Source: Oscillatoriales cyanobacterium PMM_0008 | GTDB taxonomy: Bacteria; Cyanobacteriota; Cyanobacteriia; Cyanobacteriales; Aerosakkonemataceae | Direction: 5' to 3' | Assembly: GCA_949128025.1 (NCBI GenBank) | Contig: CASBRD010000329.1 | Location: 1-33,647 of the forward strand | DNA: 33,647 bases | Shown here: positions 1-33,647 of the stretch, piece by piece | How the letters are laid out: each line of letters begins with the position of its first letter | Numbering within the stretch: position 1 is the first letter of the stretch | Translations under genes and position numbers: made by a program | Notes under the pieces: model-generated | Told to the model about the DNA's origin: nothing | The model's input: the letters and a program-made list of their open reading frames with translations, nothing else | The model's database searches: none

Positions 1-403
1 CGTTCGTCGATCGTTCTTGCAAAAAGCGCAAATTCTCCTGATGTTCCTGAGTCAGCAGATAAAGCGCATCCGCAACCACGCGGGTTTGCTGGAGTTCTTG
101 CAGATTTTGGTTCTCAGCTGCGATCGCTTGTTTTAAGTCGTCCAGCTTGGTGGTTTCCGTCGTTAACCGCGTCGAAAGTCCGGTAATAGTATTACCAAAC
201 TCCAATTGCAGATCCGCCAGTCCCCGCACAATCGTATCTGCGGTGTATTGAGAAACCGTTTCCAGAACAGTGCGGTTTTTCTCCTTCTCTGCTTCTTCCT
301 CTTTTGTGGCGACCCGCGACGCAACGTTCCGCCGTTGACTGATAATTTGTTGAAACGCATCAAGAATCTTCGCCTTGCTGTCTTTGGCTGCAATTTGAGT
401 CAT
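1..403 (-). CDS. Coiled-coil hypothetical protein, N-terminal part (3' end outside window)
   Basis: An open frame runs from an ATG at 403-401 on the minus strand off the left edge, giving at least 134 residues without a stop. The protein begins MTQIAAKDSKAKILDAFQQ and is rich in Glu, Lys, Gln and Leu, with two long heptad-like stretches (about residues 30-60 and 85-125), so a helical coiled-coil protein is likely. The frame and amino acid composition favour it over the shorter overlapping frames. No known domain is recognised. It is divergent from the XRE regulator at 576, and the roughly 170 bp between them probably hold both promoters. Function unknown. Confidence 0.7.
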   Translation of the reverse strand, partial: MTQIAAKDSKAKILDAFQQIISQRRNVASRVATKEEEAEKEKNRTVLETVSQYTADTIVRGLADLQLEFGNTITGLSTRLTTETTKLDDLKQAIAAENQNLQELQQTRVVADALYLLTQEHQENLRFLQERSTN

Positions 404-575
404 ATATAATTTTTGCTGCTAGAGTAGGATTGGGATGTAAACTGTGGTTTGCATTTCTTGTCTACTACTCTAACACCAGTTTGCCGCTTATGCAAGATGT
501 AAAGACACAATTTGTAAACTTTAGTTGTCAAAGCCTGGTCACGCCTGATTTCGCACCTCTCACACCTGACTGTAT

Positions 576-944
576 ATGGATGAATTTGCAAGCAAAGTCC
601 GCGATCGCCGCCTCCAGGAAAAACTGAGCCAGCAAGAGTTGGCCGATCGAGTCGGGATCTCCCGCAACTACCTGTCCCAAATCGAACGGGGACAAGCCAC
701 AAACCTCTCCTGGCAACTAATGGAGAAACTGACCTCCATTTTGGGGCTCAAAGGCGATCCAACGGTAACACAAGCAGAAATGGCAGATATTCCCCTCAGT
801 TTGGCTGAATTTGCCAAAGAAGCGGGATTGCCTGCTGATGACACGATCATGCTGGCTCGTTTAAAATACCGAGGACAGCAACCCACCACACCGGAAAAAT
901 GGGAACTGCTCTATAACGTGATCAAGATGACCGTTGGAAAATAA
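576..944 (+). CDS. XRE-family helix-turn-helix regulator
   Basis: A 122-residue protein with a classical XRE/Cro helix-turn-helix near the N-terminus (about residues 10-60; core LSQQELADRVGISRNYLSQI). This fold binds an operator as a dimer. The C-terminal half is helical and unassigned. It is followed after 3 bp by an ImmA/IrrE-like gene. XRE plus ImmA pairs are a known arrangement in which the peptidase-like partner cleaves or inactivates the repressor (ImmR-ImmA, DdrO-IrrE), or they act as a toxin-antitoxin pair. The partner relationship here is inferred from gene order only. The ATG at 576 sits just before the domain. Confidence 0.85.
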   Translation: MDEFASKVRDRRLQEKLSQQELADRVGISRNYLSQIERGQATNLSWQLMEKLTSILGLKGDPTVTQAEMADIPLSLAEFAKEAGLPADDTIMLARLKYRGQQPTTPEKWELLYNVIKMTVGK

Positions 945-947
945 ATA

Positions 948-1829
948 GTGCGTGAGGCTCCACCACCCGCTCAACCCTACCGCCATCCGGGAGAGGCGTT
1001 TTTGTCTGGCTACGGCGCACTCCGTAGCGAGGAGGATGTGTTCGGCTATGTGGAGTTTCTGCGCTGCGAATCGGGGTTGAGCGATCGACCGCCGATCGAT
1101 CTAGAGTGTATCTACCGACACTTTGGCATCCCGACACCTCTGCGTGCTACTCTAGACGAACAGCAAGGCATTTTGGTCGATAGCCGCACGGGAATCATTT
1201 TAATCAAAGAGAATGACCCCATTGTCCGCCAGCGCTTCACCGAGGGGCACGAATTGATGGAACTGCTGTTCGACGCCCACGAACAAGTCAGGATTGGCAG
1301 TTTTCTGCCGAATTGGAGCGGACAGCACAAAGAACGATTGTGCGATCGCGGTGCAGCAGATTTACTGATGCCCCAGTCATCTTTTTTACCTCGGTTGAAA
1401 GAGGTGGGAATTTCCCTGAGTGCGGGGAGAGTTCTGGCGACACTCTACCAAACATCCCTCTTAGCAACTTTGGTGCGAATGATACAGCAGGGTTCTGGGA
1501 ATTATGCTCTAGTAATGTGGCATTGCGCCCTCAAACCAAGGGAAGTGAGGGGACTTTCTGCCACAGTTTCCCAACCTCAAAAAAAGCTGCGGGTTTGGTG
1601 GCGAACTCAGACTTCAGATTGGACTGGGGGGTTTATTCCTAAAGATAAGTCTATTCCTCACGACTCGCTGATTTCCTACGCTTATGTCAGCGGACAACCT
1701 TATAGCGGCATGGAAACAATTCACTTGGGTTGGGGTTTGATTGACTGTCATGTAGAAGCGATGCCGATTCAGATGGGAGATAAGTATTGTGTTTTGTCTC
1801 TTCTACATTCGATCGGGCCTACGATTTGA
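948..1829 (+). CDS. ImmA/IrrE-like protein with altered metal motif
   Basis: A 293-residue protein starting at a GTG 3 bp after the XRE gene, so the two form an operon. Around residues 95-145 it has the ImmA/IrrE (COG2856) pattern: RFTEGHELMELLF, then E129 in KERLCDRGAADLLMP, which matches the usual third metal ligand followed by the LLMP signature. The usual HExxH is HELME here (H101, E102, E105), so the second histidine is a glutamate. The protein may be catalytically weak, use an unusual ligand, or only bind its partner. The C-terminal ~140 residues are unassigned. It could be the response partner of the XRE repressor or the toxin half of a pair. Confidence 0.75.
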   Translation: MREAPPPAQPYRHPGEAFLSGYGALRSEEDVFGYVEFLRCESGLSDRPPIDLECIYRHFGIPTPLRATLDEQQGILVDSRTGIILIKENDPIVRQRFTEGHELMELLFDAHEQVRIGSFLPNWSGQHKERLCDRGAADLLMPQSSFLPRLKEVGISLSAGRVLATLYQTSLLATLVRMIQQGSGNYALVMWHCALKPREVRGLSATVSQPQKKLRVWWRTQTSDWTGGFIPKDKSIPHDSLISYAYVSGQPYSGMETIHLGWGLIDCHVEAMPIQMGDKYCVLSLLHSIGPTI

Positions 1830-1902
1830 TACATTGGCACTAAGTTTAGCTTGAAAAAACAGGAGGCTCTGCCTCGATTATCTTAGTACCATTGGGATTT
1901 GA

Positions 1903-2007
1903 TATAGCAGATTGCAGGTTTATGGAGTACAGTCGATGGAGTAAGCTTTCATTACGCTAATTAAACTACTTACCTTCGTGTATTCTATTTACCTGCAATC
2001 TGCTGTA
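1903..2007. repeat. Long-spaced inverted repeat in intergenic region
   Basis: The arms at 1903-1919 and 1991-2007 are inverted copies (core AGCAGATTGCAGGT and its complement, 14 bp perfect, with outer bases nearly matching). They are separated by about 70 bp without an evident gene. The region 1830-2100 holds nothing else recognised. It resembles a small MITE-like element or a stem-loop at a transcript end. Confidence 0.6.
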
Positions 2008-2100
2008 TTTGAGGACAATTTACCTTAGCTAGGTTTTTTCCCAATAAACCGATAGTTTCTGTCACAAAATCAACATAAATTAACGTCGCGAAAAGTTACA

Positions 2101-2346
2101 CTACGAGTCGGTCATCTTGCCTTTAAGAATGAGGTAAATAGATCCTGGCAACCAGAACAACAGTGCTGTCCCGACTTGGGCAAATTTATGATTGTGGAAA
2201 CTGTCATACAAATAATAAATTGTTGACACCAAACCGATCGCACCAATAATCCGCAACGTAAATGGGTGACTCTGGGGGAAGAAACAGAAGATCGCAATAA
2301 GCTGTCGCGCATCTAAATTGTACTTCGGGACGGGCAGGATGCCCAT
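2101..2346 (-). CDS. Small membrane protein (start uncertain)
   Basis: An 81-residue frame with two hydrophobic segments (about residues 16-45 and 58-75: TLRIIGAIGLVSTIYYLYD and ALLFWLPGSIYLIL) ending KGKMTDS. The predicted N-terminus MGILPVP is read from a stretch (GGGATGGGCATCCTGCCCGT) that looks like a common cyanobacterial intergenic repeat. The true start may therefore be lost or non-standard, and the gene may be a remnant. No family recognised. A second tiny membrane protein lies directly upstream on the same strand. Confidence 0.45.
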   Translation of the reverse strand: MGILPVPKYNLDARQLIAIFCFFPQSHPFTLRIIGAIGLVSTIYYLYDSFHNHKFAQVGTALLFWLPGSIYLILKGKMTDS

Positions 2347-2379
2347 CCCACAAGAATCTTATCAAAGTTGACTGTAAAA

Positions 2380-2553
2380 TTAGATGCACAGCAGCTTAAT
2401 CGCGCACAATCCTACCATCCCTGCTGTACCCCAATAGAACAACGATAGGTTTTCAGGCGGTCTGGTGACTAATATCTCTCGTCCTTGCACAATCAAAGAA
2501 ATACCAGCAAGTATGGAGAGTATTCCCAAAATTATGTAGAAAGTTCTGTTCAT
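2380..2553 (-). CDS. Small membrane protein, 57 residues
   Basis: The minus strand encodes a 57-residue protein from ATG 2553-2551 to TAA 2382-2380. It begins MNRTFYIILGILSILAGISL and ends GLCAIKLLCI. Two hydrophobic segments (about residues 5-23 and 38-57) flank a short polar stretch with REILVTRPPENL, so a two-span inner membrane protein is likely. A degenerate copy of its first codons lies at 4821-4846, which supports the start. Function unknown. Confidence 0.6.
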   Translation of the reverse strand: MNRTFYIILGILSILAGISLIVQGREILVTRPPENLSLFYWGTAGMVGLCAIKLLCI

Positions 2554-2563
2554 TACGTCCTAC

Positions 2564-2914
2564 CTAATGAATAATCTGCCTAGTTATGTCTGATTCTCTC
2601 TCATCTAGTCTTTGAATATTTTCAAGCAGTTCTAACAAACCAACCGTACCCACGAAAAAAGTATATATTCCATATTTTATAGGCATTTGTTTTATTGCTC
2701 CTGCATAATAAGCTGCTATAATTGCCTCAACTAAATGAATTACTATAGCAAAACGCTCAATCCAAAAGACTGGATTTAGAAAGCTTGGCATTCGGCTGTT
2801 GGTTATCAATCCATAAATATTCGCTATTTCCAATCCAATGGCACTGGCAATGAGAACCACAGATATAACTTTGATAAGTCGATATAAATTTGTCTTTGTA
2901 TCCTTTAAATTCAT
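2564..2914 (-). CDS. Multi-span membrane protein, unknown function
   Basis: A 116-residue protein with three to four hydrophobic segments (VISVVLIASAIGLEIANIYG, then IERFAIVIHLVEAIIAAYYA, then GIYTFFVGTVGLLELL) and a charged C-terminus (QRLDERESDITRQIIH). The start at 2914 (MNLKDTKTNLYRLIK) is preferred. The frame stays open to 3016, but that extension is read from a dispersed palindrome (2979-3012) and is probably not translated. Conserved families were not recognised. It may form a small membrane-protein cluster with the two genes downstream. Confidence 0.65.
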   Translation of the reverse strand: MNLKDTKTNLYRLIKVISVVLIASAIGLEIANIYGLITNSRMPSFLNPVFWIERFAIVIHLVEAIIAAYYAGAIKQMPIKYGIYTFFVGTVGLLELLENIQRLDERESDITRQIIH

Positions 2915-2960
2915 ATTTTTTACTAAGTAACTCAAGTTGCTAGTTAGTTCCATTGGTTCT

Positions 2961-3012
2961 TGTTCGGAATGGATAATGGGTACGTTGTTGCGCTTTAGCG
3001 CAACAACGTACC
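2961..3012. repeat. Dispersed palindromic repeat, short-stem copy
   Basis: A perfect 15-bp stem (2979-2993 with 2998-3012; GGTACGTTGTTGCGC) with loop TTTA, preceded by the flank TGTTCGGAATGGATAAT. The same flank and stem recur at 17549-17618 with a longer stem, so this is one family of mobile or amplified palindromes. It forms the artificial 5' extension of the frame of the membrane protein at 2564-2914. Confidence 0.85.
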
Positions 3013-3041
3013 TCAATTATATAACTAGCAACTTGCGTTAA

Positions 3042-3227
3042 TTAGCAAATCTCATCCAACTCGACCCACTCGTCATAGGATGAGTCGTAATCAAGGTAAT
3101 GGATAAAGTATTGCTGACCTTGGATTTTTTCAATTGTCCCGGAATACCACTCCTCCCGATCTTCGTCCCAAACTTTCACTTTTTGACCGACGGCATATCC
3201 ATTTTCATCGGATGAATCACGATCCTG
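3042..3227 (-). pseudogene. Fragment of a Tudor-knot/chromo-like domain protein (no start codon)
   Basis: On the minus strand an open frame of 61 codons ends at TAA 3044-3042. It reads QDRDSSDENGYAVGQKVKVW, then DEDREEWYSGTIEKIQG, then QQYFIHYLDYDSSYDEWVEL. This matches the Tudor-knot/chromobarrel pattern (a VG.KV.., W..A/G.I, Y.VHY.G.....DEWV layout). The frame is bounded upstream by TAG (3230-3228) and TGA with no in-frame ATG or GTG before the domain. The 5' end is therefore missing. The break lies next to a copy of the ilvA 5' end (3247-3310), so one rearrangement may explain both. Confidence 0.6.
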
Positions 3228-3246
3228 CTAAAATCAAAAGGGACTC

Positions 3247-3310
3247 GATCGGCCCTTCGCAGACCTGTTGACCCCATGTTTGACGACTGTTTAGTATAAG
3301 TACTCAGCGT
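3247..3310 (+). pseudogene. Truncated copy of the ilvA upstream region and first codons
   Basis: Bases 3247-3310 align without gaps to 6572-6635, the region just upstream of and inside ilvA (constant offset 3325). The shared blocks include GCCCTTCGCA and ACCCCATGTTT. After the ATG at 3276 the copy reads MFDDCLV then a stop, where ilvA reads MFCDYLVQ. This is a decayed duplicate of the ilvA start, or a conserved leader copied elsewhere. No further ilvA sequence follows. Confidence 0.65.
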
Positions 3311-3376
3311 TTGTGTCGGTTATAGTAATATACCAACCTACGGCAAAATCAGAAAGATCTCAACAATGGAGGGGTT

Positions 3377-3952
3377 ATGTCTAAGCGCAAAAAGCACAAT
3401 CTCCAATGGATTAAGGAAACCCTAGAGCTAAAAGAAGACCACAACTGGAAATCACAGCCAGGAACTCGGATCTTTGTGGCGGGGCGGGGGGCGTTGCGCT
3501 TCGATGTCCCCCAAGATTGGCATTTTGAACCGGATACGAAGTCGTTCCGGTTTCTAGATAAAAAGCCACCGAACGATGATTGTCGCTTAGAAGCTTCTTT
3601 TAATTTACTGCCGCCTGGGGACTGGGCAGATTTTCCGCTGGTTCCGCTATTAAAGCAGGTGGTGCGGGATGATGAGCGAAATGCGATCGAGCAAGGCGAA
3701 ATTATTCGACTCAAGCGCCAAACCGCCCGCATCGTTTGGACTCAATTCAAATTTATCGATCCTCAAGAAAACCGTGAAGCTTATTCCCGAATCTGTATTG
3801 GGCTAGGTTCTGGAGTTCAGTGTTTGATTACTTTTGATTACTGGGTGGACGATGCGGAACGCCTGACCCCAGTATGGGATACGGTGATGGAATCGTTGGT
3901 TCTCGGTTTGTATATCCGCGATCCGCGAACGGGACTGGCATTCCCCGATTAG
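3377..3952 (+). CDS. Conserved hypothetical protein
   Basis: A 191-residue soluble protein with no signal peptide or membrane segment. The start is supported by the Shine-Dalgarno GGAGGGG a few bases before the ATG. The N-terminus is basic (MSKRKKHNLQWIKE). The middle contains FDVPQDWHFEPDTKSFRFLD and later aromatic-rich strands, suggesting an alpha/beta fold. I do not recognise a family. It is monocistronic by appearance, followed by an inverted repeat at 4004-4067. Confidence 0.75.
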   Translation: MSKRKKHNLQWIKETLELKEDHNWKSQPGTRIFVAGRGALRFDVPQDWHFEPDTKSFRFLDKKPPNDDCRLEASFNLLPPGDWADFPLVPLLKQVVRDDERNAIEQGEIIRLKRQTARIVWTQFKFIDPQENREAYSRICIGLGSGVQCLITFDYWVDDAERLTPVWDTVMESLVLGLYIRDPRTGLAFPD

Positions 3953-4003
3953 TAGGTTACCAAATTAATGAAAATAATTTGGTTATTTCGAGTCAGTTAT
4001 GCA

Positions 4004-4067
4004 GTAGGGACACGGCATAATTAAAAATTTGCTATGACCGACATTATTTATCATGCCGTGTCCCTAC
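4004..4067. repeat. Inverted repeat (15-bp perfect arms)
   Basis: The arms GTAGGGACACGGCAT (4004-4018) and its exact complement (4053-4067) enclose a 34-bp AT-rich loop. This is the form of a small cyanobacterial MITE-like palindrome or a transcript-end stem-loop. It lies after the gene at 3377-3952 and before the Uma2 gene. Confidence 0.75.
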
Positions 4068-4148
4068 CATCATAATTCCAAAAGGCAGATTTTTTGCTGA
4101 TAAACCCCGTTTCTGGGTAAGTCCTAAAACTGTGGAGATTAAAATCAA

Positions 4149-4748
4149 ATGGTTATGCAAGCAGAAGATAAAAAATATTACACTCCTGAAGAATACCTCG
4201 ATTTTGAGGTTAACTCGGAAGAACGCCATGAATATATAAACGGGGAGATTGTTCTGATGACTGGTGGAATGCCAAATCACAACCAAATTGCTGGGAATTT
4301 CTATGCTGCTTTAAACTTTGCCCTTAAGCGCCAGCCTTATCGAGTCTTTGTTACAGATCAACGTCTTTGGATTCCGAGAAAACGCATTCATACCTATCCT
4401 GATGTGATGGTAGTTCAAGGTGAGTTGCAATTGCAAGAAGGACGGCGAGACACAATTACTAACCCGTTAATCATCGCTGAGGTTTTGTCCGATTCGACGA
4501 GAAATTATGACAAAGATGCCAAATTTTCGGCTTATCGAACTATTCCTAGCTTTCAAGAATATCTCCTCATCGATCAATATACTATGCACGTCGAGCAGTT
4601 CTTCAAAACGGATAATAAACGTTGGACTTTTTCTGAGTATGATGAGGCTGATGAAACGATTTCGTTAAATTATATTTCTTTTCAAATCACACTGACTGAT
4701 ATTTATGATAAAGTTGAGTTTGAGGTAACACAAAATAACGAGGGTTAG
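4149..4748 (+). CDS. Uma2-family (DUF820) restriction-endonuclease-like protein
   Basis: A 199-residue member of the Uma2/DUF820 family, which has the PD-(D/E)xK nuclease fold and is hugely expanded in cyanobacteria. Visible signature: YTPEEYLDFE at the N-terminus, HEYINGEIVLMTGG with E33, TYPDVMVV with D85, then PLIIAEVLSDSTRNYDKDAK with E111 and K125. Length is typical. The real substrate is not established for the family. It stands alone, unlike the tandem pair at 11-12 kb. A repeat array of CGCAGAT units follows the stop. Confidence 0.9.
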   Translation: MVMQAEDKKYYTPEEYLDFEVNSEERHEYINGEIVLMTGGMPNHNQIAGNFYAALNFALKRQPYRVFVTDQRLWIPRKRIHTYPDVMVVQGELQLQEGRRDTITNPLIIAEVLSDSTRNYDKDAKFSAYRTIPSFQEYLLIDQYTMHVEQFFKTDNKRWTFSEYDEADETISLNYISFQITLTDIYDKVEFEVTQNNEG

Positions 4749-4760
4749 GAAGACTTTTAA

Positions 4761-4800
4761 CCGCAGATGCACGCAAATAAACGCAGATAAACGCAGATAA
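4761..4800. repeat. Short tandem CGCAGAT/CGCAAAT repeat
   Basis: Four degenerate units of the form (A)CGCAGATAA stand in tandem directly after the Uma2 gene. A related copy occurs at 31855-31894 between cas4 and cas1. This is a dispersed short repeat without a coding role. Confidence 0.7.
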
Positions 4801-4820
4801 CAATTATGGATAGGAATCCC

Positions 4821-4846
4821 CAAATATTATAGAAAGTTCTGTTCAT
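4821..4846 (-). pseudogene. Degenerate copy of the 5' end of the 57-residue membrane protein gene
   Basis: The minus strand reads ATGAACAGAACTTTCTATAA from 4846, nearly identical to the start of the gene at 2380-2553 (MNRTFY). Similarity fades after about 25 bases. The rest of the gene is absent. Confidence 0.5.
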
Positions 4847-4891
4847 AATTTTTTAGTCAGTATAATAGACCAAATCTGGAATTAATTCAAT

Positions 4892-5467
4892 ATGCCTGAA
4901 GATCAACTCAATCTCTCGGTTTCATCGATTTTTGTGAACCGCTTTGATGAAGCTACTAATCTGCAAAGTAACGGTAACCATGAGGAGGCTTTAGAAAAAT
5001 ATCAAGCTATATTTAGAGATGAAGATGGTGGAAAAAGTGAACGTGTAATAACAGCAGAATTTTATGCAACAGTTGAGATGCGGAAAGCTTACTGTTTGAT
5101 GGATTTGCAAAAATATCAAGAGGCGAAAGCAATTTTCGAGGAATTGGATGATTTTTTTGCAGGTCAACTCGATATGATCGGTTTATACGATTTTTATTTT
5201 GCCTATGGTAATACACTCGGTAATCTCGGTTTGCTAAAAGAGATGGAAGGTAAAATGGCGCGGGCAATGAATATTGCTGCTGAATATTTGGAAGATGGGG
5301 AGAAATTCCGCAATGTTTGGTATTGGGTGCTTTACTGGGAAGGATTTCATCAAGCTTGGGAATCCTTATCCAAACTTTCTGTTTCTGCGTATGGATTTGG
5401 AGTAGAAAACAACGATTTGGAATTACAGGAGATGGCACTCAAATTTCGCTCAATATTCGCAGATTAG
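4892..5467 (+). CDS. TPR-like helical repeat protein
   Basis: A 191-residue all-helical protein with TPR-like units: RFDEATNLQSNGNHEEALEK (about 18-37), then MRKAYCLMDLQKYQEAKAIF (about 64-83), then FAYGNTLGNLGLLKEMEGKM (about 108-127). Such repeats act as protein-binding scaffolds. No signal peptide or membrane segment is visible. No partner can be deduced from the neighbours. Specific function unknown. Confidence 0.75.
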   Translation: MPEDQLNLSVSSIFVNRFDEATNLQSNGNHEEALEKYQAIFRDEDGGKSERVITAEFYATVEMRKAYCLMDLQKYQEAKAIFEELDDFFAGQLDMIGLYDFYFAYGNTLGNLGLLKEMEGKMARAMNIAAEYLEDGEKFRNVWYWVLYWEGFHQAWESLSKLSVSAYGFGVENNDLELQEMALKFRSIFAD

Positions 5468-5703
5468 CCGATCGCACACTGGGTAGAATTGAATAATCTA
5501 AGTTGATTTTAATTCAACTCACTATTTATGGTCAATGTTAGTGGTAAGTACGGCATGGTGTTGGAAACACGGAGACTGTTGCTCCACTCAATGAAGGGAA
5601 ATATTCTACGTTCCGATCTCTGTTCACCAAAGTAGAATTGCAACAAGCCAATCAATGTACATTAGACATCTCCAGAAATTAAAGGTGCGTTACCTGTAAC
5701 CCT

Positions 5704-5733
5704 TGTAGAGACGTTGCACGCAACGTCTCTACA
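5704..5733. repeat. Palindrome with 14-bp arms
   Basis: TGTAGAGACGTTGC, a 2-base loop (AC), then the exact complement. This looks like a common dispersed palindrome of cyanobacterial genomes. It is not followed by a T-run, so a role as a terminator is not shown. Confidence 0.8.
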
Positions 5734-5754
5734 TTCTTTGAAAGGAGATGTCCA

Positions 5755-5817
5755 ATGAGTCTTCCGGTTCAAGTAAATGTAATGAATGAAACAATGTACA
5801 TTGACCTTTCAAGCTAG
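5755..5817 (+). CDS. Possible 20-residue peptide
   Basis: An ATG lies 7 bases after the strong Shine-Dalgarno AAAGGAG (5741-5747) and opens 20 codons, MSLPVQVNVMNETMYIDLSS, ending in TAG. The only support is the ribosome binding site. It may be a chance ORF or the tail of a decayed gene. Confidence 0.25.
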   Translation: MSLPVQVNVMNETMYIDLSS

Positions 5818-5820
5818 TAT

Positions 5821-6270
5821 CTAGTTGCTAAAAGCATCCTTGATGCTATCAACAGTGCGTTCAATAGCATTTTTGGTGTTGTCTACTGCTTTCTGAGTCC
5901 GAGCCGAATCTTCATCTGCTCTTTTTTCAATTCGAGCCGCATCTGTCTTGGCCTTACGCTCAACGAAACTACCATCGTCATCCGTTGCTTGGTCAACTCG
6001 ATCGGCATTTTTATTGGCGGTGCGCTTGACTTTATCTGCCGTATCTTGAATGAAATCCTTGGTTCGTCCAGCATCTTCACTGGCTTTCTCCTGAACCTTA
6101 GAGCCAGCATCTGCTGCTGCGATTAAGTTTACAGCAGGAGCCGCCATTGCGGCGGTGTTTGAGAAAAACGCACCCTGCCAAACGAAGGCGATCGCGGAAA
6201 GACAAAACAGAGTTGTAGCTATCCAGCGTCCTACAACTGAAAGCCGTTTCGTAAAATAATTCAGTTTCAT
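5821..6270 (-). CDS. Exported or membrane-anchored charged helical protein (LEA-like)
   Basis: A 149-residue protein with an N-terminal signal peptide or anchor (MKLNYFTKRLSVVGRW, a hydrophobic stretch, then AAMAAPAVN as a likely cleavage area near residue 43). The rest is a long, highly charged amphipathic helix rich in Lys, Asp, Ala and Arg, with loose 11-residue periodicity (ADKVKRTANKNADRVDQATD). This resembles LEA-like or low-temperature-induced proteins of cyanobacteria. The ATG at 6270 is preferred over the TTG three codons upstream. Function inferred only. Confidence 0.7.
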   Translation of the reverse strand: MKLNYFTKRLSVVGRWIATTLFCLSAIAFVWQGAFFSNTAAMAAPAVNLIAAADAGSKVQEKASEDAGRTKDFIQDTADKVKRTANKNADRVDQATDDDGSFVERKAKTDAARIEKRADEDSARTQKAVDNTKNAIERTVDSIKDAFSN

Positions 6271-6279
6271 AGAATACAA

Positions 6280-6600
6280 TCTTCATGAGATTTAGCATTC
6301 TATTTTTACTTCATCTGGCTCATTGGTCAAATCGTTCTCCAGATAGAGGTTCTTCCGTCATAAGTTATTAAACGAATTCACTACTTTGATAGATTGAAAG
6401 CGGTGGCTCCCGTATTCGTCCACACCAGTTCCGTTTTCATCCGATAAAAGGGGGCGCGGGTTGTGTCCCGTAAAGGGGACTGGGTAATGCGATCGCGATC
6501 GCACTCTCGCACACTTCTAATCGCCAACCACACCCACAGAACAGCGCCGCAAGTAGCGTAAAATTGTCTTTGATCCGCCCTTCGCACACCCCTTCACCCC
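6280..6600. other. Intergenic region upstream of ilvA
   Basis: This 320-bp stretch lies between the divergent exported protein and ilvA. On the minus strand a gene-like tail ends near 6381 (RAPFYRMKTELVWTNTGA), but no start or domain can be supported, so it may be a relic. The last 30 bases before ilvA are the block duplicated at 3247-3275. No riboswitch or leader peptide for branched-chain amino acids was recognised. Confidence 0.4.
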
Positions 6601-8112
6601 ATGTTTTGCGACTACCTGGTACAAATCCTCACCGCCCGCGTCTACGATGTTGCCCAAGAAACGCCCCTGGAATACGCCCCAAACCTGTCTGCACGCCTGA
6701 ATAACAAACTTTTGCTCAAACGGGAGGATATGCAGTCCGTCTTCTCCTTCAAGCTGCGGGGTGCTTACAACAAGATGGTAAATTTGTCGCCGGATAAGCT
6801 AGCACAGGGTGTAATTGCTGCGTCTGCGGGAAACCACGCTCAGGGAGTCGCTCTCGGTGCCCGTAAGCTGGGGACAACAGCTATTATCGTGATGCCAGTA
6901 ACTACGCCTCAAGTGAAGGTGGACGCGGTTAAAGCGCGTGGGGGAGAGGTGGTGCTATATGGTGATACATACGACGATGCTTATGCCTTTGCTCGTCAAT
7001 TGGAAGCGGAAAAAGGGTTGACTTTTATTCATCCGTTTGACGATCCTTATGTAATTGCCGGACAAGGTACGATCGGGATGGAGATTCTGCGGCAATATCA
7101 GCAACCGATTCATGCTATTTTTGTGGCGATCGGCGGTGGTGGCTTAATTTCTGGGATTGGCGCTTATGTGAAACGGTTGCGTCCTGACATCAAGATTATT
7201 GGCGTTGAACCAGTGGATGCGGATGCTATGTATCAATCCTTGAAAGCGGGACATCGGGTGCGCTTATCGCAGGTGGGTTTATTTGCGGATGGCGTTGCGG
7301 TGCGGGAAGTGGGGGAAGAAACTTTCCGTCTGTGTCAGCAATACGTAGATGAAATTATTCTGGTGGATACGGATGATACTTGTGCTGCGATTAAAGATGT
7401 GTTCGAGGATACGCGATCGATCTTAGAACCCGCAGGTGCATTAGCGATCGCAGGTGCCAAAGCCTACGTCGAACGGGAACAAATCCAGGGACAAACCTTA
7501 GTTGCCGTAGCCTGCGGTGCTAACATGAATTTCGATCGCCTCCGTTTTGTAGCAGAACGAGCAGAATTTGGCGAACGCCGCGAAGCCATTTATGCCGTCA
7601 CCATTCCCGAAGAACCAGGTAGTCTCCGCCGGTTTTGCGAATGTCTTGGTAGACGCAACCTCACCGAATTTAGCTATCGCATTGCTGACGAAAAAGAAGC
7701 ACATATTTTTGTAGGCGTGCAGATTCAAAACCGTGCCGACGCGGCAACAATGGTAGAAAGTTTTGAAAAATGTGGATTCAAAACCATTGATTTAACCGAT
7801 GATGAATTGACCAAATTGCATTTACGCCACATGGTTGGCGGACGTTCTTCCCTCGCTCATAATGAATTGCTTTACCGTTTCGAGTTTCCCGAACGTCCCG
7901 GTGCATTAATGAAGTTTGTCGGTTCTATGAGTCCCGACTGGAATATCAGTATGTTCCACTATCGCAACAATGGCGCAGACTACGGGAGAATTGTTGTCGG
8001 AATGCAAGTTCCCCCCAACGAAATGGGAGAGTGGCAGGCATTTCTCGATACGCTGGGATATCGCTATTGGGATGAAAGTAATAATCCGGCTTATAAGTTG
8101 TTTTTGGGGTAG
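6601..8112 (+). CDS. ilvA: Threonine ammonia-lyase, biosynthetic (threonine deaminase)
   Basis: A 503-residue PLP enzyme that converts L-threonine to 2-oxobutanoate and ammonia, the first committed step of isoleucine synthesis, in the cytoplasm. The N-terminal catalytic domain (about 1-320) shows the PLP lysine K51 in SVFSFKLRGAYNKM, the phosphate-binding loop AIGGGGLISG near 175-185, and SAGNHAQG near 75-82. Two ACT-like regulatory domains follow (about 330-503; each starts with an EEPGSL or ERPGAL motif), where isoleucine inhibits and valine activates in this family. Length is normal. The start MFCDYLVQILTARVYDVAQE fits the family. Confidence 0.97.
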   Translation: MFCDYLVQILTARVYDVAQETPLEYAPNLSARLNNKLLLKREDMQSVFSFKLRGAYNKMVNLSPDKLAQGVIAASAGNHAQGVALGARKLGTTAIIVMPVTTPQVKVDAVKARGGEVVLYGDTYDDAYAFARQLEAEKGLTFIHPFDDPYVIAGQGTIGMEILRQYQQPIHAIFVAIGGGGLISGIGAYVKRLRPDIKIIGVEPVDADAMYQSLKAGHRVRLSQVGLFADGVAVREVGEETFRLCQQYVDEIILVDTDDTCAAIKDVFEDTRSILEPAGALAIAGAKAYVEREQIQGQTLVAVACGANMNFDRLRFVAERAEFGERREAIYAVTIPEEPGSLRRFCECLGRRNLTEFSYRIADEKEAHIFVGVQIQNRADAATMVESFEKCGFKTIDLTDDELTKLHLRHMVGGRSSLAHNELLYRFEFPERPGALMKFVGSMSPDWNISMFHYRNNGADYGRIVVGMQVPPNEMGEWQAFLDTLGYRYWDESNNPAYKLFLG

Positions 8113-8222
8113 GAGAAAAAGAGCAAGCGTATAGTATGGAAAAGATTCGGCATTGGTTTACTATTAATATCTGGGAATGGTAAAATAGATGATAAGTGAA
8201 GACATTTAATAGTATAAACGTT

Positions 8223-8516
8223 GTGTTTGAAATTGAGTTTACAGACCTAGCTGTTGATGATTTGCAGTGGTTCAAAAAACACGAACAAAACGTAATTATT
8301 GATGGCATTGAAGCAAATCTTAGCTATCAGCCAACAACTGAGACGCGCAACCGAAAACCCCTACGCCCAAATAATACGGCAGAATGGGAATTGAGGTTGG
8401 GCGAGTATCGCGTTTTGTACAACGTTGACGAGCTAGTTAGTATTGTAAGTATAGAGCGCGTAGCTGGCAAGCCAGGAAACAAGTACATATTTCAAGGAGA
8501 AGAGGGAGAACTATGA
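8223..8516 (+). CDS. RelE/ParE-superfamily toxin
   Basis: A protein of about 97 residues with RelE/StbE-like features: FEIEFTDLAVDDLQWFKKHE, then RKPLRPN, WELRLGEYRVLYNV and a C-terminal IERVAGKPGNKY. Members cleave mRNA on the ribosome or poison gyrase. The GTG at 8223 is chosen because it places the family's opening strand at the N-terminus; a GTG at 8196 would add nine residues. Neither has a clear ribosome binding site. The stop overlaps the next start (ATGA), so the pair is translationally coupled, toxin first. Confidence 0.75.
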   Translation: MFEIEFTDLAVDDLQWFKKHEQNVIIDGIEANLSYQPTTETRNRKPLRPNNTAEWELRLGEYRVLYNVDELVSIVSIERVAGKPGNKYIFQGEEGEL

Positions 8517-8830
8517 TGCACTGGGATTATCGGGTATTATTAGAGGATGGCGGCTACACGATCCGCACGGTATATTACGATGACGAGGGTACGATTGTTG
8601 CCTGTTCGGAAAAATCGCTCGAACCTTTTGGAGAATCGCTAGAAGCCCTTCAAGAAGAACTAAATCTTCTCCAAACAGCTATCACAAAGAAAGTTATTTC
8701 TGCTTCAGATATACCACCCCAAACTGTTCGCCCAAAGGTAAAAAGAGGAAAATCGTTAGCAGCAGTGCGACAACAACTTGGCTTACAACCGGAAGTAGTT
8801 AAAGAAGGTTCGTTGAATTCAAAAGATTAA
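8513..8830 (+). CDS. Putative antitoxin partner of the RelE-like toxin
   Basis: A 105-residue protein beginning MMHWDYRVLLEDGGYTIRTV, with an N-terminal beta-rich half and a basic C-terminal tail (RPKVKRGKSLAAVRQQLGLQ). It overlaps the toxin stop by 4 bp. The family is common downstream of RelE-like toxins in cyanobacteria. The antitoxin role is inferred from position only, and no DNA-binding motif is certain. Confidence 0.6.
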   Translation: MMHWDYRVLLEDGGYTIRTVYYDDEGTIVACSEKSLEPFGESLEALQEELNLLQTAITKKVISASDIPPQTVRPKVKRGKSLAAVRQQLGLQPEVVKEGSLNSKD

Positions 8831-8840
8831 GGCAATAAAA

Positions 8841-9212
8841 ATGAATCAAGAAATTAGAGTACAAGCAAGTAGCGGCAATGTGTTTGCTGATTTAGGTTTA
8901 GAAAACGCTGATGAACTGCTTGTGAAAGCAGAACTAGCCCGTAAAATTAGCAGCATAATTACCAAGCAAAAGATGACACAAGCGGAAGCAGCAGAACTTT
9001 TAGGGATTGACCAATCAAAAGTGTCTGCCCTCATAAACGGAAAGTTATCTGGCTTTTCAACTGTACGGCAGTTTTGCTTAAGCGACGAACAAATTGCAGC
9101 AGCGTTAAACTTACCATTGGAGGTGGTTAAATCGGTGAAATTGGAGGGGGAAATTTGGTGGAGTGGATATAGCATTGGGTGTAGCGATGTCCCAGAGTAT
9201 AGAATATATTAG
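8841..9212 (+). CDS. HigA-like XRE antitoxin with an unusual C-terminus
   Basis: The first ~75 residues match the XRE antitoxin family (NVFADLGLENADELLVKAEL, then MTQAEAAELLGIDQSKVSAL, then INGKLSGFST). In the usual family the GKLSGFST motif is followed by a dimerisation tail. Here it switches to LSDEQIAAALNLPLEVVKSV, which looks like the C-terminal helix of an unrelated family, and then to a short odd tail (EGEIWWSGYSIG). This suggests a fusion after deletion. It sits 10 bp after the putative antitoxin at 8513-8830 and 18 bp before a HigB-like toxin, so its own toxin may be gone. Confidence 0.7.
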   Translation: MNQEIRVQASSGNVFADLGLENADELLVKAELARKISSIITKQKMTQAEAAELLGIDQSKVSALINGKLSGFSTVRQFCLSDEQIAAALNLPLEVVKSVKLEGEIWWSGYSIGCSDVPEYRIY

Positions 9213-9230
9213 ATATGATATATAGCGAAC

Positions 9231-9569
9231 ATGGATGATGATAAACCTATAGTGTGGTTGCAGGGTGAGGTGAAAACACCGCCCTTTAGTCAGGAAGCAC
9301 GTATCGAGACGGGCGTACTGCTGAGGCGATTGCAACAGGGTGAAAATTTAGGATTGCCACATTCCAGACCGATGCCAAGTATTGGCACCCATTGTCATGA
9401 ATTAAGAGTTCGCGATGCAGACAAAAATTGGAGAATTATTTACCGAATTGACGAGGATGCAATTTTAATTATGGAGGTATTTAATAAAACGACAAGATCA
9501 ACACCTGCTAGCGTAATTGAGAATTGCAAAAAACGACTGAATAAGTATGATAGAGATTTAGAGGAATAG
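9231..9569 (+). CDS. HigB-like/Gp49-like (RelE superfamily) toxin
   Basis: A 112-residue protein of the phage-derived Gp49-like/HigB family. Visible are the motif IETGVLLRRLQQGENLGLPH near the middle of the N-terminal half, then HELRVRDADKNWRIIYRID, and FNKTTRSTPASV near the C-terminus, which corresponds to the family's F.KKt..TP motif. Members are ribosome-dependent mRNA interferases. It is followed after 4 bp by an XRE antitoxin, the usual higBA order. Confidence 0.85.
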   Translation: MDDDKPIVWLQGEVKTPPFSQEARIETGVLLRRLQQGENLGLPHSRPMPSIGTHCHELRVRDADKNWRIIYRIDEDAILIMEVFNKTTRSTPASVIENCKKRLNKYDRDLEE

Positions 9570-9573
9570 TGAT

Positions 9574-9888
9574 ATGGATCGATCTAAAAGAGAACGTCTA
9601 GAAGCAAAGGGCTGGAAAGTTGGAACGGTTTCCGAATTTTTAGAACTGACGCCAGAGGAAACAGCCTTAATTGAAATTAAATTAGCTCTCAGTCGCAGTT
9701 TAAAAGAGCGACAACAAAACCTAATGACTCAAGCTAAATTTGCAGAAAAAATCCACTCCAGTCAGCCACGTATTGCATTAGCTGAAAATGCCGATGCTTC
9801 CGTTTCGATCGAATTACTGATCCGAGCTATGCTAGCTACAGGTGCAACTCCTAAAGAAATTGGAGAAGCTATCTCTAGTGTGGGATAA
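9574..9888 (+). CDS. HigA-like XRE antitoxin
   Basis: A 104-residue antitoxin with an XRE helix-turn-helix in the second half (MTQAKFAEKIHSSQPRIALA, about residues 50-70) followed by the helix SIELLIRAMLATGATPKEIG. It neutralises the HigB-like toxin 4 bp upstream and probably represses the operon. The N-terminal part (WKVGTVSEFLELTPEETALI) is the linker usual in this cyanobacterial family. Confidence 0.85.
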   Translation: MDRSKRERLEAKGWKVGTVSEFLELTPEETALIEIKLALSRSLKERQQNLMTQAKFAEKIHSSQPRIALAENADASVSIELLIRAMLATGATPKEIGEAISSVG

Positions 9889-9922
9889 ATGCGATCGCAA
9901 AAAGTTATGTTATAACCCTTAT

Positions 9923-10420
9923 ATGCAAACACCACAAACCGAACAAACACCAGAAACCTTAATGCCAAGTCTTTATGAAGCTGATTTCTATGCCTGGACG
10001 CAAGCACAAGCAAAATTGCTCAAATTTCAGCAATGGAGTCAACTTGACTTACCCAATTTAATTGATGAGATTGAATCTTTGGGAAAACAACAGCGTGCAG
10101 AATTGAGAAATCGCTTGAGCATTTTGATTGGGCATTTGCTTAAATGGGAATATCAAGTATCAAAACGCAGTCGTAGTTGGTTGAATACAATTCGCATCCA
10201 ACGAATCGATGTATTAGAGTTGCTCAAAGAAAATCCGAGTCTTAAACCTTATCTAGAAGAAGCTCTCCAAATAGCCTATACTAAAGGAATGGCATTAGCT
10301 GGGGGAGAAACAAACCTGCCGTTGAAGACATTTCCAGAGCATTGTCTTTATAATTTAGAGGAGATTTTGAGCGATCGCTTTTATCCAGGTGAAGTTATGA
10401 GCGATGAATTAATGGAATAA
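9923..10420 (+). CDS. DUF29 domain protein
   Basis: A 165-residue DUF29 protein: LYEADFYAWTQAQAKLLKFQ, then LPNLIDEIESLGKQQRAELR, then LLKWEYQVSKRSRSW. The family is helical, widespread in cyanobacteria and without an established role. The start at 9923 (MQTPQTEQTP) is preferred; the frame is open further upstream to 9842, but that part overlaps the antitoxin gene and is not family-like. It is convergent with a second DUF29 gene. Confidence 0.85.
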   Translation: MQTPQTEQTPETLMPSLYEADFYAWTQAQAKLLKFQQWSQLDLPNLIDEIESLGKQQRAELRNRLSILIGHLLKWEYQVSKRSRSWLNTIRIQRIDVLELLKENPSLKPYLEEALQIAYTKGMALAGGETNLPLKTFPEHCLYNLEEILSDRFYPGEVMSDELME

Positions 10421-10488
10421 TAGTAATCGACTGTTAGTAACTAAAATCTACCGATCGTGCAGCCTGCTAAAATTTCTCTACCTTATTT

Positions 10489-10941
10489 TCACTCTGGCAA
10501 AAACTCATCACTGACTACTTGTTCTAAATCATAGGGACATTGCTGGGGAAATGTCTCTAATGGTAATCTGGTTTCAGCTTTCGCTTGCTTGACTGCTTGC
10601 AGATAGCAGTCGAAAAAAATGCTTTCTAAGTAGTTTTGAAGGCTGGGTGAATCGTCTATAGACTCCCTAATACGTCGGCGATGTTCGATAATGCTACCTT
10701 CCCAACTTCCACTCCTCATTTCAGGTTGAAATTGCCACTTGAGTAAATGGAGAAAAACCACAATCAGGTTACTTTTCAAACTTTTCCGTTCGCTTCTCCC
10801 CATATCCTCAATTTCTTCGATTAAATTTTCCCAGTCCACATTCACATAGTCACCACTCCGTATTTTTTCCAGAGTGGTTTGTATCCATTGCAGGTAATCT
10901 TTTTCGTACAGAGTTTGGCGATCGGTTTTCAGAATAGACAT
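10489..10941 (-). CDS. DUF29 domain protein
   Basis: A 150-residue protein paralogous to the one at 9923-10420, sharing LYEKDYLQWIQTTLEKIRSG, WENLIEEIEDMGRSERKSLK, LLKWQFQPEMRSGSWEGSI and the C-terminal ETFPQQCPYDLEQVVSDEFL. The two genes point at each other with about 70 bp between stops. Function unknown for the family. Confidence 0.88.
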   Translation of the reverse strand: MSILKTDRQTLYEKDYLQWIQTTLEKIRSGDYVNVDWENLIEEIEDMGRSERKSLKSNLIVVFLHLLKWQFQPEMRSGSWEGSIIEHRRRIRESIDDSPSLQNYLESIFFDCYLQAVKQAKAETRLPLETFPQQCPYDLEQVVSDEFLPE

Positions 10942-11083
10942 GGCATTTTTTAGTAGCTAGCTAGTTGTAGACTCAGATATGTATGAGGTAATTGCAGGAT
11001 ATGTTCGTCTGCTTTCATGTTAACAAGATGTTGCTAAAAGTAACTTTTCTACATTTTCTGGCAATTCAATCGGATAAAAGCGA

Positions 11084-11731
11084 TTAGCTGAAAAAGCCAG
11101 AGCGTAACGACTGAACTGCCTCAATTTCATCGTTCTTCGCCTGTTCTAGGAACGTATACAGCCGATCTTTCGGCACTTGAGGAAACGTTGGGCTAACTTC
11201 GACTTCAACGTAAACACCTTCCTGAAGTTGGTAAATTCGCCACACCTTACCGTTAAATCGCCAAAACTCTGGCACTCCGATGCTGGCGTAGAACTGGTTT
11301 TTCTGAATATCGGTATGGGTAATATCTACTTCGACAACCAAATCTGGTGGCGGATCTTGGGAGAAATCGACATTGCGACCTTTGACTAATGGCTGATTTT
11401 GAATGTAGTAAGCGTTGTCTGGTTCTGCGCCTTTTTTCAAATGGGGATAGTTCATCGTTGTTGAACCCATTGTTTTTATTCGCATCCCTAAAAGTTCAAC
11501 TAATGTGCGAATAAAACACTCAATTAAGCGACCTGAAAATTCATGATCTTCCAACGGGATTGTTATTTCTAAAATTCCATCGTCATAGGTCAAACGAGAA
11601 CCACGCGCTTGGGGAAGCGCGTTTAGAATTTGCAGGTATGCCTCCCAAGAGATGCCACGAATCACAACCCGCTGTTCTCCGATCGGGGGTTGCTGAAATT
11701 CAGTTTTCGGTTCTGGTGCTGCAATAACCAT
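11084..11731 (-). CDS. Uma2-family (DUF820) restriction-endonuclease-like protein
   Basis: A 215-residue Uma2 protein. Signature elements: WEAYLQILNALPQARGSRLT, YDDGILEITIPL, then PDNAYYIQN, PPDLVVEVDITHTDIQKNQF (the E.D/K part of the PD-(D/E)xK core), and YASIGVPEFWRFNG. It lies 15 bp downstream of another Uma2 gene in the same orientation, so the two are likely cotranscribed. The biological role of the family is unsettled. Confidence 0.9.
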   Translation of the reverse strand: MVIAAPEPKTEFQQPPIGEQRVVIRGISWEAYLQILNALPQARGSRLTYDDGILEITIPLEDHEFSGRLIECFIRTLVELLGMRIKTMGSTTMNYPHLKKGAEPDNAYYIQNQPLVKGRNVDFSQDPPPDLVVEVDITHTDIQKNQFYASIGVPEFWRFNGKVWRIYQLQEGVYVEVEVSPTFPQVPKDRLYTFLEQAKNDEIEAVQSLRSGFFS

Positions 11732-11746
11732 AAGTGACCATAAGTC

Positions 11747-12316
11747 TTAGTTAAGTTTCAACCAACTAAATATATCCGCAACTCGTAATTGCCAATCTCC
11801 TAACACATCAAGAACTGTTAAAATATCGTTATCGTATTTAACCTCTGGCAATTGATTCGGTTGAAATACCATCACCGATTTATCGTTTGCATCAATAAAC
11901 CAACCTAATTTGGTTTTGTGCTGTATAGAAAAAATAATCTTGTTAATTACACGATTAGGAAATTGTTCTGGCGAGAGAATTTCTATTATCCAATCTGGAT
12001 GACTTTCAAACCGATTAGCAATTTCTCCATTCTCGTCAACTGGGATACGAGGCCATTCAAATACAGCAATATCTGGAACCAAAGAACGTCCGGCAAATGT
12101 ACAGCGTAACTCAGTTAAGGCTAAAGCTATTTTGGGGGGTTTACCAAGCTGATTAATAACAGATACTAACTCAGTTTGGAGCAGACTATGTTTTCCTTGA
12201 GGCATTGGTTTTTGAGAGATTTTCCCGTCGATATATTCACTAGCGGGTTTTGTTTCTGGCAATTTTAAGAACTCTTCTAGAGAAGGCTTTAATTGAGGTT
12301 TAATTGATAACGTCAT
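11747..12316 (-). CDS. Uma2-family (DUF820) restriction-endonuclease-like protein
   Basis: A 189-residue Uma2 protein: LSIKPQLKPSLEEFLKLPET, ASEYIDGKISQKPMPQGKHS, then RSLVPDIAVFEWPRIP, and HPDWIIEILSPEQFPNRVIN with WFIDANDKSVMVF. It is the first gene of a two-gene Uma2 operon. It differs clearly from its downstream neighbour, so the pair is not a recent duplication. A Shine-Dalgarno AAGGAG precedes the ATG. Confidence 0.9.
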   Translation of the reverse strand: MTLSIKPQLKPSLEEFLKLPETKPASEYIDGKISQKPMPQGKHSLLQTELVSVINQLGKPPKIALALTELRCTFAGRSLVPDIAVFEWPRIPVDENGEIANRFESHPDWIIEILSPEQFPNRVINKIIFSIQHKTKLGWFIDANDKSVMVFQPNQLPEVKYDNDILTVLDVLGDWQLRVADIFSWLKLN

Positions 12317-12636
12317 AAATCCTTACTCCTTAAAGCCAAATAAGTTTTCTCATTATAGTATGATGGAAGCTAACTCGGTACGAGTCTAATGAAGGATGGT
12401 CAACGGGTGAAAAATAAAAACTAGCCCGATCGCCCACAAACAACTTCATAGCATCGTATCGCACATAACCTGGGATATTACGGTTATGCTATCATAATGT
12501 ATTATAAATAACCAAATCTTGACTATGCAGGTAAGTAGGTGGGCATAATTAAACGTAAAACTGTCAGGCCCTTAGAAACCGGGTTTCTGGGAGTTCAGTT
12601 TATTTACGCCCACCTACTTAACAAATTTGGGATATC
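12317..12636. other. Intergenic region with MITE-like inverted repeat
   Basis: This 320-bp region upstream of the secreted protein gene contains an inverted repeat at 12532-12620 whose interior holds an AGAAACCGGGTTTCT palindrome (12574-12588). Otherwise only AT-rich sequence with no gene was seen. Promoters for the divergent genes should lie here. Confidence 0.5.
12532..12620. repeat. Inverted repeat element of about 89 bp
   Basis: The arms TAAGTAGGTGGGC (12532-12544) and GCCCACCTACTTA (12608-12620) are perfect complements with near matches beyond. This looks like a small non-autonomous element. It ends 16 bp before the GTG of the next gene, so it may also lie in that gene's leader. Confidence 0.7.
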
Positions 12637-12927
12637 GTGAAATATATTGCTTTAGTACTTTTATTGACCTTATCGTTTGCAGTTACACTCCCAGCTGAAG
12701 CATCGTTCTGTCGCAATTCCAACGATCGCACAATCTGCATAATCAGTATCAACCGAAGTGCTAAAAATCACTGGGAGTATAGGGCATCGGTCAGTGTTGA
12801 TGGGGTGGCCAGACCAATAGAGGTATATAATTGTCGCGATCGCATTAGGATACGAAAAGATGGAGCGATCGTCCCATTCCAGTCCAATGGCCCAGGCGAA
12901 CTGATCTGTAGTCTCCTCAAAAAGTAG
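12637..12927 (+). CDS. Small secreted protein with four cysteines
   Basis: A 96-residue protein with a clear signal peptide (MKYIALVLLLTLSFAVTLPA, cleavage probably after AEA near residue 22). The mature part has four cysteines (FCRNSNDRTICII, YNCRDR, LICSLL), consistent with two disulfides in the periplasm or outside. No family recognised. The start is GTG. It lies 32 bp before the ureohydrolase gene, possibly cotranscribed. Confidence 0.6.
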   Translation: MKYIALVLLLTLSFAVTLPAEASFCRNSNDRTICIISINRSAKNHWEYRASVSVDGVARPIEVYNCRDRIRIRKDGAIVPFQSNGPGELICSLLKK

Positions 12928-12959
12928 TTTTTGTCAGTTGTTCTCTAAACTTACCTAAA

Positions 12960-14012
12960 ATGCCTACTAAAGAAGAAATCCTGCAAAACTTTGACCCCAA
13001 CGCTATTGGTGTCGATAACGGTAACCTGTTAGGACTACCATTTGATTACGAATCTGCCAATATCATTGTATTTGGCATTCCCTGGGAAGTAACTGTTTCC
13101 TATGGCGCAGGTACAGCCGCAGGACCTGCGAGAGTTCTACAAGCATCTCGCCAACTGGATATCTATGACTTCGATAATTCCGATGGTTGGAAACAAGGCA
13201 TTTTCATGGTTGAGATTCCCGCCCATATTCAGCATAAAAATGAAGTATTGAGACAGGAAGCTACCAGAATTATTGAGTATATGGAAGAAGGCGGCTGTGT
13301 CGAAGAAAATCCAGAACTATCTCAAGTCCTGCAAACCGTCAACCGCGAGTGTCAAGCCGTCAATCAATGGTTATTTGATATGGCTCAAGCTGCTATAAAC
13401 CAGGGTAAACAAGTTGCAGTAATTGGCGGAGATCATAGTGTACCACTGGGATCGATCCAGGCATTAGCACAACGTTATCCTGACTTTGGAATTTTGCATA
13501 TCGACGCTCATGCGGACTTGCGCGACGCATACGAAGGTTTCCAATTCTCTCATGCCTCGATAATGTTTAATGCGCTGCAACTACCCCAAATCTCCAAGTT
13601 GGTTCAAGTGGGAATTCGCGATATCTGCCAGGACGAAATCAACGTGATTGAGCAGTCAAAAGGACGAATTTCTGCCTACTACGATCCGATTTTGAAACAA
13701 AAGCTTTATGCTGGCGTTCCTTGGCTCGAACTTTGCAAAAAGATGGTGGCAGAACTGCCGCAGCAAGTTTATATCAGTTTTGATGTCGATGGACTAGATC
13801 CCAAACTGTGTCCGAATACAGGAACGCCTGTCCCTGGAGGTCTAGAACTAGAACAAGCCTTTTGCTTGTTTCGAGAAGTTGTGGATAGCGGCAGACAAAT
13901 TATTGGCTTTGATGTCAGCGAAGTTGGGGATGATGAGTGGGATGGTAACGTTGGAGCGAGATCGGTTTATAAGCTGTGCAATCTGATGGGTTTATCGCAA
14001 CCGAATCTTTGA
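12960..14012 (+). CDS. Ureohydrolase, agmatinase family
   Basis: A 350-residue member of the arginase/agmatinase superfamily, which hydrolyses guanidino compounds to urea with a binuclear metal site. The metal-binding motifs are intact: GGDHS (156-160, H159), HIDAHADLRD (D182, H184, D186), H198 and SFDVDGLDP (D275, D277). An insertion of about 40 residues at 90-130 distinguishes it from classical short agmatinases. The substrate cannot be decided by eye: agmatine is likely, but cyanobacterial relatives include guanidine hydrolases. A stem-loop terminator follows. Its pathway would be polyamine synthesis or nitrogen recovery. Confidence 0.85.
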   Translation: MPTKEEILQNFDPNAIGVDNGNLLGLPFDYESANIIVFGIPWEVTVSYGAGTAAGPARVLQASRQLDIYDFDNSDGWKQGIFMVEIPAHIQHKNEVLRQEATRIIEYMEEGGCVEENPELSQVLQTVNRECQAVNQWLFDMAQAAINQGKQVAVIGGDHSVPLGSIQALAQRYPDFGILHIDAHADLRDAYEGFQFSHASIMFNALQLPQISKLVQVGIRDICQDEINVIEQSKGRISAYYDPILKQKLYAGVPWLELCKKMVAELPQQVYISFDVDGLDPKLCPNTGTPVPGGLELEQAFCLFREVVDSGRQIIGFDVSEVGDDEWDGNVGARSVYKLCNLMGLSQPNL

Positions 14013-14045
14013 AGCTGCGGTTTGCAGTCGGATGAAGTACACCGC

Positions 14046-14078
14046 AGAAACCCGGTTTCTTCAAGAAACCGGGTTTCT
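14046..14078. terminator. Stem-loop terminator (convergent genes)
   Basis: AGAAACCCGGTTTCT, loop TCA, then the exact complement: a 15-bp stem followed by TTCTTTCT. It lies between the stops of the ureohydrolase and the convergent CapA-like gene and can serve both. The same AGAAACC(C/G)GGTTTCT unit is also seen at 12574. Confidence 0.75.
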
Positions 14079-14089
14079 TTCTACCTCAC

Positions 14090-15283
14090 TCACCTGAAAA
14101 GCGCTGTATCACTGTTTAAGGATTTGAGGTGGCGTTTCATATCAAGCAGTTGATTTTTGAGAACTGGATACTTAGTACTTGGTAGAAGTGGATCGTTTTT
14201 TCTAGTCACGACTGCTTCAATGGGCAGAACGCGAAAATTTAATTTATTATTCAATGTATAATTATGAGTCCAGGTAGGAATAGCTTCGACGTTGGTAATT
14301 TCGATAGTTTTTTCGGGAAAGCGTTTGCGAATATTCACTGAAAAGATTACCCCCAGGTCTTTGTAAGAACCGATCTGATAAGCGATAAAATTTCCCATTG
14401 AATAAATGACAACTCCCGTTCTAGGTTTACCGTCTTTCCCCCGTACCTTTAAGATTTGGTAAGGTTGCACAACATGGGGATGACAGCCGAGAATAATGTC
14501 AGCACCTGATTCAATCAACTTTTTGACCAGTTGTTTTTGTCCGGCGTTAGGTTGACGGTGATACTCATCGCCAAAATGTAAGGAAATGGTGACCGCATCG
14601 GCTCCCTGTTTCTTCGCTCTGGCAATATCTTTGATGATTTTATTTTCATCAATCAGGGAGACAAGATAGTTTTTACCTTTGGGAATAGGAATGCCATTCG
14701 TTCCAAACGTATAAGCCATAATCGCCATCGAAATGTCGTTTTTCTTGACGATCAAAATTTTCTGTGCTTCCTTGGCGGAAGTGGCTGTGCCGACTGAAGG
14801 TACTCCCCGCGATCGAATATTCTTAATCGTATTAATTACTCCTTTTTCACCTTTGTCTAAAGCATGATTATTGGCATTTGTCAATATATTAAAGCCAGCG
14901 CCTTTGGCCGCATCGACTATTTGTGCTGGTGCATTAAAAATTGGATATTCTGAATAACCCAATTCTGGGCCAGCTACAGGTATCTCTAGATTTGCGATCG
15001 CCCAATCGCCAGTGGAGATTATAGGCTTGACTTCCTTGAAGAAATTGTCAAAGTTATAGGTTTTCTTTTGCGGATTGTAACCGGAGCGAGTCAGCGCCAT
15101 GTGCATCAGAATGTCGCCAACAGCAATCAATTTCGCTTCTTTTGTATAAGGTTTTGGCTTTTGAGGCGCTTCTGGTTGTTCTGAGACTCCAGTTTTTGCG
15201 CTGAGAGTGCTGTCAGGATTAATTTTGCGATCGCAGCCAGAAATCAACAGAATAAAAATTATCAGTAGTGGTGTGAATCTCAT
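14090..15283 (-). CDS. CapA-family lipoprotein, metallophosphatase-like
   Basis: A 397-residue protein with a lipoprotein signal (LLIIFILLISGC, C17 as the lipidated residue) and a CapA/PgsA-type domain (PF09587) over about 50-330. Visible motifs: AVGDILMHMALTRSG, WAIANLEIPV, NANNHALDKGEKG, LHFGDEYHRQPN and GCHPHVVQP, which match the metal-binding positions of calcineurin-like metallophosphatases. Relatives take part in capsule or poly-gamma-glutamate synthesis, but most cyanobacterial members have no assigned role. It is probably anchored in a membrane facing the periplasm. Confidence 0.88.
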   Translation of the reverse strand: MRFTPLLIIFILLISGCDRKINPDSTLSAKTGVSEQPEAPQKPKPYTKEAKLIAVGDILMHMALTRSGYNPQKKTYNFDNFFKEVKPIISTGDWAIANLEIPVAGPELGYSEYPIFNAPAQIVDAAKGAGFNILTNANNHALDKGEKGVINTIKNIRSRGVPSVGTATSAKEAQKILIVKKNDISMAIMAYTFGTNGIPIPKGKNYLVSLIDENKIIKDIARAKKQGADAVTISLHFGDEYHRQPNAGQKQLVKKLIESGADIILGCHPHVVQPYQILKVRGKDGKPRTGVVIYSMGNFIAYQIGSYKDLGVIFSVNIRKRFPEKTIEITNVEAIPTWTHNYTLNNKLNFRVLPIEAVVTRKNDPLLPSTKYPVLKNQLLDMKRHLKSLNSDTALFR

Positions 15284-15408
15284 TGTTGGCTGTAGTTGGG
15301 AGTTAGGTTTGCGCTGGAATTACTGCGGCATCTTGAATTTTACCGCCCTGGCGATCGCGCAGCGCCATCTCTATTCTTTCTAAAATCGATCGCAATTGTC
15401 CCTATCTA

Positions 15409-15431
15409 ATGGTGGGCTTGTAGCCCACCAT
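15409..15431. terminator. Stem-loop after the HdeD-like gene
   Basis: ATGGTGGGCT, loop TGT, then the exact complement (10-bp stem) lie 25 bp after the stop of the HdeD-like gene on the minus strand. No strong T-run is seen, so it could also be a dispersed palindrome. Confidence 0.5.
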
Positions 15432-15455
15432 ACGCCAGATTACAGCACTTTAGAC

Positions 15456-16019
15456 TCAAACAGCTTGATTTGACTGATTTGGTGCAGAAGGCAGATTCAA
15501 GGACAGCATAACTCGTGAAATGCCAGTGAACAGAACGCTAGCACCAATCAGTGTCCCGATCGCCCAAGGCGCATCGAAGGGCCACTGGAACCAAATCATG
15601 GCACCTAGCAGCAAGGTAATGATGCCGTTAATTAGCACCCACGTCCAATTCTGTTGGGGACGTAACCGGAATGCCAAGATTAGCTCAAAGGTGCCTTCCG
15701 TCAGCAAAAAAGTCCCCAGCAACAGGGTTAGTGTGAGGACACCCGTTAAGGGATAAACAAACAGCATCACACCCGTTGCAACGTAGAGGACACTCAACAA
15801 CAGCTTCCAGAGGAAGCCTCCATTATCGCGGCTTTGAAATGCGTAAACCAGCTTGGCAGCTCCAGCAGAGACGAGGATCAGGGCGACCCAAGTTTCAATG
15901 ACGATTGTCGAGACAGCAGGTAGAGCGATCGCTACAATACCCAAAACAATCAAGAGAATGCCCATCCAGAGCGATCCATTAACACCCTTGTTAATGTCAC
16001 CAGAAACATTACTTGTCAT
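15456..16019 (-). CDS. HdeD family (DUF308) membrane protein
   Basis: A 187-residue integral membrane protein with six hydrophobic segments in pairs and the HdeD/DUF308 pattern (WMGILLIVLGIVAIALPAVS, ALILVSAGAAKLVYAF, LLSVLYVATGVMLFVYPL, LLGTFLLTEGTFELILAFRL, INGIITLLLGAMIWFQWP, LIGASVLFTGISRVMLSL). HdeD in Escherichia coli is linked to acid resistance; cyanobacterial members are uncharacterised. The start is at MTSNVSGDINKG. Confidence 0.9.
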   Translation of the reverse strand: MTSNVSGDINKGVNGSLWMGILLIVLGIVAIALPAVSTIVIETWVALILVSAGAAKLVYAFQSRDNGGFLWKLLLSVLYVATGVMLFVYPLTGVLTLTLLLGTFLLTEGTFELILAFRLRPQQNWTWVLINGIITLLLGAMIWFQWPFDAPWAIGTLIGASVLFTGISRVMLSLNLPSAPNQSNQAV

Positions 16020-16224
16020 AGCTTTTTTCCCGTTGCTTGCTAATATCAGCCTAGAGAATCTGTTAAAAAATGGGTAGAATCTTAAGGTAGACTTTTGCCG
16101 AGCAAGCTATATCTACTCAGCGGGAGTAGATTATTTCTGCCTTTTTAGCTTACACAATCAACAATTAACGATGGATACAAGCGATCGCTAAGTTTCAAAG
16201 CCAGACAATGATGCTCCAGAATAT

Positions 16225-16581
16225 CTATAAGCCTAACTTTTTTCGGAGTGCGTCTTCTTTGTCTCTGAAGCCGACAATTACTGCCGTTCCATCCTTAACA
16301 AAAAGCGGTCGTTTCAGGAGCATTGCATCTTTAGCAAATGCCTCAATCCACTGCTGATCAGTCCAATAATTCTTCTCATCACCTAATGCGCGGTATGATT
16401 GACCGGAAGTGTTACGCATCGGTTTAAACCCCAGATCTTCCACCCAACGAAGAAGCATCTCGCGGCTGGGTGGATTTTCCTTTGTGTTAACGAACTCGTA
16501 CTCAATGCCGCTATCTTCGAGCCACTTAAAGGCTTTTTTACAGGTTCCGCAGTTAGGTATTCCGTAGACTTGAATCGACAT
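16225..16581 (-). CDS. ArsC/Spx-family thioredoxin-fold protein
   Basis: A 118-residue protein of the ArsC/Spx/YffB family with a thioredoxin-like fold. It carries a CGTC motif (C11, C14) at the family's active position, and KRPLFVKDGTAVIVGF near 90-105 with the conserved Arg-Pro. A CxxC is typical of Spx/MgsR-type members, whereas arsenate reductases use a single N-terminal cysteine. An arsenate reductase role is possible but not shown; no ars genes are nearby. Length is normal. Confidence 0.85.
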   Translation of the reverse strand: MSIQVYGIPNCGTCKKAFKWLEDSGIEYEFVNTKENPPSREMLLRWVEDLGFKPMRNTSGQSYRALGDEKNYWTDQQWIEAFAKDAMLLKRPLFVKDGTAVIVGFRDKEDALRKKLGL

Positions 16582-16590
16582 AATGCTTGC

Positions 16591-16640
16591 TTAGTTATTG
16601 GTCATTAGTCATTGGTCATTAGTCATTGGTCATTGGTTAT
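16591..16640. repeat. Tandem repeat of TTAGTCATTGGTCA type
   Basis: Alternating ATTGGTC and ATTAGTC heptamers occur in tandem directly upstream of the ArsC/Spx-like gene. Such STRR-type heptamer repeats are common in cyanobacterial intergenic DNA. Confidence 0.8.
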
Positions 16641-16719
16641 TTTTCTATCCGTGCATCCTTGTATATCCGTGTCGTGCTATTAGTCATTATTCATTCGGCT
16701 TGAAACCCTTTAAATTCCA

Positions 16720-16761
16720 ATCCAAAATCCAAAATCCAAAATCCAAAATCCAAAATCCAAA
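16720..16761. repeat. Six tandem ATCCAAA heptamers
   Basis: Six exact copies of ATCCAAA stand in tandem with a degenerate unit before and after, 18 bp past the stop of the AIM24-like gene. This is a short tandemly repeated repetitive (STRR) sequence, prone to copy-number change by slippage. Confidence 0.9.
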
Positions 16762-16779
16762 ATTTGTTCTGTGCAAAAT

Positions 16780-17508
16780 TTAACCCAGACCCATACCCTC
16801 AGTTTCAGATACTAATAATTTACCTTCACCTTCATAAATCCAAACATAACCTTCTCCACCACCTCTACCGAAATGACCTAATTTTCGGTAATCTTCTTGA
16901 ATTCCATTTGTAAATCCTTTAACTAGGTCATAATCAGCTACCACAGTTTCACCTCTCTTTAGGTGAACAATCTTAGCTGGTGCAACTGTACCCACTACAA
17001 CTGTAGAGTTTTGTCCGGCTAAAGCTGTGATAGCAATTCTCCACCTCCCATCACCAGACCCAGCCATTTGTCGATATTTTAATTTTTTGGCACCTATAAC
17101 TACATTGTCAGAGCAAAACTGGAATATGCCATCATCAAATTCCCATTGCTCTTTTTCTATTAGTTCAATCGATGTGTAATGTAGGAAATTACCTTTTTGT
17201 CTGGGTTCCAGATAAACCATACCTGTACCTTTATAAACAGGAGCATTGTATTCCGCTTCTGTCTTCAAAGATACCCAAATATCTCTCAAACGGTTATCGG
17301 TTTTATAAATTCCATAAGTTAATTGACCGATACACCTGTGTAACGCACCTTTTTGGATTACCGTTCCTGAATTATCAAGCTCAATTTCCACTTGCTGAAC
17401 AAATGGAATATTTTTAGTAGGATGGTAAAATTTGTTAGTTTCTTTGTTGATGTTATTTTGCAGATACCATAAATCGGTTGGTTCCAGAACTTTGACTGAG
17501 TGTTTCAT
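16780..17508 (-). CDS. AIM24-family-like beta-rich protein
   Basis: A 242-residue beta-rich protein. The C-terminal half fits the AIM24 (TIGR00266-like) double beta-helix pattern: GKLLVSETEG at the end, IVHLKRGETVVADYDLVKGF near 185, and GTGMVYLEPRQKGNFLHYTS near 95. No signal peptide or membrane segment is seen. The function of bacterial members is unknown. The assignment rests on pattern only. It is downstream of a dispersed palindrome at 17566-17618 and shows no operon partner. Confidence 0.6.
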   Translation of the reverse strand: MKHSVKVLEPTDLWYLQNNINKETNKFYHPTKNIPFVQQVEIELDNSGTVIQKGALHRCIGQLTYGIYKTDNRLRDIWVSLKTEAEYNAPVYKGTGMVYLEPRQKGNFLHYTSIELIEKEQWEFDDGIFQFCSDNVVIGAKKLKYRQMAGSGDGRWRIAITALAGQNSTVVVGTVAPAKIVHLKRGETVVADYDLVKGFTNGIQEDYRKLGHFGRGGGEGYVWIYEGEGKLLVSETEGMGLG

Positions 17509-17548
17509 AATTTTTGTCTCAGGTATTTAGGGTAGGGGAGTGACTCTT

Positions 17549-17618
17549 GTTCGGAATGGATAATCGGTATGTTGTTGCGCTTTAGCGCTAAAAGAGCGCT
17601 AAAGCGCAACAACGTACC
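17549..17618. repeat. Dispersed palindromic repeat, long-stem copy
   Basis: A 24-bp stem (17566-17589 with 17595-17618, one G-T pair) and a 5-base loop, preceded by the same flank (TGTTCGGAATGGATAAT) as the copy at 2961-3012. The inner palindrome GCGCTTTAGCGC of the short copy appears doubled here. Confidence 0.85.
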
Positions 17619-17631
17619 TGGTGCTACTTAA

Positions 17632-17763
17632 ATTATAGCCAGAGTCGATCTACAACGCGAATATCTTAATCTACGGGGATTCATAGCTTCTAAGGGAAAG
17701 CAAAAGAAAGCCGGGAATATCGCGTCTGAATCTCGCAAACGCGATCGCACTAAAAAGAAGTGA
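17632..17763 (+). pseudogene. Possible gene remnant between palindrome and WYL regulator
   Basis: An open frame without start codon follows TAA (17629-17631) and reads RVDLQREYLNLRGFIASKGK then a basic tail ending RDRTKKK at TGA 17761-17763. It looks gene-like but has no start and no recognised family, so it may be the 3' end of a lost gene. Confidence 0.25.
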
Positions 17764-17797
17764 TTTAAAGAAATATCACATTTTGGCGTAGCTCCTG

Positions 17798-18664
17798 TCA
17801 ATCCTCAATCTTGAGGTCGTACAACTGACAGAGATCGCGTAGCTCCTGTTTGACTCGCTTTCTTACACTATCAGGAGCGACAATCTTGCAATCTTTGCCG
17901 TATCGCCGAACTTCTCGAATCAGCCAGAAGGGATTGACGACACGCCGCACGACCTGTCGAATATCCCCCAAAACGGCATTGTCGATGTCTTCAGGTTTGG
18001 GTTCGTAGGCATTTGCCAGCCATCCTCGAAAGTGTAAGTACACTTTTAGAGAATCAAACTCACCTCTCCATACACCTGAAATGGGTTGGATGCCTTTGAT
18101 GCGATCGAACCGCAAGCAGCGATTGTGCGCGACTTCTGGCAAGTCAGGATTTTCCTGTAATGCGTCGGCTGTTTCCTCGCACCAGACTTGTAAGTAGAAG
18201 CGTTTTTCATAGAAGGTGACTTCTGCGAAGCGGATGGCAAAGTCCAAATCTTGACTCTGAGAGTTGCGATATTGCAGGCGGAATGGCTGACGCATAGCGA
18301 TGAGTTGGTCAATTCGATCGCGCCAAGCTTGCATAGGTTGATTTTGCTGTTCTAGTAGTGCTTGCCGCAAGGGAGCTTCGAGATCGCCTTGGTTTAGTAA
18401 AAGTGTATTTATAGTTTCAGCTTCCTCAATTTGACCTGCATCGATCAGTACTTTAGTCGCTTGGCGCAAGGCTTTGACTTGCTTGTCATTCAGGGTAAAG
18501 GTTTCTCGTCCAACTTGGATTTCTTGTTGAGCGATCGCAACCACCAACCCTGATGGACTGGGACTTTTGCCCCATAAGATACCCAAACGGCGTGCGATCG
18601 CATCTAGTTTCTCTTTTGTCCCCGGCGGGACAGACAGCGTTAACGTTTCCTTTTTTCTGGGCAT
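17798..18664 (-). CDS. WYL-domain regulator of the type I-D CRISPR locus (TIGR03985-like)
   Basis: A 288-residue regulator. An N-terminal DNA-binding part (about 1-100; PPGTKEKLDAIARRLGILWG) is followed by a WYL-like domain (FRLQYRNSQSQDLDFAIRFA, YEKRFYLQVWCEE, LRFDRIKGIQPISG) and a C-terminal extension (about 210-288). It is divergent from the cas operon and resembles the WYL regulators found next to I-D loci, such as Sll7009 of Synechocystis 6803, which was reported as a negative regulator of crRNA accumulation. It probably binds the shared 100-bp region upstream of its start. The ligand is unknown. Confidence 0.8.
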   Translation of the reverse strand: MPRKKETLTLSVPPGTKEKLDAIARRLGILWGKSPSPSGLVVAIAQQEIQVGRETFTLNDKQVKALRQATKVLIDAGQIEEAETINTLLLNQGDLEAPLRQALLEQQNQPMQAWRDRIDQLIAMRQPFRLQYRNSQSQDLDFAIRFAEVTFYEKRFYLQVWCEETADALQENPDLPEVAHNRCLRFDRIKGIQPISGVWRGEFDSLKVYLHFRGWLANAYEPKPEDIDNAVLGDIRQVVRRVVNPFWLIREVRRYGKDCKIVAPDSVRKRVKQELRDLCQLYDLKIED

Positions 18665-18764
18665 TTTAGAAATATTTTTTTAATTGCAGTTGCACTTTAG
18701 GTTTAGTTGTGTCATTCTATGTTTGTAACTAGATTTTACCTCACCTCTAACAGGAAGTTTAATT
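18665..18764. promoter_or_regulatory. Divergent promoter region between the WYL regulator and the cas operon
   Basis: About 100 bp separate the start of the regulator and the first codon of the decayed cas3 copy. It includes TTGCAC (near 18687) as a possible -35 for the rightward direction with AT-rich sequence after it. The individual boxes are not certain. Confidence 0.4.
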
Positions 18765-18851
18765 GTGGATGGTTATTCGATCGCACTTAAACCCGTTTAC
18801 TCTTGCCCTGCGTCGGAAGTGCCACAGGGCGTTAACCTCCCAGAAGGTTAG
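18765..18851 (+). pseudogene. Truncated copy of the cas3 5' end
   Basis: An ORF of 28 codons from GTG 18765 reads VDGYSIALKPVYSCPASEVP then QGVNLPEG and stops. The intact cas3 at 19577 reads IALKPVYSCPASEVPEGVQL at residues 20-39. The DNA is identical over 29 bases (18777-18805 with 19631-19659) and then diverges. This is the left-over 5' end of an older or duplicated cas3, now separated from the intact gene by a toxin-antitoxin pair. Confidence 0.85.
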
Positions 18852-18943
18852 CGGATTGGTTAAGGAAAACCCCTCTTCCAAGTGTTCGTAGACTGGAGGA
18901 AAGCTAGATTAATCCACTGAAGACATATTAGGGAGAAGTACCA

Positions 18944-19201
18944 ATGGCTAATGATGACCTGCTATCCCGCATCTCGATCGATCCAAATATCTGCTTTGGC
19001 AAGCCTTGCATTCGCGGACATCGCATTTGGGTGTCCTTAATTCTGGACTATTTAGCAGGTGGAATGACAATCGACGAGATTCTAGAGGCGTATCCCAGCA
19101 TTGAGCGAGAGGATGTGCTGGCTTGCATCGCCTATGGTGCTGAGATGGCGCGAGGCGGATGGATGGAAATTCCTCTAAATCGAGCCAAAGAAACGATATG
19201 A
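18944..19201 (+). CDS. DUF433 antitoxin
   Basis: An 85-residue DUF433 protein (ISIDPNICFGKPCIRGHRIW, then LAGGMTIDEILEAYPSIERE, then VLACIAYGAE), a winged-helix VapB-like antitoxin family. The Shine-Dalgarno GGGAGAAG precedes the ATG. Its stop overlaps the start of the DUF5615 toxin (ATGA). The pair is typical elsewhere, but here it lies inside the cas operon between a decayed cas3 fragment and cas3. Confidence 0.9.
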   Translation: MANDDLLSRISIDPNICFGKPCIRGHRIWVSLILDYLAGGMTIDEILEAYPSIEREDVLACIAYGAEMARGGWMEIPLNRAKETI

Positions 19202-19584
19202 ATATCAAGCTAGATGAAAACGTTGACTTGCGGATCGTCTCGCGTTTGCAAGTTGCAGGTCATAACGTGGCAACCGTGCCGGGACAGGGATTGAGTTCTG
19301 CTCCAGACAGGGAGGTGATTGAGGTTTGTGGAAGAGAGGGGCGATGCCTTGTCACAGCAGATCGAGGGTTCGGCAATCGCGCTCGATTCAACCCTGCTGA
19401 TTATGCAGGAATTGCGGTCATTCGCCTACCCGATCGCGCCTCGTTTACAGATTGGTGTAAGGCGATCGATACCTTGATTGCAGGCTTAGAGCAAGCGGAT
19501 GCGATCGGGAAACTCTGGGTTATCCAAAATAACAGGATTCAGGAATATCAACCAATTGAGCCAGAGGAAGAAGAGGATGAATGA
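19198..19584 (+). CDS. DUF5615 PIN-like toxin
   Basis: A 128-residue PIN-like (Mut7-C/DUF5615) nuclease: MNIKLDENVDLRIVSRLQVA with acidic D6/E7, GQGLSSAPDREVI, then CLVTADRGFGN with the second acidic cluster. These acidic residues match the metal-binding site of PIN-type RNases. It starts at the ATG overlapping the antitoxin stop. The C-terminus is acidic (EPEEEEDE), encoded just before and across the cas3 start, with an 8-bp overlap, so toxin and cas3 translation are coupled. Confidence 0.88.
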   Translation: MNIKLDENVDLRIVSRLQVAGHNVATVPGQGLSSAPDREVIEVCGREGRCLVTADRGFGNRARFNPADYAGIAVIRLPDRASFTDWCKAIDTLIAGLEQADAIGKLWVIQNNRIQEYQPIEPEEEEDE

Positions 19585-21799
19585 CGAGCAACTGTTTCCA
19601 GCTTACGGACTGAGCGATCGCTTCATCAACTCGATCGCACTTAAACCCGTTTACTCTTGTCCCGCGTCCGAAGTGCCAGAAGGCGTTCAGCTACCGGAGG
19701 GTTGGTCGCTTTCCTGGCATCAAGCCGCAACTTTGGAGGCAATACGCGACCCGAATATCGACGTTATCTTTAATACCGCCATGACGGGCGACGGCAAAAG
19801 TTTGGCAGCTTATCTAGAGACTTTACTGACAGACTTTTTGGCAATCGGTCTATATCCAACTAATGAACTTGCGCGTGACCAGGAAACCCAAATTCAGGAC
19901 TATATTACCAAATTTCAGCTTAAAATTAAGCCGCGTGTTGTGCGACTCAGTGGGCAACAATTAGAGATTTATGCTGAAAATGAAGGGCTAAAGAAAGCAG
20001 CGGCAATTGCTACTCGCACAGGACAAGCTGAAATCCTACTGGCGAACCCAGATATGCTTCACTACTTGCATCGAGGTGCATATTTAACTCGTGATGACAG
20101 TCCTGATAAGCTGTGGAACCGGATTGACAAAGATTTCGATCTATTCATTTTTGATGAATTTCATGTTTTTCAGGCTCCGCAAATTGCCAGCGCGATTAAC
20201 ACAATGCTGTTAATTAAAAATACGAATCGCCGCAAGAAATTTCTCTTTTTATCAGCAACCCCAAATAAACAACTGATAGAGAGATTAAGGTTATCTGGCT
20301 TTCGGTGCAAGGAAATTAACCCACTGGAGGAGAATAAATATCAGTTTCCAGATACAGAGGAGCAGTGTCAGCAACTGAAAGCAGAAGGATGGCGACAAGT
20401 ATCGCGAGAAATCTCTCTTCAGTTTATCTCCCTGGAACCAACTTCTAAAGCTTCTGAAACTTGGTTGAAAGAAAGCCGTAATCTCATCTTGGCTCACTTT
20501 CAGCAGCATCCAGGTAGCAAAGGGGCAATCATTCTCAACTCGATCGCAGCAGTGAAACGTCTGACGCCGTTCTTTCGAGAATTGCTGGCACCTCATGGTT
20601 TAGTAGTTGGCGAGAATACGGGCTTATCTGGTCAGGAGGAAAAAGCGCGATCGCTACAAGCTGACTTGGTTATCGGTACTAGCACAATCGATGTCGGCGT
20701 TGATTTCAAGATTAATTTTCTAATTTTTGAATCAGCAGATGCAGGTAGCTTCATCCAGCGGTTAGGACGTTTAGGACGGCATGACGGATATGAACAAAAT
20801 GGGCAAAATATTACTTTTGTAACTTTCACAGCTTACGCACTCGTACCCAATTTTCTAGTAGAAAAGCTGTTTCTCGGTGATTCGCCACCTTTAGAAGCAA
20901 GTAGCATCTATGACCGTTCCTTCTTTCACAATCAAATTCGTGACAATTACCGCCGAATCAATGATTTTGAAGGATATTACTCTCGCTGGGGTGCAGTACA
21001 GTCAATGCGGATTTGCCGACAGCTAGGACATAAGACAATTAAGCAGCAGTATGAAGGCAGTCAGAACGCATTTCAAACGGCTTGCGAAAAAGTGTTTAAT
21101 ACTAGCCTGAAAAAGGTGTTTGGTCTTAGCATGGCATGGGAAAGAGAGTGGCAACAACTCTCAGGTAAGGAAAAGGGAAATCCAATTACAGAAGATGCAG
21201 CAAGTTTTCGAGGGTCTAGTCCTCTTGGGTGCGGCATTTACGATCTAACAGAATCAAATGAGGCAGATAGGTTTAAAACTTACGATTTGCCAGGAATTTT
21301 GAGCAATCTGGAAATTGAAGTGATGACTAAAGAGGAGTTTATGCGATCGCTTCTCCAAACTGCTGAACGCATCGGACAACCCATCGCTAAAGGGCGATTT
21401 GCATACTGTCTCGCCTTCATGAAGTTACGGACATATCGGGAAGAACGGCTAAACTGGCGCTTTACCTATTCAGGCAAGTTGGATGCGATCGCAGATGCTT
21501 GGAAGGTTCAAGTTTTGAGAGGTATCGAGGTTTGGCAACCTGAGAACTATTGGATTGGTGAAATCAATAAGCGACTGAGGAAAGAAGCTTTAGTCAGTTA
21601 TGTGCTGCGTCGTCCGGTGGCGGAAGTGCGATCGCGCTTACGACTCCCCATGCACTTTGCGATTTACCCGATTAGCGACCAATACAGTTTTCACGATCCA
21701 ACTGCGCCTTATTCTATAGCGTTCAGCCAGTCCGCTTTACTGCTGGACACCCTTGCCTATTCGTTCAAAAGCAAAGGAGGCGAGATATGGATTGCTTAG
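19577..21799 (+). CDS. cas3: Type I-D CRISPR-associated helicase Cas3' (no HD domain)
   Basis: A 740-residue superfamily 2 helicase that unwinds and translocates target DNA after Cascade binding. Motifs: Walker A TAMTGDGKS (67-75, K74), YPTNELARDQ (93-102), DEFH (193-196), SATPN (226-230), GTSTIDVGVDF (367-377), QRLGRLGR (394-401). No HD nuclease motif is present, as expected for I-D where Cas10d carries it. The start MNDEQLFPAYG is chosen because it has a GAGGA ribosome binding site; the frame is open 26 codons further into the toxin gene. A degenerate CRISPR repeat begins 3 bp after the stop. Confidence 0.95.
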   Translation: MNDEQLFPAYGLSDRFINSIALKPVYSCPASEVPEGVQLPEGWSLSWHQAATLEAIRDPNIDVIFNTAMTGDGKSLAAYLETLLTDFLAIGLYPTNELARDQETQIQDYITKFQLKIKPRVVRLSGQQLEIYAENEGLKKAAAIATRTGQAEILLANPDMLHYLHRGAYLTRDDSPDKLWNRIDKDFDLFIFDEFHVFQAPQIASAINTMLLIKNTNRRKKFLFLSATPNKQLIERLRLSGFRCKEINPLEENKYQFPDTEEQCQQLKAEGWRQVSREISLQFISLEPTSKASETWLKESRNLILAHFQQHPGSKGAIILNSIAAVKRLTPFFRELLAPHGLVVGENTGLSGQEEKARSLQADLVIGTSTIDVGVDFKINFLIFESADAGSFIQRLGRLGRHDGYEQNGQNITFVTFTAYALVPNFLVEKLFLGDSPPLEASSIYDRSFFHNQIRDNYRRINDFEGYYSRWGAVQSMRICRQLGHKTIKQQYEGSQNAFQTACEKVFNTSLKKVFGLSMAWEREWQQLSGKEKGNPITEDAASFRGSSPLGCGIYDLTESNEADRFKTYDLPGILSNLEIEVMTKEEFMRSLLQTAERIGQPIAKGRFAYCLAFMKLRTYREERLNWRFTYSGKLDAIADAWKVQVLRGIEVWQPENYWIGEINKRLRKEALVSYVLRRPVAEVRSRLRLPMHFAIYPISDQYSFHDPTAPYSIAFSQSALLLDTLAYSFKSKGGEIWIA

Positions 21800-21801
21800 G
21801 G

Positions 21802-21838
21802 GTTTCGATCCCTGAAAGGGATTATTAGAATGCTAAAC
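21802..21838 (-). repeat. Degenerate CRISPR repeat, reverse orientation (psi-R1)
   Basis: On the plus strand GTTTCGATCCCTGAAAGGGA followed by TTATTAG is the reverse complement of the 3' two thirds of the array repeat at 33531, with one substitution (G for A) and one inserted A. The Cas6-type stem (AATCCCT/AGGGATT) is kept except for its last pair. The repeat's 5' part has decayed. It begins 3 bp after the cas3 stop. Confidence 0.8.
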
Positions 21839-21870
21839 ACTCTTTGGTGTAAGCAAGGAGGCTTTAACAC

Positions 21871-22029
21871 ATGAGACCAAGGACGGAATTTTCAATCCCT
21901 TTAGTAGGTATTATTGCTGTGTTGTTTTTAAACAGGTTACCCCCTAAAGAAATATTTAACCACAATAGCCCTCTTCTGTCAAACCAGGGCGAAACCCTTG
22001 ATTTTCCGTGGCAAAAATTCATAGTTTGA
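21871..22029 (+). CDS. Candidate small protein with hydrophobic segment inside the cas operon
   Basis: A 52-codon ORF, MRPRTEFSIPLVGIIAVLFL followed by NRLPPKEIFNHNSPLL and ending DFPWQKFIV. A perfect Shine-Dalgarno AAGGAGG (21855-21861) lies 9 bases before the ATG. A basic N-terminus, a short hydrophobic stretch (about residues 8-20) and a polar tail suggest a small membrane-active peptide. It lies between cas3 and the accessory genes. Codons 7-19 coincide with a degenerate CRISPR repeat on the other strand. A toxin role is conceivable by analogy with CreT but there is no direct evidence; a chance ORF is possible. Confidence 0.45.
   Translation: MRPRTEFSIPLVGIIAVLFLNRLPPKEIFNHNSPLLSNQGETLDFPWQKFIV
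21889..21925 (-). repeat. Degenerate CRISPR repeat, reverse orientation (psi-R2)
   Basis: On the minus strand the 3' end reads AAAGGGATTGAAAA, against CAGGGATTGAAAC of the true repeat. The preceding AATACCT can pair with AGGGATT over 7 bp with one mismatch around a 5-base loop, so both the hairpin and the 3' handle of the repeat are recognisable. The 5' part is decayed. It is about 50 bp from psi-R1. Confidence 0.55.
21954..21982 (-). promoter_or_regulatory. Minus-strand promoter upstream of the crRNA-like unit
   Basis: On the minus strand TTGACA (21982-21977) is a perfect -35 box, followed after exactly 17 bases by TTAAAT (21959-21954), a 4 of 6 match to the -10 consensus. The predicted start is near 21946, about 20 bases before psi-R2. 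Confidence 0.45.
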
Positions 22030-22344
22030 ACCCAAGATAACAGAAAAGGAGTAGTAGAGAAGCGCAAGTTAGACAAATGTTATTCAAGCCCACAAGACTT
22101 TCTGTGACGCTATACTTAGTGCATGACAAAAAGGCTTGAGGACTTGAGAGCAAGGTCAGAGATTCGCTAGACAGGCAAGTAAGCCTCTTCCGGCGTAACT
22201 TTTGGACTTTAGCCTAGACTCCTTAATGCAGTCTAGTAACCGGGGAAACCCAAATGTAGTTTTTGTCGAGTGACTAGGAGGTATAGACCCAGCACATAAG
22301 CTTTTTTCTCTACTGTCAAACTATTATTAGGAGGTTCATTAATC
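22030..22344 (+). other. Intergenic stretch with possible structured RNA and internal promoter
   Basis: No gene was recognised in these 315 bp. TATACT at 22111-22116 could be the -10 box of an internal promoter. Downstream, several stems can be drawn: AGGCTT (22132-22137) with AAGCCT (22181-22186), enclosing CTTG-AGAG-CAAG (22143-22154), then CTAGACT (22214-22220) with AGTCTAG (22230-22236). It ends with the ribosome binding site AGGAGG before the gene at 22345. It may be a structured leader of the accessory genes; no known riboswitch class was recognised. Confidence 0.35.
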
Positions 22345-22623
22345 GTGCTAAATCACGATACAGCCGTCCATAGTTTCTTGCGTCCAATTTTAGGCGATGT
22401 GCTCTATGAAAACAAGTTGCTTAAACAGCATATTGTCAAGCTAGAGCAGCGGCTAAGTTTACTGGAAGAACGAATGGATGAGCAGGATCTGCAAATTGAT
22501 TACACAGTAGGTAAGCTGAGGCAATACGAGTCGGTTATGGATGCTTACGAAAATCGCCATTACGAGCGGGAATTTAGCGAAAACTGCTATTCTCTGAATG
22601 GTGATGCCAACTGTAACTATTAG
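22345..22623 (+). CDS. Small coiled-coil protein, accessory gene in the type I-D locus
   Basis: A 92-residue protein from GTG 22345, supported by AGGAGG about 9 bases upstream. The middle is a strong coiled coil (LLKQHIVKLEQRLSLLEERM then DEQDLQIDYTVGKLRQYESV), and the C-terminus is polar with two cysteines. It may oligomerise or act as an adaptor. No known Cas family was recognised. It is the first of three unknown genes between cas3 and mntA, all in the operon direction. Confidence 0.65.
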   Translation: MLNHDTAVHSFLRPILGDVLYENKLLKQHIVKLEQRLSLLEERMDEQDLQIDYTVGKLRQYESVMDAYENRHYEREFSENCYSLNGDANCNY

Positions 22624-22707
22624 TTGCTCCGAAAACTGACTCCAATACATCACAGATCTGTCGGGTGCGTTATGCCATCACAACGTACCCACAGGTTCCT
22701 ATTAAAG

Positions 22708-23283
22708 ATGCCCAATCACTCGGAAGATCGAGAAGCTATACGCCAAATTCGTGAAATTTATGGAGCATTTTTAGAAAAGCCTGAAAATGCAGATTTGGCA
22801 AATCGCTTGAGTGCGATCGCACAAAAGTATAGACGGATAGCTGAGATGGAGGTTAATGCTGAAACAAACCCTTTCGTAGGCTTAGATCGCGAAAACCTGC
22901 TGATGGAAGCCGAGACTGAATTTGAGGAACTCTCCAGTCAAATAAAGGAAGCCTACGATCTGAATCTGTCGCCATCCGAACGGCAACTGTTCGAGGGGCG
23001 ATCGCAAGACGAAATCGATGAAATGCAAGAACTGATGAAACAATGGAGTCCAGCTACTTATGCAGATATTGCAGCAAGCATCCTCGACCACTCTTTTAGA
23101 AAGGATTACGACCCCTTGGAATATCTGCGTAACGCATCGAACTTCGATAAATCTAGAGCAATGCGAATTCCGCGCTTAGGTTGTAGTGAGGTAGGGACAG
23201 TGAGATGGGAGATTAGAAGCACTGGAGAATACCTGATTGAAACCCCAGAGGGTAAGACTGTCACCTATGGCTTCAATGATTAA
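22708..23283 (+). CDS. Helical hypothetical protein, accessory gene in the type I-D locus
   Basis: A 191-residue soluble protein, mostly helical and acidic in the first 130 residues (REAIRQIREIYGAFLEKPEN, then RENLLMEAETEFEELSSQIK), ending with a small beta-rich part (RWEIRSTGEYLIETPEGKTV). The ATG at 22708 is preferred. An open frame reaches a TTG at 22624, but it passes through a repeat-like GGGTGCGTTATG stretch. I do not recognise the family. Its role in the CRISPR locus is unknown. Confidence 0.65.
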   Translation: MPNHSEDREAIRQIREIYGAFLEKPENADLANRLSAIAQKYRRIAEMEVNAETNPFVGLDRENLLMEAETEFEELSSQIKEAYDLNLSPSERQLFEGRSQDEIDEMQELMKQWSPATYADIAASILDHSFRKDYDPLEYLRNASNFDKSRAMRIPRLGCSEVGTVRWEIRSTGEYLIETPEGKTVTYGFND

Positions 23284-23305
23284 GATAAATACTAACTAGA
23301 GGGTT

Positions 23306-23725
23306 ATGAACATGAAACAAAATGAAGTCGAAATCTTCGAGCGCAATCGACTTTCTGAGCTTAAAACTCGTTTGTTCGCTTACGAAAAAGCCATGAAAGA
23401 TGAACGACGTAAGCTATGGGAAACAGAAAAAGAATCGGAACAAGAATACACGGTTTGGAGCCAACTAGAACTTATTTCAACTTATATTTCCGGATACGTC
23501 AGCCAGATTGTTTCTTATGGCTATACACGCCAGGAACCTCGTGAAGCGATCGCTCACTTACACCAGATCAGTATCTTCGATATCGATTGCATTGTGGATT
23601 GGTATCGCAACTCAGGAGATGAGTATCCGAAAATTAAGCAGTTCTTCGAGCTTCTAGACTACATTCGTTTACTCACTCTAGAGTATATCGAGCGGTATCA
23701 GTTACTTGAACTGACACAAAAGTAA
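23306..23725 (+). CDS. Helical hypothetical protein, accessory gene in the type I-D locus
   Basis: A 139-residue all-helical protein (ERNRLSELKTRLFAYEKAMK at the N-terminus; REAIAHLHQISIFDIDCIVD in the middle; FFELLDYIRLLTLEYIERYQ at the C-terminus). It starts 22 bp after the preceding gene with a GAGGG ribosome binding site; the ATG at 23312 is an alternative. No family recognised. A HEPN-like helical bundle was considered, but no R-x4-6-H motif is present. Confidence 0.65.
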   Translation: MNMKQNEVEIFERNRLSELKTRLFAYEKAMKDERRKLWETEKESEQEYTVWSQLELISTYISGYVSQIVSYGYTRQEPREAIAHLHQISIFDIDCIVDWYRNSGDEYPKIKQFFELLDYIRLLTLEYIERYQLLELTQK

Positions 23726-23748
23726 TTTCCATTCAACGGAATCTCAAA

Positions 23749-24201
23749 ATGCCTAACAAGATACTAACATTGGAAAAACTTAAGACACTTTCTCCACAAC
23801 TACCAGAGAAAATCCCTTATCTCAAAATGCTGGTTCTATTCGGTTCTCGCGCCAGAGGAGATATCCATGCTAATAGTGACTGGGATTTTGCCGCTCTTTA
23901 CGATGAAGAAGTCCGTAAGGCTTACATAAAAGATAATGCTTGGGCTTGGTTTGAAGTAGCTCAAATACTTGGTGAGGTTTTGGAAATCAATCAAGAACAA
24001 ATTGATGTTGTTGAGTTGAATAATTGCTCGCTTCTAATTGCTCACTTTGTTGCTCGTGATGGCAAACTATTATATGAGAAAGAACCGGGTAAATTTACGG
24101 CTTTTCAAAAAAAAGCTTTCAAGAGCGATGTAGAAATGACAGCTATTCGCAGAGAGCTACGCCAGAAACTTGAGAAAAATTTGCAAAGGTGGGGAGTATG
24201 A
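23749..24201 (+). CDS. mntA: MntA-type minimal nucleotidyltransferase antitoxin
   Basis: A 150-residue minimal nucleotidyltransferase. The motif GSRARGDIHANSDWD gives G32-S33, ten residues, then D44-x-D46, and a third acidic residue lies in QIDVVEL. In HEPN-MNT modules this enzyme oligo-AMPylates the HEPN RNase next to its active site and silences it. The start of hepT overlaps its stop (ATGA). A HEPN-MNT module was characterised next to a subtype I-D CRISPR system in Aphanizomenon flos-aquae, so this association is known. Confidence 0.92.
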   Translation: MPNKILTLEKLKTLSPQLPEKIPYLKMLVLFGSRARGDIHANSDWDFAALYDEEVRKAYIKDNAWAWFEVAQILGEVLEINQEQIDVVELNNCSLLIAHFVARDGKLLYEKEPGKFTAFQKKAFKSDVEMTAIRRELRQKLEKNLQRWGV

Positions 24202-24644
24202 CAGTAATTGAGCCAGCGATAGTTTTAAGTAAACTAGATGCAATGATGAACTATCTAAATAACCTGAAGCGTTTTGAGTCTGTGACGTTGGAAGAGTATC
24301 TTGCTGATGATGACAAGCAGTTAATTGTAGAAAGATTGTTGCAGCTAATAATTCAGGTAGCAATAGACGTGAATCGATACTTGCTGAAACAATTAGGAAT
24401 AGAACCCCCAGAAAGTAACTATGCAAGCTTTATAGAAATTAGCCGTCAAGGTATTGTTACAACTGAGTTAGCAGAAATATTGGCGGCTTCGGGAAGTTTG
24501 CGAAATCGACTGGTTCACCTTTACGAACAGATAGATCCGGTACAAGTTCACGCGGCAATTCCGAGAGCTTTGCAGCATTATCCGGTTTATCAAAGACAAG
24601 TGACAGAATATTTAGATTCACTAGAGGTGGAAAATGGCGATTAA
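24198..24644 (+). CDS. hepT: HepT-type HEPN ribonuclease toxin
   Basis: A 148-residue HEPN (DUF86/HepT) protein with the catalytic motif R-x4-H-x-Y in LRNRLVHLY (R102, H107, Y109), preceded by the helical bundle. It acts as an RNase toxin whose tyrosine is AMPylated by MntA. The ATG overlapping the mntA stop is chosen; a GTG three codons upstream is less likely. Its 3' end overlaps the start of cas10d by 11 bp, so toxin and Cascade large-subunit translation are coupled. Confidence 0.93.
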   Translation: MTVIEPAIVLSKLDAMMNYLNNLKRFESVTLEEYLADDDKQLIVERLLQLIIQVAIDVNRYLLKQLGIEPPESNYASFIEISRQGIVTTELAEILAASGSLRNRLVHLYEQIDPVQVHAAIPRALQHYPVYQRQVTEYLDSLEVENGD

Positions 24645-27600
24645 GGGAAAAAAATCAGGCGAACAGGCTCGACATTTGTCTCTTTGGGATAGTGAGGAGG
24701 ATATAAATTCTGAAGAATTTGATGATGATGATGCTTGGAAATCTAGTGATAACTCAGATTTTGAGGAAACGAGCGATCGGACTATCGAATCCCAGTCTCG
24801 CGAGTTACTAACCCTCAAGTTACTGCGAGAGGCAATCCAGGCTCAGAATCCAGACGATCGCGTGATGAGCGACTTTGCAGAGTATGTATTACCAAATCTG
24901 CTACGGGTGGCGATCGGCGTTACAGCCAAAGGCGGTAAGTACTTTGATGAACTCGATCGCAAAAATGAAGCCGAAGGAAAAGATAGAGTTCGGCGGGATA
25001 ATGCAGGCGATCAATCGCTCAATACCCATTTGCTCAATGGATTGTTTCCAGCAAACTTAATTGAGCAAAGGTTAGAAAAACTCGATAGTACTGTGCGGCG
25101 AGTGGTGCGAGAACTGGAAAGGCGGATGGTAATTGCTGGGTTTATTCTGCATGATTTTGAGAAATTCCCCGATGTCCCGGCTGATTGTCGTAAGTTACCC
25201 TTAGAACAGCATCGTCAAATTATTGATGAAAAAGTTCGTCAGCTAGGTTTGGATCGCTTCATCAATGCTGATGAACCAGAAGCCTATCGAGAGTACCTAG
25301 ATGATTTGCTCTGTGTCGCTTATAACGCTCAACGACGTTGGGATACTAACTGGAATTTTTCAGAGTTTGGGCTAAATCCAGTTCTGCGCGATCGCACTCT
25401 CCGCACTCTTTCAGACTTAACTTGTTTAGCGGATTCTCTAGCTTCAATTATCAAACATCCCCAGGATGCTGAAAATACAAGACTAAATGAGTTAATTCAT
25501 AGCCTGAGTGATGGACAACTGAAATTCACTTACCACAGCATTGCTGAAAACAGAGGCGTACTCACCAACGTAGTGAATAACGCTTTGATGGAGGCGCACA
25601 TCAGCCTTAATACCGACGATTTCACCTACTACGAGCCACTACTTTATCTGCCAACTGGCGTCATCTACTTGGCACGACGAGACTCACCTTCCGTCCAAAT
25701 TGAAGATTTACCAAAACGGGTTGTAAGCAAGATTAAAGAATTCTGTGCAAGTCAACTGCGGCTGCGACAAACAGGCTTTGGTAGAGATGGCAAGGGGATG
25801 AAATATGCTGAATATTACAACCTATTTTTTGATGGCTCAGATTTAATGCAAGTTGCCCTTAGTGCCACACTAAGGATTCTAAATCCCACCAAAAACTCTG
25901 TTGCTAAAAGCCGCAGCGATAATCTCATCAAATTTCAGCAACAGGATGTTCTGTCGGCTGATTATAGTTTCAACTTTGATGACGATATTCGGATTGACCA
26001 AATTGCTGAATTTGGAGATTTAATCAGTCGCAAAATTTGGGGAGAACGAGTCGAGCGAATCGAAACCGAGCGCAAGAAGAACAAGAAACTTCCAGAATTA
26101 CCTCATCTAGATATTGTCGAAGAAATTGCTAACTTTTGGAACCTCTCAGAGTATTTACCGCCAATCCGGGAAATCCAGCGGATTAATGAAAGCCTGAAGG
26201 AACACAAACTAAAGGGCAACACTGGTGGCGTTCCCTATGAATGGTACTACTTAGCAGCAAAGTATTTGGAGTCTCACCCTGGTTTAAGTCCAGAGGATCT
26301 TCGTCAAATTTGTGAAGAAGCGATCGCACAAATTTCCCAACTCATTAAACCTATTGTTTCACAGTACGAACTACCTGATGGTTGGGATGATTTGCGACTA
26401 TGGGTAAAGCGAGTTGTCATGCTACCTGGAAAAGCGACATCTGCCACCGCATCTGCTGAAGTTTTCCTACAGGAGTTGTCAGGCTATCAGTTAGCTAAAA
26501 AACAGGGGAGAGGACGACAGCTAATTTGCTCTATTTCTCACTCTGCTTACACTGTCAAGGAACAGATGGAATCAGCGGTTTTATTTACTCCACAAGTTTA
26601 TACCAATAAGCAAATGTTGGGAGGTTCTAACGCTAAGCGCAACATTTCTAGCATTGCGGGTGTGGAAATGATGCTGCGGCAAATTCTGATGAATCAGACG
26701 CAGGCAGTTGGTAAGCGATTTGAAGATGGGAAATATCGCTACCTCTACTTTTACCCGACTTATTACTTCACTCCTGAAACGAATAAGTTTCTCCAAAAAG
26801 CTTACAGCGGCATCGCTCAGACTCGCTTTGATACTAGCATTCGCAATCATTTTATCAGTAAAGATTTGGAGGCTAATCTTGAGCGCGATCGCTATCAAAC
26901 TGTAGATGCTTTCTTGATTGATGAAGATTTGGAACGGAAGAAAAATTTGCCGGAAAAAGATCGGGAATTTAAACGCGATCGCACCTTCAAACTTTTCTAT
27001 CCCGACGACCAACCGCTGACATTTTACTTCATGGCATTGCCACCAGGGAAAGATCCAACCGATACCGAATCTTGGGTAATGCCAGCTTGGTTAGCTTTTG
27101 CCTTCCCAATGATTTTGGATGTCAAAACTGTTGTTTCGGAGTCACCTATTCCACCTTTCAATGATGGGGCAGAGTTTGAGGAGAGCGTGTTTCTCGACAG
27201 TGCGCCGCAGGCATTTCGGGTGTTGCTGGGGCGCGATCGCTTCCGGCTAGATTACATTCTAGATGGTTGGAAAGATGCGAACGGCATTAAACATCCTGCT
27301 CCTTTGAATGTTCTCACTGCTGCCTATGCAATACATTTAGATGTTAATGCCAAGCAAGGTAAGGGAGGATATGACGCAAACTGGGGCAGGTTGGCAGAAC
27401 TCGCGAGAGACTTTAAAACCAGTCCTCTCTATGTTTTTAGCTACCTTAAAGCCTTTACGCGCAATCAGAAAGTTGATGCTCCTAGCATCACCAAAATCAG
27501 GCTGTACGCCTATGACTTATACCCGTGTTTCGATCCTTATGTTGAATATCTTGAGGAATTAAGAGTGGACAAACAATCGCCTATTCATCACCCCAAAAAG

Positions 27601-28461
27601 TTAACAGAACTTTACCGGAAGTTCTATCGAGCTAAGTCTACAAAGGGTAAACTCACTAAGGCAAATGCGATCCTCAAACCGATTGATGAAGCAGCAGATG
27701 TCATTCTCAAGGCAGAGTTCAGTTCTTGCCGGGGTGAAACTCTAGTTGACTATGTAGCTGCACGGCTCTTTAGTTTAATGAATCGCGTTCATAGTTCGAC
27801 GGCTGAAGGTCGTTGGGTTTTCAAGAACAGCGAACGTGACCAGGAACGAGAAGCGATTCTTGACTTTGCTCGGTATTTTGTTTTGGAAGTATTTGAGGGG
27901 ACGTTTAAGGGCGATCGCGCTCATCTTGCGGGTCGCCAACTCAATCTGATCCGCGATACCAGTGAGTTTCTCTATCGCCTTGAAGATGACAAAGAACGCC
28001 GTGCGAGAAAGTTGACAGTTTTACTTCGGAAATTCTACCGAGTTAAAGTCACCGAGAAGGATCAGCTTAAAGCCAGCGTAATTGTGAAGCCGATCGACGT
28101 TGCAGCTAGTTCTATTCTCAAGGCCGAACCAAACTACCAACTTGAGAAATTGGTTCATAACGTTGCGGATGAAGTATCTGAACTTATGAGCGTAGTTCGC
28201 AAAGGTAATACGGAGGAACTTTCATTAATTGCGGATCGGGAGGAGGAAAGGCAAGAAATTATCATATTTGCTGAATATTTCGTAGTCGATCTGTTTTCTA
28301 AGTTTCTTCGAGGCGATCGCGTGCGTTTGCAAGGTCAATTAGACTCCATTAAGGAAGCTTGCGAATACTCTTATCGCCTAGAAGATGGCAAACAACATCG
28401 CCCCAAACAAGCTGTAACTGAGGATGAAACAGATGATTTACTTGAAGAGGAAGAAGAGTAA
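24634..28461 (+). CDS. cas10d: Type I-D CRISPR-associated Cas10d/Csc3 with HD nuclease and duplicated C-terminal module
   Basis: A 1275-residue large subunit of the I-D effector, which also carries the HD nuclease that cuts target DNA with Cas3. The N-terminal ~55 residues are acidic and low-complexity. The HD region includes THLLNGLF (131-138) and GFILHDFEKF (169-178; H173-D174). The palm-like Cas10 core occupies the middle. The C-terminus contains two tandem copies of a ~137-residue helical module (989-1125 and 1126-1258), then an acidic tail. Typical Csc3 proteins are nearer 1000 residues, so both the extra copy and the N-terminal tail are notable. Ribosome binding site GAGGTGG; the start overlaps hepT. 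Confidence 0.93.
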   Translation: MAIKGKKSGEQARHLSLWDSEEDINSEEFDDDDAWKSSDNSDFEETSDRTIESQSRELLTLKLLREAIQAQNPDDRVMSDFAEYVLPNLLRVAIGVTAKGGKYFDELDRKNEAEGKDRVRRDNAGDQSLNTHLLNGLFPANLIEQRLEKLDSTVRRVVRELERRMVIAGFILHDFEKFPDVPADCRKLPLEQHRQIIDEKVRQLGLDRFINADEPEAYREYLDDLLCVAYNAQRRWDTNWNFSEFGLNPVLRDRTLRTLSDLTCLADSLASIIKHPQDAENTRLNELIHSLSDGQLKFTYHSIAENRGVLTNVVNNALMEAHISLNTDDFTYYEPLLYLPTGVIYLARRDSPSVQIEDLPKRVVSKIKEFCASQLRLRQTGFGRDGKGMKYAEYYNLFFDGSDLMQVALSATLRILNPTKNSVAKSRSDNLIKFQQQDVLSADYSFNFDDDIRIDQIAEFGDLISRKIWGERVERIETERKKNKKLPELPHLDIVEEIANFWNLSEYLPPIREIQRINESLKEHKLKGNTGGVPYEWYYLAAKYLESHPGLSPEDLRQICEEAIAQISQLIKPIVSQYELPDGWDDLRLWVKRVVMLPGKATSATASAEVFLQELSGYQLAKKQGRGRQLICSISHSAYTVKEQMESAVLFTPQVYTNKQMLGGSNAKRNISSIAGVEMMLRQILMNQTQAVGKRFEDGKYRYLYFYPTYYFTPETNKFLQKAYSGIAQTRFDTSIRNHFISKDLEANLERDRYQTVDAFLIDEDLERKKNLPEKDREFKRDRTFKLFYPDDQPLTFYFMALPPGKDPTDTESWVMPAWLAFAFPMILDVKTVVSESPIPPFNDGAEFEESVFLDSAPQAFRVLLGRDRFRLDYILDGWKDANGIKHPAPLNVLTAAYAIHLDVNAKQGKGGYDANWGRLAELARDFKTSPLYVFSYLKAFTRNQKVDAPSITKIRLYAYDLYPCFDPYVEYLEELRVDKQSPIHHPKKLTELYRKFYRAKSTKGKLTKANAILKPIDEAADVILKAEFSSCRGETLVDYVAARLFSLMNRVHSSTAEGRWVFKNSERDQEREAILDFARYFVLEVFEGTFKGDRAHLAGRQLNLIRDTSEFLYRLEDDKERRARKLTVLLRKFYRVKVTEKDQLKASVIVKPIDVAASSILKAEPNYQLEKLVHNVADEVSELMSVVRKGNTEELSLIADREEERQEIIIFAEYFVVDLFSKFLRGDRVRLQGQLDSIKEACEYSYRLEDGKQHRPKQAVTEDETDDLLEEEEE
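27565..28461 (+). CDS. cas11d: Predicted internal translation product: small subunit Cas11d
   Basis: Within cas10d, in frame, a GTG at 27565 (residue 978, before DKQSPIHHPKKLTELYRKFY) follows GAGGAA (27553-27558) with suitable spacing. In other type I-D systems the small subunit is made by independent translation from the 3' end of cas10d. This start would give a ~298-residue protein with two module copies, about twice the single-module size. Prediction from sequence only. Confidence 0.6.
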   Translation: MDKQSPIHHPKKLTELYRKFYRAKSTKGKLTKANAILKPIDEAADVILKAEFSSCRGETLVDYVAARLFSLMNRVHSSTAEGRWVFKNSERDQEREAILDFARYFVLEVFEGTFKGDRAHLAGRQLNLIRDTSEFLYRLEDDKERRARKLTVLLRKFYRVKVTEKDQLKASVIVKPIDVAASSILKAEPNYQLEKLVHNVADEVSELMSVVRKGNTEELSLIADREEERQEIIIFAEYFVVDLFSKFLRGDRVRLQGQLDSIKEACEYSYRLEDGKQHRPKQAVTEDETDDLLEEEEE

Positions 28462-28514
28462 GAGAGCCTCTTTAACTCTATAACGTTCTACTTTTACCTA
28501 ATAGGAGACAAACA

Positions 28515-29570
28515 ATGACTTTGCTGAAAACAGTTGACCAAAAGAAATACTTTCACACCGAAATTCCCTACAAGCCAATGGGTAAGTACGTGCATTTTTT
28601 AACTGTGCGTGTAACTGAATCCTATCCTCTATTCCAGACAGATCAAGAGTTGAACAAAGCTAAAGTGAGAGCTGGAATTAAGAAAGAGAATCGTACTGCT
28701 ATCAGTCGTCTCACAATGTTCAAACGCAAGCAGTCTACCCCTGAGCGTCTCGTTGGTCGCGAACTCCTTCGCAACTATGGTTTGATGACGGCTCAAGAGT
28801 GCGAGTACAATGTCAGATTTGCGATGGATAATCCCGACTGCATCATCTATGGTTTTGCCATTGGTGATTCGGGTTCCGAAAAATCCAAGGTAGTTGTGGA
28901 CACCGCATTTTCCATCAAACCTTTTGATGATTCTCACGAATCATTCTCGCTTAACGCTCCCTACGAAAACGGGACAATGGCATCAAAGGGAGAATTGAAA
29001 GAATTACCCAAAGGCAAAGATAAGGGTAAGTTAGACGGAGAAATCGGCACAACTACAGCACGCTTCAACCAGCAAGACCACATCAGACCGCAAGTTTTCT
29101 TTCCCAGCATTATTACCTTAAAAGATCCGACTGAAGCGAGTTTTCTATATGTTTTCAACAACATCTTGCGTACCAGTCGCTACGGAGCGCAAACCACTCG
29201 TACAGGCACAATGCGAAACGAACTGATTGGTGTTGTTTTTGCTGATGGTGAAATTGCCAGCAATTTACGCTGGACTCAGGCAATTTACGATCTGTTTCCT
29301 ACTGAAATACTCCAATCTATCGAGCCGCTTGATGAGGATGATGTGATGGAAAATGCAAATACAGCTATCAAATCACTGCTAAAAGATGAGCCAATCGTGA
29401 TTACTCCTTTCATGGACGAAAAGTTAGATGATCTTTTGAAAGAAGTGAAATCGCTAACTAGCAACGAAGCGAGCCTGAAAGCCATTTTGCAGAAAGCAGA
29501 TGAAGAGGCTAAAGCCTACGCGAAGAAACACATCAAAGGTAAAGCCGGAGCTACAGCAGCAGCGGAGTAA
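28515..29570 (+). CDS. csc2: Type I-D Cascade backbone protein Cas7d (Csc2)
   Basis: A 351-residue Csc2/Cas7 protein that polymerises along the crRNA. Recognisable segments: YFHTEIPYKPMGKYVHFLTV at the N-terminus, ISRLTMFKRKQSTPERLVGR, FVFNN-like FLYVFNNILRTSRYGAQTTR, then TGTMRNELIGVVFADGEI. The C-terminal tail (KGKAGATAAAE) is flexible. The Shine-Dalgarno AGGAGA precedes the ATG. It lies 54 bp after cas10d and 5 bp before csc1. Confidence 0.96.
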   Translation: MTLLKTVDQKKYFHTEIPYKPMGKYVHFLTVRVTESYPLFQTDQELNKAKVRAGIKKENRTAISRLTMFKRKQSTPERLVGRELLRNYGLMTAQECEYNVRFAMDNPDCIIYGFAIGDSGSEKSKVVVDTAFSIKPFDDSHESFSLNAPYENGTMASKGELKELPKGKDKGKLDGEIGTTTARFNQQDHIRPQVFFPSIITLKDPTEASFLYVFNNILRTSRYGAQTTRTGTMRNELIGVVFADGEIASNLRWTQAIYDLFPTEILQSIEPLDEDDVMENANTAIKSLLKDEPIVITPFMDEKLDDLLKEVKSLTSNEASLKAILQKADEEAKAYAKKHIKGKAGATAAAE

Positions 29571-29575
29571 AGTTT

Positions 29576-30286
29576 ATGGCAATCATTTATCGCTGCCAAA
29601 TTGAGTTGCACGACAGCCTTTACTTCGCTACTCGCGAAATCGGAAGACTCTACGAGACAGAACCAGTTTTGCACAACTACGCACTCTGCTATGCGCTGGG
29701 ACTTGTGGATAGCGAAATCTACTCCACTACTGTTTCCGAAGAGCATTCCTACCGCTACTTTTGTCCCGAACAAGTTCCTAAGTATGAGGAGCATTTAACG
29801 CCGCTCAATCAGCAGGGAATTTATGTAACTCCAGCTAGAGCAGTTAATCATTCTGCTATTCTCAATACCTGGAAGTATGCGAATAACAACTACCACGTTG
29901 AGATGGAGAAAACCCAGAAGAATATTCCCAGTTTTGGTAGAGCAAAAGAGATTGCAGCAGAAAGTGTGTTTGAGTTTTTCATCATTTCTGAAAAGTCTCT
30001 AACTTTACGGAGGTGGATTCGGCTGGGAAAATGGGCAAGTAAGGCTGAACTTACAGTTGAAGAACTTCCCAAACCAAAACGACATCAGGAGGATGAATTT
30101 ATTTTTTCATATCCTTTGAACCCGATCGATGTAATGTTTAACCATCGGGTTTTGAGTTATGACACAATCAATATGCCGCCTGTGAGTTTGATTCGCAACG
30201 TGCGGATGAGAGGGGAATTCTACACCTTTGAAGGGTTGAAAGAAAATCTCAAAATTCCAGCGCGAATGCAGTATCGGTTTAGTTAA
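29576..30286 (+). CDS. csc1: Type I-D Cascade protein Cas5d-type (Csc1)
   Basis: A 236-residue Csc1 (Cas5 of I-D) that caps the 5' handle of the crRNA. Recognisable: IYRCQIELHDSLYFATREIG, LHNYALCYALGLV, then RWIRLGKWASKAELTVEELP and the C-terminal PPVSLIRNVRMRGEFYTFEG. It sits 5 bp after csc2. A palindrome (30294-30327) separates it from cas6. Confidence 0.95.
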   Translation: MAIIYRCQIELHDSLYFATREIGRLYETEPVLHNYALCYALGLVDSEIYSTTVSEEHSYRYFCPEQVPKYEEHLTPLNQQGIYVTPARAVNHSAILNTWKYANNNYHVEMEKTQKNIPSFGRAKEIAAESVFEFFIISEKSLTLRRWIRLGKWASKAELTVEELPKPKRHQEDEFIFSYPLNPIDVMFNHRVLSYDTINMPPVSLIRNVRMRGEFYTFEGLKENLKIPARMQYRFS

Positions 30287-30293
30287 CGAAATT

Positions 30294-30327
30294 GTAGGTT
30301 GGGTTTCGTTACTTCAACCCAACCTAC
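30294..30327. repeat. Palindrome between csc1 and cas6
   Basis: GTAGGTTGGGTT (30294-30305), a 10-base loop, then the exact complement (30316-30327). This looks like a dispersed cyanobacterial palindrome. As a strong mRNA hairpin it could uncouple expression of the Cascade genes and the cas6-cas4 part. Confidence 0.8.
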
Positions 30328-30351
30328 TTTCTTCTACTTTGGAGTGCCAAA

Positions 30352-31188
30352 ATGCCTCACAGTCTTGTCCTCAATCTTCTCCCGCAGTCGCCGATCGCAT
30401 CGGGTTATCTGACGGGAAAGCACCTCCACGCACTGTTTTTGACTCTGGTGAGTTCGGTGGATAGGGAGTTGGGCGATCGCCTTCACGAACAAAAAACCGA
30501 GAAAGCTTTCGCCCTCAGTCCCCTTCAGGTCAGAAATAATTCTCATCGCGATCACCTCTTGCAATGGGAATACAGACAGCCTATAGCGGCTCACACCCCC
30601 TGCTGGTGGCGCGTTTCGCTGTTAGATGATGCTCTGTTTGCAGATCTGACTTCTTTGTGGTTGAATATCAATCCTCAGCATCCGTGGCATTTGGGATCGG
30701 CTGATTTGCAAATTACGAGTATCTTGGGTACGCCTCAATCTACTCAACCTTGGGCAAATTTTTCTACTTATGCTCAACTCTACGAGGAAGCTTCTGATTC
30801 GGAACGCCAGATTGATTTTTCTTTTTGTACTCCTACTGCTTTTCGTCAAAGCAATTTCGACTGCGCTTTGCCTAGTCGCGATAGCGTTTTTGGTAGTTTG
30901 CTGCGGCGATGGAATCAGTACAGTGGTATCCCGTTTGAAGAAACTTTACTGGAGCCGATTTTTCCGAGCTTTTTCAATATTCGTACTGAATTTGTGGCGG
31001 ATTCCAGAAGTAAGTTTATCGGCTGTGTTGGGGTGATGAGTTTTCGCATTTTGGGTGAGATTGACGCTATTGCGATTAAGCAAATTAATGCTTTGGCTGA
31101 TTTTGCGATGTACAGCGGGGTTGGGCGCAAGACGCCGATGGGTATGGGGATGATCCGACGACATTCTACTAAGGTTTCAAGGCATTGA
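30352..31188 (+). CDS. cas6: CRISPR RNA endoribonuclease Cas6 (type I-D)
   Basis: A 278-residue Cas6 that cuts pre-crRNA at the repeat hairpin. The N-terminal ferredoxin-like fold includes SGYLTGKHLHALFLTLVSSV with H24/H26 as candidate catalytic residues. The C-terminal glycine-rich loop GVGRKTPMGMG (near 258-268) is the family signature. Start at MPHSLVLNLLPQSP with GGAG nearby. It is followed 3 bp later by cas4. Confidence 0.93.
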   Translation: MPHSLVLNLLPQSPIASGYLTGKHLHALFLTLVSSVDRELGDRLHEQKTEKAFALSPLQVRNNSHRDHLLQWEYRQPIAAHTPCWWRVSLLDDALFADLTSLWLNINPQHPWHLGSADLQITSILGTPQSTQPWANFSTYAQLYEEASDSERQIDFSFCTPTAFRQSNFDCALPSRDSVFGSLLRRWNQYSGIPFEETLLEPIFPSFFNIRTEFVADSRSKFIGCVGVMSFRILGEIDAIAIKQINALADFAMYSGVGRKTPMGMGMIRRHSTKVSRH

Positions 31189-31191
31189 TCT

Positions 31192-31785
31192 ATGAATGAG
31201 ATTGATTACGTTCCTATTGGGGCATTGAATCACTATGCGTACTGTTCGCATCGCTGCTGGCGAATGTTTTGCGCTGGGGAGTTTAGCGAGAATCAGTATA
31301 CCATAGAAGGGACGAGTTTGCACGATCGCGTACACACTCTCTCTGAAAGTTATCGCGATGAAACTTGGCAAGTTCGCGCTATCTGGCTGAAATCAGAGCA
31401 ATACAAATTGATTGGAAAATCGGATTTGATTGAATCGGAATCGGGACAGTTATATCCGGTAGAATACAAACGAGGGCGCAAGGGTGAGTGGGATAATGAT
31501 GAGTTGCAAGTGGCGGCGCAAGCGTTGTGTTTGGAAGAGATGACTGGGAAAAATGTGGCGACTGGCTATATTTATTATGCTCAATCTCATCAGCGTCAAC
31601 TTGTGGAGATTTCTAAGCAGTTAAGAGAACAGGTTGTGGCGACTATTTCGGCTGTGACAATTCTATTACAAACTGGATCTAGACCACCAGCAATTTATTC
31701 GCAACGTTGTAAAGGTTGCAGTCTTTTTTCGCAATGTTTGCCTCAAGTTGCTGTGAAGGTAAGTTGCTATCGCGAAGATAGCTGA
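31192..31785 (+). CDS. cas4: CRISPR-associated exonuclease Cas4
   Basis: A 197-residue RecB-like nuclease with a 4Fe-4S cluster that selects and trims prespacers with Cas1-Cas2. Cluster cysteines: C18 (AYCSHRC) and C173, C176, C182 (QRCKGCSLFSQC). Nuclease residues: D78 in LIGKSDLIES, E91 and K93 in PVEYKRG. Starts 3 bp after cas6. Then 215 bp with a dispersed repeat separate it from cas1. Confidence 0.95.
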   Translation: MNEIDYVPIGALNHYAYCSHRCWRMFCAGEFSENQYTIEGTSLHDRVHTLSESYRDETWQVRAIWLKSEQYKLIGKSDLIESESGQLYPVEYKRGRKGEWDNDELQVAAQALCLEEMTGKNVATGYIYYAQSHQRQLVEISKQLREQVVATISAVTILLQTGSRPPAIYSQRCKGCSLFSQCLPQVAVKVSCYREDS

Positions 31786-31854
31786 TCTCATGTCCGGTAG
31801 CATCGTAAGAGTGATATTGTCAAATTCTCTGTTTTCATTGTAGGTTAATCTTTT

Positions 31855-31894
31855 ACCGCAGATGAAGAGGGATGCACGCAGATGCACGCAGATA
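31855..31894. repeat. Short CGCAGAT repeat between cas4 and cas1
   Basis: ACCGCAGATGAAGAGGGATG followed by CACGCAGATGCACGCAGAT, related to the repeat at 4761-4800. Just after it, an incomplete frame (EINSILEQLDKLPEFKKVRK) without a start lies before cas1 and may be a remnant. Confidence 0.6.
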
Positions 31895-32000
31895 TAAGAA
31901 GTCTAATTTTTTAGGCAATCGATGTTATCTGGCATGAGATAAATTCGATTTTAGAGCAGTTAGATAAATTGCCAGAATTTAAGAAGGTGAGGAAATCAAC

Positions 32001-33005
32001 ATGGGAACGGTTTATATCACGACTGAAGATGCTTTTGTGGGGAAAAGTGATGAATGTTTGTTGGTGAAGGCGAAGAATGAAAAGATTTTGGATGTGCCTT
32101 TAATTAAGGTTGATGGGGTTGTGGTTTTGGGTAGGGCTACGGTTTCGCCTGCGGTGGTGAATGAGTTGTTGTTACGGCACATTCCTTTGAGTTTTTTGAC
32201 TGAGACTGGACGTTATTTGGGACGTTTGGAGCCGGAAATGAGTAAAAATATTTTTGTGCGAAAGGCGCAGTGGGATGCTGCTGGGGAATCTCCTCAAGCT
32301 ATTCATTTGGTGAAAGGGTTTGTGCGTGGTAAGTTGAAGAATTATCGGATGTTGTTGTTGCGACAAGGGCGGAAATATTCGGAGCTGGATTTGGATGGGG
32401 CAATTGCTCGGATTGAAAACTCTATTGGCCCGATCGAGGAAACTAATAAGATCGATTCTTTGCGGGGTTTGGAAGGTTCTGGGAGTGCTGGTTATTTCGG
32501 TGCTTTTAATCAGTTGATTCGGGTGGAGGGGTTTAGTTTTAATGGGAGAAACCGCCGTCCTCCTACGGATTCGGTTAATGCAATGCTGAGTTTTGGTTAT
32601 TCTTTGCTGCGTCACGATATCCAAAGTGCGGTTAATTTGGTGGGGTTCGATCCTTATTTGGGATATCTTCATTGCCAACATTACGGTCGTCCTAGTTTGG
32701 CGTTGGATTTGATGGAGGAGTTTCGTCCGTTGGTGGTTGATGCTTTTGTTTTGGGTGCGATTAATTTGCGGAAGGTTAGTCCGGGTGATTTTACGATCGA
32801 ACCGCTTAGTAATGCGGTGTTGCTATCTGCTGAGGGACGGCGTGAGTTTCTGAAACTATATGAGGAGAAGAAGCAATCGAAGTTTAAACATCCGGTGTTG
32901 GGACGACAATGTACTTATCAGGAGGCGTTTGAGATTCAGGCGCGTTTGGTGGCGAAGTATTTGATGGGCGAGATTGAGAAGTATCCTCCTTTGGTGTTGA
33001 AATAA
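32001..33005 (+). CDS. cas1: CRISPR integrase Cas1
   Basis: A 334-residue type I Cas1. Catalytic residues: E158 in LRGLEGSGSAGYFGAF, H224 in GYLHCQHYGRPSLALDL and E239 in DLMEEFRP. The length and the GTVYITTEDAFVGKSDECLL start are typical of I-D Cas1. Preceded by GGTGAGGAAATCAAC as ribosome binding site region. The cas2 start follows 1 bp after its stop. Confidence 0.97.
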   Translation: MGTVYITTEDAFVGKSDECLLVKAKNEKILDVPLIKVDGVVVLGRATVSPAVVNELLLRHIPLSFLTETGRYLGRLEPEMSKNIFVRKAQWDAAGESPQAIHLVKGFVRGKLKNYRMLLLRQGRKYSELDLDGAIARIENSIGPIEETNKIDSLRGLEGSGSAGYFGAFNQLIRVEGFSFNGRNRRPPTDSVNAMLSFGYSLLRHDIQSAVNLVGFDPYLGYLHCQHYGRPSLALDLMEEFRPLVVDAFVLGAINLRKVSPGDFTIEPLSNAVLLSAEGRREFLKLYEEKKQSKFKHPVLGRQCTYQEAFEIQARLVAKYLMGEIEKYPPLVLK

Positions 33006-33006
33006 G

Positions 33007-33279
33007 ATGTTTGTTGTTGTCTCTTACGATATTTCGGAGGATAGTCGTCGGACTAAGGTTCATTCTGTCCTCAAGTCTTACGGACAGTGGATGCAGTTTA
33101 GTGTGTTTGAGTGTGATTTGACGGAGACGCAATATGCTAAACTCCGATCGCGTCTGGGTAAGCTGATTAAACCTGAGTCGGACAGTATCCGCTTTTACTT
33201 CCTGTGTGTGTGCTGCCAAGGTAAGGTGGAGCGGATTGGGGGCGAAGCGGTGCGCGATGATTCGATTTTCTTTGCTTAG
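33007..33279 (+). CDS. cas2: CRISPR adaptation protein Cas2
   Basis: A 90-residue Cas2 (MFVVVSYDISEDSRRTKVHS; D8 at the conserved position; YGQWMQFSVFECDLTE). It forms the dimer core of the Cas1-Cas2 integrase. It ends about 250 bp before the array. Confidence 0.96.
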   Translation: MFVVVSYDISEDSRRTKVHSVLKSYGQWMQFSVFECDLTETQYAKLRSRLGKLIKPESDSIRFYFLCVCCQGKVERIGGEAVRDDSIFFA

Positions 33280-33530
33280 TTGCGACTACCTGTGGGTGTT
33301 TGGCGGGAGGGTGTGGAATTGGCGGCGCTATCCCTCCCCCAGCAAGGGTTTCAAGGTTTTGGGATGCGATCGAGGTAGTCGCAATTGCTGGAAAGCTTAT
33401 GTAGACTGGTTTTTGGAGGTTTTTTCTTGGAGGGTATTGACAAGTTACCAGGCTGTAATGCTATTGTCTTAGGTGGTAGTCGCAAAAGCACCTTGAAAAC
33501 TAAATACAGTAAGCGTTTTGAGGGACAGCA
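33280..33530 (+). promoter_or_regulatory. CRISPR leader
   Basis: AT- and G-rich, non-coding sequence between cas2 and the first repeat. It contains GGTAGTCGCAA twice in direct orientation (33374-33384 and 33475-33485) and its inverse at 33280-33290. The array promoter and integration signals should lie here; individual boxes were not resolved. Confidence 0.7.
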
Positions 33531-33647
33531 CTGGAAATCGACTAAAATCCCTTTCAGGGATTGAAACTATTTAAAAGCTCGTAAAAGTTACCGCAATTCA
33601 GAAGCTGGAAATCGACTAAAATCCCTTTCAGGGATTGAAACCTTGTC
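33531..33647 (+). CRISPR. CRISPR array, leader-proximal end (continues outside the window)
   Basis: Two identical 37-bp repeats (33531-33567 and 33605-33641) begin CTGGAAATCGACTAAAATCC and end CAGGGATTGAAAC. The core AATCCCT-TTC-AGGGATT forms a 7-bp hairpin for Cas6, leaving an 8-base 3' handle ATTGAAAC. One complete spacer of 37 bp (33568-33604) and six bases of the next are seen. The orientation, same strand as the cas genes, follows from leader position and the repeat 3' end. Confidence 0.97.

What the first reader, a model, noticed from the sequence alone, without database searches (positions are those of the whole stretch)
3247..3310. Second copy of the ilvA leader and start, gap-free over about 64 bp
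Positions 3247-3310 align with 6572-6635 at a constant offset, covering bases before and after the ilvA ATG, then the copy hits a stop after MFDDCLV. Similarity includes both the upstream block and the coding start, so either an ilvA duplicate decayed or the leader itself was copied. It sits at the break of a Tudor-knot-like gene, pointing to a rearrangement.
Basis: seen in the sequence. Interest (0 to 1): 0.55.

Follow-up and report, generated by a model that had tools for sequence, protein, structure and literature searches.

The report
Left-behind front end of ilvA
A 64-base stretch beside a broken neighbour gene is the decayed front end of the isoleucine gene ilvA, left at its old address when a rearrangement put other genes in between; similar scraps lie beside ilvA in about one in ten of the cyanobacterial loci checked.

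Summary
Window 3247-3310 matches the ilvA leader and start at 6572-6635 without gaps (48 of 64 bases). These are the only two such places in this genome. The copy also seems to keep the -10-like TAAAAT, has a stop after seven codons, and has lost its ATG in one sister species, so it is a decaying relic and not a leader peptide. Rfam and folding show nothing.

Relatives explain it. In G005 and G006 a full-length gene with Tudor-knot repeats stands divergently about 270 bp from ilvA. In the window only its last repeat survives, directly beside the relic. The relic therefore marks the old position of ilvA; genes 3377, Uma2, TPR and 5824 now lie between it and the working gene. Both sister species carry the block.

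Unexpectedly, this recurs. Truncated ilvA ends lie beside intact ilvA in 10 of 94 loci of the order, against 0 of 40 argG and 0 of 40 purA loci. The 5' pieces lie upstream, the 3' pieces downstream. Toxin, Uma2 or transposase genes sit between in several cases. Partial duplication by tandem, unequal or single-crossover recombination fits; the exact mechanism is open.

The parts
3247..3310 (+). Relic of ilvA leader and first ~11 codons (ATG 3276, stop 3297-3299)
   Evidence: 76% identity to 6572-6634, ungapped; orthologous block, 94% identical over 95 bases, in G001 and in G002
3229..3234 (+). TAAAAT, -10-like hexamer copied with the leader
   Evidence: Aligned with TAAAAT at 6559-6564 (multiple alignment); activity not tested
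3042..3224 (-). Remnant of a gene with Tudor-knot repeats: last repeat only, no start codon
   Evidence: PF11717 E 9e-6; 81% DNA identity to the 3' end of the 433-aa gene of G006
3311..3376 (+). Fusion to the upstream region of gene 3377; CAACCTACGGCA block conserved in relatives begins about 3334
   Evidence: Alignment of the upstream regions; similarity to G023 from 3312
3377..3952 (+). Gene 3377, 191 aa, no Pfam family; lies upstream of ilvA in G004, G005, G006, G008 too
4149..4748 (+). Uma2-family gene
   Evidence: PF05685 E 4e-35
4801..4852 (+). Relic of a second copy of gene 2101
   Evidence: 83% to 2508-2553; 85-92% to the copy near ilvA in G004, G005, G006, G008
2101..2553 (-). Gene 2101, first copy, on the Tudor side of the relic (split in the window)
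6559..6600 (+). Promoter-like hexamer and leader of the working ilvA
   Evidence: Similar in the 14 ilvA leaders aligned
6601..8112 (+). ilvA, threonine dehydratase, 503 aa
   Evidence: PF00291 and PF00585
5821..6279 (-). Gene 5824, now the next upstream neighbour of ilvA; its homologous stretch in G023 directly follows gene 3377

Best explanation
The block is a decayed relic of the front end of ilvA (promoter region, leader, first ~11 codons) at the gene's ancestral position beside a divergently transcribed gene with Tudor-knot repeats. In the ancestor of this genus a DNA segment that carried its own ilvA front end, with gene 3377, Uma2 and a gene-2101 copy ahead of it, was joined into the start of ilvA. 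This could be a tandem or unequal duplication, or a single-crossover or one-sided insertion. Such an event rebuilds a complete ilvA downstream and strands the old front end upstream. Later deletions removed most of the Tudor-knot gene and parts of the duplicated flank. Shown: the copy, its place, its presence in the three genus members, its decay, and the gene order of relatives. Inferred: the recombination step and the order of events. A similar outcome arose repeatedly at ilvA in this order of cyanobacteria.
For: Copy confirmed and unique in the genome. Both sisters carry it, 94% identical. In G005 and G006 the full 433-aa Tudor-knot gene starts 271 and 273 bp from the ilvA ATG, divergently. 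Order in G006 is 3377 - Uma2 - 2101 - Tudor - ilvA; G005 has it with only parts of Uma2; G004 and G008 lack a Tudor match. Second-copy remains of gene 2101 lie downstream of Uma2: 4801-4852 in the window and a 53-codon stretch in G001. Decay: ATG lost in G002; block 74 of 80 identical in each sister. Recurrence: ilvA end fragments in 10 of 94 loci (E at most 1e-4) and 1 of 20 further cyanobacterial loci, against 0 of 80 argG and purA loci. In G339 the flank that abuts the fragment ends 184 and 263 bp from ilvA in its sisters G361 and G378, and a Uma2 gene now stands between.
Against: The two copies of gene 2101 are not closest relatives: the first copy is 74-79% identical to all others compared, while the G001 second copy is 83-87% identical to four relatives (155 columns). 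A simple duplication inside the genus then needs a fast-evolving first copy or an outside source. The M78 gene left of the first copy is on other contigs in G005 and G006, so a further rearrangement is needed. Synonymous sites show no general exchange of ilvA front ends between lineages. Only 63 bases carry the window's own case, and the block is equally close to the ilvA start of G029 by bit score.
Confidence: 0.75

Rival explanations
1. Plain tandem duplication of [3377 ... ilvA start] inside this genus, followed by reciprocal loss. The junction fuses ilvA codon ~11 to the upstream region of gene 3377, and nothing came from outside.
For: Direct orientation; gene 3377's upstream similarity begins right after the ilvA part; second-copy relic of gene 2101 after Uma2 in the window and in G001.
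Against: The two gene-2101 copies are not sisters. In G339 the inserted Uma2 stretch has no counterpart elsewhere in its own locus, so this need not be the general rule.
Confidence: 0.4
2. One-sided insertion: incoming DNA (linear or circular) with a homologous ilvA end and a foreign cassette recombined at ilvA, as in homology-facilitated illegitimate recombination or Campbell integration.
For: Geometry: all 14 fragments at E at most 1e-4 (13, 1) are same-strand, 5' pieces upstream and 3' pieces downstream. Stretches between fragment and gene hold BrnT (G072), PIN (G035), DUF3368 and KAP NTPase (G104), Uma2 (G339) or Y1 transposase (G023). G339 is polarised by its sisters. Passages read in PMC3240628: plasmid integration in E. 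coli often left a duplicated piece of the lacZ end, 109-950 bp in 14 sequenced clones. The second fragment of G001 is closer to ilvA starts of other genera (86% to G362) than to its own (78%).
Against: In the window the interposed genes 3377 and Uma2 are old upstream neighbours, not clearly foreign. No donor signature at synonymous sites. Fragments of G035 and G339 are closest to their own ilvA. Junction microhomology was not tested. The stretches in G117 and G123 were not scanned for families; by look those of G117 are not toxin-antitoxin genes.
Confidence: 0.4
3. Promoter capture: the copied ilvA promoter was kept because it now drives gene 3377.
For: TAAAAT is kept in all three species and the block lies upstream of gene 3377 on the same strand. 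One sigma-70-like consensus site at 3268-3297.
Against: The block is not clearly more conserved than synonymous sites and is less conserved than the neighbouring intergenic bases. Gene 3377 has its own conserved upstream block at about 3334 in relatives that lack the ilvA copy.
Confidence: 0.12
4. Site-specific mobile element that uses the ilvA 5' end as its attachment site and carries a replacement front end.
For: Recurrence at one gene; mobile-type cargo between fragment and gene in several loci, a Y1 transposase in G023.
Against: The fragments' inner ends differ (+14, +30/+33, +111, +167, +187, +299, +316, +328), so there is no common crossover point. Of the four interposed window genes scanned only Uma2 passes its Pfam cut-off; no integrase. 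3' ends are affected too.
Confidence: 0.04

Closest known systems
Partial gene duplication left by single-crossover (Campbell-type) integration
   Same: A truncated gene end and an intact gene flank inserted DNA in direct orientation; reported for lacZ in E. coli (PMC3240628, passages read)
   Different: Here natural, old, decayed and recurrent at ilvA; the donor is unknown
Homology-facilitated illegitimate recombination
   Same: One homologous end, one non-homologous junction, foreign DNA gained beside a conserved gene (PMC3240628, passages read)
   Different: The product described there is an insertion with a deletion, not a retained gene-end duplicate; microhomology was not tested here
Tandem duplication followed by random loss
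   Same: Changed gene order with relics of both copies (recalled; papers seen only in the listing, mostly on mitochondria)
   Different: The two copies of gene 2101 are not sisters
Gene-gain hotspots next to core genes, driven by homologous recombination
   Same: Accessory genes accumulate beside a conserved gene, often without a recognisable mobile element (PMC5635113, passages read)
   Different: [quoted passage not shown] the passages read do not mention gene-end relics, which here mark the events

Membership tests
Decayed partial duplication (gene relic) | Homologous to an intact gene in the same genome, truncated and with a broken frame | tested here: met
Decayed partial duplication (gene relic) | Evolves without clear constraint | tested here: met
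   Block 74/80 (0.925) identical in each sister; synonymous third positions 0.87-0.93; neighbouring intergenic stretches 0.96-0.99. Few sites, so weak constraint is not excluded
Tandem duplication with reciprocal loss | Second copies of neighbouring genes in the expected order | tested here: met
   Relic 4801-4852 and the G001 second copy of gene 2101 after Uma2
Tandem duplication with reciprocal loss | The two copies are each other's closest relatives | tested here: not met
   G001 first vs second copy 78%; second copy vs four relatives 83-87%
Single-crossover or one-sided insertion | Truncated gene end outside, intact gene inside, same strand, other DNA between | tested here: met
Single-crossover or one-sided insertion | Inserted DNA of foreign origin | tested here: inconclusive
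   The Uma2 stretch of G339 is absent from the other ilvA loci held, its sisters included; for the window the genes are old neighbours; no general synonymous-site signal
Single-crossover or one-sided insertion | Microhomology at the illegitimate junction | not tested
   The window's junction could only be placed between about 3300 and 3334
Dispersed repeat or MITE | Many copies in the genome | tested here: not met
   Two places in the own genome; 4 of 10 family genomes match the block: three with the orthologous block and G007 by its ilvA start
Riboswitch, attenuator or leader peptide | Known RNA family, unusual folding or conserved short ORF | tested here: not met
   Rfam none in window 1-9000; z -0.24 and 0.26; ATG lost in G002
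Integrative element at the ilvA 5' end | Integrase and a fixed crossover point | tested here: not met
   No integrase family in the four interposed window genes scanned; fragment ends vary

The most novel reading that the evidence does not exclude
The ends of ilvA are a recurrent landing place for gene cassettes (toxin-antitoxin, Uma2, transposase) in this order of cyanobacteria. Each arrival rebuilds a complete ilvA and strands the previous gene end as a relic, so layers build up beside the gene (two in G001). Gene-end relics would then be a general, readable footprint of gene gain beside core genes without a mobile element.
Probability: 0.35. Interest if true: 0.6.

Novelty: new member of a known kind. 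Interest (0 to 1): 0.42.

Why it matters
On its own the block is an ordinary gene relic. The survey around it is worth more: ilvA carries truncated end copies more often than two control genes or than other long reading frames in the same loci, always with the same geometry. If a genome-wide survey confirms this, such relics would let one read and order gene-gain events beside core genes that have no integrase, and test whether duplication or incoming DNA causes them.

Tried and rejected
Dispersed repeat: rejected. RNA regulator: no Rfam match, ordinary folding. Short leader peptide: ATG lost in G002. Site-specific element: fragment ends differ. General exchange of ilvA 5' ends between lineages: tested with synonymous third positions in ten bins; the ilvA 5' fifth is slightly less alike than the last seven bins (mean -0.045), while argG (+0.018) and purA (+0.050) lean the other way, so there is no support; the pairs G354-G262 (0.80 vs 0.60) and G023-G072 (0.86 vs 0.69) are the strongest and only suggestive. 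Donor test: fragments of G035, G339 and G123 score best against their own ilvA; those of G023 and G072 tie with each other's gene; the window block ties with G029; G002's block scores best with G029 and G001's second fragment with G362. So it is mixed and settles nothing.

Literature: eight searches. None of the listed papers, by title and start of abstract, concerns ilvA end relics; one search found no paper. This is a small search of open papers only, so novelty is not established.

Caveats: the ilvA survey counts loci with unequal flanks (four have under 3.5 kb upstream). The 94 loci are the window, 13 relatives and 80 picked from a list ranked by likeness to the window's IlvA, not a random sample. 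Hits with E above 1e-4 in G008, L110 and L121 were dropped before the count, and hits that end within the leader or first two codons were not counted. The 40 argG and 40 purA loci were picked by me from 53 and 52 found. The seven other-gene end relics used in the Fisher test were picked by eye; on re-reading I count six clear ones (L074, L075, L089, L114, L118, L213), two of which may be one event.

Full report
1. The observation. 3247-3309 and 6572-6634 form a direct repeat, 76% identical and without gaps; 48 of 64 bases match, about 7 sd above the mean best match of random 64-mers of the same window, 9 of 1500 of which reach that value, draws on real repeats included. The ilvA leader finds only itself and this block in the whole genome. 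The copy covers the leader, the ATG (3276) and about eleven codons; its own frame stops after MFDDCLV. A pairwise alignment extends the likeness to a TAAAAT hexamer at 3229-3234, opposite 6559-6564; a TAAAAT-like hexamer recurs in the ilvA leaders of relatives.

2. What stands next to it. On the minus strand, 3042-3224 encodes one Tudor-knot repeat without a start codon. In G006 and G005 the same repeat is the end of a 433-residue gene (Tudor-knot and Agenet hits in the G006 protein) whose start lies 273 and 271 bp from the ilvA ATG, divergently. In the window the gene is cut just after its last repeat and the ilvA promoter-like hexamer follows within a few bases. The block therefore sits where these relatives have ilvA.

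3. Gene order. In G006 the order is 3377 - Uma2 - 2101 - Tudor - ilvA. G005 has the same order with only parts of Uma2; G004 has 3377 - Uma2 - 2101 - ilvA, and G008 the same with traces of Uma2, both without a Tudor match. The window has 2101 - Tudor remnant - ilvA front end - 3377 - Uma2 - relic of a second 2101 - ... - 5824 - ilvA. G002 has the block, 134 bases of the Tudor remnant and a trace of Uma2; G001 has the block but no Tudor remnant, keeps a 53-codon stretch of the second 2101, and has a second ilvA front-end fragment just upstream of gene 5824. The block is 94% identical to each sister over 95 bases, so it predates the three species. The two 2101 copies are not sisters: the first is 74-79% identical to everything else compared, the second in G001 is 83-87% identical to four relatives. 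The M78 gene left of the first copy lies on other contigs in G005 and G006.

4. Decay. Over the 80 bases 3231-3310 the copy is 74/80 (0.925) identical in each sister. Synonymous third positions give 0.93 (G001) and 0.87 (G002) in gene 3377, 0.91 in Uma2 (G001) and 0.88 in ilvA; the next 66 bases are 65/66 and 64/66, and the intergenic stretch 3953-4148 is 0.96 in G001. So there is no clear excess conservation. G002 has lost the ATG. Neither the leader nor the copy folds unusually, and Rfam gives nothing in window 1-9000. A single consensus promoter-like site at 3268-3297 is not evidence of function.

5. Recurrence. Searching each of 94 ilvA loci (window, 13 relatives, 80 more of the order) with its own ilvA gave fragments at E at most 1e-4 in 10 loci: window, G001, G002, G023, G035, G072, G123 and G339 upstream; G023, G104 and G117 downstream. 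With the genus counted once this is 8 of 92. In 80 named contigs, 23 were 78% or more identical to the query protein and three of these were already held; 1 of the 20 new ones, Cyanosarcina radialis (L237), has a 144-base front-end copy. The other 57, mostly proteobacterial by title, have none at E 1e-4 or better. The 14 fragments (13, 1) are all same-strand, 5' pieces upstream and 3' pieces downstream.

6. Controls. 40 argG loci and 40 purA loci from the same order, chosen from 53 and 52 found, gave no end fragment; the only hit was 18 bases on the other strand at one purA locus. Fisher tests: 10/94 vs 0/80, p 0.002; 8/92 vs 0/80, p 0.008; 11/114 cyanobacterial vs 0/57 other ilvA loci, p 0.017. 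Of 902 frames of 300 residues or more in all 174 loci, about six apart from ilvA have an end relic by my reading, with the same geometry; seven of 728 were used in the test against 8/92, p 6e-5. So such relics occur at other genes too, but ilvA has more. Long conserved genes may keep relics recognisable for longer, a bias that two control genes only partly remove.

7. What lies between. Scanned proteins: BrnT toxin (G072), PIN toxin (G035), Uma2 (G339), KAP NTPase and a DUF3368 protein (G104), Y1 transposase (G023); three small proteins of 98, 75 and 78 residues had no family. The stretches of G123 and G117 were not scanned; those of G117 do not look like toxin-antitoxin genes. In G339 the flank that abuts the fragment ends 184 and 263 bp from ilvA in its sisters, so the Uma2 stretch is the newcomer. 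In G035 the interposed pair lies directly upstream of ilvA in G224 and G137, whereas the flank beyond the fragment shares a stretch that lies upstream of ilvA in G117 and G069. This looks like layers, but is not proof of transfer.

8. Mechanism. Partial duplication at a gene end follows from tandem or unequal duplication or from single-crossover insertion; the geometry is the same. PMC3240628 (passages read) reports duplicated lacZ ends of 109-950 bp after plasmid integration in E. coli, and describes homology-facilitated illegitimate recombination. PMC5635113 (passages read) reports gene-gain hotspots, many without recognisable mobile elements, with frequent homologous recombination in flanking core genes. 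The synonymous-site test found no general exchange of ilvA front ends. The donor test is mixed: some fragments are closest to their own ilvA (G035, G339, G123), others are not (G001 second fragment, G002).

9. Verdict. Observation confirmed. The block is the stranded, decayed front end of ilvA at its old position. As a single object it is ordinary; the recurrence at ilvA is a modest surprise that needs a genome-wide control.

Noticed in passing
L237:8723-9916 (+), Cyanosarcina radialis: The ilvA front end (about 37-39 codons) is fused in frame to an open frame with a RoxA-like cytochrome c domain (397 aa): possible capture of a promoter and start codon by an incoming gene.
   Followed up: partly
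window 33531-33641: Two identical 37-base repeats 74 bases apart at the window's end, by look the start of a CRISPR array; the frames at 32001-33005 and 33007-33279 have the sizes of cas1 and cas2 (recalled, not tested).
   Followed up: no
window 2958-3006 and 17545-17593: 49-base direct repeat, 92% identical, with a palindrome-like core (TTGTTGCGCTTTAGCGCAACAA in the first copy), near the broken Tudor-knot gene.
   Followed up: no
window 18777-18849 and 19631-19703: 73-base direct repeat, 86% identical, 854 bases apart: another possible partial gene duplication.
   Followed up: no
L051 (G023), 13964-14660: A Y1-transposase gene between the ilvA fragment and ilvA, with palindromic repeats at both ends, like a REP-associated transposase unit (label recalled).
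   Followed up: partly
L087 (G104), 4781-4956 downstream of the ilvA start: A 176-base ilvA 3'-end copy, 97.7% identical, the closest match of all the fragments; a KAP NTPase and a DUF3368 gene lie between.
   Followed up: partly

Follow-up and report, generated by a model that had tools for sequence, protein, structure and literature searches.

The BECR RNase toxins include colicin D and the CdiA-CT toxin of Escherichia coli O32:H37 (PDB 8ey4), the latter described as a colicin D-like RNase that depends on EF-Tu (PMC12585627). Each is paired with an immunity protein. In polymorphic toxins a tip is swapped behind a common effector or linker, the immunity gene lies next to it and a secretion or trafficking domain is present, while type II toxin–antitoxin systems are characterised by adjacent co-directional small genes that are kept together, the toxin not being kept without its antitoxin and the antitoxin being able to stand alone, and by a toxin that arrests growth and is neutralised through binding of the antitoxin protein. 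HEPN-MNT (HepT-MntA) modules are two-gene toxin–antitoxin units in which the antitoxin gene comes first and the antitoxin is an AMPylating one. The CreTA, CreR and CrePA systems place a degenerate repeat pair in a cas locus, with an adjacent short guide-target match and a PAM, which is the CreA/CreR RNA design (PMC8501985, PMC9458426, PMC12737573); these three papers make no mention of subtype I-D or of cyanobacteria. Published PAMs of type I-D are GTN and GTH, and mismatches are allowed at every sixth base (PMC10212523). The I-D review, which leaves open what controls these operons and which signal is involved, makes no mention of toxins or CreA.

The cas3'-csc3 slot and its genes

The window, i.e. 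the whole stretch of DNA that was analysed (33,647 nt from Oscillatoriales cyanobacterium PMM_0008), contains a complete cyanobacterial type I-D operon. Its variable slot is bordered on the left by type I-D cas3' (19499..21799, plus strand; TIGR03158, 389.9 bits) and on the right by csc3 (cas10d; 24634..28461, plus strand; TIGR03174, 1116.5 bits). Three genes designated ORF1, ORF2 and ORF3 lie in it on the plus strand, between cas3' and a HEPN-MNT module consisting of mntA, the adenylyltransferase antitoxin (23749..24201, plus strand; NF047752, 86.7 bits, cut-off 60), and hepT, the HEPN RNase toxin (24198..24644, plus strand; NF047751, 102.8 bits, cut-off 60). The gene order continues with csc3, csc2, csc1, cas6d, cas4d, cas1 and cas2, and a CRISPR array with the repeat CTGGAAATCGACTAAAATCCCTTTCAGGGATTGAAAC starts at 33531..33647 (plus strand). 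Upstream of cas3' there is a further toxin–antitoxin-like pair, DUF433 and DUF5615 according to Pfam (18944..19584, plus strand).

A first-pass annotation of the same DNA had placed three in-line genes of 92, 191 and 139 residues between cas3' and mntA, and these coordinates and sizes are confirmed. ORF1 (22345..22623, plus strand; 92 aa, GTG start) is the coiled-coil leader of the slot and carries the C-terminal motif CYSLNGDANCNY. ORF2 (22708..23283, plus strand; 191 aa from an ATG, with an open frame that could be extended upstream to a TTG at 22624) is the predicted toxin, and ORF3 (23306..23725, plus strand; 139 aa) the predicted antitoxin. Good ribosome binding sites had been claimed for all of them; plausible ones are present at ORF1 (AGGAGG) and ORF3 (AGAGGG) but none is clear at ORF2. 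The absence of any recognisable Cas family was borne out, as none of the three proteins reaches a cut-off in Pfam or NCBIfam, PHROGs and PADLOC gave no convincing match, the family libraries returned coil-like chance matches only, and a profile-based sequence search of the PDB found no match for these unrecognised proteins. A PADLOC assignment of ORF3 to Cas12a (16 bits, coil) was dropped.

We consider ORF2-ORF3 to be a toxin–antitoxin cassette that stems from a polymorphic toxin and whose toxin is probably a BECR RNase, and would put the probability of this at roughly 0.8. The sequence comparisons that point to it concern conserved pairing, one-sided loss, cassette borders, polymorphic-toxin context and purifying selection. 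Such a reading names a protein family pair that has no Pfam entry and would illustrate the recruitment of a toxin used in bacterial warfare, together with its immunity gene, by a CRISPR operon. Like the adjacent mntA-hepT, the pair would be a two-gene toxin–antitoxin module housed in the I-D slot, but the proteins of the two modules are unrelated, and neither the antitoxin-first order nor the AMPylating antitoxin of MntA-HepT has a counterpart in ORF2-ORF3.

Pairing, borders and probable origin of the ORF2-ORF3 cassette

When the ORF2 profile was scanned over one genome per species (84,980 species), it matched 44 loci, all of them cyanobacterial. ORF3 stands directly behind every intact ORF2 in this set, mostly overlapping it (few to 25 nt), and is absent from four loci, in all of which ORF2 is truncated or frame-broken. 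A phylum sample of 292 genomes gave the same picture, with ORF3 in 24 genomes and ORF2 in 15, all 15 of which also carry ORF3, leaving nine with ORF3 alone; at one lone ORF3 (L059) the last ORF2 residues are still in frame ahead of it. The genome to which the window belongs has a second ORF2-ORF3 pair (contig C344) as well as an orphan ORF3 (contig C81). ORF2 and ORF3 are thus adjacent, co-directional small genes that are kept together, and their one-sided loss, in which ORF3 alone is common and intact ORF2 is never alone, is the pattern expected of a toxin (ORF2) and its antitoxin (ORF3). No ORF2 was found in plasmids or viral contigs, and no ORF3 in phages. As a separate observation, one orphan ORF3 (L048, 5892-7731, genome G193) is lodged amid two PIN-like toxin/antitoxin pairs.

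According to the first-pass annotation, absence from all other I-D loci would have spoken against its reading of these genes. They are not absent: two I-D loci from other families have ORF2-ORF3 at this position, a third locus has ORF3 without ORF2, and relatives of ORF1 occur in further I-D slots. In G304 (family f44) the cassette lies in the cas3'-csc3 gap with 85% (ORF2) and 82% (ORF3) identity to the window and without mntA-hepT; in G444 (family f11) it lies in the same gap (72% and 75%), after an mntA that lacks hepT (L246, 6604-7050). The block common to the window and G304 begins 8 nt ahead of ORF2, ends at the stop codon of ORF3 (22700..23724, plus strand; 83.7% nucleotide identity by blastn) and is flanked on both sides by unrelated slot DNA, the left-hand homology between the two loci stopping at 21822, within the repeat copy behind cas3'. 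In G293, a member of the same genus, ORF3, mntA, hepT and csc3 are 94, 91, 99 and 97% identical to those of the window at the amino acid level, homology is absent from 21829 to 23300, and the place of ORF1 and ORF2 is taken by other DNA that holds a small HTH-like gene. The treatment of ORF1-ORF3 as one operonic unit was dropped, since G304, G293 and G444 break the set up: ORF1 is a unit separate from ORF2-ORF3, contrary to the grouping of the three genes in the earlier annotation. Comparison with the G304 copies, which belong to another family, gave dN/dS values (Nei-Gojobori) of 0.13 for ORF2 (dS 0.57) and 0.10 for ORF3 (dS 0.98), and together with the ORF1 relatives in other I-D slots these make ORF1-ORF3 more than chance open reading frames.

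The distribution of the pair bears on what it does for the operon. Most copies lie outside CRISPR loci and share no common neighbours that we could see; at all of the 44 ORF2-profile loci, the 6 kb examined contained neither the window's cas genes nor its mntA-hepT. These facts, and the sharpness of the cassette borders, are what would be seen if ORF2-ORF3 were a selfish toxin–antitoxin hitch-hiker in a gap where the operon tolerates it, with no effect on CRISPR function; yet the I-D copies form the closest set by identity, come from three families and always sit in the same slot, which in many loci holds other toxin–antitoxin genes. We regard the hitch-hiker as a possibility to be taken seriously, if a somewhat improbable one, and as the whole cassette was found in three I-D loci only, a CRISPR-tied role is not proven.

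The same distribution weighs heavily against ORF1-ORF3 serving the I-D effector or MntA-HepT as accessory subunits or regulators, roles of a kind that the first-pass annotation had named among the possibilities. The shared strand, the tight spacing with mntA and csc3 and the restriction of ORF1 relatives to I-D slots would fit this, but nearly all ORF2-ORF3 loci lack I-D or mntA-hepT, the G304 cassette does without mntA-hepT, and most I-D loci are without ORF2-ORF3, which makes such a role very improbable. A subunit of the I-D effector would be found in most I-D loci, and ORF2-ORF3 as effector subunits were dropped because they occur in few I-D slots. The earlier guess of a tie to toxin–antitoxin biology came close, with the amendment that ORF2-ORF3 appear to be a toxin–antitoxin cassette in their own right and not regulators of mntA-hepT.

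The origin of the cassette is suggested by a locus in genome G452. A frame of 326 aa is there 56% identical to the window ORF2 over 167 residues, while the part ahead of this is 80% identical over 210 residues to the C-terminal half of an effector of 896 aa that is encoded 4 kb upstream. That effector bears a calpain protease domain (9e-19) and has a tip of a different kind, and an ORF3 relative (57%) comes after the 326 aa frame. Judged by this layout, the G452 pair is an orphan toxin/immunity cassette of a predicted polymorphic toxin. The surrounding region (L247, contig C50, 88-8626) is a polymorphic-toxin locus that also has duplicated 159 aa genes. The swapping of a tip behind a common effector or linker, with an immunity gene next to it, is therefore seen in the G452 relative and not in the window gene, which is free-standing and presumably cytoplasmic, has only a helical N-terminus and a toxin domain, with no secretion or trafficking domain, and retains part of the linker only. 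Residues 26-82 of the window ORF2 match the linker of the full G452 effector (37%, E 2e-6), so that the extended N-terminal part of the I-D copies appears to be a relic of this linker; it is missing from most other ORF2 genes, which are short (about 115 aa).

Predicted folds of ORF2 and ORF3

The structure prediction and structural search that had been proposed for these proteins were carried out. The AlphaFold2 model of ORF2 (27 sequences, pLDDT 93.9) comprises a three-helix linker (residues 1-87) and a helix plus four-strand domain (89-191), in the latter of which helices are placed at 121-131 and 136-144 and strands at 152-154, 165-169, 174-178 and 184-189; ORF3 is modelled as a confident all-helical bundle (pLDDT 92.2). 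The earlier description of the genes as helical accordingly holds for ORF3 and for the N-terminal part of ORF2, but not for the C-terminal domain of the latter.

As predicted, this domain resembles 8ey4 and colicin D. Foldseek placed chains of 8ey4 and colicin D at ranks 1, 2, 6 and 8 (colicin D at 2, 6 and 8; each with E about 1), and in VIA 8ey4, at Z 7.6 (a scale on which values under 8 may reflect a common arrangement), rmsd 2.0 A and 70 of 88 residues, was alone on the C-terminal domain among the 50 matches listed. Taken alone, neither the Foldseek E of 0.68 nor the VIA Z makes the fold match significant. The likeness appears to extend to the predicted fold of residues 117-191, with its order of helix, helix and four strands, to a conserved His and C-terminal Ser/Thr, and to the adjoining putative immunity gene. 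Residues invariant across the ORF2 family include His128, Arg141, Asn145, Phe146, Tyr187, Gly188 and Asn190. Colicin D has K608, H611, S677 and W679 as its catalytic residues; His128 and the conserved Thr/Ser186 would match His611 and Ser677, and Tyr187 would stand in place of Trp, a mapping made only by order along the chain. Lys608, on the other hand, has no equivalent, its position being occupied by Ile125, which is not basic; the ORF2 profile is not detectably related to colicin D in sequence (hhalign, not significant, probability 0.3%); and the window ORF2 differs from both toxins in lacking secretion and receptor domains.

The weak fold scores and the missing Lys608 equivalent leave some room for ORF2 being a toxin that does not act as an RNase and whose colicin D likeness is superficial. 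We find this doubtful, as 8ey4 stands out on the domain, colicin D chains rank high and both the strand order and the conserved His and Ser/Thr seem to agree with colicin D. Under the BECR RNase reading, ORF2 would be a cytoplasmic toxin with a C-terminal colicin D-like domain, probably cutting tRNA or some other cellular RNA, and its helical linker would be inherited from the parent effector. ORF3 would be the helical antitoxin derived from the gene next to that effector, probably binding and blocking ORF2. Its fold search gave generic helical bundles only (Z up to 9.2) and matched no known immunity protein, ORF3 being unlike those compared, and for this reason no family is claimed.

Exchangeable genes, ORF1 and the mini-CRISPR of the slot

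Exchangeable toxin–antitoxin genes and other small genes concentrate in the cas3'-csc3 slot, a hot spot whose contents vary between loci and include mntA-hepT, DUF433/DUF5615, DUF1016, RAMA-domain, HTH-like and coiled-coil proteins. As toxin–antitoxin genes are often present in this slot of cyanobacterial I-D loci, a cell that lost the operon or shut it down would be penalised, and the ORF2-ORF3 pair, with its inferred addiction role, may contribute to this in the window.

As for ORF1, relatives of 61-109 aa with the same C-terminal YSxxGxAxCN motif occur in I-D slots of other genomes, the versions being YSLNGDANCN (window), YSLDGDARCN (G193), YSLDGDAYCN (G199), FSQDGDAICN (G195), YSNDGTAVCN (G207) and YSNSGTANCN (G066), and other I-D slots open with motif-less coiled coils or unrelated small proteins. 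A single-sequence search gave weak matches only, one of which, in the G193 slot, is real by its place. The family profile had six strong matches in the 292 genomes, all in I-D slots; since all six are profile seeds, the informative part is the absence elsewhere. By these comparisons ORF1 is a coiled-coil first gene of the slot, of a family found in this slot only. Its likeliest role is that of a regulator or adaptor expressed from the promoter of the slot, a guess that goes by place, which together with the motif is the only clue to its function.

Two degenerate CRISPR repeats are found behind the cas3' stop codon in most cyanobacterial I-D loci, approximately 70-90 nt apart and antisense to the operon (L149-L185, L201-L212). 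In the window this two-repeat mini-CRISPR is decayed: a good psi-repeat adjoins the cas3' stop codon (21802..21838, minus strand, antisense to the operon; 22-nt core with one mismatch to the CRISPR repeat of the locus), and a second, more degenerate one, TTTTCAATCCCTTTAGTAGGTATTATTG (21889..21916, minus strand), frames a spacer-like stretch with it. In most other loci the corresponding stretch has its match 74-252 nt downstream, immediately ahead of the first slot gene. With a score demanding a seed of at least 9 nt, free positions 6, 12 and 18 and a GT PAM, such a match was found in 30 of the 38 I-D loci and in 13 of the 16 independent guide groups. Foreign guides gave one in 5 of 1218 tests, and shuffled guides none at 9 nt or more. 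The PAM was GTT in 23 and GTC in 15 of 41 matches, and position 6 was mismatched in 34 of them. The window is among the eight loci without a match, 30 of the other 37 having one, and no convincing target was found in the whole window at seven guide offsets. The target site of G304 has seed mismatches, and G444 has one good repeat only.

With a degenerate repeat pair in the cas locus and an adjacent short guide-target match with a PAM in most I-D loci, the mini-array looks like the CRISPR-repressed regulators of the CreA/CreR type, though repression in I-D is putative and the window differs in having no target found. The slot and its mini-CRISPR, which are conserved across cyanobacterial I-D loci, bear on the question of I-D operon control raised at the outset. 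If I-D Cascade and the mini-array RNA, which would be crRNA-like and begin with the handle ATTGAAAC, silenced the slot promoter, an anti-CRISPR or the loss of Cascade would free ORF1 and the toxin cassettes and stop the cell in the manner of CreTA and CrePA. Consistent with this are the presence of the mini-array behind cas3' in most I-D loci, the excess of GTT/GTC targets over the foreign-guide tests and the concentration of mismatches at position 6, which fits the every-sixth-base rule of I-D (PMC10212523). Nevertheless, the window has no target and a decayed second repeat, the loci with ORF2-ORF3 (n = 3; the window, G304 and G444) are those with weak mini-arrays, and autorepression of the csc genes, as by CreR, explains the same data without any toxin. 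CRISPR control is attractive for the slot in general and unproven for ORF1-ORF3, and we rate such a repressed guard as rather unlikely.

Its wider form, in which mini-CRISPR-directed Cascade would silence the exchangeable slot as a whole, and both its first gene (ORF1 or one of several unrelated small proteins) and the toxin–antitoxin cassettes, in the window a putative domesticated tip of a polymorphic toxin, would be freed when Cascade fails, seems to us unlikely. It would extend the logic of CRISPR-controlled toxin–antitoxin systems to I-D, a subtype for which no report was found in the literature consulted here, and would make ORF1 a new kind of CRISPR-repressed protein. Across the loci in which the slot hot spot was seen (L149-L185, L201-L212 and L246), the type of guide seems to correspond to the type of the first gene.
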